DNA of 64,000 bases from Ensifer adhaerens (GTDB lineage: Bacteria > Pseudomonadota > Alphaproteobacteria > Rhizobiales > Rhizobiaceae), in the NCBI RefSeq assembly GCF_002940685.1, contig NZ_PNFP01000014.1, forward strand, positions 1-64,000. The letters are read 5' to 3'. Each line of letters begins with the position of its first letter. Within the stretch, counting starts at the first letter, position 1. Position numbers and translations under genes: made by a program. The notes under the pieces were generated by a model. That model saw nothing but the letters and a program-made list of their open reading frames with translations, was not told where the DNA came from and ran no database searches. Below are positions 1 through 64,000 of this stretch, one piece after another.

Positions 1-1
1 T

Positions 2-166
2 CGCTACGGCGCTGTCGAGGGCGCGCTCGCGAGCGGCTTCGCTACCGCCCAGCTACACCACTTGTGGGGACGCGACCCTATAGCGGTGATCGCACCACCC
101 GTGGCTGGGTCAAAGCCCGCTTCGCAAGGGACAACGAGTGCCGCTAAAAGTCATCCTGTGATATAA
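2..166 (+). CDS. C-terminal end of a truncated upstream gene, possibly FAD-linked amine oxidase-like
   Basis: An open frame enters from the left edge and ends at TAA 164-166; no start codon lies inside the window. The 54 visible residues begin RYGAVEGALASG, which resembles the last FAD-contacting stretch (x-G-A-V-E-G-A-x-x-S-G) of flavin amine oxidases and related Rossmann-fold oxidoreductases. The tail after it is Ala/Pro/Ser-rich and uninformative. The stop codon lies inside the repeated promoter-like element at 147-169, so this gene ends exactly where the next transcription unit seems to begin. Family assignment rests on one short motif and is weak. Confidence 0.35.
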   Translation, partial: RYGAVEGALASGFATAQLHHLWGRDPIAVIAPPVAGSKPASQGTTSAAKSHPVI

Positions 167-169
167 TTT
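147..169 (+). promoter_or_regulatory. Promoter-like element, copy 1
   Basis: A 23-base stretch repeated exactly at 632-654. It contains an extended -10 (TGATATAAT) preceded by GTCATCC, and lies about 113 bases before the start at 282. TCAT...TGATATA partly matches the TATATCATG-N-CATGATATA palindrome found elsewhere in the first 12 kb. Promoter function is inferred from repetition and position. Confidence 0.5.
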
Positions 170-281
170 CGTTCGCTTCCTTCCAGGAAGCAAGCGGTCA
201 AGCCGAGAACAGCCCCGATCCCGTGAGCTTCAATGGAACAAGAGCAGCAATAGGAATTTGGGCAATCAAAGGGAGCGGTCG

Positions 282-545
282 ATGATCTTGATCCCATCTT
301 CATATCGATGTCGTGGTGCTCACGACGTGGACGCCACGCACCTGATCGCGTCTATCAAGACGGTTCTTGCCGCCGAAGCATCAAAGCAGATGCGAAGCTT
401 GTCTTTCCGTGCTGTTGGGGACCGTGTCGTCATTGAAGGAAGGGTCAAGTCCCGAAGGGACGTCGAGCGTATTCGCAGGATTGCAGAACGTGCTGTCGGT
501 GCGGATCATGTTGTCTTGCGGCTGAGCCGCGTTCCTTCGTCTTGA
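282..545 (+). CDS. Small BON-domain-like protein
   Basis: An 87-residue protein. ATG 282 is chosen because GGGAG lies 6 bases upstream; a TTG start at 258 in the same frame has no ribosome site. Residues about 40-85 have a BON-like pattern: a beta strand, a Gly-x-Val turn (VIEGRVKSRRDVERI), an amphipathic helix with Arg/Ala, then a closing strand VVLRLSR. BON domains bind lipid or other envelope ligands in osmotic-shock proteins such as OsmY, but there is no signal peptide here, so a cytoplasmic or membrane-surface role is more likely. It stands alone behind the repeated promoter element. Could equally be a short orphan protein; the fold call is tentative. Confidence 0.55.
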   Translation: MILIPSSYRCRGAHDVDATHLIASIKTVLAAEASKQMRSLSFRAVGDRVVIEGRVKSRRDVERIRRIAERAVGADHVVLRLSRVPSS

Positions 546-631
546 TAGTTCAACGTTCGCGAAACTCCTTTCGTATCGACTGGGCCAGGCAAACGGCAGC
601 GGGAGCCCGCATCGATGTTAGATTCGGAAAG

Positions 632-654
632 AAAGTCATCCTGTGATATAATTT
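632..654 (+). promoter_or_regulatory. Promoter-like element, copy 2
   Basis: Exact 23-base repeat of 147-169, again ending in an extended -10 (TGATATAAT at 644-652). It lies about 75 bases upstream of the start at 728, and TTCGGA at 623-628 could act as a weak -35 with an 18-base spacer. The two genes it precedes are probably co-expressed. Confidence 0.5.
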
Positions 655-727
655 TGAGAGACGTAGGCTGACGGCGCAGGTTGGAATGTGTGTGCCAATG
701 GTCAAACACTATTTCAGGGAGGCGGCC

Positions 728-1174
728 ATGAAACATCAATCTCGTGAACGGCTTGTGGGAATCGCCGGCGTGCGCGAAGACATGCAGCGCAATGCCTTGA
801 CGCGCGAGGAGCGGCTTCAACGTTGGGCGGATCTTCTCGACCAGATGCCTGACCGTCGCCTCAACACTCTCTTCGAGACCGAATTTCAGCCCATTTCGAC
901 TCGCGATTCCATGCGCCGCGAGAGCTCACCTCTTGAGGTCGCTTTCGAAGATCCGCTGCTTCGAAAGGAAGGTTTGAACGACGACAGCTATGGTGAAGCA
1001 AAACGGTTCTTCGGGCTGAGCGACATTGAAATGCATCAGCTGGTGTGCAGCTGTCACACCGGTGAAACCGTGCGATCAGGCACGGTTGCCGAATGCGTTC
1101 GCGCCGTGGCTGAACCGGGGCCAAACCTCTGGTCGATGTTCTTGAACGCCTTTTTCATCTTTCGCCGGTCCTGA
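728..1174 (+). CDS. Hypothetical 148-aa protein
   Basis: ATG 728 is preceded by GGGAGG with good spacing, so it is preferred over an in-frame start at 686. The protein is soluble, rich in Arg/Glu/Leu in the first 60 residues (ALTREERLQRWADLL), and has one Cys pair motif (LVCSCHTGE) near residue 113 followed by an Ala/Val helix and a hydrophobic end (LWSMFLNAFFIFRRS). No family is recognised. It follows the second copy of the repeated promoter element and lies 77 bases before the glycosyltransferase, so it may lead a small transcription unit. Confidence 0.6.
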   Translation: MKHQSRERLVGIAGVREDMQRNALTREERLQRWADLLDQMPDRRLNTLFETEFQPISTRDSMRRESSPLEVAFEDPLLRKEGLNDDSYGEAKRFFGLSDIEMHQLVCSCHTGETVRSGTVAECVRAVAEPGPNLWSMFLNAFFIFRRS

Positions 1175-1251
1175 TCCGGCAGTTGGCGAGGATATGCTGC
1201 ATTGCAGTTGAGGGGAAGGCCGGCAAACGCTCGGGCTTTGAAGGGGTTGCC

Positions 1252-2484
1252 TTGCGGATAGGTATTCACGTTTATGGGACGCGTGACGACGTCGAGCCCT
1301 TCATCGCTTTAGCCAAGAGGCTACACTTGGCCGGTTATGCAGTCCAGCTAGCAGGACCGCACCGCTTTGCACAGCTGGCAAGAGGGCATGGGGTATTATA
1401 TGAGCCGTTGCCGGACGATATTCTGGCGCTTTGCGAGACAGATGAAGGCTACCGAGTACTGTTCTGTGGGCTCCTGTTAAACGGCCGTTCTGCACGACAC
1501 ATTCATGCGCTCATTGACGAGCTGTTGCGGAGCGAGTGGCGGGCCGCTCATATTTTCCGGCCCCATCTGATCGTCTATCATCCGAAGTCGATAGCGTCGC
1601 CTCATATGGTCGAGCGTATCGGCTGCCGCTCGATCTTGGCCTCTTCTCTTCCTGTTCATACCCCGACTTCGGCTTTCCCGACACCAAGCGTGCCGTGGCG
1701 AACGATTGGTCCTCTCAACAGGATGAGCCACACGATGGTCGAGCAAAACTTCGAGCGTGCCTTTCGCAAGCCGGTCCTGAAATGGAGGCGAAAGACGCTC
1801 GGTTTACCAGAGCGTGCACGCGGGCGTCACGCTCCCGATCGCAAGCTCTACGCCTATAGCCGGTATCTGGTGCCCACTCCGAAAGACTGGGGCGAACACA
1901 TCCACGTTACGGGCGCGTGGTGGCTTGAGGAGCCTGATCGCAGGCTCCCTGTGGAACTGGAAACGTTTCTGTCGGTAGGCGTACCGCCTGTCTATGTCAC
2001 GCTCGCAGGCCTACCCCAGCGCCTCGCACACGACCTGGCTTGCGCGGCTGTCGGGGCCGCGCGGATGCTTGGCAAGCGGGTGCTGTTTGCAACGGCAGGC
2101 AGATCGGTTGGGAGCTTGCGATCACCAGACATACTTGCGCTGGACGATGTGCCCCTGAACCAGGTTCTCTCAAGGGTCGATACGATCTTTCATCATGGGC
2201 AAGCCGCAACAACAGCCGCGGCGTTGCGCGCCGGCAGGCCGAGCGCGATCTATCGTGGATTGAGGGGGCGGTTTTGGGCAAGGCGCATTCACGATTTCGG
2301 CGCCGGGCCTCCTCCTGTTGATGTGAAGCGCCTGTCGGTTGGGGAAATGACGACCTTAATGCGCGCGATGGACACTCCCTTTGTGCGGGATAACGTCCGC
2401 CAGCTGAGCTCTCAAATACGCGACGAGGGCGGTATTGACGACGCCGTCCGCGTCATTGACCAGCTGGAGCGAGTGGGACGGTGA
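1252..2484 (+). CDS. GT1-family glycosyltransferase (UGT/rhamnosyltransferase-like)
   Basis: A 410-residue cytosolic glycosyltransferase of the GT-B fold. TTG 1252 is chosen because AAGGGG lies 5 bases upstream and it gives the classic family start RIGIHVYGTRDDVEPFIALAKRL, the N-terminal acceptor-domain strand and helix. The C-terminal half holds the nucleotide-sugar signature (DVPLNQVLSRVDTIFHHGQ followed by TTAAALRAGRPSAI at about residues 300-335), matching the HHGGAGT motif of sterol glucosyltransferases and MGT-type enzymes with one Gly replaced. Acceptor unknown; lipid, polyketide or carotenoid-like small molecules are usual. It is the second gene after the promoter element at 632. Confidence 0.85.
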   Translation: MRIGIHVYGTRDDVEPFIALAKRLHLAGYAVQLAGPHRFAQLARGHGVLYEPLPDDILALCETDEGYRVLFCGLLLNGRSARHIHALIDELLRSEWRAAHIFRPHLIVYHPKSIASPHMVERIGCRSILASSLPVHTPTSAFPTPSVPWRTIGPLNRMSHTMVEQNFERAFRKPVLKWRRKTLGLPERARGRHAPDRKLYAYSRYLVPTPKDWGEHIHVTGAWWLEEPDRRLPVELETFLSVGVPPVYVTLAGLPQRLAHDLACAAVGAARMLGKRVLFATAGRSVGSLRSPDILALDDVPLNQVLSRVDTIFHHGQAATTAAALRAGRPSAIYRGLRGRFWARRIHDFGAGPPPVDVKRLSVGEMTTLMRAMDTPFVRDNVRQLSSQIRDEGGIDDAVRVIDQLERVGR

Positions 2485-2628
2485 TCAAAAAAAGAAGGAA
2501 ATGGTCTGCCCATGAGAATTGATGATCGGCTGGAAACGAGTACTCATGATTGTCGCCCGGTCGACGCGCTTGCGCCGATCGGCTGACTGGAACGCATCCT
2601 CATTTTCCGCCTTTATCGAAGGGCCGTC
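2485..2628 (+). other. Intergenic before trkH
   Basis: 144 bases between the glycosyltransferase and the TrkH gene. No convincing terminator or operator palindrome is seen. The apparent frame opening at 2519 overlaps trkH in another phase and is treated as a shadow. Confidence 0.4.
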
Positions 2629-4083
2629 ATGTCATCGCAATCCTATAGGTCGGCGGTCCATATATCCGCGATATTCGGGTTTTATTTGTCCTGCGCAATG
2701 CTGGTTCCGGCGTTTGCAGACTTTTACAGCGACTACCGGGACTGGATCGTGTTTGCCCGCGCCAGCGTCTTTTGTGGCGCCTTCTTCGCTGCCACTGCCT
2801 TGGCTACGCGCGATGTGCCCCCGCAGCTCAATCGAAAGATGGGTTTCCTGCTGGTCAATCTGCTTTGGGTTGTCTTTTCGCTCGTGGGCGCAGTTCCGCT
2901 TTGGCTGTCGTCAAGGGAGCTGAACCTGATGCAGGCAGTTTTTGAATCCGTATCCGCGGTCACGACAACGGGTTCGACCGTCATGGTCGGGTTGGACCAC
3001 ATGGCACCGGGCGTGCTGCTGTGGCGGTCGATGCTGCAGTGGTTCGGCGGCATCGGCATTGTCGCACTTGGCCTCTTCGTGATGCCCTTCTTGCGAGTGG
3101 GCGGAATTTCGTTTCTGCGGATGGAATCGTCCGATACCAACGAAAAGGTGTTTGCACGGATTGCAACGTTCATGCGGGCGTTCGTGGTGATCTATGTTGT
3201 GATCACTCTGGCGTGTTCGGTGTCGTACCATCAGTTCGGAATGACGCAGTTCGATGCGCTGAACCACGCAATGACCACCGTGGCGACCGGTGGGTTTTCG
3301 ACGCATGATGCATCGTTCGGGTACTATGAAAGCGTGCCGCTTCTGTGGGTTTCGACATTTTTCATGACCCTGTGCTCTCTGCCATTTTCCGTGCTGATCC
3401 TCTTTGTGGTCAACCGCAGCACAACGGCGTTGCGAGATCCGCAAATCCGTGTCTTCCTTGGCTATCTCGCGGTGATGGCTATGGCGCTGGCGGCCTATCA
3501 TCGGGTCTATAACGGCGTACCGTTCGCAACGGCCTTATCCCACTCCTTTTTCAATCTGGCGTCGATATTATCGACGTCGGGATATGCAAGCGAAGACTAT
3601 ACCCTATGGGGCCCATTCGCCGTCGCTTTGGCGTTTTTCGCGACATTTGCCGGCGGGTGTTCCGGCTCGACCGCAGGCGGCATCAAGGCCTACAGGTTCG
3701 TCATTCTTATAGGAGCCGTCAGGCCGCTGGTCAGGCAAATCCTCTATCCGAACAGTGTTACACCTGTGCGATATGGCGGAGCGACCGTAGATCCCGAACT
3801 GCAACGGGCGGTCTTTCTCTTCTTCGCCGTCTTTCTTGCGCTTTGGGCCTTCGGCACATTGGCGCTTGGAGCGCTCGGATATGATTTAATGACCGCGGCC
3901 TCTTCGGTTATTACGGCACTCTCCAATGTCGGACCGGGCGTCGGGCCCGTCGTCGGACCAGCTGGGAATTTTTCAACGATGTCCGATCCCGCGCTGGCGA
4001 TCCTATCCGTTCTGATGATCATGGGACGCCTGGAGGTAATGACCGTCCTGGTTTTGGTCTCCCCATTCTTCTGGAGAAGTTGA
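2629..4083 (+). CDS. trkH: TrkH/KtrB-type potassium uptake membrane subunit
   Basis: 484 residues, the usual TrkH length, with about ten membrane segments and four MPM repeats. The four selectivity-filter P-loops are visible: TTTGSTV (about residue 108), ATGGFST (about 220), STSGYAS (about 318) and SNVGPGVG (about 435). The fourth keeps the family's Gly. ATG 2629 follows AAGGG. The protein passes K+ through the inner membrane and normally needs a TrkA NAD(H)-gating ring, which is not in the window, so a TrkA encoded elsewhere is expected. The EIIA(Ntr)-like gene at 12134 is a plausible regulator, because EIIA(Ntr) is known to control Trk/Kdp in enterobacteria. Confidence 0.92.
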   Translation: MSSQSYRSAVHISAIFGFYLSCAMLVPAFADFYSDYRDWIVFARASVFCGAFFAATALATRDVPPQLNRKMGFLLVNLLWVVFSLVGAVPLWLSSRELNLMQAVFESVSAVTTTGSTVMVGLDHMAPGVLLWRSMLQWFGGIGIVALGLFVMPFLRVGGISFLRMESSDTNEKVFARIATFMRAFVVIYVVITLACSVSYHQFGMTQFDALNHAMTTVATGGFSTHDASFGYYESVPLLWVSTFFMTLCSLPFSVLILFVVNRSTTALRDPQIRVFLGYLAVMAMALAAYHRVYNGVPFATALSHSFFNLASILSTSGYASEDYTLWGPFAVALAFFATFAGGCSGSTAGGIKAYRFVILIGAVRPLVRQILYPNSVTPVRYGGATVDPELQRAVFLFFAVFLALWAFGTLALGALGYDLMTAASSVITALSNVGPGVGPVVGPAGNFSTMSDPALAILSVLMIMGRLEVMTVLVLVSPFFWRS

Positions 4084-4142
4084 TCTCGGCGCGTGGTGGT
4101 ATCGGCGTGACGCTGTGGCAAGCGGCCGGACGGGACGCCGCT

Positions 4143-5630
4143 TTAGTGTATTGCCGCGCTGGCGGCGCGGCGTTCATCCTTGTCGTGTAAGGCGAAGCGA
4201 TCGATCATTTCGGCGCTCGCCTGGTTGAAGCCGAGAACTTCGACCTGGATGCCAGCCTTGCGGTACTTCATCACGATCTTGTCGAGTGCGCCGACCGCAG
4301 TTATGTCCCAAAGATGCGCCCGATTGAGGTCGATCGTTATTTTGGAGCTCAGCGCGGTGAAGTCGAAAGCATTCATGAATTGCTGCGCGGAGGCGAAGAA
4401 CACCTGGCCCTCGACCAGGTAGGTGACGCTGTTGGATGAAGTGTCTTCCTGGCGTGTCACGCGAAACAGCCGGGAGACCTTTCCGGCAAAGAATATTCCC
4501 GAAAGCAACACACCGACGATCACGCCCTTGGCAAGGTCATGCGTTGCGACGACCGTGACGACCGTTGCCAGCATCACGGCCGACGAGGGCAAAGGATGAC
4601 GCTTCAAGTCGACGAGAGATCGCCAGGAGAATGTACCGATCGATACCATGATCATCACGGCGACCAGAGCTGCCATCGGAATGATCCGCACGACATCATC
4701 AAGTCCGACAATCAGGAACAACAGGAAGGCTCCGGCCACGAATGTCGAGAGCCTCCCACGGCCGCCCGATGAAACATTGATGACCGACTGTCCGATCATC
4801 GCGCATCCGCCCATGCCGCCGATCAATGCGGAGGCGATATTGCCGGCTCCCTGACCCAGGCATTCCTGGCTTTTGTTGCTTGGTGTGTCTGTCATGTCAT
4901 CGACGATCTGCGCGGTCAGGAGCGATTCAAGAAGGCCGACAGCTGCGAGTGTCATCGAATAAGGCAGGATGATCCGCAGCGTTTCCAGGGTGAACGGCAC
5001 ATCGGGAAAGCTGAAGACCGGCAGTGCGTCGGGAAGCTCGCCGAGATCGCCAACAGTGCGTAGATCCATCCCCGTCGACCAGGCAATGCAGGTGAGAACC
5101 GCAATTGCGACAAGTGGCGACGGAACGGCCGTGGTGATGTGCGGAAAAAGGTAGATGATCGCAAGGCCCCCGGCGATCATTGCATAAGTCTCGATAGAGA
5201 CGCCGAGCAGTTCGGGGAGTTGCGCCATGAAAATGAGAACCGCAAGGGCGTTGACGAAACCCGTGATGACCGACCGTGAGACAAAGCGCATGACCCGGCC
5301 AAGCCTCAGGAGCCCCGCGACGATCTGGATCAGGCCCATCAGAAGCGTAGCGGCAAAGAGATATTGCAGCCCATGTTCCTTGACCAGCGTGACCATGACG
5401 ACCGCCGTTGCTGCGGTTGCGGCCGAGATCATCCCTGGCCGTCCACCGACCACAGCTGCCACGCATGCGATCGCAAAAGAGGCATAAAGCCCCACTTTGG
5501 GGTCCACGCCGGCGATGACCGAAAAGCCTATTGCTTCGGGGATGAGGGCAAGCGCGACGACAACACCGGAAAGGACGTCGCCGCGGATATTGGAGAACCA
5601 CTCCCGGCGGTAGTTTGAAAGCGTATTCAT
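4143..5630 (-). CDS. SulP-family inorganic anion transporter with STAS domain
   Basis: 495 residues. The N-terminal two thirds is a 12-14 helix SulP/SLC26 transport domain, starting [20 protein letters not shown], a family hallmark. A STAS domain follows at about residues 395-475 ([12 protein letters not shown], then [20 protein letters not shown]). ATG 5630 gives the canonical N-terminus; a GTG at 5690 would add 20 atypical residues. SulP proteins carry sulfate, bicarbonate or other anions, often by proton or sodium symport; the substrate cannot be told here. The gene converges with trkH, with 59 bases between stop codons. It lacks the carbonic-anhydrase fusion seen in bicarbonate-type homologues. 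Confidence 0.9.
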
Positions 5631-5847
5631 TCGGTGGATTGGATCACAATTGAAGGCTGCGAGCGCGACGCGATCGGTGGCGCTTGGCACAGGTTCATGT
5701 GTTGTCTGGCGGATCGGCGGCCAGAAGAGCCACCCGGATTTTCACCGGGTCCTTGTGGATGAGGCTTGTTAACCCACGCGATGGTGCAATGCAACACCGC
5801 GACCGAACTAGCTGTCTGCGTAAAGGGCCGGGAGTTGGTGATCAAAT

Positions 5848-5866
5848 TATGTCATGGTATGATATA
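5848..5866. promoter_or_regulatory. MarR-type operator, site 1
   Basis: TATGTCATG-G-TATGATATA, an imperfect form (one change per arm) of the perfect palindromes at 9292 and 11891. It lies 20 bases upstream of the start at 5887, immediately before its ribosome site, so binding would block transcription of that gene. Proposed target of the MarR protein at 9328. Confidence 0.6.
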
Positions 5867-5886
5867 CCTTTGCTAAGGAGGTTGCT

Positions 5887-6306
5887 ATGACCGAAGCTAA
5901 AAGTGGAACGTGGTCCGAGTATCGACCCACGAAGAAAGTGTGGTTCTGGTCGACTGTCGGCGCTTCGCTTCTCACGATGGTCGTCGGCTTCACCTTTGGT
6001 GGCTGGATGACCGCCGGTGGAGCATCCGTCATGGCGGATCAAGCGGTCAGGACGGCTCGCGCGGAGTTGATCTCGAATATCTGCGTCCACAACTTTGTCT
6101 CTGCCGCCAATGCGGCTGACAATTTGAAGGAGCTCAAATCCAAATCGAGCTGGGAGCGGGACGACTTTATTACGAATGGCGGATGGGCGTCAGTCGATGG
6201 TCTCGTCGCGCCCGTTCCGAATGCCGCCGATGTTTGCGCCAAGGCGTTGATCGATCTCAAGGAACTGCCAATTTTCGTCGAGGTGCCGCCGAGCAGCTCG
6301 CTGTGA
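5887..6306 (+). CDS. Single-pass membrane protein of unknown function
   Basis: 139 residues with an excellent ribosome site (AAGGAGG, 5 bases before ATG). Residues about 1-18 are a charged cytoplasmic tail. Residues 19-48 are one hydrophobic helix (WFWSTVGASLLTMVVGFTFG) and the rest is a soluble domain with two Cys (ISNICVHNF and DVCAKALID), which suggests a periplasmic disulfide. The middle carries an Asn/Ala helix (SAANAADNLKELKSKSSWER) and the C-terminus is ELPIFVEVPPSSSL. No function is assigned. The gene is monocistronic and sits directly behind an operator of the local MarR-type motif, so it is probably part of the same regulon as the ClC unit. Confidence 0.7.
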   Translation: MTEAKSGTWSEYRPTKKVWFWSTVGASLLTMVVGFTFGGWMTAGGASVMADQAVRTARAELISNICVHNFVSAANAADNLKELKSKSSWERDDFITNGGWASVDGLVAPVPNAADVCAKALIDLKELPIFVEVPPSSSL

Positions 6307-6789
6307 GTGATCCAGCCTCAGCCTTATGACGGGTATTTGAAGAAGGCTTCAAAACGCGCGCTCGCGCCAAAGGACCACGTTACACGTCCCCGCATCGCGA
6401 GCGCGCATTGGCAGGCTGCCTATTTATTTCTTCAGCTTGGCGTAGTCGAATTGGGGGGCCTTGGAGAGGTCGTCCTTGTTGGTGTCCTCATAGGCTTTCC
6501 ACACGCCGTTTTCGTTGGCAAGAGCAAGGGACGCCGGATCGATGACGACGTAGCTCTCGCCCCGATCGCGCCAGGGCAATGGACGCGGTTTGCTTGATGA
6601 TGGCGAAATCGGCGGTGGATCGATGTCGCAAAAAGGACACTGCGACAACGCAATTGCCCGCAGCGACTAGGCAATCGTCACGACATGCTTCACTATGGTG
6701 CTAATTTAGGCAGGGTTGCGAGTGGCTGCCGTGCTTTCCGGCGAGTTGACTTCGATGGGATTGAGAGGCGTTCAGGCAAGGAGAATTTA
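6307..6789. other. Gene-poor gap with inverted repeat and ORF scrap
   Basis: No convincing intact gene. An 11-base inverted repeat (GCGCGCTCGCG 6356-6366 with its complement at 6396-6406, 29-base loop) lies just after the one-helix protein and could be a structured terminator. On the minus strand, 6424-6560 can encode ESYVVIDPASLALANENG and end APQFDYAKLKK, which reads like the C-terminus of a real protein whose front is missing. It is best treated as a decayed relic. Confidence 0.35.
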
Positions 6790-8718
6790 TTGAACTGGCA
6801 TAAACGGTCCAGTGAAATGCGGTCACGATTGACCCCTGTGTCGTCAATGCGCGGTTTTTGGGGGCTCATGGGTGCGTACTGGCTTTCCGAACGGTGGAAG
6901 GAGGCCTGGGCGCTCGCAGCTATAATTGTCGTACTCACTGCGCTATCAGCCATGGCGAGCGTATGGTTCGCCGAAGCGTCAGGCGATCTCATCAGTGCGA
7001 TCGCATTCCTTCATCACCCGCAAAACCCGTCGACGCTTCGCGCGCTTCTCAACAGTGCTGCAACTCTGGTCGCGATTGTCGTACTCAAGGAGATCGGCTT
7101 CATCGCGGTCCGTCACTACTTTTCGACGACCCTGCATCGCAAGTGGCGAGCCTGGCTCGACGAGCGCTTCAACAGCGCAATCCTCGACGGCAATCATACC
7201 CATTTCCACCTCCAAAACGGCGCCGCGGAAGCGACCCCGTCCGCCGCGGCAGTGCCCGACAACCTTGATCAGCGGATTCAGGAATCGATCAAGGGCCTCA
7301 CCGGCGGCGCCATTGGCCTTGCCATGGGGATCGCTGGCGTTACGCTCTCGCTTTACTTCGTTGGCGGAAAAATCATCGCTAACTCCACTGAAATCACCGG
7401 TCTGGAGTTTCTTGGAAGCTACGCCAGTGCCTGCGTGACTTTTGCGGCGGTTCTGGCCTACGTGCCGCTCAATACCTATCTTGCAGTCAAACTCGGGGCG
7501 ATCCTCCAGCGGCTGGATGTCAGGATGCAATGGGCAGAAGGAAGCTATCGCCGTGAGCTGGCAACGCTCTTGAACCGAAGCTTCCACGTCGCAGCCTCTC
7601 ACGGGGAAGGTGTGCAAAAGCGCATCAACCGACAGCGCTACGCCGAGATCGACCATACCTGGGGCAGCCTGAACTTCCTCACCGCAGGATATATGGGATT
7701 TGAGCTCGTCTACAATTTCTTCTCCTCTCGCATCATCGCCTATGCGCCGGGGCTTCTTCCCTACGCCGAAAGCAGGATCAGTCTGCAAGGTTACGTGACG
7801 GGAGCCGAGCTTGCGAACGCAGTCATCAATGACTGCTCCTGGTTCATTCACGTGATGCCCGACATAGCGCGGTTGCGAGCGAATGCGAAGCGCGTGACAG
7901 ACCTTGCAGAGGCAATCGAGGGAGCCCAGTTTCCCAAGGAATTCTACGCGCGCTCAGGGTGCTCGCGGCTGCGCTATCGACACCAGGAGCCGCGCTTCGG
8001 CCTGACCATGCAGGACGTCGAGCTCATGCAACCAGGCGCAGCCGAACCTTTTGTTTCGACTGAGCGGCTGCGCGTCGAGAGGGGCGAGTGGGCATTGCTT
8101 TTGGGAGAATCTGGAAGCGGCAAGTCGTCCCTGTTGAAAGCGATCAGTGGCCTGTGGCCCCACGGACGGGGAACGATCATCCTGCCGGAAAACGTGCGCA
8201 CGCTCTATGCGGCACAAGACGTCTACCTGCCGTCGACGTCGCTCAAGGAATTGATCTGCCTGCCCGATTCCACCCGGATCTACCGGGACGCCGACGTTGC
8301 TGCAACAATGGAGGAAGTGGGGCTAGCCGATTTTGTAGACGACCTCGCCAACGCAGGCAGGAGCAATCAGACCTGGGACCAGCTCTTGTCGGGAGGGCAA
8401 AAGCAGAAGCTCATTCTCGCACGCATTCTCCTGCTGCGGCCGGGGCTTCTACTTCTCGACGAGCCGACCAGCGCTCTGGACCTGCAAGCGAAGAGTTCCT
8501 TTCACGCCACGATCCGAACCAGGTGCCCAGGAGCGTCCGTGATCAGCGTCATGCACACGTCCTCGGCGCCGAAATCCTCAGAAGGCGACGAACTTTTCGA
8601 CAGTGTGCTTTCGATCGCACAACGCACCCTCACCAAGGGGCCGGTCACCGATCTGCCTCCCCGGCCTCGGGTCTTGGGGCGTTCTGAGACGTTTGCGGAA
8701 AAATTGCCCGTCGAATAG
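6790..8718 (+). CDS. ABC transporter, fused permease-ATPase of the SbmA/BacA-YddA type
   Basis: 642 residues. TTG 6790 has AAGGAG 6 bases upstream; earlier in-frame codons lack any ribosome site. Residues about 20-330 form an SbmA/BacA-like membrane domain (ABC_membrane_2), with WRAWLDERF, DNLDQRIQES and the loop EGVQKRINRQRYAEIDHTW. The ATPase follows: Walker A GESGSGKSS (about 473), signature LSGGQKQKL, Walker B LLLLDEPTSAL and switch His in SVMHTS. Relatives import or export peptides, cobalamin or very-long-chain fatty acyl groups; rhizobial BacA matters for peptide tolerance and lipid A. Here it lies alone beside ion-transport genes; its substrate is unknown. Confidence 0.85.
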   Translation: MNWHKRSSEMRSRLTPVSSMRGFWGLMGAYWLSERWKEAWALAAIIVVLTALSAMASVWFAEASGDLISAIAFLHHPQNPSTLRALLNSAATLVAIVVLKEIGFIAVRHYFSTTLHRKWRAWLDERFNSAILDGNHTHFHLQNGAAEATPSAAAVPDNLDQRIQESIKGLTGGAIGLAMGIAGVTLSLYFVGGKIIANSTEITGLEFLGSYASACVTFAAVLAYVPLNTYLAVKLGAILQRLDVRMQWAEGSYRRELATLLNRSFHVAASHGEGVQKRINRQRYAEIDHTWGSLNFLTAGYMGFELVYNFFSSRIIAYAPGLLPYAESRISLQGYVTGAELANAVINDCSWFIHVMPDIARLRANAKRVTDLAEAIEGAQFPKEFYARSGCSRLRYRHQEPRFGLTMQDVELMQPGAAEPFVSTERLRVERGEWALLLGESGSGKSSLLKAISGLWPHGRGTIILPENVRTLYAAQDVYLPSTSLKELICLPDSTRIYRDADVAATMEEVGLADFVDDLANAGRSNQTWDQLLSGGQKQKLILARILLLRPGLLLLDEPTSALDLQAKSSFHATIRTRCPGASVISVMHTSSAPKSSEGDELFDSVLSIAQRTLTKGPVTDLPPRPRVLGRSETFAEKLPVE

Positions 8719-8750
8719 TCGCCTCCATTGTGGGCGAACCGGGCGCCCGC

Positions 8751-9050
8751 CTATCGACCGGGGCCCAATTTTGCGCGTTTTCCTCGAAGATAAGTCGTGG
8801 CTTCGAAGACGACGGTTCCGTCGCTGCTGACCATGGCTTCCCAGACCCGATTGCCAAGACGGCATTGCACGCGGTTGAGGTCTCTCTGCTCACCACAAGC
8901 GTATTCGACTGTGACGGTGATCATTCCAAGGTTGCGATACCGCTCGAAATCGTCGCCGGTTAATCCGAGCTGGTCAGCGACATATGCCGGTTGGACGAAG
9001 AGATCCGCCGAAGGCGGCGGGGGTGGGCTTCGCCATCTCCTACGCGTCAT
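8751..9050 (-). CDS. Small conserved protein, paralogue of 11372-11662
   Basis: 99 residues from ATG 9050. It aligns along its length with the protein at 11372-11662: both start MT-RRR, have a Pro-rich or polar lead, then AY(V/I)ADQLG, DFERY-x-x-LG, a basic middle, and LGNR-x-x-EA with GT and EA near the end. The fold looks like a compact alpha/beta domain; I do not assign a family. The unspliced reading frame runs upstream to 9584, but only the part from 9050 resembles the paralogue. The nearest upstream regulatory site is the palindrome at 9292, about 240 bases away, shared divergently with marR. Confidence 0.65.
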   Translation of the reverse strand: MTRRRWRSPPPPPSADLFVQPAYVADQLGLTGDDFERYRNLGMITVTVEYACGEQRDLNRVQCRLGNRVWEAMVSSDGTVVFEATTYLRGKRAKLGPGR

Positions 9051-9291
9051 ATAACGTGCTCTTTCACCAGCCACCCGGACCCCGCGAGCGTGACGCTGTC
9101 GCATGCCCGAACGAGACCGGCTATTGCAGATCCAAAGCCCCCATCGTGGACTGCGGCAACCTCTTTCAATATGCGCCCTCGCCATGACACGATTGAAAAT
9201 TAACAATCGCGAGCGCGGCCTGTTGTGGCTTCCATCGAAGTCTGTATTTTTGCCGCGCCCGCGAAGCTCCCCCACGGAGTTGCTGCGACTA

Positions 9292-9310
9292 TATATCATG
9301 TCATGATATA
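9292..9310. promoter_or_regulatory. MarR-type operator, site 2 (perfect palindrome)
   Basis: TATATCATG-T-CATGATATA, two perfect 9-base arms around one base. It ends 17 bases before the MarR start at 9328 and contains -10-like hexamers, so it fits autorepression; it could also control the divergent small gene at 8751-9050. Identical arms occur at 11891-11909. Confidence 0.75.
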
Positions 9311-9327
9311 AATAAAGGATGCGTTCC

Positions 9328-9801
9328 ATGCCTTCCAGCGTTCGTGTAAAGTCTGCGGTTTCAGTTTCCGGGACCACTCCAGGCGACCCGCTCGACCCCG
9401 GAGTGTTCAGTGGTCTTGCGGGGGTGAGGTTGGCTATGCGGCGTTTCCTTGCCAGCAGCGAGATCGAATTGTCGCGGGCGGGCATCACCTCCCAGCAATA
9501 CCAAGCGCTGTTGGTTATCAAGGCCGCGCAACAGAACAGGATCCGGATGCGAGGGCTCGCCGACGAGATGCTGATGCAGCACAACAGTGCCGTTCAGCTC
9601 GTCGACCGGCTTGAGGCGGCCGGCCTTGTGGAGCGCGCGCCATCTCCGATCGACAAACGAAGTGTTCTTGTCGGCTTGACTGCATTAGGCGAGACGGTAC
9701 TTGACGCATTGGCCAGGAAGCACCTGGTCGCCATGCTCGCCAACGAGCCCTTGCTGGCTGAATCGCTGACCCGGCTTCGCGAGCTTGCGCAAACGCGCTA
9801 G
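9328..9801 (+). CDS. MarR-family transcriptional regulator
   Basis: 157 residues. ATG 9328 is preferred over ATG 9319 because AAAGG ends 9 bases upstream of the former and abuts the latter. After a 30-residue tail, the MarR core is clear: ITSQQYQALLVIKAA (helices 1-2), RMRGLADEMLMQHNSAVQLVDRLEAAGLVERAPSP (helix-turn-helix, residues about 75-110), then the wing DKRSVLVGLTALG, matching the D-x-R motif. MarR proteins bind palindromes as dimers and release on binding a ligand. The perfect palindrome just upstream, repeated before two neighbouring transcription units, is its likely operator. The inducer is unknown; no obvious Cys sensor is present. Confidence 0.9.
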   Translation: MPSSVRVKSAVSVSGTTPGDPLDPGVFSGLAGVRLAMRRFLASSEIELSRAGITSQQYQALLVIKAAQQNRIRMRGLADEMLMQHNSAVQLVDRLEAAGLVERAPSPIDKRSVLVGLTALGETVLDALARKHLVAMLANEPLLAESLTRLRELAQTR

Positions 9802-9839
9802 TTTGGGCGCCAACCCATCGCACAGTTTTTGGGGTTCAC

Positions 9840-9861
9840 GGGCGCGTTGAGATCCGCGCCC
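9840..9861. terminator. GC-rich hairpin between convergent genes
   Basis: GGGCGCG-8 bases-CGCGCCC lies between the convergent marR and ClC genes. It is well placed to end both transcripts, but no T-run follows on either strand. Confidence 0.4.
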
Positions 9862-9871
9862 GAGCCGCCCG

Positions 9872-11326
9872 TTATTCATCACCCGGCGCCTGGCCTGCCT
9901 TATGGGAAGCGCGCCTCGCCCTGATGGCGGCTGCCAAGAAGACGTGCGACAGGCCGTGGTAGAGTGGATCGCGCGACAGAGTTCGCGACGTGATGTACCC
10001 AATCATTGAAACCGCCATGATCGGCATGATTGCCTGGTGGGCACCCGTCATCTCAAGGATAATCACGAAGGCTGTCATCGGCGCTTGCACAACCCCTGCA
10101 AAATAGCCGGCCATGCCAAGAATAGCTCCAAGACCGATACTCGTGCCGAGGACCAGGCCCACAGTGCTTCCAAATCCAGCTCCGACCGAGAGCGAGGGTG
10201 CGAAAATGCCGCCGGGTATCGTGGAAATCATCGAGAGGAAGCTCGCGACGATCTTCTGAATGAAAAAAAGCGGCGGTGCAGGATTGCCTTCGATCGCATG
10301 CCGCGCCTGCTCGTACCCCGTCCCGTATGTGGTGCCACCCGAGGTGATGCCGATTATCGCGACGCCCAGTCCGCAAAGACCGGCCAGAACCATCGTCCGC
10401 TTCAACTGGTCCGGCTGCGTCCAGCGCCGGATGCGCTGGCCCAGGTGAAGAGCAAGGCCACTGAACCCGGCCCCGAGCGCTCCTCCGCCAATGCCGCAAA
10501 CGATGATCAGAGCCCAGTCGCGCAAATGTGCTGGCGCAACGCTTGAAACGCCAAAAAAGTTGTAGCTCCCCGAAAGACCGAGTGCAGCCAGTCCCGACAG
10601 GATCACCGCACTCAGCACCACCCCATTCGAACGAGATTCGTAGGCGCGGCTCATCTCCTCAATTGCAAACACGATTCCTGCCAAAGGCGTGTTGAAGGCC
10701 GCCGCTATTCCAGCCGCCGAACCCGCGAGTATGAGACCTCGCGCGTGCGGGAGTTCGCCGAAGCGAGCGGCGGCAAGCATGATCGATGCGCCGACCTGTA
10801 CCGTCGGTCCCTCCCGCCCGATCGAGGCTCCGCAAGCGAGCCCCAGAATGGTCAGAACGATCTTCCCGAAAGCGATCCGCAGCGACAGGAGAAGAGGCCG
10901 CTCTGTCTCGTCCAGATGGCGTGCGGCGATCGCTTGGGGGATACCGCTTCCTTGCGAATTGGGAAAAAACCTGATCGCGGAACAAGCTGACAGCATGAAT
11001 CCGAGAGGTGTCAGCGCGAGCGGCGCCAAATAGGCCCACTGGCTCACCGAAGTGAACCTTGCGAACATCGCCTGCGCAAGGTCTGCAAGTTCGGCGAAGC
11101 CGACACTGACAACGCCGATCGCCATGGCGCCCGACCAAAACACAACCCTTGTTCGCCACTGGCCACGAGAACCCAGAACGACTTTGGACCGGCGCAAGAT
11201 TCTGAGTTTACGTTTGGGATCGGCATTGAGGGTTTCCGGCTCGGTCTGCTTGGCAAGATGTTGAGCCTTATTGGCAGGGTCTTGATTTGAAGGAGGATGG
11301 AGGCCTGACGCGTCAGACGTAGTCAT
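9872..11326 (-). CDS. ClC-family chloride/proton antiporter
   Basis: 484 residues with the ClC two-fold membrane fold. Anion-site motifs are intact: GSGIPQA (about 126), GREGPTVQ (about 168, containing the gating Glu), GGIFAPSL (about 375) and PLYHGLS (about 458, the coordinating Tyr). FAIEEM at about 221 keeps the internal proton Glu, so a 2Cl-/H+ exchanger rather than a channel is predicted. The N-terminal about 50 residues are polar and Lys-rich; no C-terminal CBS domains are present. The gene starts 45 bases after the small gene at 11372 and is probably the last gene of a three-gene unit from the operator at 11891. Such exchangers help acid resistance and charge balance, which fits the K+ and anion transporters nearby. 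Confidence 0.92.
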   Translation of the reverse strand: MTTSDASGLHPPSNQDPANKAQHLAKQTEPETLNADPKRKLRILRRSKVVLGSRGQWRTRVVFWSGAMAIGVVSVGFAELADLAQAMFARFTSVSQWAYLAPLALTPLGFMLSACSAIRFFPNSQGSGIPQAIAARHLDETERPLLLSLRIAFGKIVLTILGLACGASIGREGPTVQVGASIMLAAARFGELPHARGLILAGSAAGIAAAFNTPLAGIVFAIEEMSRAYESRSNGVVLSAVILSGLAALGLSGSYNFFGVSSVAPAHLRDWALIIVCGIGGGALGAGFSGLALHLGQRIRRWTQPDQLKRTMVLAGLCGLGVAIIGITSGGTTYGTGYEQARHAIEGNPAPPLFFIQKIVASFLSMISTIPGGIFAPSLSVGAGFGSTVGLVLGTSIGLGAILGMAGYFAGVVQAPMTAFVIILEMTGAHQAIMPIMAVSMIGYITSRTLSRDPLYHGLSHVFLAAAIRARRASHKAGQAPGDE

Positions 11327-11371
11327 TCTCGTTTGCGGGGCCCGGGCTCGATTGCGCGGTCCTTGGACCGT

Positions 11372-11662
11372 TCACCTCCCGGGCGAACCGCTTCTGGCGA
11401 GGCTCCTCAAAGCCTCATAGAGGATCGTTCCTCGAGCATCGGTTACCGCTTCAAACAGCCGGTTTCCCAGGCCCACCTTTATGTGGCGCAGGCCGGGACG
11501 CAGGTGCGGGTCCTTTTTCACGCGCACCGAAACCAATCCCAAATGGTGATAACGCTCAAAGTCGAACACCGATATCCCGAGTTGATCGGCGATGTACGCA
11601 TTCATCACGTTGAAATCGTCCGGCAGCGGAGCGCAGAGCTTTCGACGCCTCCTGTTTGTCAT
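11372..11662 (-). CDS. Small conserved protein, paralogue of 8751-9050
   Basis: 96 residues from ATG 11662, with GAGG 8 bases upstream. It shares with its paralogue NAYIADQLG, DFERYHHLG, GLGNRLFEA and GTILYEA. Basic stretches at residues 3-8 and 57-65 suggest a nucleic-acid or acidic-protein partner, but this is a guess. It lies between the 98-aa gene at 11556 (106-base overlap) and clc (45-base gap), so it is almost certainly co-transcribed with the chloride exchanger. Having one copy beside marR and one beside clc hints that the family works with this regulon. Confidence 0.65.
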   Translation of the reverse strand: MTNRRRRKLCAPLPDDFNVMNAYIADQLGISVFDFERYHHLGLVSVRVKKDPHLRPGLRHIKVGLGNRLFEAVTDARGTILYEALRSLARSGSPGR

Positions 11663-11852
11663 GAGTGAGCCTCTGAATATCGGAAGGTGCAAGCGTCTCG
11701 AAAGCCTTCACCGCTCGATCCATTACAGGCGCGAAAGCCCTTGACCGGTCCATCGGGGTTCCATTCATTTTGATTGAAATGCGGCAAGCCTCGTCTCGCG
11801 CATCGGGTCTTGTTTTTGCGAGCGTGATGACCTTGCGGCACAAGCTGGCCAT
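11556..11852 (-). CDS. Hypothetical 98-aa protein, first gene of the clc unit
   Basis: The chosen start ATG 11852 has GGAAGAGG about 13 bases upstream; an ATG at 11891 falls inside the operator and is unlikely. Residues 1-65 look like a genuine small helical protein (MASLCRKVITLAKTRP, then PVMDRAVKAFETLAPSDIQRL). The last 35 residues overlap the next gene by about 106 bases in another phase, which is unusually long and lowers confidence. No family is recognised. It is the first frame after the palindrome at 11891. Confidence 0.5.
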   Translation of the reverse strand: MASLCRKVITLAKTRPDARDEACRISIKMNGTPMDRSRAFAPVMDRAVKAFETLAPSDIQRLTHDKQEASKALRSAAGRFQRDECVHRRSTRDIGVRL

Positions 11853-11890
11853 ATCGCCCGCGGACCTCTTCCTTGTTGAGTATGTGACCA

Positions 11891-11909
11891 TATATCATGC
11901 CATGATATA
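11891..11909. promoter_or_regulatory. MarR-type operator, site 3 (perfect palindrome)
   Basis: TATATCATG-C-CATGATATA, identical in both arms to the site in front of marR. It sits 38 bases upstream of the minus-strand gene at 11852 and about 225 bases before the plus-strand EIIA gene, so it can control the clc unit directly. Confidence 0.75.
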
Positions 11910-12133
11910 AGCGTCGAGCCGACGATTCGGCCAAGGTCAACTGATCTTGCGGTGGTTGGATGGGAGGGATGTAGATCGATCGTGAACGGAGTTGATTGAA
12001 CCCCTAACAGTCCGAACCTGTTGTGGAGGTATGACCTTCAAGATCGACTGAAATGTGAGGGCGCCACGCGCATCGTCAGGCGGTTCTTGTGTTTGGAAGG
12101 AACTCACACAAGGAAAGCCGGTAAGGAGGGGCA

Positions 12134-12637
12134 ATGCAGATCGATGAGTTTCACTGGCAGCGAGAGCTGATTATCAATGCACCGTGCTGCGACGCGCGAT
12201 CGGCGCTTTTAACAATCGCCGAAGATCTTTCGGAGCGGACTGGATTCCCGATCAGGGACGTACTTGTACCACTGGAGGCGCGCGAGGGCCTCGGTTCGAC
12301 GGGGTTTGGAGGAGGATTTGCGCTTCCGCATGCATTGGTGCCGGGCTTGCGCTCGCCTGCAAAGGTGCTCATGACGCTTCGCAACGGCATAGACTTCGGA
12401 TCGCCTGATGATAGGCCTGTCGACATATTGCTGGCCGTGCTTTGGCCAAAGGGCGAGCTTCAAAGTTTCCTGCCGGCACTTGCAAAACTATGCCGGCCGT
12501 TCAGGTCGGCGCGCGTCCTGGAGGGTTTGCGGGGCGCGCAATCCAAGACAGAGGCGATGATGGTCCTACAGGTGTTTGACAACCCAGATCATTCGCCCCT
12601 TCGCAGCCCCGGGATCATCGGCGCAAAAGCGTTGTAG
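12134..12637 (+). CDS. PTS EIIA(Ntr)-like phosphotransferase protein
   Basis: 167 residues, AAGGAGG ribosome site 5 bases before ATG. The EIIA type-2 active-site region is clear: VPLEAREGLGSTGFGGGFALPHA, at about residues 48-70 (motif E-x-x-x-x-T-G-x-G-x-G-x-A-x-P-H), the final His being the phospho-acceptor. DFGSPDDRPVDILLAVLWP and the C-terminal helices also match PtsN. Rhizobial chromosomes carry a ptsN in the rpoN region, so this is probably a second, specialised copy. EIIA(Ntr) proteins regulate K+ uptake (TrkA, KdpD), which makes its place among TrkH, SulP, ClC and MscS telling. The C-terminal 20 residues are unstructured. Confidence 0.85.
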   Translation: MQIDEFHWQRELIINAPCCDARSALLTIAEDLSERTGFPIRDVLVPLEAREGLGSTGFGGGFALPHALVPGLRSPAKVLMTLRNGIDFGSPDDRPVDILLAVLWPKGELQSFLPALAKLCRPFRSARVLEGLRGAQSKTEAMMVLQVFDNPDHSPLRSPGIIGAKAL

Positions 12638-13074
12638 GCAATTGCAATGCGCCAGGAGGCATTTCGCCTCGACACCGATCGTTGCTGGCCAGTGCCGTCT
12701 TAACGTCGCATCAACCGACTTTCCCAGGTTCACAATCCCGTGAGATTATGGCGATTTGGGGTGGGATTCGTGGTTTTTTTGTGGCTAATATACCCCTGTG
12801 CACGAAATGTTGTACTGCATAAGGCGTATTTTTGAGATGAAAATTTAGAGATTTCCGGATCTTCGGCCTGCCGCGTTCTGCGGCGGGTCATTCTTTCGCC
12901 GGCAAGGCTATGATCAGATTTGCGGCGATTTTGGGCGGCCTGTTCAATTCGGAACAATCAGGGTCCGATGGGGCCCCGTCGTCACTTAGACCCCCCCGCC
13001 AATGAGAAGCGATCGCGACGACGACCCCGTTTCCCCGCCCCTTGTTTCCTCCAACACGATGGCTGGCTTAGCTG
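12638..13074. other. AT-richer intergenic region
   Basis: 437 bases with no supported gene. Bases about 12,750-12,850 are noticeably poorer in G+C than the flanks. A minus-strand frame at 12730-12957 has no ribosome site or recognisable protein and is rejected. The promoter of the MscS gene must lie here, but no clear -35/-10 pair stands out. Confidence 0.4.
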
Positions 13075-15251
13075 ATGATCTTTTCCTTCGTGCGAATTTT
13101 ATCGCTTTTTATCTCTCTTTTTGCCGCAGGGATGGCGCCCGCGCTTGCTCAGCAATCTGGTTTGCCCGGTGCCCCGGCGGGATCGTCAGATCTCTCCCAG
13201 CTACAGGAGCTGATCGACGTGCTGCGCGACGACCGCGAACGCGAGGCCTGCGGAAGATTGCCCGCGGGCGGGGCGGCGAAAACGTAGCACCCGATGTCAC
13301 CGGCAACTCGCTCGGAGCAAGGGCAGCGGACGTTACACGACGGTTTGCCGAGCACGCAGTCAAAACAGCTGCCGTATTCGCGACACAGCTGGCTTCGGCC
13401 CCCGCGACATTTTCAAAGCTGAACGGCGACGAGCGGCAGGTGCTTTTGCGCACCTTGCGCGATCTCGCGCTCGTCATCGTCGTGACCTACGGGCTCTTCG
13501 TGACCTTGCGCCTTTGCACAAGTCGCATCGATCAATCATTCGGCCGACGGGCTGCAACAGCCGGGATTGTCGAAAAGTCGATGCTGATCGCAGCTTCCGC
13601 CGCCGTCGATGTCGGGATCGTCGTTGCCGCCTGGGGCGGCGGGTACCTGGCTGCGCTTACGGTCTTTGGCGAAATCGGGCGGATGGATGTTCAGCAGACC
13701 CTCTATCTGAACGCCTTTATGATGGTTCAGTTGGCAAAGGTGGCACTCAGAACCGTGTTGTCGCCATTAGCCGGCGAGTTGCGGCTCCTTCGTGTGTCTG
13801 ATGAGGCGGCCCGCCGAACCAGTCGAATTCTGGCCTGGATCATCAGCATTCTCGGCTACGGCCAGTTGCTGCTCCAGCCAATCCTGTCGCAGACCGTTTC
13901 AGCTGCTTCCGGCCAGGCAACATCGGCGCTGGTGGCCCTCGTTGCCCTGATCATGGCTATTTCGGCAACGATCGCCAACCGGCGATCCGTCACGCAATGG
14001 CTGTTGTCTACGCCTGACCATTCCGCACGGCATCGTCAGGTCCGCTTTATCGCAGCACGGTGGCATTGGCCCGTTCTTGCCTATCTGACTTTCCTGTTTG
14101 TCGTCGTTCTGATCGGGCCCTCAGAACGGCTGTTCCTGGTGCTTTCCGCGAGCGCCCAGGCGCTCGTCGCAATCCTTCTTGGCCTCGTCGTTGCCGATTG
14201 GCTGGCCCGCGCAGTGACGAAGGGCGTACGTTTGCCAGAAAATGTCAACGAGCGGCTTCCGCTGCTCGAGCGGCGTGTGAACGGTCTCGTGCCGCGCTTC
14301 TTGATGCTCCTTCGCCTGGTGATACTGGCCGCAGTCTTGGCGATGGTGGCAAGCGCGATTGGCTTGTTCGATGTGGTCGGCGCTCTGCAATCGCGCGTTG
14401 GCTTGGCGTTCACCGGTTCGCTCGCCTCGGTTCTTGCCATACTGCTCTTTGCCTATGCGGCCTGGCTCGCGCTCACCTCATGGGTGGACTACCGCTTGAA
14501 CCCGGCTTTCGGCTCGATTGCAGCCTCGCGGGAAACGACGCTTCTGACGCTCCTTAGAAACGCCGCCACGATCGCTATCGTCGTGGTGGCTCTCATGTTC
14601 TCGCTGTCTCAGCTTGGGCTCGACATTGCGCCCCTGTTGGCGTCTGCAGGCGTACTCGGACTTGCCATCGGGTTCGGGGCGCAAAAGCTGGTGCAAGATG
14701 TCATAAACGGCGTCTTCATTCAGCTGGAGAACGCGATCAATGTTGGCGACGTCATCGCCATTGGCGGTACGACCGGTACGGTCGAACGGCTGACGATCAG
14801 GTCCGTCAGCCTGCGCGACGTGCACGGCGCCTACCACATCATCTCGTTCTCGTCGGTCGATATGGTCACCAACCACATGCGCGACTTCTCGTTCCATGTC
14901 GGGGATATCGGCATCGCATACCGTGAGGATGTCGAGGATGCGCGTGCAGCGCTCGTCGATGCATTCCAGGAGTTGCGATCGGATCCGGACTTGAGCGATT
15001 TCATTCTCGGCGACATGGAGTGGTTCGGGGTACAGAGCCTGGGCGACAGCGCGGTCATCGTTCGGGTGCGTATCAAGACGACGCCCGGCAAGCAGTGGGC
15101 GATCGGACGGGCGCTCAACGGCGCGGTCAAGCGGATTTTCGGCGCCCGCGGCATCGAACTGCCGTTCCCGCACCAGACGATCTATTTCGGTGCGGACAAG
15201 AACGGAGAGGCGCCACCGGCGTTCTTCGCCATGGCAGCGCCGAAGCCGTAA
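13075..15251 (+). pseudogene. MscS-family mechanosensitive channel (YbiO type), frameshifted near the N-terminus
   Basis: Two overlapping frames together make a typical large MscS protein of about 725 residues. From ATG 13075 there is a clean signal peptide (FVRILSLFISLFAAGMAPALA) and the linker SDLSQLQELIDVLRDDREREA. The rest, RKIARGRGGENV onward, is one frame away from about 13,248; restoring one C in GCCTGCGG joins them. Downstream lie several membrane helices, then the pore helix and beta domain (GVLGLAIGFGAQKLVQDV, GVFIQLENAINVGDVI, GTVERLTIRSVSLRD) and the C-terminal domain (VIVRVRIKTTPGKQW). Such channels release solutes on hypo-osmotic shock. Either a true null mutation or an assembly error; an internal start might still give a pore fragment. 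Confidence 0.75.
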
Positions 15252-15389
15252 TGGGGTGCGTTGACGAGCGATAGGCGCTATTTCCAAGCAAAGCCGTGCA
15301 TGCGGTCGCAGCTTTGATGATGAAGCGCCACAAGTGCGGTGACCGTTCGACGGCGCCACCCGTGGACGAAGTGGCGCCGTGTGCCTGCT

Positions 15390-16087
15390 TCAAATCAGGA
15401 GCAGAAGGAAGAACGGAAGCGTTTCGGCGACGGCCTCGCCCGTTGCCGCGGCGGTCGTGTCTGCCGCGATCTCCGTCACTATCCCTGTAGTCGTTGCCGT
15501 CGTTTCGCCGAATTCACCTCCCGTCGAAACGGAAATGCTGGCCTCAATACCGCTGGCATCTCCCTCAGTCGAAGAGACCAGCGCCGACGAATTCGACACG
15601 GCCGCATCATTGACGCTGTTTTGCAAGGCCGTGGCGACCGTTGGCAACTCCAGATTGTTCACCGAGTTCGCGCCAAGCTCCGTCTCACCGATTGCCTCAT
15701 TGCTCGACTGGCTTGCCGTTGCCAGCGGATCGCTCGTCGTCCCCTGGCCGTCGCTCACTTCGCCACTGCCGTTTGCTTCGCCGTCTCTCGGTCCGCCATC
15801 AAGGCCGTCGTTGCCGTCTTCGTCGTCGCTGCCCTCGGACGAGGAGTTGCTTGACGAGGACGCATCGCTGCTGTCCTCGCTCTGGGGGTCATCGTCCATT
15901 CGTTGTTGCGGCTGCCGGACGTCGTCGTCTCTTGCGATCTGGCCCATTTCGACGTCGCCGTCGTTTGCGCCGTTCCCGTCAGGCAGCCCGTTATTCTGGC
16001 CGCCGCGTCCTGGCCGCCCTGGTTTCCACCATCGTTGCCGCCATTGTTCTGGCCGCCCACGCGCGCCCTGTAGTATTTCAGGCGCAA
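15390..16087 (-). CDS. Low-complexity acidic Asn/Gly/Asp/Ser-rich protein, apparently frameshifted
   Basis: The minus strand carries a biased-composition protein: first GGQNNGGNDGGNQGGQ from TTG 16087, then, one frame over from about 16,005, GGQNNGLPDGNGANDGD. A Ser/Asp/Glu stretch (SSDASSSSNSSSEGSDDEDG), a Thr/Ala-rich part and a hydrophobic end (LPFFLLLLI) follow. The repeated GGQNN motif on both sides suggests one protein with an indel. The upper frame without the shift remains open to 16310 but looks random. Such proteins are usually secreted or surface, yet no signal peptide is seen. No family assigned. Confidence 0.4.
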
Positions 16088-16336
16088 GGCGGTTCAGTCC
16101 GAAGGTGCAAAAACGCGAAACCGGGACGCGATCATAGCCCTTGCCAAAGGGAGCCTGACGATGGCCCCACGAACAGGCGCGATGAAGGACGCCGAGACGC
16201 GCTGGCCGGAGGGTACTTTTGCCTTCACGGGCTGCTGATGCGGCGTCGCCAAGCGTCCAAAGAGATTTGACCAAGGGCTTGTCCGGAAAGGGGGAGACGC
16301 TAACATCCATCGCGCCCGAAACAACGCGGTGAACCG

Positions 16337-16948
16337 ATGCTGAACCTCACGCTGGATATCAACTGCTTCGCCGACGTCGAGGAAAGTCGACCGATTCGGG
16401 GTGACATCCTGAAAATTACTGAAGCCGCAAGGCGCGGAGAAGCCGATGTCGCGATTTTGGCTTCGAGCTCCTTCGAGTGTCAGCCCGGAGGCGGCAGCTT
16501 CAACCGACTTGCCGACTTCCGCGCACGCATGGTTGAGATCGGCCTTGGCGAGATTACTTTACTGCGCCCCATCGCGAGACACGGTCGTTCGTTTCATGGA
16601 TTCGGCATCATGAGCGATGAGGCGGCGGTTCTCCGCGAGCGGCTCATTTTCAGAACCCTTTTTCCAACCATACCGGCACGATGGTCTGACTTTGCCGCGA
16701 TAAATGGACTCGATAAGAGGGATCTCTGCAGTGCCGGTGCCTGGAAGTGGCGCAATTGCCTGGGGGCGGCTCAAACCTTCTGGGCGCATGAGAATGCGCA
16801 GCGCGATATCTTTGTGACCAGCGATCAAAGCTTTTCACGCCTACGAAACAAAGCGGAATTTGCTGGTGCCGTTATTTTGACTCCGACACAGACTGCTCAA
16901 ATGTTGGCTGACCGACCAGCGGTCCGTCGGCATACGCGAGAAATGTAG
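16337..16948 (+). CDS. PIN-like domain protein
   Basis: 203 residues. The N-terminus LNLTLDINCFADVEE has the strand plus Asp of a PIN nuclease site. The C-terminal RDIFVTSDQSFSRLRNK gives the second acidic pair on a strand, as in VapC-like proteins, and the last strand is GAVILTPTQTAQML. The middle (residues 60-150) is longer than in VapC toxins and there is no adjacent antitoxin gene, so a standalone PIN-like enzyme is more likely than a toxin. ATG 16337 has only a weak upstream site. Ribonuclease activity is inferred from the fold only. Confidence 0.6.
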   Translation: MLNLTLDINCFADVEESRPIRGDILKITEAARRGEADVAILASSSFECQPGGGSFNRLADFRARMVEIGLGEITLLRPIARHGRSFHGFGIMSDEAAVLRERLIFRTLFPTIPARWSDFAAINGLDKRDLCSAGAWKWRNCLGAAQTFWAHENAQRDIFVTSDQSFSRLRNKAEFAGAVILTPTQTAQMLADRPAVRRHTREM

Positions 16949-17000
16949 ACGCCCGTCCGTTGCCGCCGCAGCGCCTCCGGAGACACTGACATGTGTGCGG

Positions 17001-17369
17001 TCATTCTATGCGGCAAGGTATCGTCTGCCATTTCGAATGACGCGCGTTGAGCAAAGTCGAATTCCCATCCACCACGAGCCACAGCTCGTCGCCCAAGGGA
17101 CGAACCGTGAGGGGGTTTCGTTTCTCCTTGCCCGTCGCCGCCGACAGCATGTGACGGTGCGCATTGATGATGCCTCGTTCGCGCGCACGCGCGTTGACCA
17201 ACTGACCAAGCGGAATCATAACGTGTGGTTCGTCAAGGTTGAAGTAGAGCGCAGGGTCATCCGGAAGCCGCGAGAGCAACGCAGCAATTTCTCGGTTCAA
17301 TTCAATCTGCGCAAGGGCGCCGTCAGTTCCAAGAGTGAGGTACCTCGGCGACGTTTCTTCAGCTTTCAT
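17001..17369 (-). CDS. ParB/sulfiredoxin-fold-like small protein
   Basis: 122 residues from ATG 17369 with AGAGG 6 bases upstream. The core PHVMIPLGQLVNARARERGIINAHRHMLSAATGKEKRNPLTVRP, then LWLVVDGNSTLLNAR and IPC, follows the ParB N-terminal pattern (target loop, Arg-rich motif, V-D-G-N-x-T for the nucleotide-binding turn). It is too short for a partition ParB and has no HTH domain, and no parA is near. Similar small proteins are scattered on rhizobial replicons, without known function. CTP or ATP binding would be an inference. Confidence 0.6.
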   Translation of the reverse strand: MKAEETSPRYLTLGTDGALAQIELNREIAALLSRLPDDPALYFNLDEPHVMIPLGQLVNARARERGIINAHRHMLSAATGKEKRNPLTVRPLGDELWLVVDGNSTLLNARHSKWQTIPCRIE

Positions 17370-17435
17370 GCAGTGCCTCTGAGAGAGTCCTGATGTGTGG
17401 CTCGAGCGACGGCAACTTTCGTGCCGCAAAGAAAG

Positions 17436-17455
17436 GCCCCGCTGGTAGGCGGGGC
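17436..17455 (-). terminator. Rho-independent terminator, minus strand
   Basis: GCCCCGC-6 bases-GCGGGGC; read on the minus strand the stem is followed by CTTTCTTT. It lies below the XRE regulator and small ORF, so it would end their transcript before the ParB-like gene. Confidence 0.6.
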
Positions 17456-17473
17456 GAGTATCGCACCCATGGC

Positions 17474-17638
17474 TCACTGGGCGCGGGTAGGAGTGCAGTC
17501 CAACAGAAACTGCTCATGTACGCTAAGTGGATAGCTCAGGGGAGGGAAGGTCTGTTTTCCTGATTCCGGTACGCCCATGCATAAAAACCCGGTTGCAAGC
17601 GTTACAGCGTAAACGCGTGGCCGGCGCCTGAACGCCAT
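17474..17638 (-). CDS. Possible 54-aa small protein
   Basis: From ATG 17638 the frame gives an Arg-rich start (MAFRRRPRVYAV), a short hydrophobic stretch TLATGFLCMG, and a polar tail. It could be a small exported or membrane peptide. There is no strong ribosome site, and the only support is its position between the XRE gene and the terminator at 17436-17455. Confidence 0.25.
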   Translation of the reverse strand: MAFRRRPRVYAVTLATGFLCMGVPESGKQTFPPLSYPLSVHEQFLLDCTPTRAQ

Positions 17639-17687
17639 AAACAGATCACGGGACAGCAACGGCCCATCGGCCGGTTGAAGGTGATCG

Positions 17688-17918
17688 CTACTTGTTCAGT
17701 CGCACGCCAGGTCCGCCGCTACCTGTGTAATCGCCGTCAAGGAAGGTTATGCCGGCGTGTTCGAAGACGGAACGAATGTCAGCGACGGTGCGCGGTTTGA
17801 GGCCTTCACCCCGTTCGAATCGAACGATGGTGTTGGTGGAGACCGTCGCCGCTTCAGCCAGCTCCTTGACGCTCATTTGAAGCGCTATTCGAGCCATTCT
17901 GCATTGAACCGGCAACAA
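17688..17918 (-). CDS. Small XRE-family helix-turn-helix protein
   Basis: 76 residues, nearly all one Cro/C1 HTH: RMARIALQMSVKELAEAATVSTNTIVRFERG, then TVADIRSVFEHAGITFLDGD, the form typical of short rhizobial and agrobacterial XRE proteins. TTG 17918 is chosen because GGAGAGG lies 8 bases upstream and it gives the family's start before RMARIAL. It is single-domain and likely binds DNA as a dimer. It diverges from the LysR at 18140 across 221 bases, and no target is obvious. A lone antitoxin-like regulator is an alternative. Confidence 0.8.
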   Translation of the reverse strand: MLPVQCRMARIALQMSVKELAEAATVSTNTIVRFERGEGLKPRTVADIRSVFEHAGITFLDGDYTGSGGPGVRLNK

Positions 17919-18139
17919 TATCGCCTCTCCATATCGATTTCGCCTTGACGTGGCGAATTTGACAGCCTATTTACAACCTCGGAGCGCAATATGACTCCAG
18001 GTGATTCTAACCGGACTATAGCGACCTAACGGTGCGTGCGCGAGCGTACGGCCGATCGCATGTTGTGTGCTTGTTTCGAGCGTAAGGGTTCGCTGAAGCA
18101 CCGGAACAACGCTGTTGTCGGTAGGTGTGGAGCGTAAGC

Positions 18140-19030
18140 ATGGAACTACGCCAGCTTTCCTATTTCGTAGCGGTGGCCGAAGAGCTCCACTTCAATCGTG
18201 CCGCGGCGCGGATGTGCATCGCTCAGCCGGCGCTAAGTGCACACATCCAGGCTCTGGAGAAGGAATTGGGTGTCCGATTGCTCGAACGGTCGACGCGTCG
18301 GGTCGAACTCACGCGGGCAGGGGAGGTGTTCTACGATCGGGCGGTGCGGATCATTGGTGATGTCGGACTGTCGATGGACGTGGCGCGGTCTGCAGCCGGC
18401 AAGGCGGCGAGGACGATCAAGATCGGAACCGTGTATCCGGCGACCATAGGGGTGTTGCCAGCGTTTCTTTCGCGCATCGGCCGGAAGTTTCCGGAGGTCG
18501 CGTTGCATGTCACGAGCGGTTCGACCAGCGACATCATCCGCTCGATCGAGAACGGCCAGATCAATCTCGGCTTCATCCGCCCGGTCGAAAACATCGGCTC
18601 CTTGCGCTTCTTTTCGATCGCGCATGAGCGCTACCTGTTGGCCGTCGAAAAGACGAGTCCACTGGCTCTACGAAGCGAGATCGATATCGAGGACCTGAGG
18701 GGTGAGAAGATCATCGCCTTTTCCCGCCAGAACCTCTCCTATTCGGAGCGCTATTTCTCCGAGATGTTCGAGACCCATGGGTTAAGCGGGAATATCGCGT
18801 ACAGCTGTGATGATACCTTCTCGCTGGTGTCATTGGTCTCCGCCGGCCTTGGCATCGGCTTTGCGCCGGAATGGACGAAGGACCTCCCGAACCGTGGTTT
18901 CGAGCTCCGGCCCGTGCGCGGTGTCGATCTGAAGATCGGGCTCGGCGTCGCCTGGAACAAGGACGACCCGACGGCGGCGAGGGACGATGTTATCGATATC
19001 GCCCGGTCGTTGTCGCGGCCCGGAAGGTGA
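18140..19030 (+). CDS. LysR-family regulator, orphan
   Basis: 296 residues from ATG 18140. The HTH is textbook: MELRQLSYFVAVAEELHFNRAA, then QPALSAHIQALEKELGVRLLERS. The effector domain (IKIGTVYPATIGVLPAFL onward) resembles the BenM/CatM/CbbR branch, which senses aromatic breakdown products. No divergent metabolic gene adjoins it; the neighbour is a small XRE gene. A relic at 29150-29238 encodes almost the same C-terminus (DD-I-IDIARSL-RPGR) next to an intradiol-dioxygenase-like gene, so the original target may have been that enzyme before rearrangement. Confidence 0.9.
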   Translation: MELRQLSYFVAVAEELHFNRAAARMCIAQPALSAHIQALEKELGVRLLERSTRRVELTRAGEVFYDRAVRIIGDVGLSMDVARSAAGKAARTIKIGTVYPATIGVLPAFLSRIGRKFPEVALHVTSGSTSDIIRSIENGQINLGFIRPVENIGSLRFFSIAHERYLLAVEKTSPLALRSEIDIEDLRGEKIIAFSRQNLSYSERYFSEMFETHGLSGNIAYSCDDTFSLVSLVSAGLGIGFAPEWTKDLPNRGFELRPVRGVDLKIGLGVAWNKDDPTAARDDVIDIARSLSRPGR

Positions 19031-19480
19031 GGGAGCCCGGTCCTCTCCGAGAGAATTCGAACACCCACAAAATGAATGAGCCTCCGCAGGGGGCGGAGGC
19101 TCATTCGAGGCGCGCTTCTCTTGAAATTGTGGAACTGCGCGGCAATAAAACCAGCACGAAACTCTTCTCTTACGTGTGCTTTTTGGTTGCGCAATTACAA
19201 GTGTATTGTCGCAATTGCGACGACTGAAAGCAATGAATTTCTAGAGGATTTGACTAATCAATTCGAGTTTTAGGCAGCGGTCAGAAATGGTCCACCGGAA
19301 ACTGAGCCTTCCGGTCTGTCTCCCTAGGCAGGGCAGGAACCCTGCCTCAAAGCCTGCGGGCGAGCAAAGGCCGACGACCTGAACGATCGGTGAGCGCGCG
19401 TGGGATATTTGAGCGCGGCGCCTCGTACCGGCACATCGAATATCCCGACGGCTGCCACCGTGCGCCAGGTTCTAAGTGCA
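19031..19480. other. Gene-free stretch after LysR
   Basis: About 450 bases with no supported gene. Apart from the hairpin at 19074-19106, the sequence is AT-rich at 19,190-19,290 and then enters the repeat that recurs at 35 kb. Confidence 0.4.
19074..19106. terminator. Long hairpin downstream of LysR
   Basis: Perfect 14-base stem (GAATGAGCCTCCGC and its complement) with a 5-base loop, 43 bases after the LysR stop. No T-run follows on the plus strand; on the minus strand ATTTTG follows. Likely a transcription end or bidirectional attenuator. Confidence 0.55.
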
Positions 19481-19900
19481 AGTCGGGACGATCGCCATAC
19501 CTCAAACGATTGATTTCGAACGATTTTGGGGTGCAAAGTCGGCTGAGGCTTGTGCGGAGGATGGCGCGGCAGCGTGGCGCTTCTGTACTACTCGAGCGAT
19601 CGCTTCCGAGGCATCTTGATGCTTTTGTGCAGGTTGACGGTTTCGCCGATGGGGGTCGCCGTGATCGTCTTGATCTGTTCGGCCAGAGCCGCAAGCTTTT
19701 GTGCAAGGTGTTGAAGCTCGGCCGCGGAGTTCGTGCCCTTTGGGGCATCTTCTACGCTACGTTCGTGCACGCTCTCGTCCTTCTTTCCGTTGGACTTGGG
19801 AGTTCAGTATATTTCCATGTCTGCATATAAGGCTACAACGTATCGCGATTATTTTTCCGATTTTGTCGCGGCGAGCCAAACCGCACCCAGACCTTGATTA
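19480..19900. repeat. Dispersed repeat carrying a small gene, copy 1
   Basis: About 420 bases similar to 35120-35560. Both contain the small gene (19588-19770 here), the same leader, including CATATAAGGCTACAAC, and a GTCGCGGCGAGC block. Copy 2 then joins directly to a toxin relic, whereas here about 350 unrelated bases intervene. Divergence is moderate and scattered, so the duplication is old. Confidence 0.6.
19588..19770 (-). CDS. Small 60-aa protein, repeated at 35240
   Basis: GTG 19770 has AAGGA 7 bases upstream. The protein is a charged helix (AAELQHLAQKLAALAEQIKT), probably a coiled coil, then ATPIGETVNLHKS and a basic tail. The copy at 35240-35422 differs at about a quarter of positions, mostly in the tail, while LAQKLA-x-LAEQIKTI and TPIGETV are kept. 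This conservation, with a shared start and ribosome site, suggests selection on the protein. No family is recognised; the length and helix recall small DNA-binding or toxin-neutralising proteins. Confidence 0.55.
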   Translation of the reverse strand: MHERSVEDAPKGTNSAAELQHLAQKLAALAEQIKTITATPIGETVNLHKSIKMPRKRSLE

Positions 19901-20291
19901 CGAGACGGGCCGCAACACCCTTCGCACCTTCTCCAAGATTTCGTCGAGTGTCGCCATCACCCGGTTCACCTGGGAGAACATGGCAGCCGGCGTTGGGCCA
20001 TACATGATGGTGTCATTTTCTCTGGTGGAGGAGAGGGCTACCAAGTGGGCCACCGTGCGTTTGCGCAGCACGAGCCCAGCATCGATGGCTATCCTGGACC
20101 GCTCGCCAAGATCCTATTGAAAGCTGCAGATCGTTTTGTGGTCGAGCCATTTGGCAAGCAGGAGCGCATCCAGGTAGAGTTCAACAGAATGCAGAGCCAG
20201 AAGGCGAACCGGAAGATGCGCGGGTTTTGGTGAGGTGCCACCAACCTTGACAGTCGCGTCTTTACACTGCGCCGCCAGTGCCAATGTGTCG
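19901..20291. other. Gene-free stretch before the toxin-antitoxin locus
   Basis: About 390 bases in which I see no gene with a plausible start and protein. The open frames on both strands lack ribosome sites and have random-looking composition. Confidence 0.35.
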
Positions 20292-20615
20292 CTAGGACAG
20301 TATCTCTAGGCCGTGTTTCCGGACGATCGAGAGCAGCTTCAATGCGGGGCCACTCGGCCGCTTCGCGCCCGTTTCCCATTTTTGCACTGTCGACTCGCTG
20401 GTGTTCAGGTAGCGGGCGAAGACTGGCTGGCTGACATGATTGTTCTCGCGCAGAGCCTTGATCTCGCTTGGCGTCAGCTCCTGCGGGATGGACAAGCAAG
20501 TCTCATCAAAGGTCTTCATGGTTTCCTTATCGATGGTGCCTGCCGCATACATGCCTTCAACGGCGCTATGGATCGCCTCAAAGGCATCGCTCTTGAACTT
20601 GCGCTTAGTCGTCAT
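20292..20615 (-). CDS. HigA-type antitoxin, XRE family
   Basis: 107 residues from ATG 20615, which overlaps the toxin's end by 11 bases, as in coupled TA operons. The N-terminal 50 residues form the toxin-facing region (MTTKRKFKSDAFEAIHSAVEG). The C-terminal HTH is TPSEIKALRENNHVSQPVFARYLNTSESTVQKWETGAKRPSG, the pattern of antitoxins paired with Gp49-like/HigB toxins. It would bind the palindrome at 20975-20989 with the toxin. It appears intact although the toxin is broken, so it may persist as an anti-addiction remnant. Confidence 0.85.
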   Translation of the reverse strand: MTTKRKFKSDAFEAIHSAVEGMYAAGTIDKETMKTFDETCLSIPQELTPSEIKALRENNHVSQPVFARYLNTSESTVQKWETGAKRPSGPALKLLSIVRKHGLEILS

Positions 20616-20965
20616 TGCAAATCTCCAGTAGGGCGCCGGTCTCGATTTCGGCGTCAAGCTCGGCCTGCGTCTTTCGCCGATAGAGTTCGGCAAGCTTCCG
20701 AAAGGCCAGGAGCTCGTCGTCATCGATGTTTGCGCGGGTCCTTCTTCGCGAACAGATAGGCGAACACCCAGTACTCACCGGCTTTTGCCAGAACGATCGA
20801 ACGATGCAGGTTGCCGTTGAGCCGCTTCTTGAACACGCCGCCACCGAGATCGTCAGCCTGTCCGCGCGCGAATTGCTCAATCGCCCTGCAAAGGGCCTTG
20901 TCGGGGATCCGCGCCTTCTTCGCTGCCTTGGAAAACCAGGCCGTTTTGAAAGTCCGTTCTGACAT
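20605..20965 (-). pseudogene. RelE/HigB-type (Gp49-like) toxin with one-base frameshift
   Basis: From ATG 20965 the reading is MSERTFKTAWFSKAAKKARI, then the core DDLGGGVFKKRLNGNLHRSIVLAKAGEYWVFAYLFAKKD, a typical mRNA-interferase fold of phage-derived Gp49-like toxins. The frame then slips at about 20,737: one C too many in GACCCGCGC. In the next frame the expected tail follows (RANIDDDELLAFRKLAELY...ICNDD) and ends inside the antitoxin start. The total of 361 bases is 120 codons plus one. Unless slippage occurs, the product lacks the last about 43 residues and is probably inactive. Confidence 0.75.
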
Positions 20966-20974
20966 CGCTTTATA

Positions 20975-20989
20975 TAGCACCAGGTGCTA
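20975..20989. promoter_or_regulatory. Toxin-antitoxin autoregulatory palindrome
   Basis: TAGCACC-A-GGTGCTA, perfect 7-base arms, 10 bases before the toxin start and overlapping the TATATA that would be its -10. This is the standard place for antitoxin repression. A decayed version (TAGCACTAGGAGCTGT) precedes the relic at 28.3 kb. Confidence 0.65.
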
Positions 20990-21037
20990 CAACTATCAAG
21001 TTGCCGGAAAAAGTTGGGAGACTACGCTGCTTCCCCT

Positions 21038-21560
21038 AGAGACCTTGCAGGTTCGGACGCACCAGACGGAACGGCTTCGAACCGAAGAATGAGGAGTTCG
21101 CATTCTTTGAAGGCGTTGGAGGGGATCAGAACTTCCCAACCGCTATCGCGATCGCACCAGCGGATCTCACCACGCTTCATGTCTTCAAGACGACGCTCTG
21201 ACGTCGGGAAATGCCCCCGTGGGCAAACAAGCAGTTGCGTGAGGTTCTTCTGGCGCAGACCGAGATGGAGGCAAAGGCGCAGCATGAGGAAGGATCGAAC
21301 CGCTTCGGCCGCCGACCGCGGGTAGCGATCCTGATCCGGCATGCGCGGGATGATTTCATCGGTGATCTTGCGGTACTCGGCGAGCGGTCTGTCAGACTCA
21401 AGCACGGACATGATCGGCTCGAAGGGGTCGCGGTGCACACGCGCGCCGGCGGATGTTTGCGGTAAAGGATCAAGCTGGAGAGGTAGGACTTTATGTTCTC
21501 CAGGGTGCGCCTGGAAACAAGGGGCGCGATGCAGATATCGCAGAAGTCACATCCTACGTT
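21038..21560 (-). pseudogene. Broken tyrosine-recombinase-like integrase fragment
   Basis: The minus strand reads, in one frame from about 21,560, CDFCDICIAPLVSRRTLENIK, ILYRKHPPARVHRDPFEPI and then LRLCLHLGLRQKNLTQLL, whose R-x-K-N-L matches the first catalytic Arg box of tyrosine recombinases. DMKRGEIRWCDRDSGWEVLIPSNAFK follows. A slip at about 21,105 then leads to NANSSFFGSKPFRLV and a stop at 21038, before any H-x-x-R or catalytic Tyr. No start codon or start region is preserved. It is a remnant of a phage- or plasmid-type integrase. Its presence beside a decayed TA locus marks an old mobile insertion. Confidence 0.55.
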
Positions 21561-21599
21561 TGGAGGAGAGGCGTCCGTTCAGGTGTCTTAAAACTCGGC

Positions 21600-22030
21600 T
21601 GGCCCTCTCGGCCCGAACCGCGAAAGCCCGGTTCCCTCGCCGGCAGCAAATTCTGCGGTTCGCCAATGACCTCGCCCTGAGGGCTGCCGATGCGATCGGT
21701 GTTACCGTGCAGGAAATCGCGGTCCGCGCGTCCTGCGCAGACCTGTTCACACGGGCTCAACAACATGAGGGCCTTGCCGTTCGCAGCGAAAGCCTCGAGG
21801 GCGGCGTCGGCTTCTAATGCCCCACGGCGATGGGCACCCTCTCGGCGTCGCTGGCTTCAGGCACAGACAACAGCCTGCACGCTCTCCTCCAAATGAGTGA
21901 GGCGGAGCCTGCTGTCGATGACGTAGATTTGGGACGTTTTAAACGCTGCGAGAACACAACCGACTTCAATAGAGGATGGGGAGTCGACGTTCGCGGTTCA
22001 GCATTCGCAATTTCGGGCATGGAGGAACAC
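21600..22030. other. Gene-free stretch
   Basis: About 430 bases between the integrase relic and the exported protein. Several open frames exist on both strands, but none has a ribosome site or recognisable protein. Confidence 0.35.
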
Positions 22031-22312
22031 ATGAAACGCATACATCTTATCCTGGGCGCAATGTTGCTTGCACCTGCCACGGCGAGCGCGCAGTGCGTCG
22101 AAGTAGTGAGAATTGGCAACAATCACGGCTTCTACAATGGCTGCAACGCGCCGGTGATGATCGGATACACGAGTGACTATCTCGGGAAAGGAACGGTCGG
22201 ACCGCTTCGCTCCGGAAGCCAGGAAGTCACAGCAACTCCAGCGACATACGACATTTCGTACAGAGTCTGTTCCTACGACGACTGGAAGCGTAATGCCTGC
22301 AGCGTTCAATGA
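22031..22312 (+). CDS. Small exported Cys-containing protein
   Basis: 93 residues; GGAGG lies 5 bases before ATG 22031. Residues 1-21 are a clear Sec signal (MKRIHLILGAMLLAPATASA, then Q). The mature about 72 residues hold four Cys (QCVEVV, NGCNAP, RVCSYD, NACSVQ), so two disulfides and a compact periplasmic or secreted domain are likely. The pattern NHGFYNGCNAPVMIGYTSD recalls small proteins of the DUF-type beta-sandwich group, but no function is known. It leads a pair with the exported protein at 22421. Confidence 0.7.
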   Translation: MKRIHLILGAMLLAPATASAQCVEVVRIGNNHGFYNGCNAPVMIGYTSDYLGKGTVGPLRSGSQEVTATPATYDISYRVCSYDDWKRNACSVQ

Positions 22313-22420
22313 CGCTTGAACATGATACCCCCCACGCTCACTAAAGCTATCCGTGCGGCCAGCCTCGTGATCCGGCTTGACGGATGCGGTGGCACACGGA
22401 GACCTCATAAGGGACAGCGA

Positions 22421-23092
22421 ATGAACTCGGTGCAGACAATACTCGCAGCTTTTGCCATCTCCTCTACAGCTTTTTCCGCCGGGCCTTCCTTGGCTGCGGA
22501 GTGCGACTTTCAGAAGCCGATCGGGAGTTGCAGGGGCCGCATAACACTGGATAAGATTGGCGGGTCCAAGCCGAGCTATTCCGCGGAGATAACAGTACGC
22601 AGCTCGGCTGCGTCGTGTTCCAAGGTGGAATACTACCTGGACAACACACCGCATTCGACAGTGCTGAAGAACAGTAGCTCCGCCCACGAGAGCCTCTTCG
22701 ACGCGAAGCCGATTACCAGGAAGAACATTCAAATCGAGCGATGCACCCGATATGCCGAGGTACCAGCGGATGCCGGACGAGATTCTGCATCCGGACCCGA
22801 GTTCTTTCGGGGTCATTGGTCCGGGTCGGCGGGAATCCTCGTTTTTCGCGGACCGGTCGAGGTGACGATCAAAAGCGTCAGCGGAAATCGTGCTTCTGGG
22901 TTCACATACTTCCCTCGAGACGGTTCCCGTGAGGAAATCGTTGGAACGATTAACGGTAATGCGCTCAGCTACAGCTATACCAACGAACTGGGGACCATGC
23001 ACATCACGCTGACAAGGAACGGGCCGAACAGCCTTGGATATCGCGGTGTCGATGACGCGGCCGTCATCACGGGAAGCTTGACCCGGCGCTAG
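22421..23092 (+). CDS. Exported protein, 223 aa
   Basis: ATG 22421 follows AAGGGA; an in-frame ATG at 22316 would hide the signal peptide. Residues 1-28 are a Sec signal (TILAAFAISSTAFSAGPSLAA). The mature part opens with ECDFQKPIGSCRGRI and has Cys at about 31, 40, 67 and 107. The C-terminal half (about residues 125-223) is a beta-rich domain with PEFFRGHWSG, VTIKSVSGNRASGFTYF and GNALSYSYTNELGTMHITLTRNG, like lipocalin-style or carbohydrate-binding sandwich proteins. No enzyme motif is evident. It probably shares an operon with 22031 (108-base gap) and is followed by a hairpin at 23149. Confidence 0.7.
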   Translation: MNSVQTILAAFAISSTAFSAGPSLAAECDFQKPIGSCRGRITLDKIGGSKPSYSAEITVRSSAASCSKVEYYLDNTPHSTVLKNSSSAHESLFDAKPITRKNIQIERCTRYAEVPADAGRDSASGPEFFRGHWSGSAGILVFRGPVEVTIKSVSGNRASGFTYFPRDGSREEIVGTINGNALSYSYTNELGTMHITLTRNGPNSLGYRGVDDAAVITGSLTRR

Positions 23093-23501
23093 AGGTGGCG
23101 ACGAACCGCGAGCGCAAGTCGCGGAGATCTTCGCAGTTGCACTTACTCTGAGATTCTCAGCCCACAGAATCTCAAATTAAATGCCAACCAAGAAAAGTAC
23201 GGCCGCATTCTTGCGTTCAAGTTCCAAACGACACTCAGGCATGTCTTCGGTTCGATCTACAAAGGGGCGCCTTGCAGCACTGTCTGGCGGCTGTCGGCCG
23301 CTGCTGGTGATTGGTTTGCGGATTAGAACGCGGGGGGCCACCCCATCGCCTACATCTCAAAGATTCATAGAACTGGACCGGCGACCATATCTCGGACAGG
23401 CGTCAGGGCAGTTGGACGACGCAGTACTCTGCACATCGATCGGCGTACGGATGAGGCGATGTCGGCGACTCACCATGATCGACGGTGGAAAATTTACTCA
23501 A
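23093..23501. other. Gene-free stretch
   Basis: 409 bases between convergent genes; a frame at 23181-23549 has no support. Only the hairpin at 23149-23174 is notable. Confidence 0.4.
23149..23174 (+). terminator. Hairpin downstream of the exported-protein pair
   Basis: TGAGATTCT-8 bases-AGAATCTCA followed by AATTAAATG. The 9-base perfect stem 57 bases after the stop at 23092 fits a terminator with a weak tail. Confidence 0.5.
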
Positions 23502-24611
23502 TCAATCCGCTTTAGCATTACCCGACACGGCGTTGATCAGAGCAATTAGCTCAGTCTGGCGGTGCGTTCCGGTCTTGTCGAAGATCGATCGAAGATGTGT
23601 CCTCGCCGTTTCGTAGCTAATCGATCTAGCCGTCGCCGATTGCTGTAGCGAGAGTCCCCCGGCCAAGCTCATGGCCAATGTAGCCTCTGCTTTGGTCAAG
23701 CCGAGCACTTGGGAAAGCACGGCAGGATCTGTTTTGGAACGCGGATTGAGATCTTCAATCAGACATACGCCGACTGAATGGCTGAAGACATCCGGAATAG
23801 CGCCGCCAAGCCGTTGAATCCGAAGAAGTAGCGGTCTTTGGTGTTCTCTTTCAATCAAGATTGGCTGGTTGTCCTGGGGCTGCAGCCAACCAGTCCCGAG
23901 CACAGCTTGCATACGCTTTCGAATCTTGGCGGTTTGCTCACTCTTGCCGGTGCGGAGCTCGTTTTGAAAGACGGTCAGGTGACTTCCCATGCTCTTGGAG
24001 GCCTCAGCATTGATCGCTGTCACCTTGCCATGCCTGTTGAAGAACACAGCCCCAATCGTAGCCTTGTCGAACGCTTCGACCATCCCTTCTACCTTGGATG
24101 CCGACATGTTCTTCATGATGGTCGTCGAGACCATCAGCCTGTCGCGCATCAATCCGAAAATACTCTCATGCTCAGTGTCGAAAGGATCCTCGTCCATCTT
24201 TCGATGCAGCACGAAGCATGTGAGGTCGTCTCCGCCGTTGAAGCCGACGATGCAAGTCCGCCCCAGACCGAACTTGGACTGGGCGCGATAGTATTCCTCG
24301 GTCTCGAATTGGGTTCTGGAGGTGTAGTGCTGCTCGAGAACCGTCCCTCGGGCAGCCAGAATGGGAAACCCACGGGTTCGCCATTCTTTCTTGTCCCAGC
24401 CGCCGTCAAAATATCCTTCGAGTGCAGGCAGCAGGCTGTCGGTTGAGATTAGACCACCCGGGAATCGTCCTTTGACGGGCACAATGTTGACCCCGAATGC
24501 GCTGGTTGCATCTGCAACGCCCTGAAGGATCTCCGGCCAAATCGCCGGATTGAACGCGGCCTCAAGGGTCCGGTCCAGCGCTCGATCGAGTTTGTGTAGA
24601 TCAATGAGCAT
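23502..24611 (-). CDS. LuxR-family HTH regulator
   Basis: 369 residues. The C-terminal 65 form a LuxR/GerE HTH: VLGLTKAEATLAMSLAGGLSLQQSATARSISYETARTHLRSIFDKTGTHRQTELIALI, with the typical T-x-x-E...A-x-S...T-x-R-x-H-L-x-x-I order. The N-terminal about 300 residues have no acyl-homoserine-lactone domain signature; VEAFDKATIGAVFFNRHGKVTAIN looks like a PAS-like segment at about 185-215. Such proteins are common orphan regulators in rhizobia. No gene next to it is a clear target. It lies 85 bases after the Sel1-repeat gene and may be co-transcribed with it. Confidence 0.85.
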   Translation of the reverse strand: MLIDLHKLDRALDRTLEAAFNPAIWPEILQGVADATSAFGVNIVPVKGRFPGGLISTDSLLPALEGYFDGGWDKKEWRTRGFPILAARGTVLEQHYTSRTQFETEEYYRAQSKFGLGRTCIVGFNGGDDLTCFVLHRKMDEDPFDTEHESIFGLMRDRLMVSTTIMKNMSASKVEGMVEAFDKATIGAVFFNRHGKVTAINAEASKSMGSHLTVFQNELRTGKSEQTAKIRKRMQAVLGTGWLQPQDNQPILIEREHQRPLLLRIQRLGGAIPDVFSHSVGVCLIEDLNPRSKTDPAVLSQVLGLTKAEATLAMSLAGGLSLQQSATARSISYETARTHLRSIFDKTGTHRQTELIALINAVSGNAKAD

Positions 24612-24696
24612 AGGCGGCAGGAAACTCGGGAAGTTGTATTTCAGAACAACCTACACAAGAACTCAGAAAAGAAAAGTGCCTCCACCTGCACCGATT

Positions 24697-26403
24697 TCAT
24701 TGCACCGCAGTCACCCGCTCCTGGCACATAGCATCGACGGCTGCTAGTGAACCCGTTCCAAATTTCCCGTCGACCGGTCCTTTGTAGGCGTAGAGGTGAG
24801 CGAGTCTCGATTGAAGCGCCTTCAGGAAATCTCGAGGCCATTCGTTCCAGTTAGTTTTGAACGTGCTGCACACATCGTCACTTTCAGCCATCGCAAGTTC
24901 CTGAAGATCCACCGCCAGCCACGTGTCTTTCTTCACTCCCATTCCCCGCGCAAAAAGGATGGCAAGGTTTGAATTGCCCCATTGTTCTCCCGCTGCCCCA
25001 GCCTTCTCATACCAGCGGCCGGCCTCGACGTAGTTCAGCTTGGTGCCACTTCCTGAGCCGTATAGCAGGCCGAGTTGGTTCATCGCATGGGCATTGCCAG
25101 CGTCAGCTGCTTTTCTAAACCAAACCAGAGCTTCTTTCGGATTTTTCTCAACGCCCATGCCATCGCGGTATCGCTCCGCGACCGTGCTCATTGCCGACGA
25201 GTCGCCCGCTTCTGCACCTTTTTTATGCCACTCGAATGCAGCGCGGTCGTCCCGAGGCGACAAGCTTTCGTAGGCGTATGCCACCCGCCAGTGAGATTTT
25301 TCGCCCTTTTCGACCGCTTGTTGGTAGTATTCTATCGCACGTTGGATGTCCTTCTCCACGCCCTCGCCGCTCTGATACAGCTCGCCCATAGAGGTAAGTG
25401 CACTATCGTCGCCGAGTTCGAAGGCCTTCTGGTACCAGGACATCGCCTTGGTGAAGTTCTTCTCGGTGGTTTTTGAGAATCTGTAGATCCTTGCCAGCGC
25501 CTCGGCCGACGTGGCATCACCGCGTGACACGCCACGTTCCAGCCATTTGATCGTCTCACCTACATTGCCTTCAACTTGGTAGTGACCGGCAATTCGCAGA
25601 CACACTTCTGGGAACTGTTCGGATGCGAGCTGGTACCATTTCACGGCTTCGGCTCGGTCTTGAGGGGCGCCCATGCCGTCGTAGTAGGCGTCGCCCAGGC
25701 GCTTGTAGGCAGCATGCTCTTTTAATTCGGCGGCTTTTAGATACCATTTGAGAGCAATCGCATCGTTCTCATATCCCACGCGATACACGTCGCCCAATAG
25801 GAGAAAGCTTTCTGCGGTTTCCACGCCAGATATCCAGTGGACTGCCTGGTCCAGATTCCTTGAAGGCTCTTCCATAAAATACCTGCCAATCTGCAAGGCG
25901 GCATGAGCATCGCCCTGGATCGCGGCGAGTTTGTAGATCTCAACCGCTTTTTCTTGATCTTTCACCGTACCCGAACCCGACATGTACGCGTCAGCCATAC
26001 GGACGGTCGCACGCGCGCTTCCGAGCGTATGGGCCCGGTCAAAATAGTAGAAGGCCCTGGAGTGATCTCCGGCTTCATATAAGGCTCTGCCCGCCTGATA
26101 GTTCAATCTGGCGTTTTGCGGGTCGTTCTCGACAGCAACAATACAGGGTGGCACAGCGGTTACCGAAACCTTCGCTTCCCCTTTTATCGTAGCGGGTTTT
26201 TGTTTGTCAGCAGGATCTGCGGAAAGCAGATCGCACGCCGCCATGGCATCACCCGGTGGCTCCTGTCGAGCGGCAGGCTTGGTCAGTTCATCCGGTCCTA
26301 TTTGCGCGGGTTGGCCATGTACATCAATAGCTGGCAGTGCCATCAGCACGGATGCGATCGAGATCAGACGAATACCATTGAGGGCTGAGGCTTTGCGGAT
26401 CAT
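24697..26403 (-). CDS. Exported Sel1-repeat (SLR) protein
   Basis: 568 residues from ATG 26403; an upstream in-frame start at 26457 would mask the signal (NGIRLISIASVLMALPAIDVHG). After a polar linker with Cys at AACDLL and VPPCIVAV, about ten Sel1 repeats of 36-38 residues run from residue about 100 to 525. Good examples are ARATVRMADAYMSGSGTVKD, AAYKRLGDAYYDGMGAPQD and AHAMNQLGLLYGSGSGTKLN. The end (GPVDGKFGTGSLAAVDAMCQ) resembles a half peptidoglycan-binding motif. SLR proteins act as periplasmic scaffolds for complex assembly or signalling, like rhizobial ExoR, but this one is much larger. It is followed by the LuxR gene on the same strand. Confidence 0.85.
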   Translation of the reverse strand: MIRKASALNGIRLISIASVLMALPAIDVHGQPAQIGPDELTKPAARQEPPGDAMAACDLLSADPADKQKPATIKGEAKVSVTAVPPCIVAVENDPQNARLNYQAGRALYEAGDHSRAFYYFDRAHTLGSARATVRMADAYMSGSGTVKDQEKAVEIYKLAAIQGDAHAALQIGRYFMEEPSRNLDQAVHWISGVETAESFLLLGDVYRVGYENDAIALKWYLKAAELKEHAAYKRLGDAYYDGMGAPQDRAEAVKWYQLASEQFPEVCLRIAGHYQVEGNVGETIKWLERGVSRGDATSAEALARIYRFSKTTEKNFTKAMSWYQKAFELGDDSALTSMGELYQSGEGVEKDIQRAIEYYQQAVEKGEKSHWRVAYAYESLSPRDDRAAFEWHKKGAEAGDSSAMSTVAERYRDGMGVEKNPKEALVWFRKAADAGNAHAMNQLGLLYGSGSGTKLNYVEAGRWYEKAGAAGEQWGNSNLAILFARGMGVKKDTWLAVDLQELAMAESDDVCSTFKTNWNEWPRDFLKALQSRLAHLYAYKGPVDGKFGTGSLAAVDAMCQERVTAVQ

Positions 26404-26460
26404 TGCAGAGTATGCGTCCTGTGTGGTGTTAGTGGTCGCTGCAGGGTCGGCGCGCAAATA

Positions 26461-27180
26461 CTAGGGTAGCGTACAAAGTAGATCGCTTTTCTCCCGCATA
26501 TCGCAGACCACTATTTTGGCCTTGGCGGGAGCTGCCGTGACGTTAGTCATGATGCTGTCTTGGGTGCCGCCAGGCTTGATTACTCCTGACAGACCCCAGC
26601 CCCGCGCGCCTCTTCTGGGCACACAGTCTGTGTCGCGGCCCTTGTCATGATAGCAGGTCAAAACCTTGATCGGATAAGAGCAAGCGTTCCTGATGACCAC
26701 GAAATCCCAATCGATCTTACCGCGATTGGGCTTTGGTGTGATTTGGGCGCAACTTGAGGATCCGTAAGGCGCGAAGCGGTTCGGGTTCAGATTGACCGCG
26801 ATGGGCTTTTCCTGCTTGCCGTTGAGTATTCTTTCCCTCGTCGCTCCAGCCCAGTCTGGATCAGGATCGACATTGACCTTTTTTGATGGTTGACCGTCGG
26901 ACGAGCGCGTGGATCCGGAAGGTGATTTGGTCGTCTTGGGTGATTTGTTCGACCGAGGTCGCATCATCGCGCACTCGTTCATATGGTCGTCGTAGATCTG
27001 TTGGCGGTACGAACGGCAATCCACGTTGCCATTTGGATAGGTTCGTATGCAGTCGCTGTGCCAGCCGTTCGCGCGCTGAAGGGCATCTGCTGTGCACTCT
27101 TCGTAAGTCATCGCGGCGGCTATGGTCCATTGGGTGGAAACGAATCCACAAAGCAGCGCAGTGATGACGAACTTACGCAC
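26461..27180 (-). CDS. Exported Cys-rich hypothetical protein
   Basis: 239 residues from GTG 27180 with GAGGGG upstream. Residues 1-23 are a signal peptide (KFVITALLCGFVSTQWTIAAA). A helical Cys-containing segment (YEECTADALQRANGWHSDC) is followed by a Ser/Lys/Pro linker, and the C-terminal about 100 residues form a beta domain with IRNACSYPIKVLTCYHDKGRDTDC and IKPGGTQDSI. This is like small domains in secreted proteins that report on basic amine compounds, though no name fits. It sits directly upstream of the Sel1 protein (57-base gap) and is probably co-expressed with it. Confidence 0.65.
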   Translation of the reverse strand: MRKFVITALLCGFVSTQWTIAAAMTYEECTADALQRANGWHSDCIRTYPNGNVDCRSYRQQIYDDHMNECAMMRPRSNKSPKTTKSPSGSTRSSDGQPSKKVNVDPDPDWAGATRERILNGKQEKPIAVNLNPNRFAPYGSSSCAQITPKPNRGKIDWDFVVIRNACSYPIKVLTCYHDKGRDTDCVPRRGARGWGLSGVIKPGGTQDSIMTNVTAAPAKAKIVVCDMREKSDLLCTLP

Positions 27181-27373
27181 ATCAACCCCTCATCGAAGCA
27201 ATCTCTTGTCGCAAAGCAAGTATGCAACCAAATAGGGCAAGTTTGATCGAAGTTGCGCAATCCTGATAGGCGCTGACGTCGGTAAACTTTCCTCACTTGA
27301 GGTTATCGTTGAATCGCCCGGAGCGTACATACTCCACATGGGGTAAACATTACGAGGCGGCGGTGCTCCCGGA

Positions 27374-27862
27374 TCACTCTTGCCCGTCGAGTGTCATCTC
27401 GACCATGGTCGTGCGAAAGCCTGCTGTAGCGAACAGCCGTTGAGCAGCCTCGTTCCTATGCGCTGTGGAGAGCACGATCAGGTTCGCCCCTCGCGCTTTT
27501 AACTCTGCAATGGCCGCATCGAGGAGCATCCGGCCAATGCCTTGACTGCGCTTTTCAGGCTCTACGAAAAGATCGTGAATGACGCCCGCCGGTCCTCGGA
27601 GCGCCATGTAGTCATAGCCCTCAAGTGAGGCATAGGCGTAACCGACAGTTGTCGTTTGCTGTTCGGCAACGAGAAGCACGACACCGGGTTTTCCAAGCTG
27701 ACTTCGAAGCCAGCGAGCATAGGAAAGCTCCGTATCGGTTCCCGTCGCCAGGAAGCGCTTGGGATCCCATTGATGATGAAGCGCCATCAGCAGCGATCCG
27801 TGCGTGCCGAGCACGGGCGCATCCTCTTCTCGGGCGGCTCTGATCTTAGTTCTGGATGACAT
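27374..27862 (-). CDS. GNAT-family N-acetyltransferase
   Basis: 162 residues from ATG 27862; earlier in-frame starts have no better ribosome site. It has the GNAT order: IRAAREEDAPVL (strand 1), VLLVAEQQTTTVGYAYA, then the acetyl-CoA loop IHDLFVEPEKRSQGIGRMLLDAAIAELKARG with R-x-x-G-I-G at about 110, and NLIVLSTAHRNEAAQRLFATAGF at the end. The acceptor is unknown; many relatives modify amino groups of small molecules or proteins. It is monocistronic, in a region otherwise made of relics. Confidence 0.85.
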   Translation of the reverse strand: MSSRTKIRAAREEDAPVLGTHGSLLMALHHQWDPKRFLATGTDTELSYARWLRSQLGKPGVVLLVAEQQTTTVGYAYASLEGYDYMALRGPAGVIHDLFVEPEKRSQGIGRMLLDAAIAELKARGANLIVLSTAHRNEAAQRLFATAGFRTTMVEMTLDGQE

Positions 27863-28199
27863 TTTCGCAGCACGATCTATCGACATTGTTAGTCGAGCGA
27901 TGACTCCTGATGGGCCCAGTCGAACAGGGTTGTATCGTAAATGAACTGCGCCGGGGTTCAACGGCCTAAGGCGAAAGCAAGCACAGCTGTCTTTCCCGCC
28001 TGAGGCTCTTCGCCGAATTCAACCCTTCGTCGCTCATGGGCCGCGCCTCAGTGGCTGCCGACCTCGGCCCTGAGGGACGACAAGCAGGCATCTTCCAGAT
28101 GGCCGCTCATGCCGAACGTGCCGTCGGATTTCGCACTGTCTGCAGGCGAGCGCTGTCGCAGATACCGATCACCAAATTGAGTCTGCTTACAGCGCCGGG
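27863..28199. other. Gene-free stretch
   Basis: About 340 bases between the GNAT gene and the toxin relic. The plus-strand frame from 28036 runs through the relic in antisense and is not a gene. Confidence 0.35.
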
Positions 28200-28385
28200 T
28201 GAGGGCACGCCGCCGAGATCATCAGCTTTGTCCGCGTGCGACTTGTCCAATCGCCTCGCAAGGGGCCTTGCTGGAGGTCCGCACTTCTTCGCTGCCTTGG
28301 AAAGCAACGCCGTTTTGAAAGTCGGTTCTGACATCGCTGCACTAGCACTAGGAGCTGTGATTGTCAGGTTGTCGGCAGAAATTGC
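28200..28385 (-). pseudogene. Relic of the RelE/HigB-type toxin, copy 2
   Basis: On the minus strand from ATG at about 28,333 the reading is MSEPTFKTALLSKAAKKCG...ADKADDLGG, matching the first half of the toxin at 20605-20965, then it loses the frame. The upstream promoter palindrome is mutated. Flanking bases (GTTGTCGGCAGAAATTG against GTTGCCGGAAAAAGTTG) are also homologous, so a whole locus was copied and decayed. Confidence 0.6.
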
Positions 28386-28546
28386 GGTGACGGCGCTGAT
28401 TCCCACGGAGCGGCCGAACGGCGGATAACGGAAATTTGTTCAATGCGGTGTGCGGGCCAGCGCGATGCCAGGCTGCCAGGAAGATGCTGTGCCTCATTTC
28501 CGCCGAAACCGCCGCGACAAACTCAGCGATAACCTGGAGAAAGCTG

Positions 28547-29125
28547 ATGCCGTCCCGTCGACAAATTTTGTCCTTGCTTGCCGTCGGGCCAGTGCTCGCG
28601 CCCATCAATGCCTACTCGACCGCTCCGGCGCAACTCGCGCCGAGCCCGTCCTGTGTAGATGACGACGATCTGACGCCGGCCCAGACCGAGGGTCCCTATT
28701 TCACGCCCAACAGTCCCGAGAAACAGGATTTCACCGGCGATCTCCCCGGCGGCGAAAAGATCACCCTCGCCGGCTACGTGCTGAGACAGGACTGCCGGCC
28801 GGTTGCCAAGGCACTGGTCGAACTGTGGCATTGCGACGAAACCGGAAACTACGACAACGACGGCTACAAGCTGCGCGGCCATCAATTCAGCGATGCCGAG
28901 GGCCGCTGGTGGTTCAACACCGTCGTACCGGGTCTTTATCCGGGCCGAACACGGCACTTCCACGTCAAGGTGCAGCGGCCGGGCGCCAGAATTCTTACCA
29001 CCCAGCTCTATTTCCCCGGGGAGCCAGGCAACGCCGTCGACTCGATTTTCCACGAGGCGCTGGTACTCGATGTGACCAGAAACGGCGGCGGCAAGTTCGG
29101 GCGTTTTGATTTCGTCGTGCAGTGA
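28547..29125 (+). CDS. Exported intradiol ring-cleavage dioxygenase-like protein
   Basis: 192 residues; GGAGA lies 6 bases before ATG 28547. The N-terminus MPSRRQILSLLAVGPVLAPI looks like a twin-arginine signal. TPAQTEGPYFTPNSPEKQD is the family entry motif, and LAGYVLRQDCRPVAKALVELWHCDETGNYDN gives the beta-sandwich with the first Tyr ligand. GLYPGRTRHFHVKV supplies the second Tyr and the two His that hold the non-haem iron. It is therefore a probable active iron protein of the small exported branch, not cytosolic catechol or protocatechuate dioxygenase; substrates of this branch are poorly known. A LysR relic follows immediately. Confidence 0.8.
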   Translation: MPSRRQILSLLAVGPVLAPINAYSTAPAQLAPSPSCVDDDDLTPAQTEGPYFTPNSPEKQDFTGDLPGGEKITLAGYVLRQDCRPVAKALVELWHCDETGNYDNDGYKLRGHQFSDAEGRWWFNTVVPGLYPGRTRHFHVKVQRPGARILTTQLYFPGEPGNAVDSIFHEALVLDVTRNGGGKFGRFDFVVQ

Positions 29126-29149
29126 GATCGGTTCAGTAAAGAGCCTTTG

Positions 29150-29238
29150 GCGTAGGCGTGGGCGGCAGTGCCTCCGGCCCTGTGTCTCGCGACGACATCA
29201 TCGACATTGCCCGGTCGCTGGTGCGGCCGGGCCGGTAG
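29150..29238 (+). pseudogene. C-terminal relic of a LysR regulator
   Basis: The frame reads FGVGVGGSASGPVSRDDIID, then IARSLVRPGR and a stop at 29236. This matches the end of the LysR at 18140-19030 (GLGVAW...ARDDVIDIARSLSRPGR). Only the last about 30 residues remain. It probably marks a deleted LysR that once adjoined the dioxygenase-like gene. Confidence 0.65.
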
Positions 29239-29281
29239 GGGAATGCAATGAAGCGAATTCTCAAGGTGTGGGAAGCGAAGT

Positions 29282-29485
29282 TCAGGCTGACCTGACGTTT
29301 TCGGCCTTCGACTTTCCGGTCTTGCGATCCTGACCAAGTTCATAGCTGACCTTTTGACCGTCGCGCAGTGATGTCGCGCCTTCCAGCGCCGACACATGGA
29401 CAAAGACGTCCGGTCCACCGTTGTCGGGCGTGATAAAACCAAAACCCTTGTCCTGGTTGAAAAACTTAACAGTACCGGTGGCCAT
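29282..29485 (-). CDS. cspA: Cold-shock-domain protein, CspA type
   Basis: 67 residues, one complete cold-shock domain. RNP1 is KGFGFI (within [15 protein letters not shown]) and RNP2 is [11 protein letters not shown] 29485 has GAGGATGATT upstream. These proteins bind single-stranded nucleic acid and melt RNA structures. The domain continues [26 protein letters not shown], close to typical rhizobial CspA. A copy lying in a catabolic, rearranged region is probably one of several paralogues. Confidence 0.93.
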
Positions 29486-29774
29486 AATCATCCTCGTCAG
29501 CTGATTGGTTGCATTTAGCGGTTCGACCATACCCAGCGCCGGTCCTTACGGCAATCGCGCATGGCGTGTGCCTGGCACCTATCGCGTTGTCGGTCGAAGC
29601 TTTCCTGGCCCGCACGCCCGCGGCTCTTCGTTGCAGCAGCCGAACATCTGGCTCGGCTTCCCAGCCAGCCGCTTCGGTACCCCGATAGTCTGCTTGGTTG
29701 GCGAGAGATACCCCGGGCTTTCTCGAACCGGAGTTTTCGGAATAGAATCGCGAGTGGAACTCGAGGGGAAGTTC

Positions 29775-31265
29775 ATGCTGGTTGAGTACGACGATCTGGA
29801 TTGTTTCGGATTGGCGGAACTGGTGAAGGCCGGGTCCGTGTCGGCTCTTGAGCTGGTAGAGACGGCAATCGCAAGGATCGAGGCTCGCAATCCGGTTCTC
29901 AACGCCGTTGTTCTCACCATGTTCGATCGGGCGCGGAGTGCAGCGTCCGATGTGGATATCAGTGCGCCTTTCGCAGGTGTTCCATTTCTGATGAAAGACC
30001 TGCTGTCGGTTGTTGAGGGTGTGCCCACGTCTCATGGCAACCGCCACTGGGCGAAGCTTGCCGCCGGCGGCGATTCGGAAATCGTGAAGCGCTGGAAGAA
30101 GGCGGGGTTGATCATCCTCGGCAAGACCAACACCCCTGAGTTCGGGCTGACCCCTTATACAGAATCCGAAACCTTCGGCCCGGCTCGGAACCCATGGGAC
30201 CTTGAGCGCACGCCGGGCGGCTCCAGCGGCGGCTCGGGAGCGGCAGTCGCAGCTCGCATCGTGCCGCTCGCCTCCGGGGGAGACGGTGGCGGCTCGATCA
30301 GGATCCCGGCATCGGCCTGTGGGGTCTTCGGGATGAAACCGACGCGCGGCCGCACCCCGTCTGGTCCCCATATCGGAGAGCCCTGGTCGGGTTTCGCCGT
30401 CGAGCATGTCCTGACGCGGTCGGTGCGCGACTCGGCCGCTCTGCTCGACCACGTCCAGGGGGCCGACGTGGGGGCGCCGCACTATCTGCCGCGCTTCTCG
30501 GGCTCCTTCCTCGACGCCGTCCGAGAGCCGGCCCGGAAACTACGAATCGCGGTTTCCTCAGCGCCGATGCTCGGTGGTACAGTCGAACCGGAGGTCCTTG
30601 CCGCGTTCGCTGACGCAGCAAGGCTGTTGGCCGAGCTTGGTCACGAGATCGTCGAGGCAGCGCCCCACGTCGACGCGGAGGCATTCTCACTGTCATTTCT
30701 CACCGTGCTCGCCGCGGAAATGCGCGTGGACATGGAAGACGCGGCCAGAGCGGCCGGTGTTCCGATTAGGGTCGAGGATTTCGACGCCTCCACGATCGGC
30801 ATGGGCCTGCTTGGGCAGGCTTTCTCCGCTGGCGATCTTGCAAAGGCCCTGCGCTACCTCAAGCTGGCAGCGCGCGGCGTCAGTTCCTTTTTCGAGACCC
30901 ATGACGCGCTCATGACGCCGGTGCTTTCGCGCTTGCCCCCGCCGATCGGGGCGCTTCAGCCTTCGCCTTGGGAGAAGACGATCATCCGCGCGATCGGCCG
31001 CGCCAAGGCCGGTTGGTTGCTTCGAAGGCTCGGGATTGCTGAACGTCTTGCCGCAGACACGTTCGCCTTTATGCCTTGGACGCCGGTGTTCAACGTGACC
31101 GGACAGCCTGCAATGTCGGTACCGCTTTTCTGGACGGATGGTGGTTTGCCGATCGGCATGCACTTCGTCGGCCGCTTCGGCGATGAGGCAACATTGTTCC
31201 AACTCGCTGGCCAACTTGAAAGGGCGCGGCCATGGTCTGACCGCAAGCCGCCTCTTTGCGGGTGA
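29775..31265 (+). CDS. Amidase-signature family hydrolase
   Basis: 496 residues. ATG 29775 has GAGGGGAA 4 bases upstream, and the frame before it is open but unlike an amidase. The Ser-Ser-Lys triad is visible: Lys in PFLMKDLLSV (about residue 78), the cis-Ser and Ser in TPGGSSGGSGAAVAAR (about 153-165), and [22 protein letters not shown] after them. It is nearest to 6-aminohexanoate-cyclic-dimer hydrolase and related linear-amide hydrolases. It begins the cluster ending in RidA, a class-V aminotransferase and an SDR, and is transcribed toward the LysR at 31346. A paralogue lies at 46330. Confidence 0.9.
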   Translation: MLVEYDDLDCFGLAELVKAGSVSALELVETAIARIEARNPVLNAVVLTMFDRARSAASDVDISAPFAGVPFLMKDLLSVVEGVPTSHGNRHWAKLAAGGDSEIVKRWKKAGLIILGKTNTPEFGLTPYTESETFGPARNPWDLERTPGGSSGGSGAAVAARIVPLASGGDGGGSIRIPASACGVFGMKPTRGRTPSGPHIGEPWSGFAVEHVLTRSVRDSAALLDHVQGADVGAPHYLPRFSGSFLDAVREPARKLRIAVSSAPMLGGTVEPEVLAAFADAARLLAELGHEIVEAAPHVDAEAFSLSFLTVLAAEMRVDMEDAARAAGVPIRVEDFDASTIGMGLLGQAFSAGDLAKALRYLKLAARGVSSFFETHDALMTPVLSRLPPPIGALQPSPWEKTIIRAIGRAKAGWLLRRLGIAERLAADTFAFMPWTPVFNVTGQPAMSVPLFWTDGGLPIGMHFVGRFGDEATLFQLAGQLERARPWSDRKPPLCG

Positions 31266-31345
31266 AGGAGAACACGAGCCGCTCGACGAGATCGGAGGCG
31301 GTGTAAAATCGCATAATGTAGCAACTGGAAGGAGCCGCACGCTTT

Positions 31346-32278
31346 CTACGCCGATCGGGTCATCTCGTTTTTCAACCAGCCGACAAACGCTTCTATCGCT
31401 GGAAGTTTCTTCGAAAGCGGGTCGAAGGCTGCCCAGTAGGCTGCCTTCTGTGAGTTCAAGGACGCCGACAAGGGCCTGACCAGCCGCCCGGCTCGAATGT
31501 GCTCGCGAACAAGAAGGCCGCGCCCCATGGCGACACCCTGACCATCGAGGGCGGCTTGCAAGACAATATTGTAGTCAGTCAGGCGGGTCTGCCTGGCCTT
31601 CTCAAGCGGAAATCCGGCCGCCTGCGACCACAGCTGCCACTCAAGGCCGCTCTTGGCCTGCAATATCTCGTGGCCGAGAAGATCCAGGGCGGATTGAAAC
31701 TGGGAGCCGTCTCCGTATAGCGCCGGGCTCAACACCGGAAACAGATCTTCGTTTGCAAGGTGCACGCAGAACTGTTTGCTCGCGCCAAAATCGCCAAATC
31801 GGACCGCGATATCCGCTTCTCCGCGCGAGACATCGACAATGCGCAGGGTCGGATCCAAGTCGAGTTCGATCGCCGGGTGGCTCTTGAGGAACCCGCCAAG
31901 TCTGTTGACCAGCCAGTTCGCGGCGAAAGAGGGGAGCAAGCTCACACGCAAGCTGGTCTGCCCGGATCGCGAGCGCACCCTTGCGGTGCCCTCCGACAGC
32001 ACCGTGAAGGCCTCGTCAACGGTGGCAAGAAACATCGTGCCTGCCTCTGTCAGCTCTATGCTCTTGCTCTTGCGACGAAAGAGCGGAGTACCCAGAGCAT
32101 TCTCGAGCTGCTTGATGTGGTGGCTCACCGCGCTTTGCGTGATGAGCAGTTCCTCGCCGGCCAATCGGAAGCTCCCCCGGTTTGCGACCACCTGAAAGAC
32201 CCTGGCCGCGGAAAGGGGTGGGAGGAGTGGGGAACTGCGCAACGTGCCGATGCCTCGCGGATGAATGACGGCTGACAT
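31346..32278 (-). CDS. LysR-family regulator (GcvA-like)
   Basis: 310 residues from ATG 32278. The HTH PLLPPLSAARVFQVVANRGSFRLAGEEL, then QSAVSHHIKQLENALGTPLFRR, and the effector domain with RGEADIAVRFGDFG are of the GcvA/AmpR branch, which often controls amino-acid or beta-lactam-type genes. It faces the RidA gene across 87 bases, so it is the likely regulator of the RidA/aminotransferase/SDR operon and perhaps of the amidase on its other side. Its inducer is unknown. Confidence 0.9.
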   Translation of the reverse strand: MSAVIHPRGIGTLRSSPLLPPLSAARVFQVVANRGSFRLAGEELLITQSAVSHHIKQLENALGTPLFRRKSKSIELTEAGTMFLATVDEAFTVLSEGTARVRSRSGQTSLRVSLLPSFAANWLVNRLGGFLKSHPAIELDLDPTLRIVDVSRGEADIAVRFGDFGASKQFCVHLANEDLFPVLSPALYGDGSQFQSALDLLGHEILQAKSGLEWQLWSQAAGFPLEKARQTRLTDYNIVLQAALDGQGVAMGRGLLVREHIRAGRLVRPLSASLNSQKAAYWAAFDPLSKKLPAIEAFVGWLKNEMTRSA

Positions 32279-32365
32279 TAACGAATTCGATCGCAGGGCG
32301 CAAAGCTTTGAATTGGCGGGCTCCTCGGATTTCTTCCATGAAGCAAGAAAGAAAAGGAGAACGCG

Positions 32366-32845
32366 ATGACGATATCCATCCGTGACAAACTGGCCACTCT
32401 TGGCCTGGAACTGCCCGCACCGACCTCTCCGGCTGCGAACTACATTTCGGTCGTCCGCACGGGCAACCTCCTGTTCATTTCCGGTCAGATCAGCAGGGCA
32501 CCGGATGGTGAGATCATTGCGGGCACCCTGGGTGCCGACATCTCTAACGATGAGGGCGTGCAAGCGGCACGTATCGCAGCCCTCAACGTTTTGGGATTGA
32601 TCGCCGCCAAAACAGACGGTTCGCTTTCGTCTGTCCGTCGCATCGTGAAGCTCGGCGTATTCGTCGCGGCAACGAGCGCGTTCAAGGATCAGTCAAAGGT
32701 TGCAAACGGTGCCTCGGACCTGATGGTTGCGGTGTTCGGCGAAGCCGGGCAGCACACGAGGGCCGCCATTGGTGTCAGTTCGCTTCCCTCCGGGGCAGCC
32801 GTCGAGATCGATGCGGTTGTGGAACTGGAGCCGACCAGGTGCTGA
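32366..32845 (+). CDS. RidA-family protein (YjgF type)
   Basis: 159 residues with AAAGGAG 5 bases before ATG. It has the longer form of the family: ISVVRTGNLLFISGQISR, IAALNVLGLIAAKTDGSLSSVRRIVKLGVFV, then HTRAAIGVSSLPSGAAVEIDAVVEL, with the catalytic Arg (TRAAIG) and Glu near the end. RidA hydrolyses reactive enamine/imine intermediates from PLP enzymes, which fits the PLP aminotransferase that overlaps it by 7 bases. The group is often annotated endoribonuclease L-PSP; deaminase activity is the better-known role. Confidence 0.92.
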   Translation: MTISIRDKLATLGLELPAPTSPAANYISVVRTGNLLFISGQISRAPDGEIIAGTLGADISNDEGVQAARIAALNVLGLIAAKTDGSLSSVRRIVKLGVFVAATSAFKDQSKVANGASDLMVAVFGEAGQHTRAAIGVSSLPSGAAVEIDAVVELEPTRC

Positions 32846-34035
32846 GCGACGCAAAAATCGACAGCCTGCGCAACGACACACCCGGCTGCGCCGAGCGGAG
32901 GCACTTCAATCACGCCGGCGCTTCGCTCCCTCCAAAGCGCGTCACCAAGGCAATTATCAACCACCTGATGCTGGAATCGACGCGCGGTCCGATGGAAGCC
33001 GCCGCATTGATTGCGGACGAGCTCGCGATGCTTCGTGCCAACGCTGCCAAATTCATCGGTGCCGAGGAAGGCGAGGTTGCGTTCGGTGGATCGGGGTCTG
33101 CCCTTTGGGGGAACGTGTTTGCCGCGTTGCCACCGCTGGGGTCGGGCGACCGCATTCTCGTTGGCCGACAGGAATGGGGCGGCAACGTCGCATCGATGCA
33201 GCGTGCGGCAAGCCGTGCCGGGGCCAGCATCGAGATCATTCCCTGCAGGGAAGACGGCAGTGTCGATCCGAACGCTCTTTCCACAATGATCGACGACAAG
33301 GTGCGCCTGATCTCGCTGACATGGCTTCCTGCCAATGGGGGATTGATAAACGACGCCGAAGCCATCGGGCGGGTAGCCAACGCGGCTGGCATCCCATACT
33401 TCGTGGATGCCGGGCAGGCACTTGGTCAGCTCCCCATCGATGTGTCGAGGATAGGTTGCGATGTTCTCAAGGCGGCCGGCAGGAAATACGTCAGGGGGCC
33501 GCGCGGAACGGCTCTCGTCTACGTTCGCTCTAGGTTCCTTGAGAAGCTCGATCCCGGTTTCGTCGATGTGAGCTCCGGCCCTCTGGTGAATGGAAAAGTC
33601 GAGCTGAGGAAAGACGCTCGCCTGTTCGAAACGTCCGAGGCGCCTATATCACTGCTCCTGGGGCTCGGCGCGGCGATCGCGCTGGCTTTAGAGTTGGGTG
33701 TCGAGGCGATCCAGGCCCGCATCGCCCTCCTGGCAACCCAGCTTCGGGAAGGGTTGAAGCGCATTCCGGGGGTCGAGGTGCGCGACCTCGGCGCAAAAAA
33801 GTCAGGCCTCGTCTCTTTCACCGTGGAGGGAGTTTCTGCATCGGTTGTGAGAAGCAGGCTAGCTGAGAAAAGCATCTCAATCGGGGCAAACGGCATAGCC
33901 TACACGCCCTTCGACATGACCGCGCGTGGTCTACAGGAAATAGCCCGAGCCTCGGTCAGTTACTTCAATACTGCGGCAGAGGTCGATGGCCTTGTCCATG
34001 CGGTTGAACAAATCGCAAAAGATGCGATCCGATAG
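32839..34035 (+). CDS. Class-V PLP-dependent aminotransferase/desulfurase-like enzyme
   Basis: 398 residues from GTG 32839, overlapping RidA by 7 bases. The fold-type-I class-V pattern is seen: RRHFNHAGASLPP at the start, LISLTWLPANGGLINDAEAIG, then PYFVDAGQALGQLPIDVSRIGCDVLKAAGRKYVRGPRGTALVYV, where the Lys of GRKYVRGP (about 217) should bind PLP. It resembles isopenicillin-N-epimerase and cysteine-desulfurase-like proteins without a conserved active-site Cys loop, so lyase or epimerase action on an amino acid is more likely than sulfur mobilisation. Expressed with RidA and the SDR. Confidence 0.85.
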   Translation: MLSDAKIDSLRNDTPGCAERRHFNHAGASLPPKRVTKAIINHLMLESTRGPMEAAALIADELAMLRANAAKFIGAEEGEVAFGGSGSALWGNVFAALPPLGSGDRILVGRQEWGGNVASMQRAASRAGASIEIIPCREDGSVDPNALSTMIDDKVRLISLTWLPANGGLINDAEAIGRVANAAGIPYFVDAGQALGQLPIDVSRIGCDVLKAAGRKYVRGPRGTALVYVRSRFLEKLDPGFVDVSSGPLVNGKVELRKDARLFETSEAPISLLLGLGAAIALALELGVEAIQARIALLATQLREGLKRIPGVEVRDLGAKKSGLVSFTVEGVSASVVRSRLAEKSISIGANGIAYTPFDMTARGLQEIARASVSYFNTAAEVDGLVHAVEQIAKDAIR

Positions 34036-34050
34036 AAGGAGGGAACTGCG

Positions 34051-34833
34051 ATGGATCTGGGAATAAGGGGCAAGCGCGCGATCGTCTGCGCGAGTTCGAA
34101 AGGGCTGGGCAGAGGCGTGGCGCAGAAGCTCGCGGAGGCGGGCGTGATCGTTACCCTCAACGGTCGTAGCCGGGAAACGTTGGAGACCGCCGCGAAGGAG
34201 CTTCGCGAGCTGACAAATGCCGAAGTCAATGCCGTGGTCGCCGACGTAACGACCGCAGAGGGACGGCAAAAGCTTCTCGAAGCGGAACCGAAAGCCGACA
34301 TCCTCGTGACCAATGCAGGAGGACCGCCGCCCGGGCTGTGGTCTGATTGGGAGACGAATGAATGGTTGAACGCATTGAACGCCAACATGCTGACCCCGAT
34401 CATGCTGATGAAAGCGGTTCTGCCCGGCATGATCGACAGGAGCTGGGGGCGCGTCGTCAACATCACCTCCGCGTCAGTAAAGTCACCGATCCCGGAGTTG
34501 GGCCTGTCCAACGCGTCGCGCAGCGGCCTGACCGGTTTCGTAGCAGGGACGGCAAGGCAAGTCGCGAAACATGGCGTAACGATCAACAACCTCCTGCCGG
34601 GGTCGCATGAGACCGATCGTGTAACCGTGCTTCTCCAGCGAAGGGCAGAAATGAAGGGCATCTCGATTGAACAGGCGCGGCGGGAGGCGCATGCGGAGAA
34701 TCCGACCGGGCGCTTCGGCACCATTGAGGAGTTCGGCGCCACCGCGGCATTTCTTTGCAGCCAGTATGCGGGCTACATTGTCGGCCAGAATATCCTGCTC
34801 GACGGCGGCGCTTTCAGGTCAACGCTTGCATGA
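34051..34833 (+). CDS. SDR-family protein with atypical active site
   Basis: 260 residues; GAAGGAGGG precedes ATG 34051, 15 bases after the aminotransferase. The nucleotide motif AIVCASSKGLGRGVAQKL (T-G-x-x-x-G-x-G variant) and the NAG of ILVTNAGGPP are clear, so NADP(H) binding is expected. The usual Y-x-x-x-K is absent: the site reads ITSASVKSPIPELGLSNASRSGLTGF, with Ser/Asn-x-x-Arg in place of Tyr and Lys. This subfamily is widespread in proteobacteria as FabG-like, but its chemistry must differ or need another base. Last gene of the operon. Confidence 0.85.
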   Translation: MDLGIRGKRAIVCASSKGLGRGVAQKLAEAGVIVTLNGRSRETLETAAKELRELTNAEVNAVVADVTTAEGRQKLLEAEPKADILVTNAGGPPPGLWSDWETNEWLNALNANMLTPIMLMKAVLPGMIDRSWGRVVNITSASVKSPIPELGLSNASRSGLTGFVAGTARQVAKHGVTINNLLPGSHETDRVTVLLQRRAEMKGISIEQARREAHAENPTGRFGTIEEFGATAAFLCSQYAGYIVGQNILLDGGAFRSTLA

Positions 34834-35119
34834 ATTCCAACTTCCCGCGGCATGCAACGCCTTGCGCGACGCCAACTGCAATTCATGCTCTCAGCAACTG
34901 GTCGCTCCATCAGAAACTCATCCAGACGTCCTCATAGTCGGGGCGAGCACACTCGCCACGTTCCCAAAGCCGCACCAACCGGTCCGCAACGGCTTGAACG
35001 ATCCCGAGTTTCTGGAGGTGATCCAGAGCCGCGTTGACGGTCGGCTTAATAAACTAAATAGCCATTTTGTTAAATAACGAGCTCGCTTGTTTAACGGTGG
35101 GGACGGAAGCGGATTCGAA
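34834..35119. other. Non-coding stretch with a relic
   Basis: About 290 bases after the SDR with no intact gene. The minus strand holds a Fic-like C-terminal scrap (34910-35048); the remainder, including the short AT-rich block near 35,050-35,080, is unremarkable. Confidence 0.35.
34910..35048 (-). pseudogene. C-terminal relic, Fic/winged-helix-like
   Basis: On the minus strand the frame reads RPTVNAALDHLQKLGIVQAV and RLVRLWERGECARPDYEDVW, ending MSF and a stop at 34910-34912. The first block is like the C-terminal winged helix of Fic-domain proteins, while the second looks like a different protein's tail. Start and core are gone. Confidence 0.35.
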
Positions 35120-35560
35120 ACCCATTGGGGCAATCGCCATAGCGCAAACGAGTGATTTTGAACGATCTCGGCGAACAAAATTTTCTGCGACCTGTGCAGA
35201 GCGTATGCGGCGCCTTTGGGTCGCGCGGCGCAGTCGATGCTACTCGACCGATGTCTGCCGAGACATCTCGTTTTTTTCGTGCGGGTAGACGGTCTCCCCG
35301 ATTGGGGTCGCAGCGATCGTCTTAATCTGTTCGGCCAGATCCGCAAGTTTTTGCGCAAGGTGTTGGAGTTCGGCCGTGGAGTTCGTGCCCTTGGGGGCAT
35401 CTTCGACGCTACGTTCGTGCACGCTCTCGTCCTTCTTTCCGTTGGACTTGGGAACTCAGTATATTTCCATTTACGCATATAAGGCTACAACTCAGTGCGA
35501 TTGTTTGTCCGTTTTCGTCGCGGCGAGCAAACGGCACCCCTCACTTTGATCACGACACGG
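35120..35560. repeat. Dispersed repeat carrying a small gene, copy 2
   Basis: Matches 19480-19900 in order and orientation: same small gene, leader and GTCGCGGCGAGC block. At about 35,560 the homology switches directly into the toxin relic, so about 0.7 kb present near 20 kb is missing here. Confidence 0.6.
35240..35422 (-). CDS. Small 60-aa protein, copy of 19588
   Basis: Starts GTG 35422 with the same AAGGA ribosome site. The helix AELQHLAQKLADLAEQIKTI and ATPIGETV are kept, while the tail differs (YPHEKNEMSRQTSVE). Conserved length and frame in two otherwise decayed repeats argue that the protein is functional. Its role is unknown. Confidence 0.5.
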   Translation of the reverse strand: MHERSVEDAPKGTNSTAELQHLAQKLADLAEQIKTIAATPIGETVYPHEKNEMSRQTSVE

Positions 35561-35561
35561 G

Positions 35562-35772
35562 CCGAGCAGATAGGCGAACATCCAGTACTTAACGGCGTTT
35601 GCCAAAACGATCGAACGATGCAGGTTGTCGTCGAGCCGCTTCTTGAACACGCCGCCATCATCAGCCTGTCCGCGTGCGACTTGCTCAATCCTTGCAAAGG
35701 GCCTCGTCCGAGATCCGCGCCTTCCTCGCTGCCTTGGAAAACCACGCCGTTTTTGAAAGTCCGTTCTGACAT
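35562..35772 (-). pseudogene. Relic of the RelE/HigB-type toxin, copy 3
   Basis: From ATG 35772 it starts MSERTFK, then an insertion in the A-run shifts the frame. In other frames KxxWFSKAARKARISDEAL and LDDNLHRSIVLAK are still readable. It is truncated at the join to the small-protein repeat and has no antitoxin gene. Clearly dead. Confidence 0.65.
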
Positions 35773-35883
35773 CGCTTCATAGCGCTGGCGGAGACTGCGC
35801 TGCTTCCCATAAGCCGGAGTCCGCTAGAAGTGGGTCTCCATCGAAACGGGGATCAAAAACCTGTTGCATAGCCGCTGTTTTCC

Positions 35884-35906
35884 TATATCTTATAACTTAT
35901 AAGTTA
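35884..35906. promoter_or_regulatory. GntR-type operator at the transketolase promoter
   Basis: The palindrome TAACTTATAAGTTA (35893-35906) is preceded by TATATCTTAT at 35884. It lies 20-40 bases before the first gene, overlapping -10-like hexamers. TAACTTATAA and TATATCTTAT recur in the divergent gntR/aminotransferase promoter region, which supports control by the GntR at 44089. Confidence 0.65.
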
Positions 35907-35926
35907 CAAGCAGCGGGAGCAGATCC

Positions 35927-36826
35927 TTGTCAATGCGACAGAACCCAGGCGGCCATCTTTCGGTGGCGCGCAGCCATGAACTATTGTCCGGAGAACAGCT
36001 TGCCTTCCTTCAGGAGCGCGCGCGCTTCATCAGGCTCGAGACGCTTCGGTTGATCTCGATCGCCAAGGTGGGCCACTACACCTCGGTCTTTTCCTGTGCG
36101 GAGATCTTTGCAGCGCTCTATTACGATGTGATGCGGCTCCGAAAGGGCGAGCCGGCCTTTGCCGACCGGGACCGCTTCCTGATGGGCAAGGGACATGCGG
36201 CCGTTGGCCTTTTCCCCATTCTCGCTGATCTCGGCTTCTTCGATCCCGCATGGCTTGAAAGCTATACGCGGCTCGGCAGCCCCCTCGGCGATCACCCTGA
36301 TATGACGAAGGTCCCGGGCGTCGATTTCAGCTCCGGGTCTATCGGTCATGCCCTGTCGAACGGCGTCGGCATGCTGCTTGGCGCGCGCTTCCAGCAGCGT
36401 GATTTCAATGCCTTTGTCCTGCTTGGCGACGGGGAAATGCAGGAGGGCCAGGTCTGGGAAGCCGCCTTGTCCGCCGCCTCGCACAATCTCTCCAACCTGA
36501 TCGCCATCGTCGATCGCAACGGCTACCAGCTCGATGGCAAGGTCGACGATGTCATAGCGATAGAACCGCTTGATGAGAAATGGCGCGCCTTCGGCTGGGA
36601 GGTTCACACCGTCGACGGCCATGACCTTGAGGCGCTGACGACGCTGCTGCGCGCCGCAAAGGCCGACCGTGCCCGTACAAAGCCGTGCTGCATCATCGCC
36701 CGCACCGTGAAGGGCAAGGGCATCGACTACATGGAAACCGAACCCGGCTGGCATCTCGGCTATCTCGGTGCGGAAGATGAGGCCAAGGCCCGCGAAACGA
36801 TCCTGAACACGGTAATTTCCCAATGA
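35927..36826 (+). CDS. Transketolase, N-terminal (TPP-binding) subunit
   Basis: 299 residues. TTG 35927 has GGGAG 7 bases upstream; ATG 35933 is an alternative. The TPP motif is LLGDGEMQEGQVWEAALSAASHNLSNLIAIVDRNGYQ (G-D-G...N), and GKGHAAVGLFPILADLGF and SSGSIGHALSNGVGML line the cofactor pocket. It makes the first half of a split transketolase with the next gene (4-base overlap). Split transketolases transfer C2 units in special catabolic pathways. First gene of the long operon running to 44069. Confidence 0.92.
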   Translation: MSMRQNPGGHLSVARSHELLSGEQLAFLQERARFIRLETLRLISIAKVGHYTSVFSCAEIFAALYYDVMRLRKGEPAFADRDRFLMGKGHAAVGLFPILADLGFFDPAWLESYTRLGSPLGDHPDMTKVPGVDFSSGSIGHALSNGVGMLLGARFQQRDFNAFVLLGDGEMQEGQVWEAALSAASHNLSNLIAIVDRNGYQLDGKVDDVIAIEPLDEKWRAFGWEVHTVDGHDLEALTTLLRAAKADRARTKPCCIIARTVKGKGIDYMETEPGWHLGYLGAEDEAKARETILNTVISQ

Positions 36827-37800
36827 CCCAACTGCTTTCCAAGGACTCGTGGCAGTACCGCGAGATCAACCGCCGCGCACCCTCGCTCCCCACGCTGTCG
36901 AATGCGCTCATCGCCCTTGCCGACGCCGGCCATCCCGTCATGGCGGGCACGGCGGACCTGCAATATTCGAACGGCCTTTCCGGTTTCGCCCAGCGCTATC
37001 CGGAGCGCTTCGTGCAGTTCGGCATTTCCGAGCAGAACATGGTCTCGGCCGCCGCCGGCATGGCGACGACAGGCGTCATTCCCTATGTGGCGACCTTCGC
37101 CTCGTTCCTTGCGCTTTTGTGCTGCGAGCAGATCCGCATGGATGTCGCCTATTGCAAGCAGCCGGTCCGCCTGATCGGGCATCACACCGGCATCTCGCTC
37201 GGCTTTTACGGAACGTCCCATCATGCGACCGAAGACATTGCCATCATGCGCAGCATTGCCAACCTTGCGGTTGTCTCGACGGCGGATGGGCCGGCGCTCG
37301 ATGCGGCCCTCAGGGCGACCGTCGACTATCCGCTCCCCATCTATTTCCGCATCCACCGTGGGCACGATCCGGTCGTCTACGAGGACGGCGTCGCATTCGA
37401 ACTCGGCAAGGCGATCGTACACGGCATCGGCAAGGACATCACAATCATCGCAGCGGGTTACCCGGTGCATGGCGCCAAGCGCGCGATGGAGGAACTGAAT
37501 GCCGCAGGCCATTCCGTCGGTCTGATCGACATGCATTCGATCAAGCCGCTCGACGAGGATGCGATCATCGAGGCCTCCGCTCGTTCGAAAATAATCCTGA
37601 CGGTCGAGGAGCACAACATCCTCGGCGGCCTCGGCGGAGCCGTTGCGGAAGTGCTGGCCGAAAAGGGCAGGGGCGCCCGTCTCGTCCGGCACGGCATCCG
37701 CGACGAATACAGCCTGATCGCACCCCCCACCCATCTCTACAGGCACTACCGCCTGGACGGCGACGGCATCCGGGCCGTGGCGCTCGAGAACATTGCGTAA
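36823..37800 (+). CDS. Transketolase, C-terminal subunit
   Basis: 325 residues. ATG 36823 overlaps the previous stop (ATGA). It contains the pyrimidine-binding domain: AGTADLQYSNGL, RFVQFGISEQNMVSAAAGMATTG with the cofactor-activating Glu in SEQNM, and GFYGTSHHATEDIAIMRSI. The C-terminal domain follows with LIDMHSIKPLDEDAIIEAS and VEEHNILGGLGGAVAEVL. Together with 35927 it forms one active transketolase or a DXS-like enzyme; the His of SHHATED supports transketolase. Confidence 0.92.
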   Translation: MTQLLSKDSWQYREINRRAPSLPTLSNALIALADAGHPVMAGTADLQYSNGLSGFAQRYPERFVQFGISEQNMVSAAAGMATTGVIPYVATFASFLALLCCEQIRMDVAYCKQPVRLIGHHTGISLGFYGTSHHATEDIAIMRSIANLAVVSTADGPALDAALRATVDYPLPIYFRIHRGHDPVVYEDGVAFELGKAIVHGIGKDITIIAAGYPVHGAKRAMEELNAAGHSVGLIDMHSIKPLDEDAIIEASARSKIILTVEEHNILGGLGGAVAEVLAEKGRGARLVRHGIRDEYSLIAPPTHLYRHYRLDGDGIRAVALENIA

Positions 37801-37811
37801 GGAGAATGCCG

Positions 37812-39113
37812 ATGTCGACGAACAACGAAACGATCGCCGCGCGCGCGCAAACCGTCATACCCGGCGGCCTGTTGAGTCCCAGCCGACGCCTCGGCGCGCC
37901 GATCGCCTTCGCCAGGGCCGAGGGAGCCTATCTCTATGATGCCGATGGCAACCGCTACACCGATTATCACTGCGCCTTCGGGGCCAATGTGCTCGGCCAT
38001 CGTCCGCCCGCCGTCGCTGCCGCGATTGCCAAGACGGCCGAAAACCTCGACCTGATCGGGGCCGGCGTGCTGGAGCTGGAGGTCGAGGTGGCCGAACTGC
38101 TCGTGAACGCGATCCCCTGCGCCGACCAGGTGGCGTTTTGCAGCAGCGGCTCGGAGGCAACCTACCATGCCCTGCGTCTCGCCCGGGCCTACACCGGGCG
38201 CAAGCAGATCATCAAGTTCCAGGGCGGCTACCATGGCTGGCATGATTACGTCGCCATGAACGGTCAGTCGAGCCGCCAGATGATCGGCTCCTACGATCCG
38301 ATGTCCGACGGCATGCTGTTTGATGCCGCCCGCCACACCGCCATCCTGCCCTATAACGATGCCGGTGCCGTCGAGGACTACATCCGCCAGAACCCCGGCG
38401 AGGTTGCGGCGATCATCGTCGAGCCGATCGCGCACAATATGGGCGCGGTCATTGCCGAGAAGCAGTTCCTGTCCGACCTGCGCCGGATCACCACCGAGCA
38501 CGGTGTCGTCCTCATCTTTGACGAGGTGATCACCGGTTTCCGGCACGCGCTCGGCGGCTACCAGTCGATCGTCGGCGTCACGCCCGATCTTTCGACCTTC
38601 GGCAAGGCCGCCACGAGCGGTTATCCGATCGGCATCGTCGCCGGCCGGCGCGAGATCATGGAGCGGGTTGGCCGGACGGGCGAGGGCGCCGTCTTCATGG
38701 GCGGCACGTTCAACGGCACGCCGTCCTCGATGGCGGCCGTCAAGGCGACGATCGAGGAACTGGCCAGGCCGGGGGTCTACGAGCGGCTGTTTGAACTTGG
38801 CGCGTATCTGCGCGGCGAGATAGACGGCATCATCGCGCGGCACGGCCTGAAGGCGCAGGCCGCCGGTTTCGGTTCGGTCTGGCTCGTCTACTTCTTCGAC
38901 GGCGCGTTCCGCGACTACTCCGACCTCCTGCGCAACGACAACGATCTGGACATGCGCTTCCGGCGGGCCCTGATCGCCGGCCGGCAGGTCTTCCAGCCGC
39001 TCCAGCTCAAACGCCTCTACCTCTCGCTGAGTCACGATCGCGCCGTCCTTAACGACACGCTCGAGCTCATCGACACGACCATGGCCGGCCTCGCGCGTTC
39101 GGTCGCGGCCTGA
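37812..39113 (+). CDS. Class-III aminotransferase, glutamate-1-semialdehyde-aminomutase-like
   Basis: 433 residues. ATG 37812 has AAGGAG 7 bases upstream; ATG 37806 sits on the ribosome site, and the much longer open frame before it is a shadow of the transketolase genes. The GSA-like start IPGGLLSPSRRLGAPIAFARAEGAYLYDADGNRY and the PLP sites SSGSEATYHALRLARA, LIFDEVITGFRHA and the Lys of DLSTFGKAATSGYPIG (about 270) are intact. It differs from HemL in context, lying in an uptake operon, so transamination or mutase action on an amine substrate is inferred. Confidence 0.9.
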   Translation: MSTNNETIAARAQTVIPGGLLSPSRRLGAPIAFARAEGAYLYDADGNRYTDYHCAFGANVLGHRPPAVAAAIAKTAENLDLIGAGVLELEVEVAELLVNAIPCADQVAFCSSGSEATYHALRLARAYTGRKQIIKFQGGYHGWHDYVAMNGQSSRQMIGSYDPMSDGMLFDAARHTAILPYNDAGAVEDYIRQNPGEVAAIIVEPIAHNMGAVIAEKQFLSDLRRITTEHGVVLIFDEVITGFRHALGGYQSIVGVTPDLSTFGKAATSGYPIGIVAGRREIMERVGRTGEGAVFMGGTFNGTPSSMAAVKATIEELARPGVYERLFELGAYLRGEIDGIIARHGLKAQAAGFGSVWLVYFFDGAFRDYSDLLRNDNDLDMRFRRALIAGRQVFQPLQLKRLYLSLSHDRAVLNDTLELIDTTMAGLARSVAA

Positions 39114-39150
39114 TCTTTCAAACCTGCTCTCAAAGATAAAAGGGGAACCC

Positions 39151-40179
39151 ATGAGAACTCGGTTTTTTGCGATGATGGCGAGTGCTGCACTCGTCGTCGC
39201 ATCTCCAGCGCTGTCCCGCGACCTGACCGTCGTCGGCTTCGGTGGCGCGACGCAGGAGGCGATGCGGCAAACGCTCTTCGAGCCTTACCGGAACAAGGTC
39301 GGCACGCCGCTTCTGGAGGAATCCTATACGGGTGGCATTGCCAAGGTGAAGGCCATGGTCGAGACCGGCACGACGACCTGGGATGTCGTGCAGATGGACG
39401 AAAACGAGATGATCCTGGCCTGCGACCAGGGTCTGCTGGAGCCTTTCGATTGGGCCAGTCTGCCGAACAGCGCCGAGATCATCGCGGCGGCCAAGTCCGA
39501 TTGCGGCGTCGGCGCCTTCGTCTGGTCGAAGATCCTCGCCTATGACGGCGACAAGACGAGCGGTGTCACGTCCTGGGCGGATTTCTGGAACCTCGAGAAA
39601 TGGCCGGGAAAGCGCGGCCTGCGCAAACAGGCGCGCATGACGCTCGAAGTCGCCCTGCTCGCCGACGGCGTAAAGCCGGAGGAGCTTTACGCCGTCCTGG
39701 CGACGAAGGAAGGACAGGACCGCGCCTTTGCCAAGCTCGACGAGATCAAGCCGAGCATTCAGTGGTGGGAGAGTGGCGCGCAGCCGATGGAATGGCTGGC
39801 CTCCGGCGAGGTGACGATGACCTCGGCCTATAACGGGCGCGTCATCGCCGCAAACCAGCAGGGACGGCATTTCACGATGTCCTGGACCAACCAGCTCTAT
39901 GCAATGGACTTCTGGGCCATCCCGAAGGGCGGCAACAGGGACCAGGCGTTCGACATCGTCAACTTCATGACGAGCCCCGACCCGCAGAAGGCCTTTGCCG
40001 AGAAGATGGTCTACGGCGTGACCAATGCCAAGGCGATGGACAGCATCTCCGCCGACATCAAGCCGCAGCTTCCGACCGCCGAGGAAAACATGGCGGGCGC
40101 GCTTGCCGTCAGCACGCCGTTCTGGGTGGATCACGAAGAAGAACTTCAGCAGCGCTTCAACCGCTGGGTCGCACAATAA
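39151..40179 (+). CDS. ABC transporter substrate-binding protein 1 (PotD/AEP-like)
   Basis: 342 residues, AAGGGG ribosome site. Residues 1-23 are a Sec signal (RFFAMMASAALVVASPALS). The mature part starts DLTVVGFGGATQEAMRQTLFEPY, as in the extracellular solute-binding family 1 that serves spermidine/putrescine and 2-aminoethylphosphonate. KVKAMVETGTTTWDVVQMDEN and TDxxN-like loops fit. Its neighbour at 40191 is a paralogue with the same order of motifs. Two receptors for one permease pair imply a broad or two-ligand uptake system. Confidence 0.9.
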   Translation: MRTRFFAMMASAALVVASPALSRDLTVVGFGGATQEAMRQTLFEPYRNKVGTPLLEESYTGGIAKVKAMVETGTTTWDVVQMDENEMILACDQGLLEPFDWASLPNSAEIIAAAKSDCGVGAFVWSKILAYDGDKTSGVTSWADFWNLEKWPGKRGLRKQARMTLEVALLADGVKPEELYAVLATKEGQDRAFAKLDEIKPSIQWWESGAQPMEWLASGEVTMTSAYNGRVIAANQQGRHFTMSWTNQLYAMDFWAIPKGGNRDQAFDIVNFMTSPDPQKAFAEKMVYGVTNAKAMDSISADIKPQLPTAEENMAGALAVSTPFWVDHEEELQQRFNRWVAQ

Positions 40180-40190
40180 GGGAGGATGTC

Positions 40191-41237
40191 ATGACCTATC
40201 GTGGGTTTTTCGGCGGACTGGGCTTGCTCGCCGCCCTGGCGGGTGCACCCGCCGCTTTTGCCGATGCCGGCAAATTGACTGTCGTCGGTGCCGGCGGCGT
40301 CCTGCAGGATGCCGAGCGCAAGGCCTTCTTCGAGCCCTTCGCGGCGTCGTCCGGCGTGGCGCTTACGGAAGATTCCTATTCCGGGCAGATGGCCAAGGTG
40401 CGCGCCATGGTCGACAGCGGCAGCGTCTCCTGGGACGTCATGCAGGTGGAGCAGAACACGCTTCTATCCGGTTGCGCCGAGGGGCTTTTCGAGGAGCTTG
40501 ACTGGAGCAGGATCGGCAAACGGGAGGACTTCATTCCCGAAGCCTATAGCGATTGCGGCGTCGGCGCCTTCGTCTGGTCGATGGTGGCGAGCTACGACAA
40601 GGTGAAACTGGTGGATGGGCCGAAGAACTGGGCAGACCTTTGGAATGTCGAGAAATGGCCCGGCAAGCGCGGGTTTCGCCAGACGGCGAAGATGACGCTC
40701 GAAATCGCCCTCCTTGCCGACGGCGTTGCCAAGGACAAGGTCTATGAGGTGCTTGCCACGGACGAGGGCCAGGATCGCGCTTTCGCCAAGCTCGACGAGA
40801 TCAAGCCGTCGATCCTCTGGTGGGCGACCGGCGCGGAATCCGTCGAGCGTCTTGCCGCCGGCGACGTCGTCGCCACGGCGACCTTCAACGGCCGCGTCGC
40901 GGCGGCCAATGCCTCCGGCAAGGACTTCGCCCTCCTCTGGGACGGTCAGGTCTTCGGCATCGACTACTGGGGCATCGTGAAGGGCTCGCCCAATCGGGAG
41001 AATGCGGAGAAGTTCGTCGCCTTCGCCTCGACCGAGAGTGCCCAGGCAGCGTTCCCGCAGCACATCGCCTATGGCGTCACCAATCTTGCCGCCATTCGCG
41101 GCGTCAAGCCGGAAATCGCGAAGGATCTTCCGACGACCGAGGCGAACATGGCCACGGCGGTGGCGCTCAACACCGAGTTCTGGGCCGACCACGGCGAGGC
41201 GCTCGAGGCGAGATTTGCGACATGGCGCGCGCAATGA
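40191..41237 (+). CDS. ABC transporter substrate-binding protein 2, tandem paralogue
   Basis: 348 residues; GGGAGG precedes ATG. Signal LGLLAALAGAPAAFA. It parallels 39151 closely: LTVVGAGGVLQDAERKAFFEPF, KVRAMVDSGSVSWDVMQVEQN, VGAFVWSMVASYD, NVEKWPGKRGFRQTAKMTLE, IKPSILWWATGAESVE. Many ligand-side residues are shared (WWxTGAxxxExLAxG), so both probably bind related amines or acids. Gene duplication within an operon is the simplest origin. It overlaps the permease start by 4 bases. Confidence 0.9.
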   Translation: MTYRGFFGGLGLLAALAGAPAAFADAGKLTVVGAGGVLQDAERKAFFEPFAASSGVALTEDSYSGQMAKVRAMVDSGSVSWDVMQVEQNTLLSGCAEGLFEELDWSRIGKREDFIPEAYSDCGVGAFVWSMVASYDKVKLVDGPKNWADLWNVEKWPGKRGFRQTAKMTLEIALLADGVAKDKVYEVLATDEGQDRAFAKLDEIKPSILWWATGAESVERLAAGDVVATATFNGRVAAANASGKDFALLWDGQVFGIDYWGIVKGSPNRENAEKFVAFASTESAQAAFPQHIAYGVTNLAAIRGVKPEIAKDLPTTEANMATAVALNTEFWADHGEALEARFATWRAQ

Positions 41238-42508
41238 CGTCGGCTGTTTTCACGGGGCCGCGCATTGGCGCGGTCGACGGCCAGCAGGGGCGGGTGTCCG
41301 CCCTTGCCACCGGCTTTCGCGCCGACAGGCGGCGGCAGACGATCGGCAGCCTCTTCCTGATCGGGCCTCTCGTCGCCTTCATCGTCTTCGCCTTCGTGCT
41401 GCCGCTCGGCACGATGCTGTTCCATGCCATCAACAATCCCGAGGTCCGCAATGCCTTTCCAATGACGCTCGCCTCGCTGGAGGATTGGGACGGGACGGGC
41501 ACGCCGCCCGATGCGGCCTTCGACGCGCTGGCTGCTGACATCCGCGCGAGCGCCGATCCGAAGACCATGGCGGAGGCTGGTCGCCGGCTGAATTACGAGA
41601 TCACCGGATTCCGGAGCCTTCTTGCAAAAACGGTCCGAACGGTCCGCGCGGCGCCGGAGAAATCCGCCAGGATCCAGTTGCTCGCCATCGATGGGAACTG
41701 GGACAACCCTGCCTATTGGCGGGTCATCCAGCGCAATGGCGCACCGCTGACAGCCTTCTACCTGCTCTCGGCCGTCGACCTGCGCCCCGGGGAGAACGGC
41801 GGCGTGCAGATGGCACCGCGGGAGGAGCGGCTTTTCCTGTCGACGCTGATGCGGACTTTGACGATCAGTGCGTTGGTCACGGTGATCTGCCTCTTCGTCG
41901 CCTATCCGATCGCCAATGCCATCGTCGCCATCGGCGGTCGATTCTCGGCGATCATGCTGGCCTGCGTGCTTCTGCCCTTCTGGACGTCGCTCCTGGTGCG
42001 GACAAGCGCCTGGATCGTCATCCTGCAGAAGGAAGGCGTGGTGAACCGCCTGCTTCAGGCGCTGAACATCACGAACGCGCCGCTCGAGCTCGTCTTCAAC
42101 CGGACCGGCCTCTACATCGCGATGGTGCATATCCTGCTGCCATTCATGGTGTTGCCGCTAGTCAGCGTCATGAAGGGCATCTCGCCGTCTTATGTCAAAG
42201 CCTCCGCTTCGCTCGGCGCCGGACCCGTCACGACGTTTCTTCGGGTCTATTTGCCGCTCACGCTGCCGGGTGTCGGCGCGGGATGCCTTCTCACCTTCAT
42301 CATCTCCGCCGGCTACTACGTCACGCCCACGCTCGTCGGCGGTGCATCGGACCAGATGCTGAGCTACTTCGTGGCTTTCTATGCCAACACGACGATCAAC
42401 TGGGGCATGTCCGCCGCGCTCGGCGTCCTGCTTCTGACCTGTATCCTCGCGCTCTACGGGATTGTCGGGCGGATCGTCGGCATCGGCCGCATCGTTGGAA
42501 TGGAGTGA
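41234..42508 (+). CDS. ABC permease, PotB-like, with a large periplasmic insert
   Basis: 424 residues from ATG 41234 (ATGA overlap with the previous gene). TM1 (FLIGPLVAFIVFAFVLPLGTM) is followed by about 140 periplasmic residues (SLEDWDGTGTPPDAAF, then NPAYWRVIQRNG). The usual PotB block with five more helices comes after that, with the EAA loop YVKASASLGAGPVTTFLRVYLPLTLPG. The insert is absent from E. coli PotB and makes it about 120 residues longer, but similar ones occur in rhizobial relatives. It pairs with 42512 and the ATPase at 47788. Confidence 0.88.
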   Translation: MTSAVFTGPRIGAVDGQQGRVSALATGFRADRRRQTIGSLFLIGPLVAFIVFAFVLPLGTMLFHAINNPEVRNAFPMTLASLEDWDGTGTPPDAAFDALAADIRASADPKTMAEAGRRLNYEITGFRSLLAKTVRTVRAAPEKSARIQLLAIDGNWDNPAYWRVIQRNGAPLTAFYLLSAVDLRPGENGGVQMAPREERLFLSTLMRTLTISALVTVICLFVAYPIANAIVAIGGRFSAIMLACVLLPFWTSLLVRTSAWIVILQKEGVVNRLLQALNITNAPLELVFNRTGLYIAMVHILLPFMVLPLVSVMKGISPSYVKASASLGAGPVTTFLRVYLPLTLPGVGAGCLLTFIISAGYYVTPTLVGGASDQMLSYFVAFYANTTINWGMSAALGVLLLTCILALYGIVGRIVGIGRIVGME

Positions 42509-42511
42509 CAG

Positions 42512-43315
42512 ATGCCTGTTGCCTTGAGACGCGCACAGATCGCCTTCTGCTGCCTCGCGATGATCTTCCTGATCGGGCCGACGATTGTGATCATCCCGAT
42601 CTCCTTCAGTTCGGCCAACTTCCTGTCCTATCCGCTGCCCGGCTTTTCCCTGCAATGGTACGAGAAGATCCTGCAGCCGCAGCCCTGGATGTCGGCTCTT
42701 CTCAACAGCCTGCTCATCGGCGTCGGCGCGACGCTGGTGTCCACGGTGCTGGGCACGCTGGCAGCACTCGGCATGTCGCGCGGCCGGCTGCCGGCGCGCT
42801 CGATGATCCTGGCAGTGGTGATTTCGCCGATGATCGTGCCCGTCGTCATCAGCGGCGTCGGCATGTATTTCTTCTTCGCCAAGCTGGGTCTCGTCGCTTC
42901 CTTCCTGGGTCTCGTTCTTGCCCACGCGGTTCTGGCGGTGCCCTTCGTGCTGATCACGGTCACGGCCACACTGAAGAACTTCGACATCAATCTCGTTCGA
43001 GCAGCGGCAAGCCTCGGCGCCAGTCCGTTCCATGCCTTCCGTACGGTGACGCTGCCCCTCATCGCGCCGGGCGTCATCTCGGGCGCGCTCTTCGCTTTCG
43101 TCTTTTCGTTCGACGAGGTCGTCGTCGCGCTCTTCATCAGCGGGCCGGGCCAGCGCACTCTGCCGCGCCAGATGTTCGATGGTCTTCGGGACAATATAGA
43201 TCCGTCGATCCTGGCGATGTCGACATTGCTCGTGATCATCTCCATCGTCCTGATGGGGGGTGGGGCCTTGGCCCAGAAGCGTGCCGCCACAAACCGTTCG
43301 ACTGCCAATGTATAG
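42512..43315 (+). CDS. ABC permease, PotC-like
   Basis: 267 residues, six membrane helices of the standard PotC layout: FCCLAMIFLIGPTIVIIPISF, then VLGTLAALGMSRGRLPARS, and the EAA loop NLVRAAASLGASPFHAFRTVTLPLIAPGVISGAL. FSFDEVVVALFISGPGQRTLPRQMFDGLRDNIDP is typical of spermidine/putrescine importers. It is translationally close to the previous permease (3-base gap) and completes the membrane part of the importer. Confidence 0.92.
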   Translation: MPVALRRAQIAFCCLAMIFLIGPTIVIIPISFSSANFLSYPLPGFSLQWYEKILQPQPWMSALLNSLLIGVGATLVSTVLGTLAALGMSRGRLPARSMILAVVISPMIVPVVISGVGMYFFFAKLGLVASFLGLVLAHAVLAVPFVLITVTATLKNFDINLVRAAASLGASPFHAFRTVTLPLIAPGVISGALFAFVFSFDEVVVALFISGPGQRTLPRQMFDGLRDNIDPSILAMSTLLVIISIVLMGGGALAQKRAATNRSTANV

Positions 43316-43325
43316 AGGTGAAGGA

Positions 43326-44069
43326 ATGATCATCGTAACAGGTGCCACGCACGGGATAGGGCGGGCGTGCGTGGAGAAGCTTGCAGCGGCCGGTGCCCGG
43401 GTGGTGGCGACGGGTCGGGATGCGGAGGCGGGCAGGGCGCTCGAGGAGATTGGTCCCGGCGTCACCTTCCTGCCCGGCGATGTCAGCCGCGAAGAGGATT
43501 GCCGGCGCGTCATCGACAGTGCGCTCGACCTTGGCGGGGGCCAGCTTTCGGGCCTCGTCAACAATGCCGGCATGTCGAAGCGCATTTCCTTCGCTTCCGC
43601 TACGCAGGGCGATTGGGACGAGGTGCTGGCGGTCAATGCTCGCAGCACGTTCCTTTTCATCCGCCACGCGCTGGAAGGCCTGCGGCGCGGCAGGGGATCA
43701 GTCGTCAACATCGCCAGCATCGCCGGAAAGACCGGCGAGGAGGGGCTGGCCGTTTACTGCGCCTCGAAGGCTGCCGTCATCGGCCTCACCCAGGCGCTGG
43801 CGCTGGAGTTCGGCGACGAGGTGCGCTTCAATGCCGTCTGCCCCGGCCAGATCGAAACGCGCATGATGGACAAGATCATGAGTGATGCCTTGCGCAAGAA
43901 GCAGCTCGAACTGCGCATTCCCGCCAATCGCTTCGGGGCCCCGCAGGAAGTGGCGGATGTCGTCGCCTGGCTGCTGTCGGATCAGTCGACCTATGTCAAC
44001 GGCACGGTTGTGACCGTGGATGGCGGGGAGACTGCCGGCCTGCGCACCCCGCGCATCGTGCAGGTCTAG
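43326..44069 (+). CDS. Short-chain dehydrogenase/reductase
   Basis: 247 residues from ATG 43326. Canonical motifs are all there: IIVTGATHGIGRACVEKL (T-G-x-x-x-G-I-G), NNAGMSK, SVVNIASIAGK, the catalytic YCASKAAVIGL and PG-x-I-E-T-R after it. NAD(P)-dependent oxidation of a hydroxyl or reduction of a ketone from the pathway is expected. It is the last gene of the operon; the convergent gntR stop lies 19 bases on, with a hairpin between. Confidence 0.92.
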   Translation: MIIVTGATHGIGRACVEKLAAAGARVVATGRDAEAGRALEEIGPGVTFLPGDVSREEDCRRVIDSALDLGGGQLSGLVNNAGMSKRISFASATQGDWDEVLAVNARSTFLFIRHALEGLRRGRGSVVNIASIAGKTGEEGLAVYCASKAAVIGLTQALALEFGDEVRFNAVCPGQIETRMMDKIMSDALRKKQLELRIPANRFGAPQEVADVVAWLLSDQSTYVNGTVVTVDGGETAGLRTPRIVQV

Positions 44070-44077
44070 GACCTCTC

Positions 44078-44101
44078 CGGCGCCGAATTCACTCGGCGCC
44101 G
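44078..44101. terminator. Hairpin between convergent SDR and gntR
   Basis: CGGCGCCGA-6 bases-TCGGCGCCG, a perfect 9-base stem covering the end of gntR. It probably ends both convergent transcripts, although a T-run is missing. Confidence 0.45.
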
Positions 44102-44766
44102 CGTTCCTCGAAATAACGCAGGAAACTGGGCGAGGCCCGCTGGATGTCGTTCTCGATGGCCTGGCGGGCCTTCTGCTTGTCGCCGACCCTCAGGGCCTCG
44201 ATGAGATGGTTGTGCTCCTCCGCGCCGGTATAGCCGTGCGGAATTTCCCGGTAGTAGACGTTGAGTATCGGCCCCATCGACACCCACATGCTCTCGATCT
44301 GGCCGACCAGCATCGGCATGCGCGACAGCCGGTAGACACCGAAGTGGAAGGCACGATTGGAGGAGCGCGCCTCCTCCAGATTGCCGGCCTTTTCATTTTT
44401 CACGAAGGCGGCGTGGAAGCTTTCGAGCTGCGTCAGATCGGCGGCGGTCACATGGTCGGTGGCGTGCTCTGCAGCCAGCCCTTCGAGCGCTATGCGGATG
44501 AGCTTGATCTGGATGTAGCGGGCGCGGCTGAGGTCAGGCACCGTGACGAAGCGGCCGGAGCGCAGTTCGAGCGCCTGCTCGCTGACGAGCCGCAGGCAGG
44601 CTTCGCGCACCGGCGTGACACTGGTCCCGAGCTGTTCTGCAAGATCCTGCATCAGGAGGCGGTCGCCCGGCGCGAAGTTACCGACGATGAGGCCTTCCCG
44701 CACCTTGTTGTATATCCGGGCGGACAGGCTGCCGGCTTCGCCGGGCTGCATCTCCATAACGCTCAT
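44089..44766 (-). CDS. GntR-family regulator, FCD subgroup
   Basis: 225 residues. ATG 44766 has AGGAG 7 bases upstream; the track start at 44781 lies on the ribosome site. The HTH is SLSARIYNKVREGLIVGNFAPGDRLLMQDLAEQLGTSVTPVREACLRL, and the C-terminal FCD domain (residues 75-220) has RSSNRAFHFGVYRL and EEHNHLIEALRVGD, where the Asp/His metal-binding set is plausible. FCD regulators sense carboxylic acids and repress catabolic operons. It lies between two operons whose promoters share its probable motifs. Confidence 0.9.
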   Translation of the reverse strand: MSVMEMQPGEAGSLSARIYNKVREGLIVGNFAPGDRLLMQDLAEQLGTSVTPVREACLRLVSEQALELRSGRFVTVPDLSRARYIQIKLIRIALEGLAAEHATDHVTAADLTQLESFHAAFVKNEKAGNLEEARSSNRAFHFGVYRLSRMPMLVGQIESMWVSMGPILNVYYREIPHGYTGAEEHNHLIEALRVGDKQKARQAIENDIQRASPSFLRYFEERGAE

Positions 44767-44826
44767 GGGAATTCTCCTCATCTTTGATGCAGCTCTAGCT
44801 GAAAATGCCCCGAGCCGCCAATCGCT

Positions 44827-44926
44827 TATATCTTATCGCTCGCCGCGGCGGCGTGACGTCGCAAAAAGTTTCTCGCCTCCGGCGAAATTCACTTGCATGC
44901 GTTTGCTGATAACTTATAACTTATAA
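44827..44926. promoter_or_regulatory. Divergent promoter region with GntR motif repeats
   Basis: TATATCTTAT at 44827-44836 lies 60 bases before gntR. TAACTTATAACTTATAA at 44910-44926 lies about 30 bases before the aminotransferase and is framed by GTTTGCT (44901) and AGCAAAC (44930), an inverted repeat. The same motifs stand at 35884-35906. Autoregulation plus control of the downstream operon is inferred. Confidence 0.6.
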
Positions 44927-44954
44927 AATAGCAAACACGGTTTCGGAGGCTACC

Positions 44955-46319
44955 TTGCACAATTCGCTGCGGGCGCGCGACATGGCGTACCACTTCCATT
45001 CACAGACCAACCCGCGCAGGCTCGAGGCCGAGGGCCCCCTGGTGATCACGGCAGGGGAGGGTTGCTACGTCATCGACGAGATGGGAAATCGCTATCTCGA
45101 GGGCATGGGAGGCCTCTGGTGCGCCTCGCTCGGCTTTCGCAACGAGCGCCTTGCCGACGTTGCGGCAAGCCAGATGCGCAGGCTTGCCACCTACCACACC
45201 TTCAATCACCGCTCGAATGACCCGACGGTGGATGTCGTCGAGCAGATCGCGACGCTTTCCCCCATCCCAGGGAGCAAGGTCTTCCTCGTGAATTCCGGCT
45301 CGGAAGCCAACGACACGATGATCAAGCTTGCCTGGTACTACAATGTCGCGCGCGGCAAGCCCGGCAAGCGCAAGATCATCAGTCGTAGGGGCGCCTTTCA
45401 CGGCAGCACCGTCATGGGGGCGGCCCTCGGCGGTCTGCCGCACATGCATGAGAGCTTCAACATGCCCGGCCTCAACGTGATCTATACGGACAAGCCGCAC
45501 TACTACCGCAACGCCCTGCCGGATGAGAGCGAGGAGGCCTATTGCGCCAGGCTGATTGCCGCGCTGGAGGCCCTGATCGAGGCGGAAGGGCCGGAAACCA
45601 TCGCCGCGATGATCGCCGAGCCGATCATGGGGGCGGGCGGCGTCGTCACGCCGCCGGCGGGATACTTCCCGGCGCTGCGACAGCTTCTGACGAAGCATGA
45701 CATCCTGCTTCTTTCGGACGAGGTCGTCTCCGGTTTCGGGCGAACCGGAAAGTGGTTCGGGTCCGAGGCGCTCGGCTTCGTTCCGGACATGATGTCGGTC
45801 GCAAAGGGCCTGTCCTCAGGCTACCTGCCCATCGCCGCGGCGGTGATCGGCGATCATGTCTACCAGGCCATTGCCGACGAGGCCGACCGTATCGGCGTCT
45901 TCGGCCATGGCTTCACCTATTCCGGCCATCCGGTCACCGCTGCGGTGGCGGCCGATGTGCTGCGCATCTACCAGGAAATGGATGCGCCGGGCCGAGCCGC
46001 CGAACTTGGCCGCCATCTCTTCGCCGCGCTCGACGCGCGCATTGCGGGCCATGCCCTTGTCGGCGAGGTCAGGGGAACCGGCTTCCTTGCCGGCATCGAG
46101 CTGGTGGCCGACAAGCCGCGCCGTGCGCCCTTCGATCCCGCTCTGAAGGTCGGCACTCTGGTCGAACAGCGCTGCCGGGCGCATGGCGTCATGATCCGCA
46201 ACATGGGCGACGTCATTTCCATATGCCCGCCCTTCGTCATGACGCCCGAGGAAGTCGACCAGCTTGTCGACGGCATAGCGGCGGCGCTTGACGATGTTGC
46301 CGACCGACTTGCAGCGTGA
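44955..46319 (+). CDS. Class-III omega-aminotransferase (putrescine/beta-alanine:pyruvate type)
   Basis: 454 residues. TTG 44955 has GGAGG 5 bases upstream. The PLP sites are seen in VNSGSEANDTMIKLAWYYN, ISRRGAFHGSTVMG, LLLSDEVVSGFGRTGKWFGSE and the Lys of MSVAKGLSSGYLPIAA (about 285). GHGFTYSGHPVTAAVA follows. It is close to SpuC-type polyamine:pyruvate aminotransferases and omega-amino acid:pyruvate enzymes, which turn a terminal primary amine into an aldehyde. First gene of the operon whose promoter carries the GntR motif. Confidence 0.92.
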   Translation: MHNSLRARDMAYHFHSQTNPRRLEAEGPLVITAGEGCYVIDEMGNRYLEGMGGLWCASLGFRNERLADVAASQMRRLATYHTFNHRSNDPTVDVVEQIATLSPIPGSKVFLVNSGSEANDTMIKLAWYYNVARGKPGKRKIISRRGAFHGSTVMGAALGGLPHMHESFNMPGLNVIYTDKPHYYRNALPDESEEAYCARLIAALEALIEAEGPETIAAMIAEPIMGAGGVVTPPAGYFPALRQLLTKHDILLLSDEVVSGFGRTGKWFGSEALGFVPDMMSVAKGLSSGYLPIAAAVIGDHVYQAIADEADRIGVFGHGFTYSGHPVTAAVAADVLRIYQEMDAPGRAAELGRHLFAALDARIAGHALVGEVRGTGFLAGIELVADKPRRAPFDPALKVGTLVEQRCRAHGVMIRNMGDVISICPPFVMTPEEVDQLVDGIAAALDDVADRLAA

Positions 46320-46329
46320 GGGCGTGACG

Positions 46330-47766
46330 ATGGACGATTTTGTAAATCTGGACCTCACCGCGCAGGCGGATCTTGTGAAGTCGGGGCAGGCCACCGCCGG
46401 GGAGCTGGTCGAGGCGGCCATCCGGCGTGCCGAAAAGGTGAACCCCGCGATCAACGCGATCATCGCGCCACTCTATGACGAAGGGCGCGCGGAAGCGGCG
46501 CAGGCGGCCACGGACAGCCTTTTCGCCGGGGCCCCGTTCCTGGTGAAGGACCTTTACTGCCACATGAGCGGTGTGCCCACCACCGGTGCCTCCCGGCTGA
46601 CCCGGAGCTTCGTGCCCGCCCGAGACAGCGAGTTGATGCGCCGCTATCGCGCGGCCGGCCTCAGCACGTTCGGCAAGACCAACCTGTGTGAATTCGGAAC
46701 GCTTGGCACCACCGAGCCGAAGCTGTTCGGCCCGACGCGCAATCCCTGGAACGTCGGGCGGTCAAGTGGCGGTTCGAGCGGCGGCGCCGGCGCGGCGGTG
46801 GCGGCGGGCATCGTGCCGGCGGCGCATGGCGGTGACGGGGCAGGCTCGATCCGCATTCCCGCATCCTGCTGTGGCGTGTTCGGGCTGAAACCCTCCCGCG
46901 GACGTATCACGCTGGGGCCGGATCTCGGCGACAGCACGGGCGGGATCGTGAACGAACATGTCCTGTCCCGCAGCGTGCGCGACAGCGCCGCCCTCCTCGA
47001 CGCGACACAGGGTTCCATGCCCGGCGATCCCTACGCAGCACCTCCCCCTTCGGGTCGCTATGCCGATGCGATCCGGACGAAGCCGCGCCGCCTGCGCATC
47101 GGCTTCACGACGGCCTCGCTGCTCGGCACTGCGGTCGATCCCGACTGTGTGGCGGCGACGACCGACGCGGCGCGCCTATGCGAAAGTCTCGGCCACGAGG
47201 TCGTGGAATGCGCGCCGTCGATCGACGGGCAAACCTACCGCACCCTCTACAAGCGCTTCTGGGCGATGACGGCGACACGGGCGATCACCGCGCTCGCGCG
47301 AAGCCGCGGCGAGGACGCGTCTTTGCTCGTGGCCGAGGTGGAGAGCTTCAATCAGTATCTCTACGGCGTCGGTTCGCGGATCTCGGCGGCGGACTATCTC
47401 GTCGATCTCAACTGGTTCCACACGACCGGCAGAACGCTGGCGAATTTCCTGCTCGACGTCGATGTCTGGCTGACCCCGACGCTCAGCACGCCGCCGCCGG
47501 AACTGGGCCACTTCGATGCCGACCGGCATGGCGGAGAGGCGGTCATGGAACGCTTCCTGGAATTTCTCGCCTTTACGACCTTTGCCAACATGGCTGGCTT
47601 GCCGGCAATGAGCATGCCGCTCTACTGGACAGCCGGCGGCCTGCCTGTCGGCACGCAGTTCACCGGCCGGTTCGACGACGAGGCGACATTGCTTCAGCTG
47701 GCGGCGCAACTGGAAGAAGCGCGACCCTGGGCGCAGCGCCGACCCGCGGTCCACGCGGCTGAATGA
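46330..47766 (+). CDS. Amidase-signature family hydrolase, paralogue of 29775
   Basis: 478 residues from ATG 46330 with GAGGG upstream; the ATG at 46288 lies inside the previous gene. Lys in [10 protein letters not shown], the Ser pair in [16 protein letters not shown] and [23 protein letters not shown] are intact. It shares blocks such as [11 protein letters not shown] and [29 protein letters not shown] with the amidase at 29775. It probably removes an acyl or amide group from the imported compound, before or after transamination. Confidence 0.9.
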
Positions 47767-47787
47767 CAGATAAAAAGGGGAACCAAA

Positions 47788-48870
47788 ATGTCATCCTCCA
47801 ACTACGTCGAATTCCTCAACATCGACAAGAGCTACGACGGCCACAGCCTTGTGGTCGACGATCTCAACCTCACCATCGCGAAGGGTGAGTTCCTGACCAT
47901 GCTTGGGCCATCCGGCTCTGGAAAGACGACGAGCCTGATGATGCTCGCGGGCTTCGAGGCGCCAAGCTCCGGCAGTATCCGGATCGACGGACGATCGCTG
48001 GAAGCCATGCCGCCACACCGAAGAAACATAGGCATGGTGTTTCAGAACTATGCGCTCTTTCCCCATCTGACGGTCGCTGAAAACCTGGACTACCCATTGC
48101 GGGTGCGTAAGATCGCCAGGCAGGAGCGGACCGCCCGCGTTCGAAGGGCGCTGGAAATGGTCCAGATGGGGGCGATGGGCGGGAGGAAGCCCGGGCAACT
48201 GTCAGGCGGGCAGCAGCAGCGCATCGCGCTTGCCCGCGCAATCATCTTTGAGCCGGATGTGGTGTTGATGGACGAACCGCTCGGCGCCCTCGACAAGAAC
48301 CTGCGTGAACATCTCCAGCTCGAGATCAAGCATCTCCACGAGCGCCTCGGCATAACCGTCGTCTATGTCACGCACGACCAGTCCGAGGCGCTGACCATGT
48401 CCGACCGCGTCGCCGTGTTCAACGCCGGCAAGATCGAGCAGCTTGCGCCGCCGAGCGAACTCTATGAGCGCCCCTCCACGGCCTTCGTCGCCGGCTTCAT
48501 CGGAGAAAACAACCGGTTCGTGGGCGAGATCGTCGGCGGTAGCGGGGGCGAATACGGCGTACGCACAGCAGACGGCCAGGTCATCAACGTCTCCAGCAGC
48601 GCGGCCTTCGCCAAGGGCCAGTCCGTCATCGTGTCCCTGCGCCCGGAGCGCCTCTATCTTGAGCAGGCCGCCGCCTGCAGCAATCGCTTCTCCGGGACCG
48701 TCGCCGAGGTCATCTATCTCGGGGATCATCGCCGGGTCCATGTCCGTTTCGGAGACAATGCGACGCTCGTCGCCAAAATTCCCAATGCGGGCACGGGCGT
48801 GGATGTCACACCCTCGCAGGCCATTTCGCTCGGCTGGAACAGCCGCGATGCCGTACTGATCCCGGCCTGA
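47788..48870 (+). CDS. ABC transporter ATP-binding protein, PotA-like
   Basis: 360 residues, AAGGGG ribosome site. Walker A is GPSGSGKTTS (about 40), signature QLSGGQQQRIALARA, Walker B VVLMDEPLGALD and the switch His in VTHDQSEALT. The C-terminal TOBE/OB region (ENNRFVGEIVG, SLRPERLYLE) identifies the polyamine/iron-type import ATPases. It belongs to the receptors and permeases at 39151-43315, although it is encoded in the second operon. Confidence 0.93.
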   Translation: MSSSNYVEFLNIDKSYDGHSLVVDDLNLTIAKGEFLTMLGPSGSGKTTSLMMLAGFEAPSSGSIRIDGRSLEAMPPHRRNIGMVFQNYALFPHLTVAENLDYPLRVRKIARQERTARVRRALEMVQMGAMGGRKPGQLSGGQQQRIALARAIIFEPDVVLMDEPLGALDKNLREHLQLEIKHLHERLGITVVYVTHDQSEALTMSDRVAVFNAGKIEQLAPPSELYERPSTAFVAGFIGENNRFVGEIVGGSGGEYGVRTADGQVINVSSSAAFAKGQSVIVSLRPERLYLEQAAACSNRFSGTVAEVIYLGDHRRVHVRFGDNATLVAKIPNAGTGVDVTPSQAISLGWNSRDAVLIPA

Positions 48871-48871
48871 C

Positions 48872-49900
48872 ATGAAGGCGGTCTATTCCGGCCTGCATCG
48901 GTTGCACAATCCCGGCTCCGTCGTCGAAGGGGGCGTTGCCCGGCGGAGCCGGGACGTGCCCGATCGTCTCGACGCGTTGTTGCGGGCGGCGCGGCATGCC
49001 GGGTTCGAGATTGTCGATGCCGTCGATCACGGGATGGCGCCGCTCGCTGCCGTCCATACGGGTCGTTATCTCAGCTTTCTCTCGTCCGCGGGATGCGGAG
49101 ACGCGTGTTCCGGGTGGCTCGCGCCGGCTGTCTTCGAAAACCGTCCCGAAATGTACAGACCGGATTGGTCGCTGATTGCCAAGGCGGGTTACCATCTACG
49201 CGACCAACTGACGCCGCTCGGCGAGGGGACATGGCAGGCCGCCTATTGGGCCGCACAGGCGGCACTGACCGCAGCGTCGCTTATCAGCGCAGGAGAGCGG
49301 ATCACCTATGCCTTGTGCCGGCCGTCGGGTCACCATGCCGGACGGGATTTCGGCGGCGGTGCGACCTATCTGAACAATGCTGCGATAGCGGCGAGAGCGC
49401 TTTCAGCCACACTCGGGCGGATAAGCCTCATCGATATCGATGTGCATCACGGCAACGGGACACAGGACATATTCTGGGAGGATCCGCTCGTCTTCTTCGC
49501 CTCCCTGCACAGGGGCCCAACAGACTACTATCCGCACCTCACCGGCTTTTCCGACGAGACGGGAGGACGATCGGCCCCGGGCCTCAATCTCAACCATCCG
49601 GTTCCGGCAGGAACAGGCGACGCGGCTTATATCGCAGCGTTCAGCACGTGCCTTGAAGCGGCACTTTCCCATGGGCCAGAGGTTCTGGTCATCTCCCTCG
49701 GCTTCGACGCGCTGGCAAGCGACCCGGCGCGAGGCCTCCAGCTGACCGTCGAGGCCTTCAGGAAGATCGGGGAAATGCTTGGGGGGCTCAATCTGCCGGT
49801 GCTGCTGATCCAGGAGGGCGGATACGATCTGATGAGCCTCGAAAAAGCTGCGACAACGTTCCTGCTCGCCCTTGCGCCGTCGCCGAATGATCCACATTAA
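48872..49900 (+). CDS. Histone-deacetylase-family amidohydrolase (acetylpolyamine deacetylase-like)
   Basis: 342 residues, 1 base after the ATPase stop. The arginase/deacetylase zinc site is complete: RPSGHHAGRDFGGGATYLNN (His pair), LIDIDVHHGNGTQDIF (Asp and His ligands) and ISLGFDALASDPARG (second Asp). IQEGGYDL supplies the Gly-rich catalytic loop. Bacterial members remove acetyl groups from acetylpolyamines or acetoin-linked proteins. In an operon with a PotABCD-like importer and omega-aminotransferase, deacetylation of an N-acylated amine is the best guess. Confidence 0.9.
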   Translation: MKAVYSGLHRLHNPGSVVEGGVARRSRDVPDRLDALLRAARHAGFEIVDAVDHGMAPLAAVHTGRYLSFLSSAGCGDACSGWLAPAVFENRPEMYRPDWSLIAKAGYHLRDQLTPLGEGTWQAAYWAAQAALTAASLISAGERITYALCRPSGHHAGRDFGGGATYLNNAAIAARALSATLGRISLIDIDVHHGNGTQDIFWEDPLVFFASLHRGPTDYYPHLTGFSDETGGRSAPGLNLNHPVPAGTGDAAYIAAFSTCLEAALSHGPEVLVISLGFDALASDPARGLQLTVEAFRKIGEMLGGLNLPVLLIQEGGYDLMSLEKAATTFLLALAPSPNDPH

Positions 49901-50177
49901 ACCGACGGACTTTCAGTGAGGCAGCTTCGATCGGATGTATGCCGCCGGTATCGGTGTCATCGTTCGATCAGCACTAGAAACAATCACCCGGTCCGGCGGT
50001 AAGAGCGCGGGATCGCAGAAATGATGGCGGATGCCTATCAGCACGGGTTCGTGCGTGAGGTTGTTACGCATTGTCGAAATTGGCCAGGTGACGCATGGCT
50101 AGGCTAATTGCTGTCGCGGCGAACAAGATCAAGCACGAGCCGAGACCTGGCAAACGGGGTTGCAAAGGACGAGCGCA

Positions 50178-51083
50178 ATGAAGCACCAGTTTGGAGCGCC
50201 AATAGCGCCCTCCTCCATTCAGAAGGAGGCGGAAGGTGCGCAAGCCGGTTGCGAAGTGACGCTCTTGGAGAGGATCGTTGGAGAACTTGGCTTGGCCTCC
50301 AAACGTCCGGCTGTCCTGATTGGCTCGGGACAGAATTCCGTGGCCTACGAGTTCGCAGGCATGATTCTCCGATTGCCGCGCCATGCGGGCGCCGAACGCG
50401 ACCTCCTACGGGAAGCGGCAGCGCTTTGCGCGGTGCGGCAGCTCATCGCCGTGCCGGTACCTGATGTTGATGTGCGCCGTATCGACGGCCAACTCGTCTC
50501 GCTGCACACCAAGATCGCTGGGATGCCGTTGACGGACCTGACTGGCCTGACGATACATGCACAGAAGGTTTTGGCGGCGGACCTTGCCGCCTTCCTGAAG
50601 GCATTGCATTCGGTTCCCACGGCCAGCCTGGAGTTCCAGCCGACCGAAGCGCCTTCGTCCGAATGGCGTCGGCTTCTGGCGCAATGCGAAGCGGCCGCTT
50701 TCCCACTACTCTCACATGGGGTCGTCACCCATATACGGGAGGACTTCGCCGATTTCCTGACGATGTGTGACACGCTTCCCAGTTGCCTGATCCACGGAGA
50801 CTTCGGAAGCGGGAACATACTCGTCGATCACGGCCGACTTTCGGGCGTCATTGATTTTTCGGGTTGTGGTCCCGGCGACCCAGCTTACGACTTCGCCAGC
50901 CTCGCGGCAGGGTTCGGTGACCGGTTCGCCGATTTGGTCCTTGAGCACTTTGCGCTGGACACGGCGGTAAGACATCGCATGCGTTTCTATCGGATGACGT
51001 TTCCATTACTCGATATACTGCATGGTATCGAAAACCATGATCCGGAAGCCCTCCACGCAGGTGTGAATGCCTTTGCGATGTAA
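50178..51083 (+). CDS. Phosphotransferase of the aminoglycoside-phosphotransferase fold
   Basis: 301 residues from ATG 50178, AAGGA 9 bases upstream. The kinase active site is HGDFGSGNILVD (catalytic H-x-D and Asn) followed by VIDFSGCGPGDPAYDFASLAAG, which binds Mg-ATP. The N-terminal LIGSGQNSVAYEFAGMILRLPRH corresponds to the P-loop and Lys region, with RLPRH in place of the usual Lys. APH-fold proteins phosphorylate antibiotics, choline, homoserine or other metabolites; resistance cannot be inferred. Stands alone. Confidence 0.85.
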   Translation: MKHQFGAPIAPSSIQKEAEGAQAGCEVTLLERIVGELGLASKRPAVLIGSGQNSVAYEFAGMILRLPRHAGAERDLLREAAALCAVRQLIAVPVPDVDVRRIDGQLVSLHTKIAGMPLTDLTGLTIHAQKVLAADLAAFLKALHSVPTASLEFQPTEAPSSEWRRLLAQCEAAAFPLLSHGVVTHIREDFADFLTMCDTLPSCLIHGDFGSGNILVDHGRLSGVIDFSGCGPGDPAYDFASLAAGFGDRFADLVLEHFALDTAVRHRMRFYRMTFPLLDILHGIENHDPEALHAGVNAFAM

Positions 51084-51368
51084 CCACATATGCTCAGCTT
51101 CCCGGTCTGCCGCCCGAGCGCCTGACGCGGTGCGTTCGACGAAATGAAAGAGGCGGCGTCGCGGCCAAGCAGCGAAGCGCGCGGGCACCAGCCCAAAACG
51201 CGCCCTGGGCAATGGCGCGCGGCGGAACTGGCGGTGCTGTGGAGGCCTATTGCTGCCCTTTCCCGTCTACTATGTTTACTACCCGCGTCGGCAACAGGAA
51301 CTGCGCACACTTCTTGCAGTGACGGGACATCCGGCAGTGGCATCGGATGCAGCTAAAACAAGCTCCTG

Positions 51369-52487
51369 TCAGAGGCCGAGATCTCCGGCGAAACCGCGCA
51401 AGTCCGCAGCCAGGAGGTCAGGGCGCTCGAAGCCAGGGAAATGCCCGCCAGCAGGCATGACCGTCCACCGCGCGATATCATACCAGCGCTCACCCCAGAC
51501 ACGCGGCGCCGGAAGAATGTCCTTCGGAAAGACAGCAACGGCAACCGGTGCGCCATACTTCGGCGGCGGCGACATCACACCAACGTCACCGAAGGCCTCG
51601 TAATACAGATAGAGTGACGAGCCGATTGTGCCGGTCGCCCAATAGATCGTCAGCAGGGTGCAGATCGTGTCGAGGGGCAGGCCCTTCGCATCGTCGGTCC
51701 AGGCATCAAGTTTTTCCACAATCCAGGCGGCGAGGCCGACCGGTGAATCGGCGAGAACTGCAGCTATGGTCTGCGGCTTGCTGCCATGCAGCATCGCATA
51801 GGCTCCTTCCTGCATCCGCCATGCCTCGGCGGCGCCAAGATAGGCTTCCTCGGCCGGCGTGATATCGGCCGGACGGGGATAGAACCAATTGACGTTCATC
51901 ATATGCGCGCCAAGCAGCCTATCGCCATGATTTGCACGCAGCCGCTCAACCACCCCAGCACCCATGTCGCTGCCATGCGCGAGGAACCGGCTGTAGCTGA
52001 GACCTGCCATCAGATCGGCCCACATCGTGGCGATCCGGGTGATGTTAAGCCCTGGGGCCTGCGGCGGGCCGGAAAAACCGTAGCCGGGCAGCGACGGGAT
52101 GACGACATCGAAGGAGAGGCCATTCACCGGCTCCGTCAACAAGGGGATGAGTGGCAACAACTCCACAAAGCAACTCGGCCAACCGTTCGTCAGCACGAGG
52201 GGAATGCTGTTCGCACCTTTGCCACGCACATGGATGAAGTGGATGGGGATGCCGTCAATCTCTGTCTTGAAGGCAGGCACCACGTTGATCTCTGTTTCTG
52301 TCTTGCGCCAGTCGAAGGACTGCCAATGGTTCACGATCTCCCGCAGGCGTGGAGCGGCAAGGCCGAGATGAGCCGGAGGCGCAGGCAGGATGTCCGCGAT
52401 CCTGCTCTCGGCGAGGCGACGACGGAGGTCGCCGAGCGTGTCTGCTGCCAGGGCGATGCGGAAAGACTTGGGCGGCGTGATGGGCAT
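51369..52487 (-). CDS. Epoxide hydrolase (EHN-domain alpha/beta hydrolase)
   Basis: 372 residues. The N-terminal EHN segment FRIALAADTLGDLRRRLAESR leads to NHWQSFDWRKTETEIN. The alpha/beta core has the oxyanion pair in VLTNGWPS, the nucleophile Asp in AHGSDMGAGVVERL (about 194), PGYGFSGPP, and the C-terminal His in PAGGHFPGFERPDLL. Length and order match bacterial juvenile-hormone-type epoxide hydrolases. It hydrolyses epoxides to diols in the cytosol. Divergent from the LysR at 52581, the probable regulator. Confidence 0.92.
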   Translation of the reverse strand: MPITPPKSFRIALAADTLGDLRRRLAESRIADILPAPPAHLGLAAPRLREIVNHWQSFDWRKTETEINVVPAFKTEIDGIPIHFIHVRGKGANSIPLVLTNGWPSCFVELLPLIPLLTEPVNGLSFDVVIPSLPGYGFSGPPQAPGLNITRIATMWADLMAGLSYSRFLAHGSDMGAGVVERLRANHGDRLLGAHMMNVNWFYPRPADITPAEEAYLGAAEAWRMQEGAYAMLHGSKPQTIAAVLADSPVGLAAWIVEKLDAWTDDAKGLPLDTICTLLTIYWATGTIGSSLYLYYEAFGDVGVMSPPPKYGAPVAVAVFPKDILPAPRVWGERWYDIARWTVMPAGGHFPGFERPDLLAADLRGFAGDLGL

Positions 52488-52580
52488 GAGATCTCTTTGC
52501 CGTTGATATGCCGCAGTTTCTGACTGTTCTGAGGTGGAAATGAAATTGCATATCCTCGTCGATCATCTATTCATGAATGA

Positions 52581-53474
52581 ATGACTAAATCGAATCCCGA
52601 CTGGTCCCTTTATCGCTCCTTCCTCGCCGTCCTGCGGGAAGGTTCGCTGTCGGCCGCTGCGCGGGTGCTGGGGCTTAGCCAGCCGACGCTCGGTCGGCAT
52701 ATCGCGGCACTGGAAACAGCACTTGGCCACAGCCTGTTCACTCGCTCTCCTGACGGGCTTCTCCCCACCAGGGCGGCGGAGGCGCTACGTCCAAAGGCGG
52801 AAGCGCTTGAGGCAGCGGCTGAGGCCCTTCTGCGCGCCGCCTCTGGGCTGCCGGGCGACGATGTGGGCACCGTGCGCATCACGACCAGCGAGATCATCGC
52901 TGCCGAAGTCCTCGCGCCCATCCTTGCCGGACTGCAGGAAGAGCATCCGCGGATCGTCTTGGAGCTAGTGGTCAGCAACCGCCTAACGGACCTCCTGCGG
53001 CGCGATGCCGATATCGCGGTGCGTATGGCCTCGCCCCAACAGGAGGCTCTGTTGGCAAGGCGCATCGGCGACGTGGACCTCGGCCTATTTGCCTCGCCTC
53101 GTTATCTTGCCCGCCGCCCCGCCCCAGAAAGTGTGGCAGCGCTGTTCGCACAACATGCCATCGTTGGCTTTGATGTTCCCTTACCCTACACGCGGACCTT
53201 CCAGCTGGAGGGTAAACCGGTGACGCGTGAGCGCTTCTCTCTGCGCACGGATAGCGACATGGGCCAGTTTTCCGCCATCCGCGCCGGCTGCGGTATCGGC
53301 GTCTGCCACGGACCACTTGCCCGCCGCGAAGGGCTATCGCCCGTTCTGCCGCAAGCATTTTCATCGAAGGTCGGCATGTGGCTCTGCATGCACGAGGACC
53401 AAAAGACAGTTCCCCAGTGCCGCCTTGTCTTTGACAAGTTGACCCTTGGCCTCAACGCTTATGTCAGGGCCTGA
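52581..53474 (+). CDS. LysR-family regulator of the epoxide hydrolase
   Basis: 297 residues. HTH: DWSLYRSFLAVLREGSLSAAARVLGLSQPTLGRHIAALETALGHSLFTRSPDG. The effector domain has VGTVRITTSEIIAAEVLAPIL and ADIAVRMASPQQ. ATG 52581 is preceded by ATTCATGAAT (52569-52578), a small palindrome that may be part of its binding site. Only 93 bases separate it from the divergent hydrolase, the classical LysR arrangement. Confidence 0.92.
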   Translation: MTKSNPDWSLYRSFLAVLREGSLSAAARVLGLSQPTLGRHIAALETALGHSLFTRSPDGLLPTRAAEALRPKAEALEAAAEALLRAASGLPGDDVGTVRITTSEIIAAEVLAPILAGLQEEHPRIVLELVVSNRLTDLLRRDADIAVRMASPQQEALLARRIGDVDLGLFASPRYLARRPAPESVAALFAQHAIVGFDVPLPYTRTFQLEGKPVTRERFSLRTDSDMGQFSAIRAGCGIGVCHGPLARREGLSPVLPQAFSSKVGMWLCMHEDQKTVPQCRLVFDKLTLGLNAYVRA

Positions 53475-53601
53475 GCCTTCTCGGCTGGCTGGCCCGCTTT
53501 CCCATGATGATCTCCTTCGTCACAAAGGAGCTGGGCGCGCGCGCAATGCTTCGAGTGGAAGCCCTCCTTTCTGGTAGGGCCTTCCGGATCATGGTCCCAG
53601 A

Positions 53602-54309
53602 TTACTGAGTGGACGACAGCTCCATACCGGTAGTGGTGTCAGACAGCGGAAGATAATTGGTCGGCGCCGTAGTTTTCATACTCGCATAGTAGGTGTCGGC
53701 GGCGGCTACTCGTAGTCGGACATAGGGAATGTCTGTCCCATCGGATTGTCGGGGGATGTCACGATGCTGTTGGATTTTGCGGTTGATAATCGCATCTCCG
53801 CCGAAAAGATTGCGGGAAGTGCGGTTGATCCTGGCGAAAAGTCGGCTCGCGGCCCTTGCATCCATCGGTAGGCTGAAGTTGTTCGGGAACATGGCGTCGA
53901 TGTCGTCGTGCCGCTTCGTCATCGTGGCGATGTCCTCATCCGAGCTCACAATCGTGTCCAAGAAAGTCTTCAAATAACTTTTCACTACACGCCGCGCAGC
54001 TGCATTCTTCGCGTCTTTACCAGCCTGCAAGGCCAAGTTGAGGATATAGCCCAGCTCGTTTGCGGAAATGACGTGGGCCATGTCGATACCCTTCTTGCTG
54101 ATTGACGCCATCTTCGACAAAGAGACGTTGGAGCTCACGCCGCCGAGGAAGTTCTGCACTTGCCGCTTGCGAAGATGAGCGGGGATTCTCGCCTGAATAT
54201 AAGCCGAGGTTTTGCGAACAACCTTGGCTCCGTTCTGGTTCGTCGGCCGTTTTGAAACCGAATACTTTCCGGTTGTCGGGTCGAGTACAAAATAGCTTGG
54301 CCCCGGCAT
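53602..54309 (-). CDS. Hypothetical 235-aa protein, last gene of the collar cassette
   Basis: A soluble basic protein. Start residues PSYFVLDPTTGKYSVSKRPTNQNGAKVV, a basic stretch AHLRKRQVQNFLGG, then GIDMAHVISANELGYILNLALQAGKDAKNAAARR, a helical domain with a single conserved-looking D-x-A-H, and a long helix TMTKRHDDIDAMFPNNF. I do not recognise the family; D-M-A-H with downstream basic residues could be a nuclease-like site, which is speculation. It begins 3 bases after the 521-aa gene, so the three are one transcript. Confidence 0.7.
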   Translation of the reverse strand: MPGPSYFVLDPTTGKYSVSKRPTNQNGAKVVRKTSAYIQARIPAHLRKRQVQNFLGGVSSNVSLSKMASISKKGIDMAHVISANELGYILNLALQAGKDAKNAAARRVVKSYLKTFLDTIVSSDEDIATMTKRHDDIDAMFPNNFSLPMDARAASRLFARINRTSRNLFGGDAIINRKIQQHRDIPRQSDGTDIPYVRLRVAAADTYYASMKTTAPTNYLPLSDTTTGMELSSTQ

Positions 54310-54312
54310 TGC

Positions 54313-55878
54313 TCAACAGACCAGAAGCGCGCGAAGCGCGTAGCCGCAGGACCATTCACCGGACGGATTACCGTCGAGGGGACCGATCACGATATCCAAC
54401 TCGTTCAGGCCGGTTCGCAGATAGTTGTAATAGTCCGCCGAGGCGTAGTCCTTGTCCCGCAAGATGACTTTCGTAATGTTGTCGGAGCCGCTGCTGGCGT
54501 CGCTTGCATCGACGCGCCGTATGATCGGGTTTCTGACGTTCTTGTTTATGACAATTGTCAGCGTGCATGCGGCCTGAGTTGTAGTCCAGTGTTTCAGATA
54601 GAGCGAAAATTCCTTTTCTGTATCCGCGATCTTGAACGATACGCTGAGCGACGCCGTCTTGTTCTTGGGGCCCAAATCTGCGCGCAGGACGCCGTCGGAT
54701 TGAGTGAACTCGGTAAAGCCGGCTCCCGTGACATAAATGTTGTTTGCACCGGAAAAAATGCGAAACGCGCCTGAAGCGTCAGGGGCCCGGGCAAATTCGA
54801 GCGGAGCAAACCCGACGATCGCTTCGTTGCCAGGCCCGTCGGCGATGATGGGATGAAGACCCAGCAGCGCAAGGTTCAAGTGATGCACCTTTTCGAAGTC
54901 GCCGCGCCTGTCGATGGATGCAATGATCGGTGGCGGTGCTTTGGGATCCGCTTCACCTGCGCGCAGTCGATGGCTCGCGGTGTAATAGCGAACCTTGTGC
55001 CGCACATCGATGGTTTCTGCGGCAGCTGACGGTTTGCGAACCTGGATCAACCACTTGGCGGACGCATGAAACGTGATGCCGTAAAGCGAGAGTTCGCTAG
55101 GTGGATAGACTTGCTTGCCATCCGATAGCTGCCACTTGACCGCATCGGGCAGCGAAACATTCTTGTCGGAATCCTTAACGTGGAACCGCAATACGTCCCA
55201 AGGATACTCCTGTCCCCATATCCAGGTCGGGTAGCGGCTGGCTCGATCAAGCGAGGCGTAGCTTGCCCAATCCTTGATGCTCATAGCGGTGCCCATTGTC
55301 AGGCCGGTCGAGCTTCCAGTGGTGGAGCCATGCGAGGTCTCGAGCGAGTGGCTGTGAGTTACCGAGCGCCCGCCGCTCGCAAACAAAGAAAGACTGCCTC
55401 CGCCATTCATCGTCGGCATGTCACCCGTAGCGCCACCGCCCATCCAACCTGAAAGCGAACCACCGACGTCCCAGGATTGGGTGTTCGACGTCGAGGAGCC
55501 GCGGGTACGCTGTGAGCTATGGGAGACCGTACCCGCTGTCGATGAATCCTGATTGACGCTGATCGCACTGTTCAGCGTCTTGGGCAGGTAGTCGAGCAAT
55601 CGTATTTCGAGGCTCGGGTCGGTTGAAACAGGCTCCATCGCGTTGATCAAAGCAGCCGCATAATCGGTGAACTCAAGCGCTGCGAATAGGTCGGAAACCC
55701 CTGATGGAATTGAAATCCTGGCATGAGCGTTCAGCACATAGGCGCGCATGTTTGCAAGATTGCGTACGTCGCTACCTGCTTGCACCTCGTAATCCACCGC
55801 CAACGAGCCGACGGCGATGCCGTTCAAGATGACATCATCAATTTCGCTCCAGGTGCAGAAATCCTTCGGCTGCGTCAT
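54313..55878 (-). CDS. Hypothetical 521-aa Ser/Gly-rich protein of the collar cassette
   Basis: No family recognised. Residues 1-100 are a mixed alpha/beta domain (WSEIDDVILNGIAVGSLAVD). Residues 105-205 are a Ser/Thr/Gly-rich low-complexity region (SHSSQRTRGSSTSNTQSW, GGSLSGWMGGGATG). From about 210 there is a folded domain with RYPTWIWGQEYPWDVLRFHV, WLIQVRKPS and several beta strands. The end (LRTGLNELDIVIGPLDGNPSGEWSCGY) is also structured. There is no signal peptide or membrane helix. It starts 1 base after the collar gene. A structural, fibre-like or secreted effector role is possible. Confidence 0.7.
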   Translation of the reverse strand: MTQPKDFCTWSEIDDVILNGIAVGSLAVDYEVQAGSDVRNLANMRAYVLNAHARISIPSGVSDLFAALEFTDYAAALINAMEPVSTDPSLEIRLLDYLPKTLNSAISVNQDSSTAGTVSHSSQRTRGSSTSNTQSWDVGGSLSGWMGGGATGDMPTMNGGGSLSLFASGGRSVTHSHSLETSHGSTTGSSTGLTMGTAMSIKDWASYASLDRASRYPTWIWGQEYPWDVLRFHVKDSDKNVSLPDAVKWQLSDGKQVYPPSELSLYGITFHASAKWLIQVRKPSAAAETIDVRHKVRYYTASHRLRAGEADPKAPPPIIASIDRRGDFEKVHHLNLALLGLHPIIADGPGNEAIVGFAPLEFARAPDASGAFRIFSGANNIYVTGAGFTEFTQSDGVLRADLGPKNKTASLSVSFKIADTEKEFSLYLKHWTTTQAACTLTIVINKNVRNPIIRRVDASDASSGSDNITKVILRDKDYASADYYNYLRTGLNELDIVIGPLDGNPSGEWSCGYALRALLVC

Positions 55879-55879
55879 C

Positions 55880-56368
55880 TCACTGCGCCTTCACGATGTA
55901 GTAGACGTAGGCATTGATTGGCCGGGTCTCATTCCCGCCGGCGGGATCGGTCTGGGCTTTGCCCTGCTGCCACCAGGGGCTGCCGGCAATCTTTCCCTTG
56001 CCGTTTGGAAACATATGATATCCGTGGGTATGCGACCGGAATTGATCCTCCTGGACAGAGCCTACGCCTGTATTGGCATCGGCCGAGTTGTCCAAGCCAT
56101 GGCGTGACCCGGCGTCGGGATCGCGCCCTGCACCGTCATCGACACCACGCAAAAAATAGCCGCGGAAGTCAGGAAGGCAGAAACATTTGTTTTCGTCGAA
56201 CGGCCTGGAGGTGGTTGATCGACGGAACGAATGCCCGATCGCATCAAACAAAGCTTGATGCGGGGCGATTTCCAGCACCCGCCCGTCGCAATAGTACCAG
56301 CCCTGAGGCACTCGATCTTTTGATCCACACCACGCAACCACCGAGCCGACAGGAAGCTCCGCGCCCAT
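55880..56368 (-). CDS. Phage tail-collar-domain protein
   Basis: 162 residues. The tail-collar pattern is clear: ELPVGSVVAWCGSKDRVPQGWYYCDGRVLEIAPHQALFDAIGHSF (G-x-V, P-x-G-W-x-x-C-D-G), then CLPDFRGYFLRGVDDGAGRDP, a D-x-x-G-x-F-L-R-G collar motif, QFRSHTHGYHMF and the end ETRPINAYVYYIVKAQ. Such domains cap phage tails and also occur in orphan microcystin-dependent-like proteins. No tail, capsid or lysis genes are nearby. It leads the three-gene minus-strand cassette. Confidence 0.85.
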   Translation of the reverse strand: MGAELPVGSVVAWCGSKDRVPQGWYYCDGRVLEIAPHQALFDAIGHSFRRSTTSRPFDENKCFCLPDFRGYFLRGVDDGAGRDPDAGSRHGLDNSADANTGVGSVQEDQFRSHTHGYHMFPNGKGKIAGSPWWQQGKAQTDPAGGNETRPINAYVYYIVKAQ

Positions 56369-56927
56369 ACTCGCACCCCTCGTTGAAGTATCCCCAGAAG
56401 CATGATCTCATAAGCGCCACAGCAACTTATGCGAGATATCGCACTCATCACTACCGTGCGATAATCTGGTCGAACAGAGCCGCCGCCATAGAGTTTATAA
56501 AAGCGGTTCACGGACGCTTTAGATGGATGAAGGCGACTGAGCGAGATGATCCAAATTCAGACACGCCTTCGCCTGGGACATGGCTGATTTGAGTGCCGGC
56601 GACCCTCAAGCGGAGCCCGGGCTTGCGCATGGTCTACCGTTACCGGAGCGGCGTGCAGGATTGACAGCGCGTTAGGCCTTCAGTTGCTCAACTAGCATCC
56701 CAAGCGTTGGGTGTAGGCAAAACTTCGGGATGACCGTCAGGTTGCATCTGTCCGAGCAATGTCTCGGCGATGGACTTTCTGCACAATCAGCTCGCCGGCT
56801 CCGCTATCTGGTTCAGCAATGGCGCCCGCACCATGGCCGTCGTTTCCTCTGGTACGTCCGCAACATGGTGAAGGGGCGGATTTCTATCAGGACATCGACA
56901 TCATCGCCGATCCGGCGATCTCGTACC
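56369..56927. other. Gene-free stretch upstream of the collar cassette
   Basis: 559 bases with no supported gene. Bases 56,756-56,870 can encode AMDFLHNQLAGSAIWFSNG, faintly like the catalytic-domain start of an IS3-type transposase, but with no continuation. The promoter of the cassette must lie in 56,369-56,550. Confidence 0.35.
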
Positions 56928-58409
56928 CTAAAACGGATAGGCTGGTGGCGTGTTTTTGATCGTCAGCCATTGCCAATGAGTAAACTCGTCGATGCTGCTG
57001 GCACCGCCGATGCTGGTTCCGTTGCCTGAGGCACCGACGCCACCGAAGGGATTGACGACTTCGTCGTTTACGGTCTGATCGTTGATGTGCAAAATTCCGG
57101 TGCGAAGGCGGTCTCCGATCGCCATGGCGCGGCCGATGTCGGGCGAGATGACCGCCGCCGACAGGCCGTATTCCGTGCGGTTGGCGAGCTCCACCGCTTC
57201 GGCGTCCCCGACGAAAGGTGTAACGCAGGCAACGGGACCAAAGATTTCCTCCTCGAACGCTGCCATTCCCGGCCGGACGTCGCTCAAAACGCTGGGAGCG
57301 TAGAATAGGTCCTCGCTCGTGCCGCCGGCAGCCAGCCGCGCGCCCTGTTCGATCGACATTTTCACGACCCTGTCGATATGGTTGAGCTGATCCTTGTTAA
57401 TGATTGGGCCAATAGCCACATCCGGATCGGCGGGATTTCCCACAGGCAGGCTCCTTGCTTTCTCGGCGAGGGCTTCAACAAAGGTATCAAATAGCGGAGC
57501 TTCGACCAGGATTCGCCCGGACGCCATGCAGATCTGACCCTGGTGCAACCAGGCTCCCCATGCAGCGTTCTTTACCGCGAGATCGAGATCGGCGTCCTTA
57601 AGGATGATCAGCGTGTTCTTGCCGCCAAGTTCCAACGATACCTTCTTCAGATGCCGGCTGGCGCTTTCGCCAACGAGACGGCCAGCCTTGGTCGAGCCGG
57701 TGAACTGAATCATCGCGACGTTCGGGTCGGTCACCAAAGCGGCACCCGCCTCGCCGCCACCCGGGAGAACATGAAGTAGTCCCGCCGGCAGACCTGCCCG
57801 TTCGAACAGCGCGGCAAAGACCAGGCCGCCGCAGACCGCGGTGCGCGGATCAGGTTTCAACACCACGGCGTTGCCCAGAGCCAGTGCTGGCGCAACCGCA
57901 CGCATCGCAAGGTAGAGCGGAAAATTGAAAGGCGAGATGACGCCGACGACGCCATGCGGCCGGCGCCGGGCAAGACTGGTGCGGCCAGCTTCTGCCGGCA
58001 GTACCAGTCCCTGCGGTTGTGAAGCGAGCGCCGAGGCCTGATGCAGAACCTTGATGCTTAGCTGGGTTTCGAAAGCCGCTTTGCCGCGTGTCGAGCCGCT
58101 CTCTCGGACGAGCCATTCAACCACATCCGAAAAACTCCGTTCGAGCTCGGACGCTGCGTTGCGCATCAGCTTCGCACGTTCCTCGTAACTCACGCTCGCC
58201 CAGTCGCGCTGCGCCGTCACGGCCACAGCCGATGCTCGCCCGATGTCTTCAGGCCCAGCAAGGCCGATACGACCAAGCACGTTGCCGGTCGCCGGCTCCA
58301 CAATGTCGCTGGCGCTTTTCGCTTCGCGCCAACCAGCAGAGTAGATCGTGCCGGAGAGACGCTCGCCGGTGATGAGCCGCGCTTCAAGGGAAGGAACTGT
58401 TGTGGTCAA
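56928..58409 (-). CDS. Aldehyde dehydrogenase, benzaldehyde-dehydrogenase-like
   Basis: 493 residues. TTG 58409 (GAGG about 9 bases upstream) gives the usual start TTTVPSLEARLITGERLSGTIYSAGW; the frame upstream is unlike the family. NAD site FTGSTKAGRLVGE, general-base Glu in SLELGGKNTLII, and the nucleophile Cys in HQGQICMASGRIL (about 290) are present. INDQTVNDEVVNPFGGVGASGNG is the benzaldehyde/vanillin-dehydrogenase type. Product: acid from an aromatic or alkyl aldehyde. Likely regulated by the LysR at 58806. Confidence 0.9.
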   Translation of the reverse strand: MTTTVPSLEARLITGERLSGTIYSAGWREAKSASDIVEPATGNVLGRIGLAGPEDIGRASAVAVTAQRDWASVSYEERAKLMRNAASELERSFSDVVEWLVRESGSTRGKAAFETQLSIKVLHQASALASQPQGLVLPAEAGRTSLARRRPHGVVGVISPFNFPLYLAMRAVAPALALGNAVVLKPDPRTAVCGGLVFAALFERAGLPAGLLHVLPGGGEAGAALVTDPNVAMIQFTGSTKAGRLVGESASRHLKKVSLELGGKNTLIILKDADLDLAVKNAAWGAWLHQGQICMASGRILVEAPLFDTFVEALAEKARSLPVGNPADPDVAIGPIINKDQLNHIDRVVKMSIEQGARLAAGGTSEDLFYAPSVLSDVRPGMAAFEEEIFGPVACVTPFVGDAEAVELANRTEYGLSAAVISPDIGRAMAIGDRLRTGILHINDQTVNDEVVNPFGGVGASGNGTSIGGASSIDEFTHWQWLTIKNTPPAYPF

Positions 58410-58805
58410 CGTTTTACGCCTCTTGTTCGAGTTCGTGCGGGCCGTGGCAGGCTCGCGCATTCGTGCGACCGGGATATGTTGCGTGATGAGTGTTTATCCC
58501 GAACGCCCTCCTGCGAATGGTCTTGGAGGGATGCTAGGTCGGCCCTGGTCCGTCGTCCAACACTATCCCGGTCTACTTTGATACCTTTGAGGTATCGTGT
58601 TGATGCGGCGACCTTGGATCGTGGGGCTTCGGCGCAAACGTTGCTTTTCAAGCGCGCGCTACCTTGCTTTCGTTCCCTCGCCATGAGGATTCAGCCAAAG
58701 CTTCGGTCCGAGGTGTCGTCTACCCGGTGCGAATCTCGGGCGGAAGTACGGTCGACTGGAAAGCCGATCTCTGGAAGGCGGCCTACCTTGCACCCATCTC
58801 CTAGT
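58410..58805. other. Intergenic with a LysR-type box
   Basis: 396 bases between the LysR gene's end and the aldehyde dehydrogenase start. No gene is seen; the only notable structure is the palindrome at 58580-58596. Confidence 0.4.
58580..58596. promoter_or_regulatory. LysR box upstream of aldehyde dehydrogenase
   Basis: GATACC-TTTGA-GGTATC contains ATAC-N7-GTAT, the T-N11-A form bound by LysR proteins. It lies 171 bases upstream of the aldehyde dehydrogenase start, on its promoter side, and is a likely site for the LysR at 58806. Confidence 0.5.
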
Positions 58806-59717
58806 CTAGCTTTCGCTCGACAGAGAATTTCGCGCGGCATAGAGCTCGGCAACGAAGTCGGTAACGAGGGCGGAGTTGATGCCATCGGGTGGGCGCAAGA
58901 TGAGTGCGCGGAAATGGACCGGAGGATCGAAGGGGCGGGCAACGATACCTGCGATCATGCGATCCGCAATTACGGATGGATTGACAAGGCCGATCCCCAT
59001 TCCCTTTGCCGCCAGGATCGCGATCGTCAGTCCATAGGGGGTTTCGATTCTGATGTGCGGCCGCACACCATGCTCGGCGAAGATCTTGTCCATGGCGAGA
59101 CGGACCGTGTCCTCGGGCGACAAGGCCAGGAAAGGCTCGTTATCAAGGTCCGACGGCGAGATCACGGACTTCCTCGCCAGCCGATGATCCCTAGGCATCA
59201 CGCACACGGCGCGCGGCGTTGTAAAGACGCTGTGCAGCACGCCGCTGGTATCGACCTCATCGGCGGCGAGACCGATATCGAAGCTTCCGGATGCGACGAG
59301 GTCGCGTACGACGTTCGAGGTTCGGACCTGGTAGCTTATCCTTACCTGAGGATGTTTGCGCGCGAAGGCGACGATCGCGCGGGGCACGAGACCGTGTCCG
59401 AGCGCGGATAGGCTGGCAACGCGGACGGTGCCTGTGCCGACCTCTTTGATCTGGGCGGCGCGCAACCTCAGCCGATCGAGCCCGACAAGATTGGCCCTCA
59501 CCTCTGCATGAAACAGTTCGCCCTCACGCGTCGGCACCAACCGCCCGTGGATTCTATCGAAGAGCTTGAAGCCGAGTTCGGCTTCGAGCTTGGCCAGCGA
59601 GCGGCTGATGGCTGGCTGCGACGTGTCGAGCAGGTTTGCCGCCGCACCTGCGCCACGGGTGATCATGATCGCATTGAAAACATCGATGTCGCGCAGGTTC
59701 ACCGGAGGGCCACCCAT
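58806..59717 (-). CDS. LysR-family regulator (opine/amino-acid branch)
   Basis: 303 residues. HTH: VNLRDIDVFNAIMITRGAGAAANLLDTSQPAISRSLAKLEAELGFKLFDRIHGRLVPT, of the OccR/NocR type that senses opines and related amino acids. The effector domain has VRVASLSALGHGLVPRAI and SFDIGLAADEVD. ATG 59717 is used; a GTG at 59702 is a shorter option. It diverges from the PLP enzyme at 59786 (68 bases), so it most likely controls that operon and, through 58580-58596, the dehydrogenase. Confidence 0.9.
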   Translation of the reverse strand: MGGPPVNLRDIDVFNAIMITRGAGAAANLLDTSQPAISRSLAKLEAELGFKLFDRIHGRLVPTREGELFHAEVRANLVGLDRLRLRAAQIKEVGTGTVRVASLSALGHGLVPRAIVAFARKHPQVRISYQVRTSNVVRDLVASGSFDIGLAADEVDTSGVLHSVFTTPRAVCVMPRDHRLARKSVISPSDLDNEPFLALSPEDTVRLAMDKIFAEHGVRPHIRIETPYGLTIAILAAKGMGIGLVNPSVIADRMIAGIVARPFDPPVHFRALILRPPDGINSALVTDFVAELYAARNSLSSES

Positions 59718-59785
59718 ATCAAAAACGAATGGAGTTTATCATTCTGGCCATGGCAGGCAATGGCTGAGAGGCTTACCGTCCATGC

Positions 59786-60985
59786 ATGACCGAAAACGTT
59801 GACACCTCCCACGTCCATCCCCCCAAGCGCTCGAGCGAGCCCTTTCAGGCCTTGGTGATGCCCGTTGAGCGGGCTTCAACCGTCATCTTCGATGATCTGG
59901 AAGCCTTCGAACGGCGAGCTGAACGCCTCTATGACGGCTTCAGCTACGGGCTCTACGGTACGCCGACAAGCCGGCAGCTGGAGGACCACATTGCAGCACT
60001 TGAGGGGGCGACCCGAGCACTCGTCGTCTCCTCGGGCATGGCTGCCATCGCCCTTTCGACGCTTGCGGTCTGCAAAGGTGGCGATCGTGTCCTGATGCCC
60101 TGGTCCCTCTATGGACCGGCCCGAGACATGGCCGACCGGCTCCTGCGGCCGCTCGGGATCGAAGCCGTCTGTTACGATCCCAGGCTCGACGCCGGTGTCG
60201 GCCCGCTCATAGACCAGCGGACGCGTCTCGTCTGGGTCGAGTCACCCGGTTCGGCAACCTTCGAGGTTCAGGATGTTCCAGCAATCGTCGCTGCGGCCCA
60301 CAGGGCAGGGGCTCTCGTCGCCGCCGACAACACCTGGGCTTCCCACGTCTTGTTCAGGCCGCTGGAACACGGCGTCGACATCGCAATGCAAGCGCTTTCC
60401 AAGCACGCCGGCGGCCACGGCGACCTGCTTATGGGTTCGGTCGCCGTGCGCGACGAAGCACTTTTCCGGCGCCTCAAGGACACCGCCCGCTTTCTCGGCT
60501 ACGGCGTGTCCCCAGAGGACTGCGCGCTGTGCGAGCGCGGTCTGATGACGTTGCCCCTGCGCATGCGGCACGCTGCGGCAACGGCCGAGGCGATCATGGA
60601 CTGGCTCTCAACACGCTCTGAAGTCGCGCAGATATTGCATCCTTCCCGCCGCGATCACCCTGGGCACACGGTTTGGAAACGCGACTTTGCCGGGTCTGCC
60701 GGCGTGTTCTCAATCGTGCTTAGACCAGAGTTTCAGCGCCTGCAGTCCGAAGCGCTCAGCCGAATGCGCCTGTTCAGGCTCGGCGCCAGCTGGGGAGGAG
60801 TTCATTCGCTGGTGGCCGTCAGTGATCCCAGAAAGGGCCGTACGGATCTCGAATGGCTAAGACCCGGGCCGGTGTGGCGGTTGTCCATCGGGCTCGAAAC
60901 GGTCGGAGACCTCAAGGATGATCTCGCGAAGGCGTTTGAACACTTCGCAGACCATGTGCTCACGCCGGTTGCTGCGACCGAATGA
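59786..60985 (+). CDS. Cys/Met-metabolism PLP enzyme (cystathionine beta-lyase-like)
   Basis: 399 residues from ATG 59786. Family order: PFQALVMPVERASTVIFDDLEAFERR, GFSYGLYGTPTSRQLEDHIAALEGA, SSGMAAIALSTLAV, PGSATFEVQDVPAIVAAAHRAGALVAADNTWAS, and the PLP Lys in MQALSKHAGGHGDLLMG (about 210). The product, for example homocysteine or another thiol from a C-S lyase reaction, is an inference. It is followed by an amino-acid ABC importer, so an imported sulfur amino acid may be its substrate. Confidence 0.88.
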   Translation: MTENVDTSHVHPPKRSSEPFQALVMPVERASTVIFDDLEAFERRAERLYDGFSYGLYGTPTSRQLEDHIAALEGATRALVVSSGMAAIALSTLAVCKGGDRVLMPWSLYGPARDMADRLLRPLGIEAVCYDPRLDAGVGPLIDQRTRLVWVESPGSATFEVQDVPAIVAAAHRAGALVAADNTWASHVLFRPLEHGVDIAMQALSKHAGGHGDLLMGSVAVRDEALFRRLKDTARFLGYGVSPEDCALCERGLMTLPLRMRHAAATAEAIMDWLSTRSEVAQILHPSRRDHPGHTVWKRDFAGSAGVFSIVLRPEFQRLQSEALSRMRLFRLGASWGGVHSLVAVSDPRKGRTDLEWLRPGPVWRLSIGLETVGDLKDDLAKAFEHFADHVLTPVAATE

Positions 60986-61016
60986 ACATCTCTCTTAACA
61001 AAAAAAGGGGACTGAG

Positions 61017-62051
61017 ATGAAATGCAATTCTCTGAAGATGCTTGCGGGGGCTGTGGTCACACTTGCCGGCCTTTCATCAGGCGTTGATGACGCGGCCGCA
61101 CAAGCTGTGGTGAACAAGATCAAGGAACGCGGCTACGTCAGTTGTGGCGCGAGCCAAGGCGTGCCCGGCCTCTCGCGACCGGACGAGAAGGGATACTACC
61201 GCGGCTTCGATTCCGACATCTGCCGCACGTTCGCGGTGGCCCTGCTCGGAGACAAGGACAAGATCCGCTACGTGCCGCTCACTGCCGGCCAGCGGTTTCC
61301 GGCACTTCAGACAGGCGAGATCGACATTCTGTCGCGAACCTCGACGATTACCTACAGCCGCGATGCGGTCGTGCGATTTGTCTGGATCAATCTCTACGAC
61401 ACCGACGGACTGCTGGTTCGCAAGGCCGACAAGATCACCGAACCGAGACTGCTCGACGGAAAAACCGTTTGCCTGCAGGGCGGCGGCTCGCTGACCGAAA
61501 AGGCGATCGAGGAAACGGAGGAAGAGTTCGGCATTGCGATGAAGAAGGTCTACTACGACTCGACGATCCAGGCGCGTGACGCCTTTTTTGGCGGGCGTTG
61601 CGATTCCTATGTCACCGACGGTACCGCTGCCGCCGGCCAGCGCGCATCCGTCGCCAAGAACCCAGCCGACTACGACATCATCAAGGTTGGTCATGCGGCA
61701 GAGCCAAATGGCGTGGCCGTTGCTCGTGGCGACGACCAACTGTTCGACGTGGTGCGCTGGACGATGAACGCTCTGTTCTGGGCTGAGGCCAACGGCATTA
61801 CGTCGCAGAATATCGACGAAAAGCTCGCCTCCAGCAGCGCCGAAGTAAAGCGCGTGCTCGGAGAGGAGGCCGGTTTCGGCAAGCCGCTCGGGCTGGACGA
61901 CAAGTGGGCCTACAACGTCATCAAGCAGATGGGCAACTACGCAGAGATCTGGGACAGGAACCTCGGAAAGGACAGTCCCTTGAAGGTCGAGCGCGGTTTG
62001 AACGCACTGTGGAGCGACGGCGGTCTGAACTATCCCTTCCCTTGGGAGTGA
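61017..62051 (+). CDS. Amino-acid ABC transporter substrate-binding protein (AapJ-like)
   Basis: 344 residues; AAAGGGG precedes ATG. Signal LKMLAGAVVTLAGLSSG. Mature start VVNKIKERGYVSCGASQGVPGLSRPDEKGYYRGFDSDICRTFAVAL is the general L-amino-acid receptor pattern, and DILSRTSTITYSRD and GKTVCLQGGGSLTEKAI match it. Ends in a stem-loop (62060-62081) before the permease genes. Takes part in uptake of an amino acid for the lyase next to it. Confidence 0.92.
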   Translation: MKCNSLKMLAGAVVTLAGLSSGVDDAAAQAVVNKIKERGYVSCGASQGVPGLSRPDEKGYYRGFDSDICRTFAVALLGDKDKIRYVPLTAGQRFPALQTGEIDILSRTSTITYSRDAVVRFVWINLYDTDGLLVRKADKITEPRLLDGKTVCLQGGGSLTEKAIEETEEEFGIAMKKVYYDSTIQARDAFFGGRCDSYVTDGTAAAGQRASVAKNPADYDIIKVGHAAEPNGVAVARGDDQLFDVVRWTMNALFWAEANGITSQNIDEKLASSSAEVKRVLGEEAGFGKPLGLDDKWAYNVIKQMGNYAEIWDRNLGKDSPLKVERGLNALWSDGGLNYPFPWE

Positions 62052-62059
62052 GCGGTCCT

Positions 62060-62081
62060 GGGGCGCGCGGCTGCGCGCCCC
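62060..62081 (+). terminator. Stem-loop between receptor and permease genes
   Basis: GGGGCGCGC-GGCT-GCGCGCCCC, a very stable 9-base stem. Its place between a receptor gene and permease genes suggests partial termination or mRNA protection, giving more receptor than permease. A short T-run (CTTTT) follows after 7 bases. Confidence 0.6.
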
Positions 62082-62118
62082 AACACGCTTTTGAAAACCG
62101 CGAAACTGCGAGGCCAGC

Positions 62119-63234
62119 ATGCTGAGCGACGTCAAGACCAGATCCATTCTCATCCAAATCGTGCTGGTGGCGGCCGTCGCGGCTTTCGCCGTCTTGCTGG
62201 TTCACACGACCTTCGCCAATCTCAGAGCGCGCGGGATCCCGGTCGGGTTCGACTTCCTGGCGATGCCGTCGAGGATCGTGATTTCCGAGGCGATCCTCAC
62301 CTACAAGTCCCGGGACCCCTACTATTGGGCGATCGCCGTTGGGCTTGCCAACACGATCTTCCTTTCAACGCTCGTCATCGTCTTTTCATCGATCCTCGGG
62401 CTGATCGTCGGCATAGCGCGCCTCAGCAGCAATCCGCTTGCTTCCGGGACGTGCCGGGTCTGGGTGGAGCTTGCCCGCAATTCTCCACCGATCGTCCTGT
62501 TGATTTTTCTTTATTCGCTTTGGTGGAAGGTTCTGCCGCCGGTCGGAGAGGCGCTCAACCCGCTACCGGGAGTTTACGCCTCCATGCGCGGGTTCGTGGT
62601 CCCGGACGTCAGCGTCAATCTCAGCACGGCAGGGCTGCTTACGGCGATCGCGCTTCTGGTGCTGGGCATGTCAAGTCTGCTTGTGTTGAGGAACATGATT
62701 TCGCGCCTCGCGCTCGCACCGGCCGGCCTCTTTTTGGTTGTCGTCGCGCTATGGGTTGCAGACATTCGATTTGACGTTGAATGGCCGACCTTTACCGGAT
62801 CGAACTTCTCGGGCGGCAACGAGTTGACCCCGGAGCTCAGCACGATCCTCATCGGGCTTACGATTTATACGACAGGCTTCATCGCCGAGATTGTGCGCGG
62901 CGGCATACTGTCGGTCGGCCGCGGTCAGTGGGATGCCGGCCATTCGCTCGGCCTGTCGCGCGGGAAGATCCTGCGCCTGGTCGTCATCCCGCAGATGCTT
63001 CGGGTGATCCTGCCGCCGCTCAACAGCCAGTACATCAACGTCGTCAAGAATTCGACGCTGGCGATCGCGGTCGGCTATCCGGATTTCCTGGCGGTGATGA
63101 ACACCATTATCAGCAAATCCAGCCACTCGATCGAGGGCGTCTTCATCATCCTCGGCGTCTATCTGCTTCTCAATCTCACCCTGTCGAGCGCGGCCAACTG
63201 GTACAACCGCCGCATTTCCATCGTGGAGCGCTGA
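62119..63234 (+). CDS. Amino-acid ABC permease (AapQ-like)
   Basis: 371 residues with the large AapQ layout: an N-terminal extension, about six to eight helices (IQIVLVAAVAAFAVLLVHTTF, GLANTIFLSTLVIVFSSILGLIVGIARL), a periplasmic loop, then the EAA motif AGHSLGLSRGKILRLVVIPQMLRVILPPLNSQYINVVKNSTLAIAVG. Translation start ATG 62119. It forms the heterodimer with the next gene. Confidence 0.92.
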   Translation: MLSDVKTRSILIQIVLVAAVAAFAVLLVHTTFANLRARGIPVGFDFLAMPSRIVISEAILTYKSRDPYYWAIAVGLANTIFLSTLVIVFSSILGLIVGIARLSSNPLASGTCRVWVELARNSPPIVLLIFLYSLWWKVLPPVGEALNPLPGVYASMRGFVVPDVSVNLSTAGLLTAIALLVLGMSSLLVLRNMISRLALAPAGLFLVVVALWVADIRFDVEWPTFTGSNFSGGNELTPELSTILIGLTIYTTGFIAEIVRGGILSVGRGQWDAGHSLGLSRGKILRLVVIPQMLRVILPPLNSQYINVVKNSTLAIAVGYPDFLAVMNTIISKSSHSIEGVFIILGVYLLLNLTLSSAANWYNRRISIVER

Positions 63235-63237
63235 ACC

Positions 63238-64000
63238 ATGAAAGCCTTGTCCCTCCCCATGCCCGCAGAAGCCCTGCCGCGCCGCGTTCGTTTCACCGCG
63301 CTGCTGCGATTGGGAAAACTTCTGTTTGGTACGCCGCTTAACGGCCTTCTGACGGTGCTCTTCGGCGCAATGCTTGTCGTCACGGTACCCCCCATGTTGC
63401 GCTGGCTGATCATCGATGCCGTGCTTTTTGATCCGGATCCAGATGCCTGCCGGGAAGCGGTCGGGGCCTGCTGGAGCTTTGTCTACGCAAAGTCCGGCCA
63501 GCTCCTGTTCGGTATCTATCCGCTCGCCGAACGTTGGCGTCCGGCGATTGTCTGCCTGGTCATCCTGGCTCTGCTCGGGTGGTCGGTGCGGCCGGCAAGC
63601 TGGACGGCGCGGCTCCTCGCGCTCTGGATCGCAACACTCGCATTCATCGTCTGGCTGATGGGCGGTGGTTTCGGGCTTGCCGAGGTGCCGACCGCATCGT
63701 GGGGTGGGCTTCCGGTGACGCTCATCCTGACGGTGGTGGCGATCGGCATCGCCTTCCCGGTCGGAATCCTGCTGGCCCTTGCCAGACGATCGACCATGCC
63801 GGCTGTGCGTATTGGCGCAGTGGTTCTGATCGAGTCCGTTCGAGGTTTGCCGCTCCTGTCGATCCTTTTCGTGGCATCGATCATGATGCCCCTGTTCCTG
63901 CCGGAGGCGCTGCTGCCGGACAAATTCGTCCGCGCTCTGGTTGCGCTTACGATTTTCGCGGCTGCCTATCTCGCCGAGGTCATCCGCGGTGGGCTCCAGG
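63238..64000 (+). CDS. Amino-acid ABC permease (AapM-like), truncated by window
   Basis: ATG 63238, 3 bases after the AapQ stop; about 254 residues are visible before the right edge. LFGTPLNGLLTVLFGAMLVV and WGGLPVTLILTVVAIGIAFPVGILLALARRS are membrane helices, and VVLIESVRGLPLLSILFVASIMMPLFL and TIFAAAYLAEVIRGGLQ, with the E-x-x-R-G-L-P element, are the AapM/YhdY pattern. The EAA loop, and very likely an AapP ATPase gene, lie beyond 64,000. Confidence 0.9.
   Translation, partial: MKALSLPMPAEALPRRVRFTALLRLGKLLFGTPLNGLLTVLFGAMLVVTVPPMLRWLIIDAVLFDPDPDACREAVGACWSFVYAKSGQLLFGIYPLAERWRPAIVCLVILALLGWSVRPASWTARLLALWIATLAFIVWLMGGGFGLAEVPTASWGGLPVTLILTVVAIGIAFPVGILLALARRSTMPAVRIGAVVLIESVRGLPLLSILFVASIMMPLFLPEALLPDKFVRALVALTIFAAAYLAEVIRGGLQ

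Follow-up and report, generated by a model that had tools for sequence, protein, structure and literature searches.

Several described systems share parts with the locus analysed here. Among receptors for GABA and mannityl opines (Atu4243, Pf622/iGABASnFR2, MotA, AgtB), Pf622 contacts GABA through T13, F100, R205, D228 and Y264, with the Asp bonding the GABA amine (PMC12999171), and PA4985 from Pseudomonas aeruginosa, which shares its Pfam family with our receptors, bound GABA best and spermidine weakly (PMC11113362). Transketolase acts in non-standard ketose catabolism in the sulfo-transketolase pathway for sulfoquinovose (PMC11659671), and the engineered R358I/H461S/R520Q mutant of E. coli TktA acquires activity on 5-ketogluconate, a transketolase plus SSADH being the proposed route to tartrate (PMC12016104). 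Parts are also shared with caprolactam/6-aminohexanoate breakdown and with glutamate-1-semialdehyde aminomutase (GSAM); apiose/apulose transketolases were considered as a further parallel, for which a literature search brought up nothing on the subject.

In the window, the 64,000-nucleotide stretch of Ensifer adhaerens DNA analysed here, these parts lie together in a cassette of about 14 kb (35,927-49,900), whose thirteen genes comprise two operons and, between them, a divergently oriented gene for a GntR/FCD regulator (Table 1). They encode a split transketolase, two class-III aminotransferases (AT1 and AT2), an ABC importer with two receptors, an SDR, an amidase and an HDAC-fold deacylase. 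All the genes that an earlier note on this DNA had named are present in the place and order it gave, each with a family match, and the importer is, as it had proposed, complete and divided: operon 1 holds both receptors and both permeases, operon 2 the ATPase. In a comparison that included 8 kb of flank per side, nucleotide similarity to the Shinella plasmid pShin-02 covers 35854 to 49864 and ends on both sides, so the cassette borders lie near those first drawn (35884-49900). The parts are individually familiar; the note knew their combination from no described pathway, and full-text literature searches, in a coverage that excludes most subscription journals, found no description of it either.

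Table 1. Genes and operator-like sites of the cassette, in window positions.
Feature	Coordinates	Strand	Evidence or remark
Operator-like site before TKN, ATATCTTATAACTTATAAGTTACAAG	35885..35910	n/a	sequence motif
Transketolase N-terminal subunit (TKN)	35927..36826 (TTG 35927 behind GGGAG)	+	Transketolase_N 2.3e-40
Transketolase C-terminal subunit (TKC)	36823..37800	+	Transket_pyr 1.2e-36, Transketolase_C 1.1e-24
AT1, GSAM/HemL-like class-III aminotransferase	37806..39113 (start 37806 or 37812)	+	Aminotran_3 5.1e-65
Receptor SBP1	39151..40179	+	SBP_bac_8 5.8e-40; GABA/opine branch
Receptor SBP2, tandem paralogue	40191..41237	+	family match; 51% identical to SBP1
Permease, PotB-like	41234..42508	+	BPD_transp_1 3.4e-6; PotH/PotB profiles 145/139 bits, below cut-offs
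Permease, PotC-like	42512..43315	+	BPD_transp_1 9.2e-15; PotC profile 174 bits, below cut-off
SDR dehydrogenase	43326..44069	+	adh_short_C2 1.1e-61
GntR-family regulator, FCD domain	44089..44781 (start 44781 or 44766)	-	GntR 1.5e-13, FCD 7e-20
Weaker operator-like site, CTTATATCTTATCG	44825..44838	n/a	gntR side of shared intergenic stretch
Operator-like site before AT2, CTGATAACTTATAACTTATAA	44906..44926	n/a	sequence motif
AT2, omega-type class-III aminotransferase	44955..46319	+	Aminotran_3 5.7e-90; PRK06105 628 bits, above cut-off 517
Amidase-signature amidase	46330..47766 (start approximate)	+	Amidase 3.2e-97
ABC transporter ATPase, PotA subfamily	47788..48870	+	TIGR01187 385 bits, above cut-off 355.6
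HDAC-fold deacylase, ApAH-like	48872..49900	+	Hist_deacetyl 3.9e-66

Our main reading, to which we assign a probability of about one half, is that of a mobile, GntR-controlled catabolic cassette for a zwitterionic, hydroxylated amino-acid-like compound that would be cleaved by the transketolase. The sequence itself shows the genes and borders, the mobility, the shared operator, the receptor branch, the altered residues of transketolase and AT1 and the invariant active-site positions of the transketolase; we infer the substrate class, the order of the steps and the direction of each reaction. The ABC importer would take up an amino-acid-like zwitterion with a free amine, a carboxylate and hydroxyl groups or, alternatively, this zwitterion mixed with derivatives of it (N-acyl, amide or lactam), from which the amidase and the HDAC-fold enzyme would free the nitrogen inside the cell where needed. 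AT2, AT1 (or a class-IV enzyme in relatives) and the SDR would then yield a non-phosphorylated 2-oxo-3-hydroxy (ketol) acid, and the split transketolase would transfer the two carbons at the end of this acid to a sugar phosphate, leaving a short semialdehyde for oxidation by a GabD-like SSADH, which is encoded inside the operon in some relatives and elsewhere in this genome. If this holds, bacteria of soil and roots pass among themselves, on plasmids, the equipment for using a nutrient that still lacks a name, and transketolases able to cleave non-phosphorylated acids exist in nature as a family; in tartrate formation that step has been termed enigmatic (PMC12016104). With one regulator, two promoters and purifiable receptors, the regulon is tight and should make the substrate easy to search for.

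Judged by its relatives, the cassette is horizontally mobile and has almost complete copies on plasmids from several soil bacteria: pShin-02 shares 14.0 kb of it at 91.0% nucleotide identity, five other rhizobial and agrobacterial plasmids carry it at 75-77%, and six plasmid records hold at least 80% of it. A 1.56-Mb plasmid record of Sinorhizobium meliloti Rm41, a laboratory strain, is among those that carry the cassette. It is also present in loci L041-L043, as far as the compared flanks reach. For a wider comparison we took 88 loci with transketolase relatives, namely the best 80 of 207 genome loci and 8 plasmid loci chosen from matches, and kept all of them in the tree and the counts; each has a TKN relative. 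Each genome locus was cut some 10 kb away from the transketolase, which makes absences weak and gene counts lower bounds. Loci with AT2 at ≥50% or AT1 at ≥60%, a threshold of our own, are called amine-type (31 of 88); the other 57 lack the aminotransferases.

The promoter motif that the earlier note had seen before both operons is real. With at most one mismatch, ATAACTTATAA has seven matches in the window, where shuffles expect 0.03, and they fall only in 35885-35907 and 44909-44926; the entire 7.5-Mb genome contains five matches to the 14-mer CTTATAACTTATAA at the same tolerance, none of them outside these promoters. For the weaker site on the gntR side (Table 1), CTTATATCTTAT occurs as well in five of the five orthologous stretches listed (L033, L034, L035, L042, L043). 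Of the 31 amine-type loci, 26 have the operator core in front of their transketolase, Azospirillum and Pseudomonas among the carriers, against none of the 57 others, in a test whose pattern came from the window's own sites, whose shuffles preserve single-base content only, and which counts sequences, not independent events. Its distribution and its uniqueness in the genome argue well for the co-regulation of both operons that had been proposed, and the regulator, a predicted GntR helix-turn-helix plus FCD domain encoded beside a conserved operator-like site, appears to be of the FadR type. The five amine-type loci without the core count against our main reading.

The importer's ATPase is of PotA type and its permeases of PotB/PotC type, the PotH, PotB and PotC profiles being the best matches though below their equivalog cut-offs. 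The receptors fall outside the polyamine branch, with 49.8 and 31.6 bits for the PotD profile against a cut-off of 582. Foldseek searches with a model of SBP1 place GABA and mannityl-opine receptors at E 7e-33 to 2e-29, the best matches being MotA with glucopinic acid, glucopine, DFG and mannopine; PotD, SpuD and PotF appear, among the 50 matches listed, at 5.5e-20 and weaker. One entry in this result, 8jv1, bears the title SAR11 PotD with GABA. The five GABA contacts of Pf622 align, in the order given above, with T34, F123, R230, D253 and Y288 of SBP1, of which R230, D253 and the Tyr are invariant in all 26 aligned receptors. The Arg and Asp of the GABA pocket occur in both receptors, the Arg presumably reading a carboxylate. 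Fold and Arg/Asp pair are shared with the described GABA/mannityl-opine receptors, whereas here the W9, F102 and W202 positions are F or A, W, and Y or F, two receptors stand in tandem and the importer genes are spread over two operons.

Because the receptors belong to the GABA/mannityl-opine branch and not to the polyamine branch, the imported substrate is probably zwitterionic, an argument drawn from an alignment and one model, against which count the spermidine binding of PA4985 and the structure closest to the SBP1 model by TM-score, 4i1d, whose title names no ligand. Polyamine import was rejected in view of the receptor branch and the GABA-pocket residues in both receptors. Of the earlier proposal, an importer joined to catabolic enzymes, with transamination followed by C2 transfer, survives as the likely logic, while the polyamine cargo gives way before the receptor pocket and the Foldseek ranking; the amino sugars and Amadori-type compounds it had also named are still candidates.

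The same ranking lends some weight to the strongest rival, a sugar-amino acid conjugate (Amadori or mannityl-opine-like) whose amino-acid part the receptor would grip, which amidase and deacylase would trim and whose sugar end the transketolase would cut. MotA complexes with opines and DFG head the list and AgtB with agropinic acid is in the top 25, but the GABA receptor Atu4243 scores about equally (E 3e-32). Loci L081 and L120, in which AT2 was undetected, have a SoxA/SoxB-like pair beside the transketolase and AT1, an arrangement that presumably resembles opine oxidase loci; the cassette's own thirteen genes, however, include no SoxA/SoxB-like gene and no recognised conjugate-splitting enzyme, and transketolases do not, to our knowledge, usually take a 1-amino-ketose as donor. 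We regard a conjugate as possible but unlikely.

The transketolase has its thiamine-diphosphate domains (Pfam), histidines that we take to be catalytic align with those of the canonical enzyme, and the solved structure closest to TKC is the split transketolase 6yaj. The difference lies at the phosphate site. With E. coli numbers as we place them on the alignment, the canonical Arg (R358) is replaced by Leu22 and the D469 position is Tyr129, each in 89 of 89 sequences, and H461 and R520 are retained. Leu22 lines up with the corresponding Arg in the canonical transketolase of this genome, in an alignment whose register depends on few columns there because a gap of three residues comes immediately after; an alignment to the human enzyme, as we take it, also indicates this Leu. 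Across the 89 sequences, whether or not aminotransferases accompany them, 15 of 17 checked TKC positions hold identical residues, and amine-type and aminotransferase-free transketolases form no separate clades in a quick tree of the 88 loci that has several long branches; the amine modules thus seem to feed a cleavage step that both kinds share.

An altered phosphate site links this enzyme to the 5-keto-D-gluconate route, whose SSADH and L-idonate 5-dehydrogenase-like genes also occur in some relatives. That route, however, uses an engineered TktA, whereas here a natural split enzyme is joined to aminotransferases and an amine importer, and of the three residues altered in TktA it keeps two, H461 and R520, which counts against our main reading. 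With the sulfo-transketolase pathway the cassette shares a transketolase in non-standard ketose catabolism, but it has amine modules in place of recognised sulfonate genes.

As far as its relatives reveal, the conserved trunk is aminotransferase plus SDR (in at least 24 of 31 amine-type loci) plus a transketolase without the canonical phosphate-site arginine. The non-amine loci mostly carry shikimate-dehydrogenase-like (43/57) and GldA-like (40/57) genes and not an IdnD-like (L-idonate 5-dehydrogenase-like) gene (11/57), so 5-ketohexonate is not an evident common substrate; 5-ketogluconate was dropped as the substrate for all relatives and is kept as one candidate. A bolder version of the main reading, which we hold to be speculative and improbable, has a carboxylate-reading transketolase cut non-phosphorylated ketol acids supplied by interchangeable modules, either polyol/aldonate dehydrogenases or amine modules. 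In the window, the compounds broken down would be 5-amino-5-deoxyhexonates or related iminosugar acids, together with lactams or N-acyl forms of these, by way of a 5-ketohexonate and then a tartaric-type semialdehyde; 5-amino-5-deoxyhexonate-like compounds or lactams are our boldest substrate candidates. Such hexonates and iminosugar acids are polyhydroxylated counterparts of 5-aminovalerate. Were this right, plant-associated bacteria would have a means of degrading iminosugar-type compounds; a literature search found no example of such a route.

That close transketolase relatives do without aminotransferases in 57 of 88 loci, and that the receptors are GABA-like, would also suit two unrelated functions under one regulator, uptake and transamination of a GABA-like omega-amino acid or amide beside a separate sugar-acid transketolase route. 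We hold this to be improbable: across a range that runs from Rhizobiaceae to Azospirillum and Pseudomonas, amine-type loci keep the transketolase with the aminotransferases and the SDR, mostly under one operator, and AT1 directly adjoins TKC in all seven plasmid records that have AT1 at ≥60%.

AT1 shares the GSAM sequence family, has GSAM structures as its best PDB matches, and keeps the PLP lysine and the Ser and Arg near the N-terminus (S24, R27), to which we assign the carboxylate-pocket roles of GSAM. It differs in scoring 382.5 bits against the subfamily cut-off of 398, in its operon context and in having Lys402 (17 of 17) in place of the Glu near the C-terminus. The pattern fits transamination of an amino acid whose carboxylate lies at a distance; a true aminomutase role was set aside on the Glu-to-Lys change and the score. 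AT2 is closest in the PDB to 5ghf, with 6g4b, which we take to be the P. jessenii caprolactam aminotransferase, among the next and putrescine and polyamine aminotransferases among its relatives. Together with the amidase, whose closest solved relative is the 6-aminohexanoate cyclic-dimer hydrolase 3a2p (4.9e-95), it recalls caprolactam/6-aminohexanoate breakdown, in which we know of no role for a transketolase, an SDR or a second aminotransferase.

Some gene counts weigh against the main reading. Neither AT1 nor the class-IV enzyme is present at ≥60% in 8 of the 31 amine-type loci, and the window's operons hold no SSADH, the nearest in this genome being at 62%. The need for two aminotransferases likewise has no explanation in the main reading and counts against it. 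SSADH at 50% identity occurs in at least 4 of 31 amine-type loci (L034 included; 3 of 31 if half of the query must align) and in 16 of the 57 others, and a relative at 39-41% in seven more amine-type loci (L044-L047, L049-L051). A 401-aa frame in L044 (4830-6035), which may be an antisense frame, has no match in Pfam or NCBIfam at the limits set.

The HDAC-fold gene matches the acetylpolyamine aminohydrolase 3men at 5e-75, with HH, DxH, D and Y, presumably catalytic, aligned, and by its sequence it encodes a putative HDAC-family acetylpolyamine amidohydrolase. The earlier note had made an acylated substrate the core of the cassette; with the amidase in at least 11 and the HDAC-fold gene in at least 4 of the 31 amine-type loci, acyl removal is optional instead. 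Catabolism of N-acetylated polyamines by import, ApAH-like deacetylation, omega-transamination and oxidation, in line with the first alternative of the earlier note, is very unlikely: this gene's closest relative, the PotA/B/C profile matches and the polyamine aminotransferases around AT2 speak for it, but the receptor branch and NGR arginine and the few amine-type loci with the HDAC-fold gene speak against it, and we know of no place in that pathway for transketolase, SDR and second aminotransferase. A biosynthetic cassette making and exporting or modifying an amino polyol is scarcely credible, for although aminotransferase, SDR and transketolase could in principle run in reverse, the thirteen genes provide a complete receptor-dependent importer, deacylases and a local GntR/FCD regulator, and no exporter or assembly enzyme.

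An alternative GTG start of TKN at 35963 corresponds to the length annotated for its Shinella orthologue. The G+C content is 0.626-0.663 in 2-kb windows within 36001-50000, against 0.550-0.634 in the flanks.

The cassette holds thirteen genes in two operons separated by a single oppositely oriented regulator gene (see table), and the gene set that an earlier note had described as a catabolic island for an acylated amine was borne out, its families being matched in both Pfam and NCBIfam. Each of these gene families is already known, and no description of their combination was found in full-text searches of open-licence papers. We class the cassette as a locus that imports and catabolises its substrate in the manner of opine or amino-acid loci, joined to a dedicated transketolase trunk.

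Features of the cassette, its surroundings and related loci (L-numbers) collected around TKC relatives
Feature	Position	Strand	Description
Cassette	window 35,927-49,900		Both operons and regulator gene
Operon 1		+	Transketolase N- and C-terminal subunits (TKN, TKC), GSAM-like class-III aminotransferase (AT1), two receptors, two permeases, SDR
Regulator		-	GntR with FCD domain, between operons
Operon 2		+	Omega-type class-III aminotransferase (AT2), amidase-signature amidase, importer ATPase, HDAC-fold deacylase
Receptor genes (SBP1, SBP2)	window 39151-41237		Tandem paralogues, 51% identical
Shinella plasmid match	window 35854-49864		91.0%
RelE/HTH toxin-antitoxin-type pair	window 20292-20980
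Partial RelE/HTH copies	window 28253-28316 and 35563-35760		Latter adjoins cassette's left border
300-nt repeat	window 19588-19887 and 35240-35539		85% identical; near two RelE/HTH copies
Second amidase and intradiol-dioxygenase-like neighbour	window 29505-31265 and 28436-29125
APH-family phosphotransferase gene	window 50160-51083		Immediately after cassette
Three genes	window 53602-56368	-	One with phage tail collar domain, two without Pfam match at E 1e-5
SoxA/SoxB-like oxidase pair	L081 5343-8947; L120 1034-4282		Adjoins transketolase and AT1
OtnK/OtnC-like genes (PF07005/PF17042, Aldolase_II) and another HemL-like aminotransferase gene	L044 13133-15059		Adjoin transketolase cluster

Operator-like sites with a common core precede the transketolase (ATATCTTATAACTTATAAGTTA) and AT2 (GATAACTTATAACTTATAA). 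Allowing up to one mismatch, the 14-mer CTTATAACTTATAA has five matches in the strain's own 7.5-Mb genome, all within these two promoters, and a control pattern gave zero matches in the same whole-genome search. We collected 88 loci around TKC relatives (the best 80 of 207 from one genome-contig scan, plus 8 plasmid loci) and labelled as amine-type the 31 in whose vicinity AT2 reaches 50% or AT1 60% identity, leaving 57 others. Of the 31 amine-type loci, 26 have the core at most 220 bases upstream of the transketolase, vs 0 of the 57 others; single-base shuffles and random stretches from the same loci gave 4/1760 and 24/4400 respectively. It was seen in Pseudomonas and in Azospirillum, where it also precedes a receptor gene. 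The shared promoter motifs described earlier held up, and co-regulation is well supported: by their sequences the two operons form one regulon, with regulator-operator binding predicted, and we infer that regulator and operator travelled together with the pathway.

The region is a mobile cassette. Its G+C content (0.626-0.663 per 2 kb) exceeds that of the flanks (0.550-0.634), and similarity to the Shinella plasmid stops at both borders (8 kb of flank compared per side). At least 80% of the cassette is present in six plasmid records; those of S. meliloti Rm41, a second S. meliloti, two Agrobacterium tumefaciens and Pararhizobium gei match at 75-77% over 87-88% of its length. Genome loci of Ensifer sp. 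Root278, Mesorhizobium soli and Rhizobium mesosinicum have the same gene set in identical order as far as the amidase, the limit of the compared stretch. Both receptor paralogues are retained in close relatives and in Azospirillum, and only one is above thresholds in the three Pseudomonas loci. The cassette is rare among the searched genomes: SBP1 had no further place above 55% identity among 199 genomes of the family, own included, and AT1, at E up to 1e-110, matched the own genome alone among 385 of the class.

Among solved structures, TKC is closest to the split transketolase from Carboxydothermus. Aligned with the own genome's canonical transketolase, TKC has Leu22 at R358 (with a three-residue gap directly behind it) and Tyr129 at D469, and retains H461 and R520, where the E. 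coli residue numbers are those we take to apply. All 89 sequences, whether amine-type or other, agree at these four positions; of the seventeen TKC positions checked in this set, 20 and 196 vary and the other fifteen are invariant. On a quick tree from 89 concatenated transketolase pairs, 5 changes are required to place the amine-type label, and well-supported branches force no fewer than 3 of these. One supported set of 26 rows (15 amine-type and 11 other) unites the window's group with non-amine rows, chiefly from Rhizobiales; the Azospirillum and Pseudomonas amine-type rows fall outside it. Together, label changes and invariant positions suggest that the cleavage step is common to amine-type and other loci, and that amine modules were gained or lost more than once.

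The 57 non-amine loci contain shikimate-dehydrogenase-like (43), GldA-like (40), GabD-like semialdehyde dehydrogenase (SSADH; 16) and L-idonate 5-dehydrogenase (IdnD)-like (11) genes, which we read as a probable polyol or aldonate route via the same transketolase; given the fewer IdnD-like genes, these loci may serve other polyols. L037, L038 and L039 are among the 57 non-amine loci without aminotransferases.

Among the 31 amine-type loci, AT2 was found in at least 29, GntR (at 50%) in 26, SDR in 24, SBP1 in 14, the PotA-type ATPase in 13 and SSADH in 4, all lower bounds, with an SSADH relative at 39-41% in seven further loci. AT1 (at least 16) and a class-IV aminotransferase, AT4 (at least 7), were never found in one locus (0/31), with neither detected in 8; the two look like substitutes for one another. 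In two metagenome contigs, L081 and L120, operator cores precede the transketolase and no AT2 was found near the SoxA/SoxB-like pair. In L081 a DHDPS-family gene and an ABC importer of the amino-acid type accompany this pair, and L081's receptor region has a 78% relative in L120. In Mesorhizobium, the closely related loci L036 and L061 have hydantoinase-type genes, one of them common to both (96% identical), and a sugar-type ABC importer nearby. Given these varied genes, and an amidase in only 11 and an HDAC-fold gene in 4 of the 31 loci (lower bounds), nitrogen liberation seems to be achieved in several ways among relatives and acyl removal seems an optional part of the pathway; the acylated substrate proposed earlier is not upheld as a core feature. 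The HemL-like aminotransferase gene of L044 recurs, with a second GntR gene, in L045, L046 and L049.

The GSAM subfamily score of AT1 is 382.5 bits, under the cut-off of 398. Its Ser24 and Arg27 align with the Ser and Arg that form the carboxylate pocket in GSAM and are kept in 17/17; Lys402, also in 17/17, takes the place of a Glu found close to the C-terminus in GSAM. This combination of retention and replacement suggests a transaminase for an amino acid with its carboxylate some carbons away.

The GABA contacts of iGABASnFR2 given in the relevant portion of PMC12999171 (W9, T13, F100, Y102, W202, R205, D228, Y264) align, in that order, with SBP1 F30, T34, F123, W125, Y227, R230, D253 and Y288. 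Among 26 cassette-family receptors, R230, D253, Y288 and W125 are invariant, and the remaining positions vary (F123, Phe in 25; T34, Thr 10/Leu 16; F30, Phe 15/Ala 11; Y227, Tyr 15/Phe 11). A structure model of SBP1 (mean pLDDT 89.7) matched, at E 7e-33 to 2e-29, GABA complexes of Atu4243, SAR11 PotD and iGABASnFR2, an agropinic acid complex of AgtB, and MotA bound to mannopine-type opines; it matched spermidine, putrescine and agmatine complexes more weakly (5e-20 to 4e-17 among the 50 matches listed); the highest TM-score, 0.86-0.87, was to 4i1d, whose title names no ligand. Pocket residues and match ranking point to a zwitterion as the probable ligand. PA4985 of P. aeruginosa, from the same Pfam family, cautions against over-reading this assignment, as it also binds spermidine (constant 160, against 0.58 for GABA, unit taken as micromolar, in an excerpt of PMC11113362).

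In the proposed pathway, the importer would take up a hydroxylated amino-acid-like zwitterion, whose nitrogen would be freed from amide or acyl forms where required; transamination and the SDR reaction would then give a non-phosphorylated ketol acid, from which the transketolase would carry out C2 transfer, and the leftover semialdehyde would be oxidised. PMC12016104 describes E. coli TktA R358I/H461S/R520Q as improved on 5-ketogluconate and presents transketolase plus SSADH as a proposed, unproven route to tartrate. No SSADH lies in the window's two operons; the own genome's nearest is 62% identical to that of a related locus (L034), and the A. tumefaciens plasmid pAspH13-3a record has an SSADH gene lying between the ATPase and deacylase genes. 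Our boldest candidate substrate is a 5-amino-5-deoxyhexonate, either free or in lactam or N-acyl form, which would suit the receptor (as a hydroxylated 5-aminovalerate), AT1, the transketolase and SSADH. AgtB of P. aeruginosa, in the same Pfam family, binds 5-aminovalerate according to part of PMC11113362. Two aminotransferases are not accounted for by this candidate.

Elsewhere in the window, the second amidase has the same best NCBIfam match as the cassette amidase, both under its cut-off. The APH-family gene falls far below all curated cut-offs of aminoglycoside/capreomycin enzymes among the matches listed.
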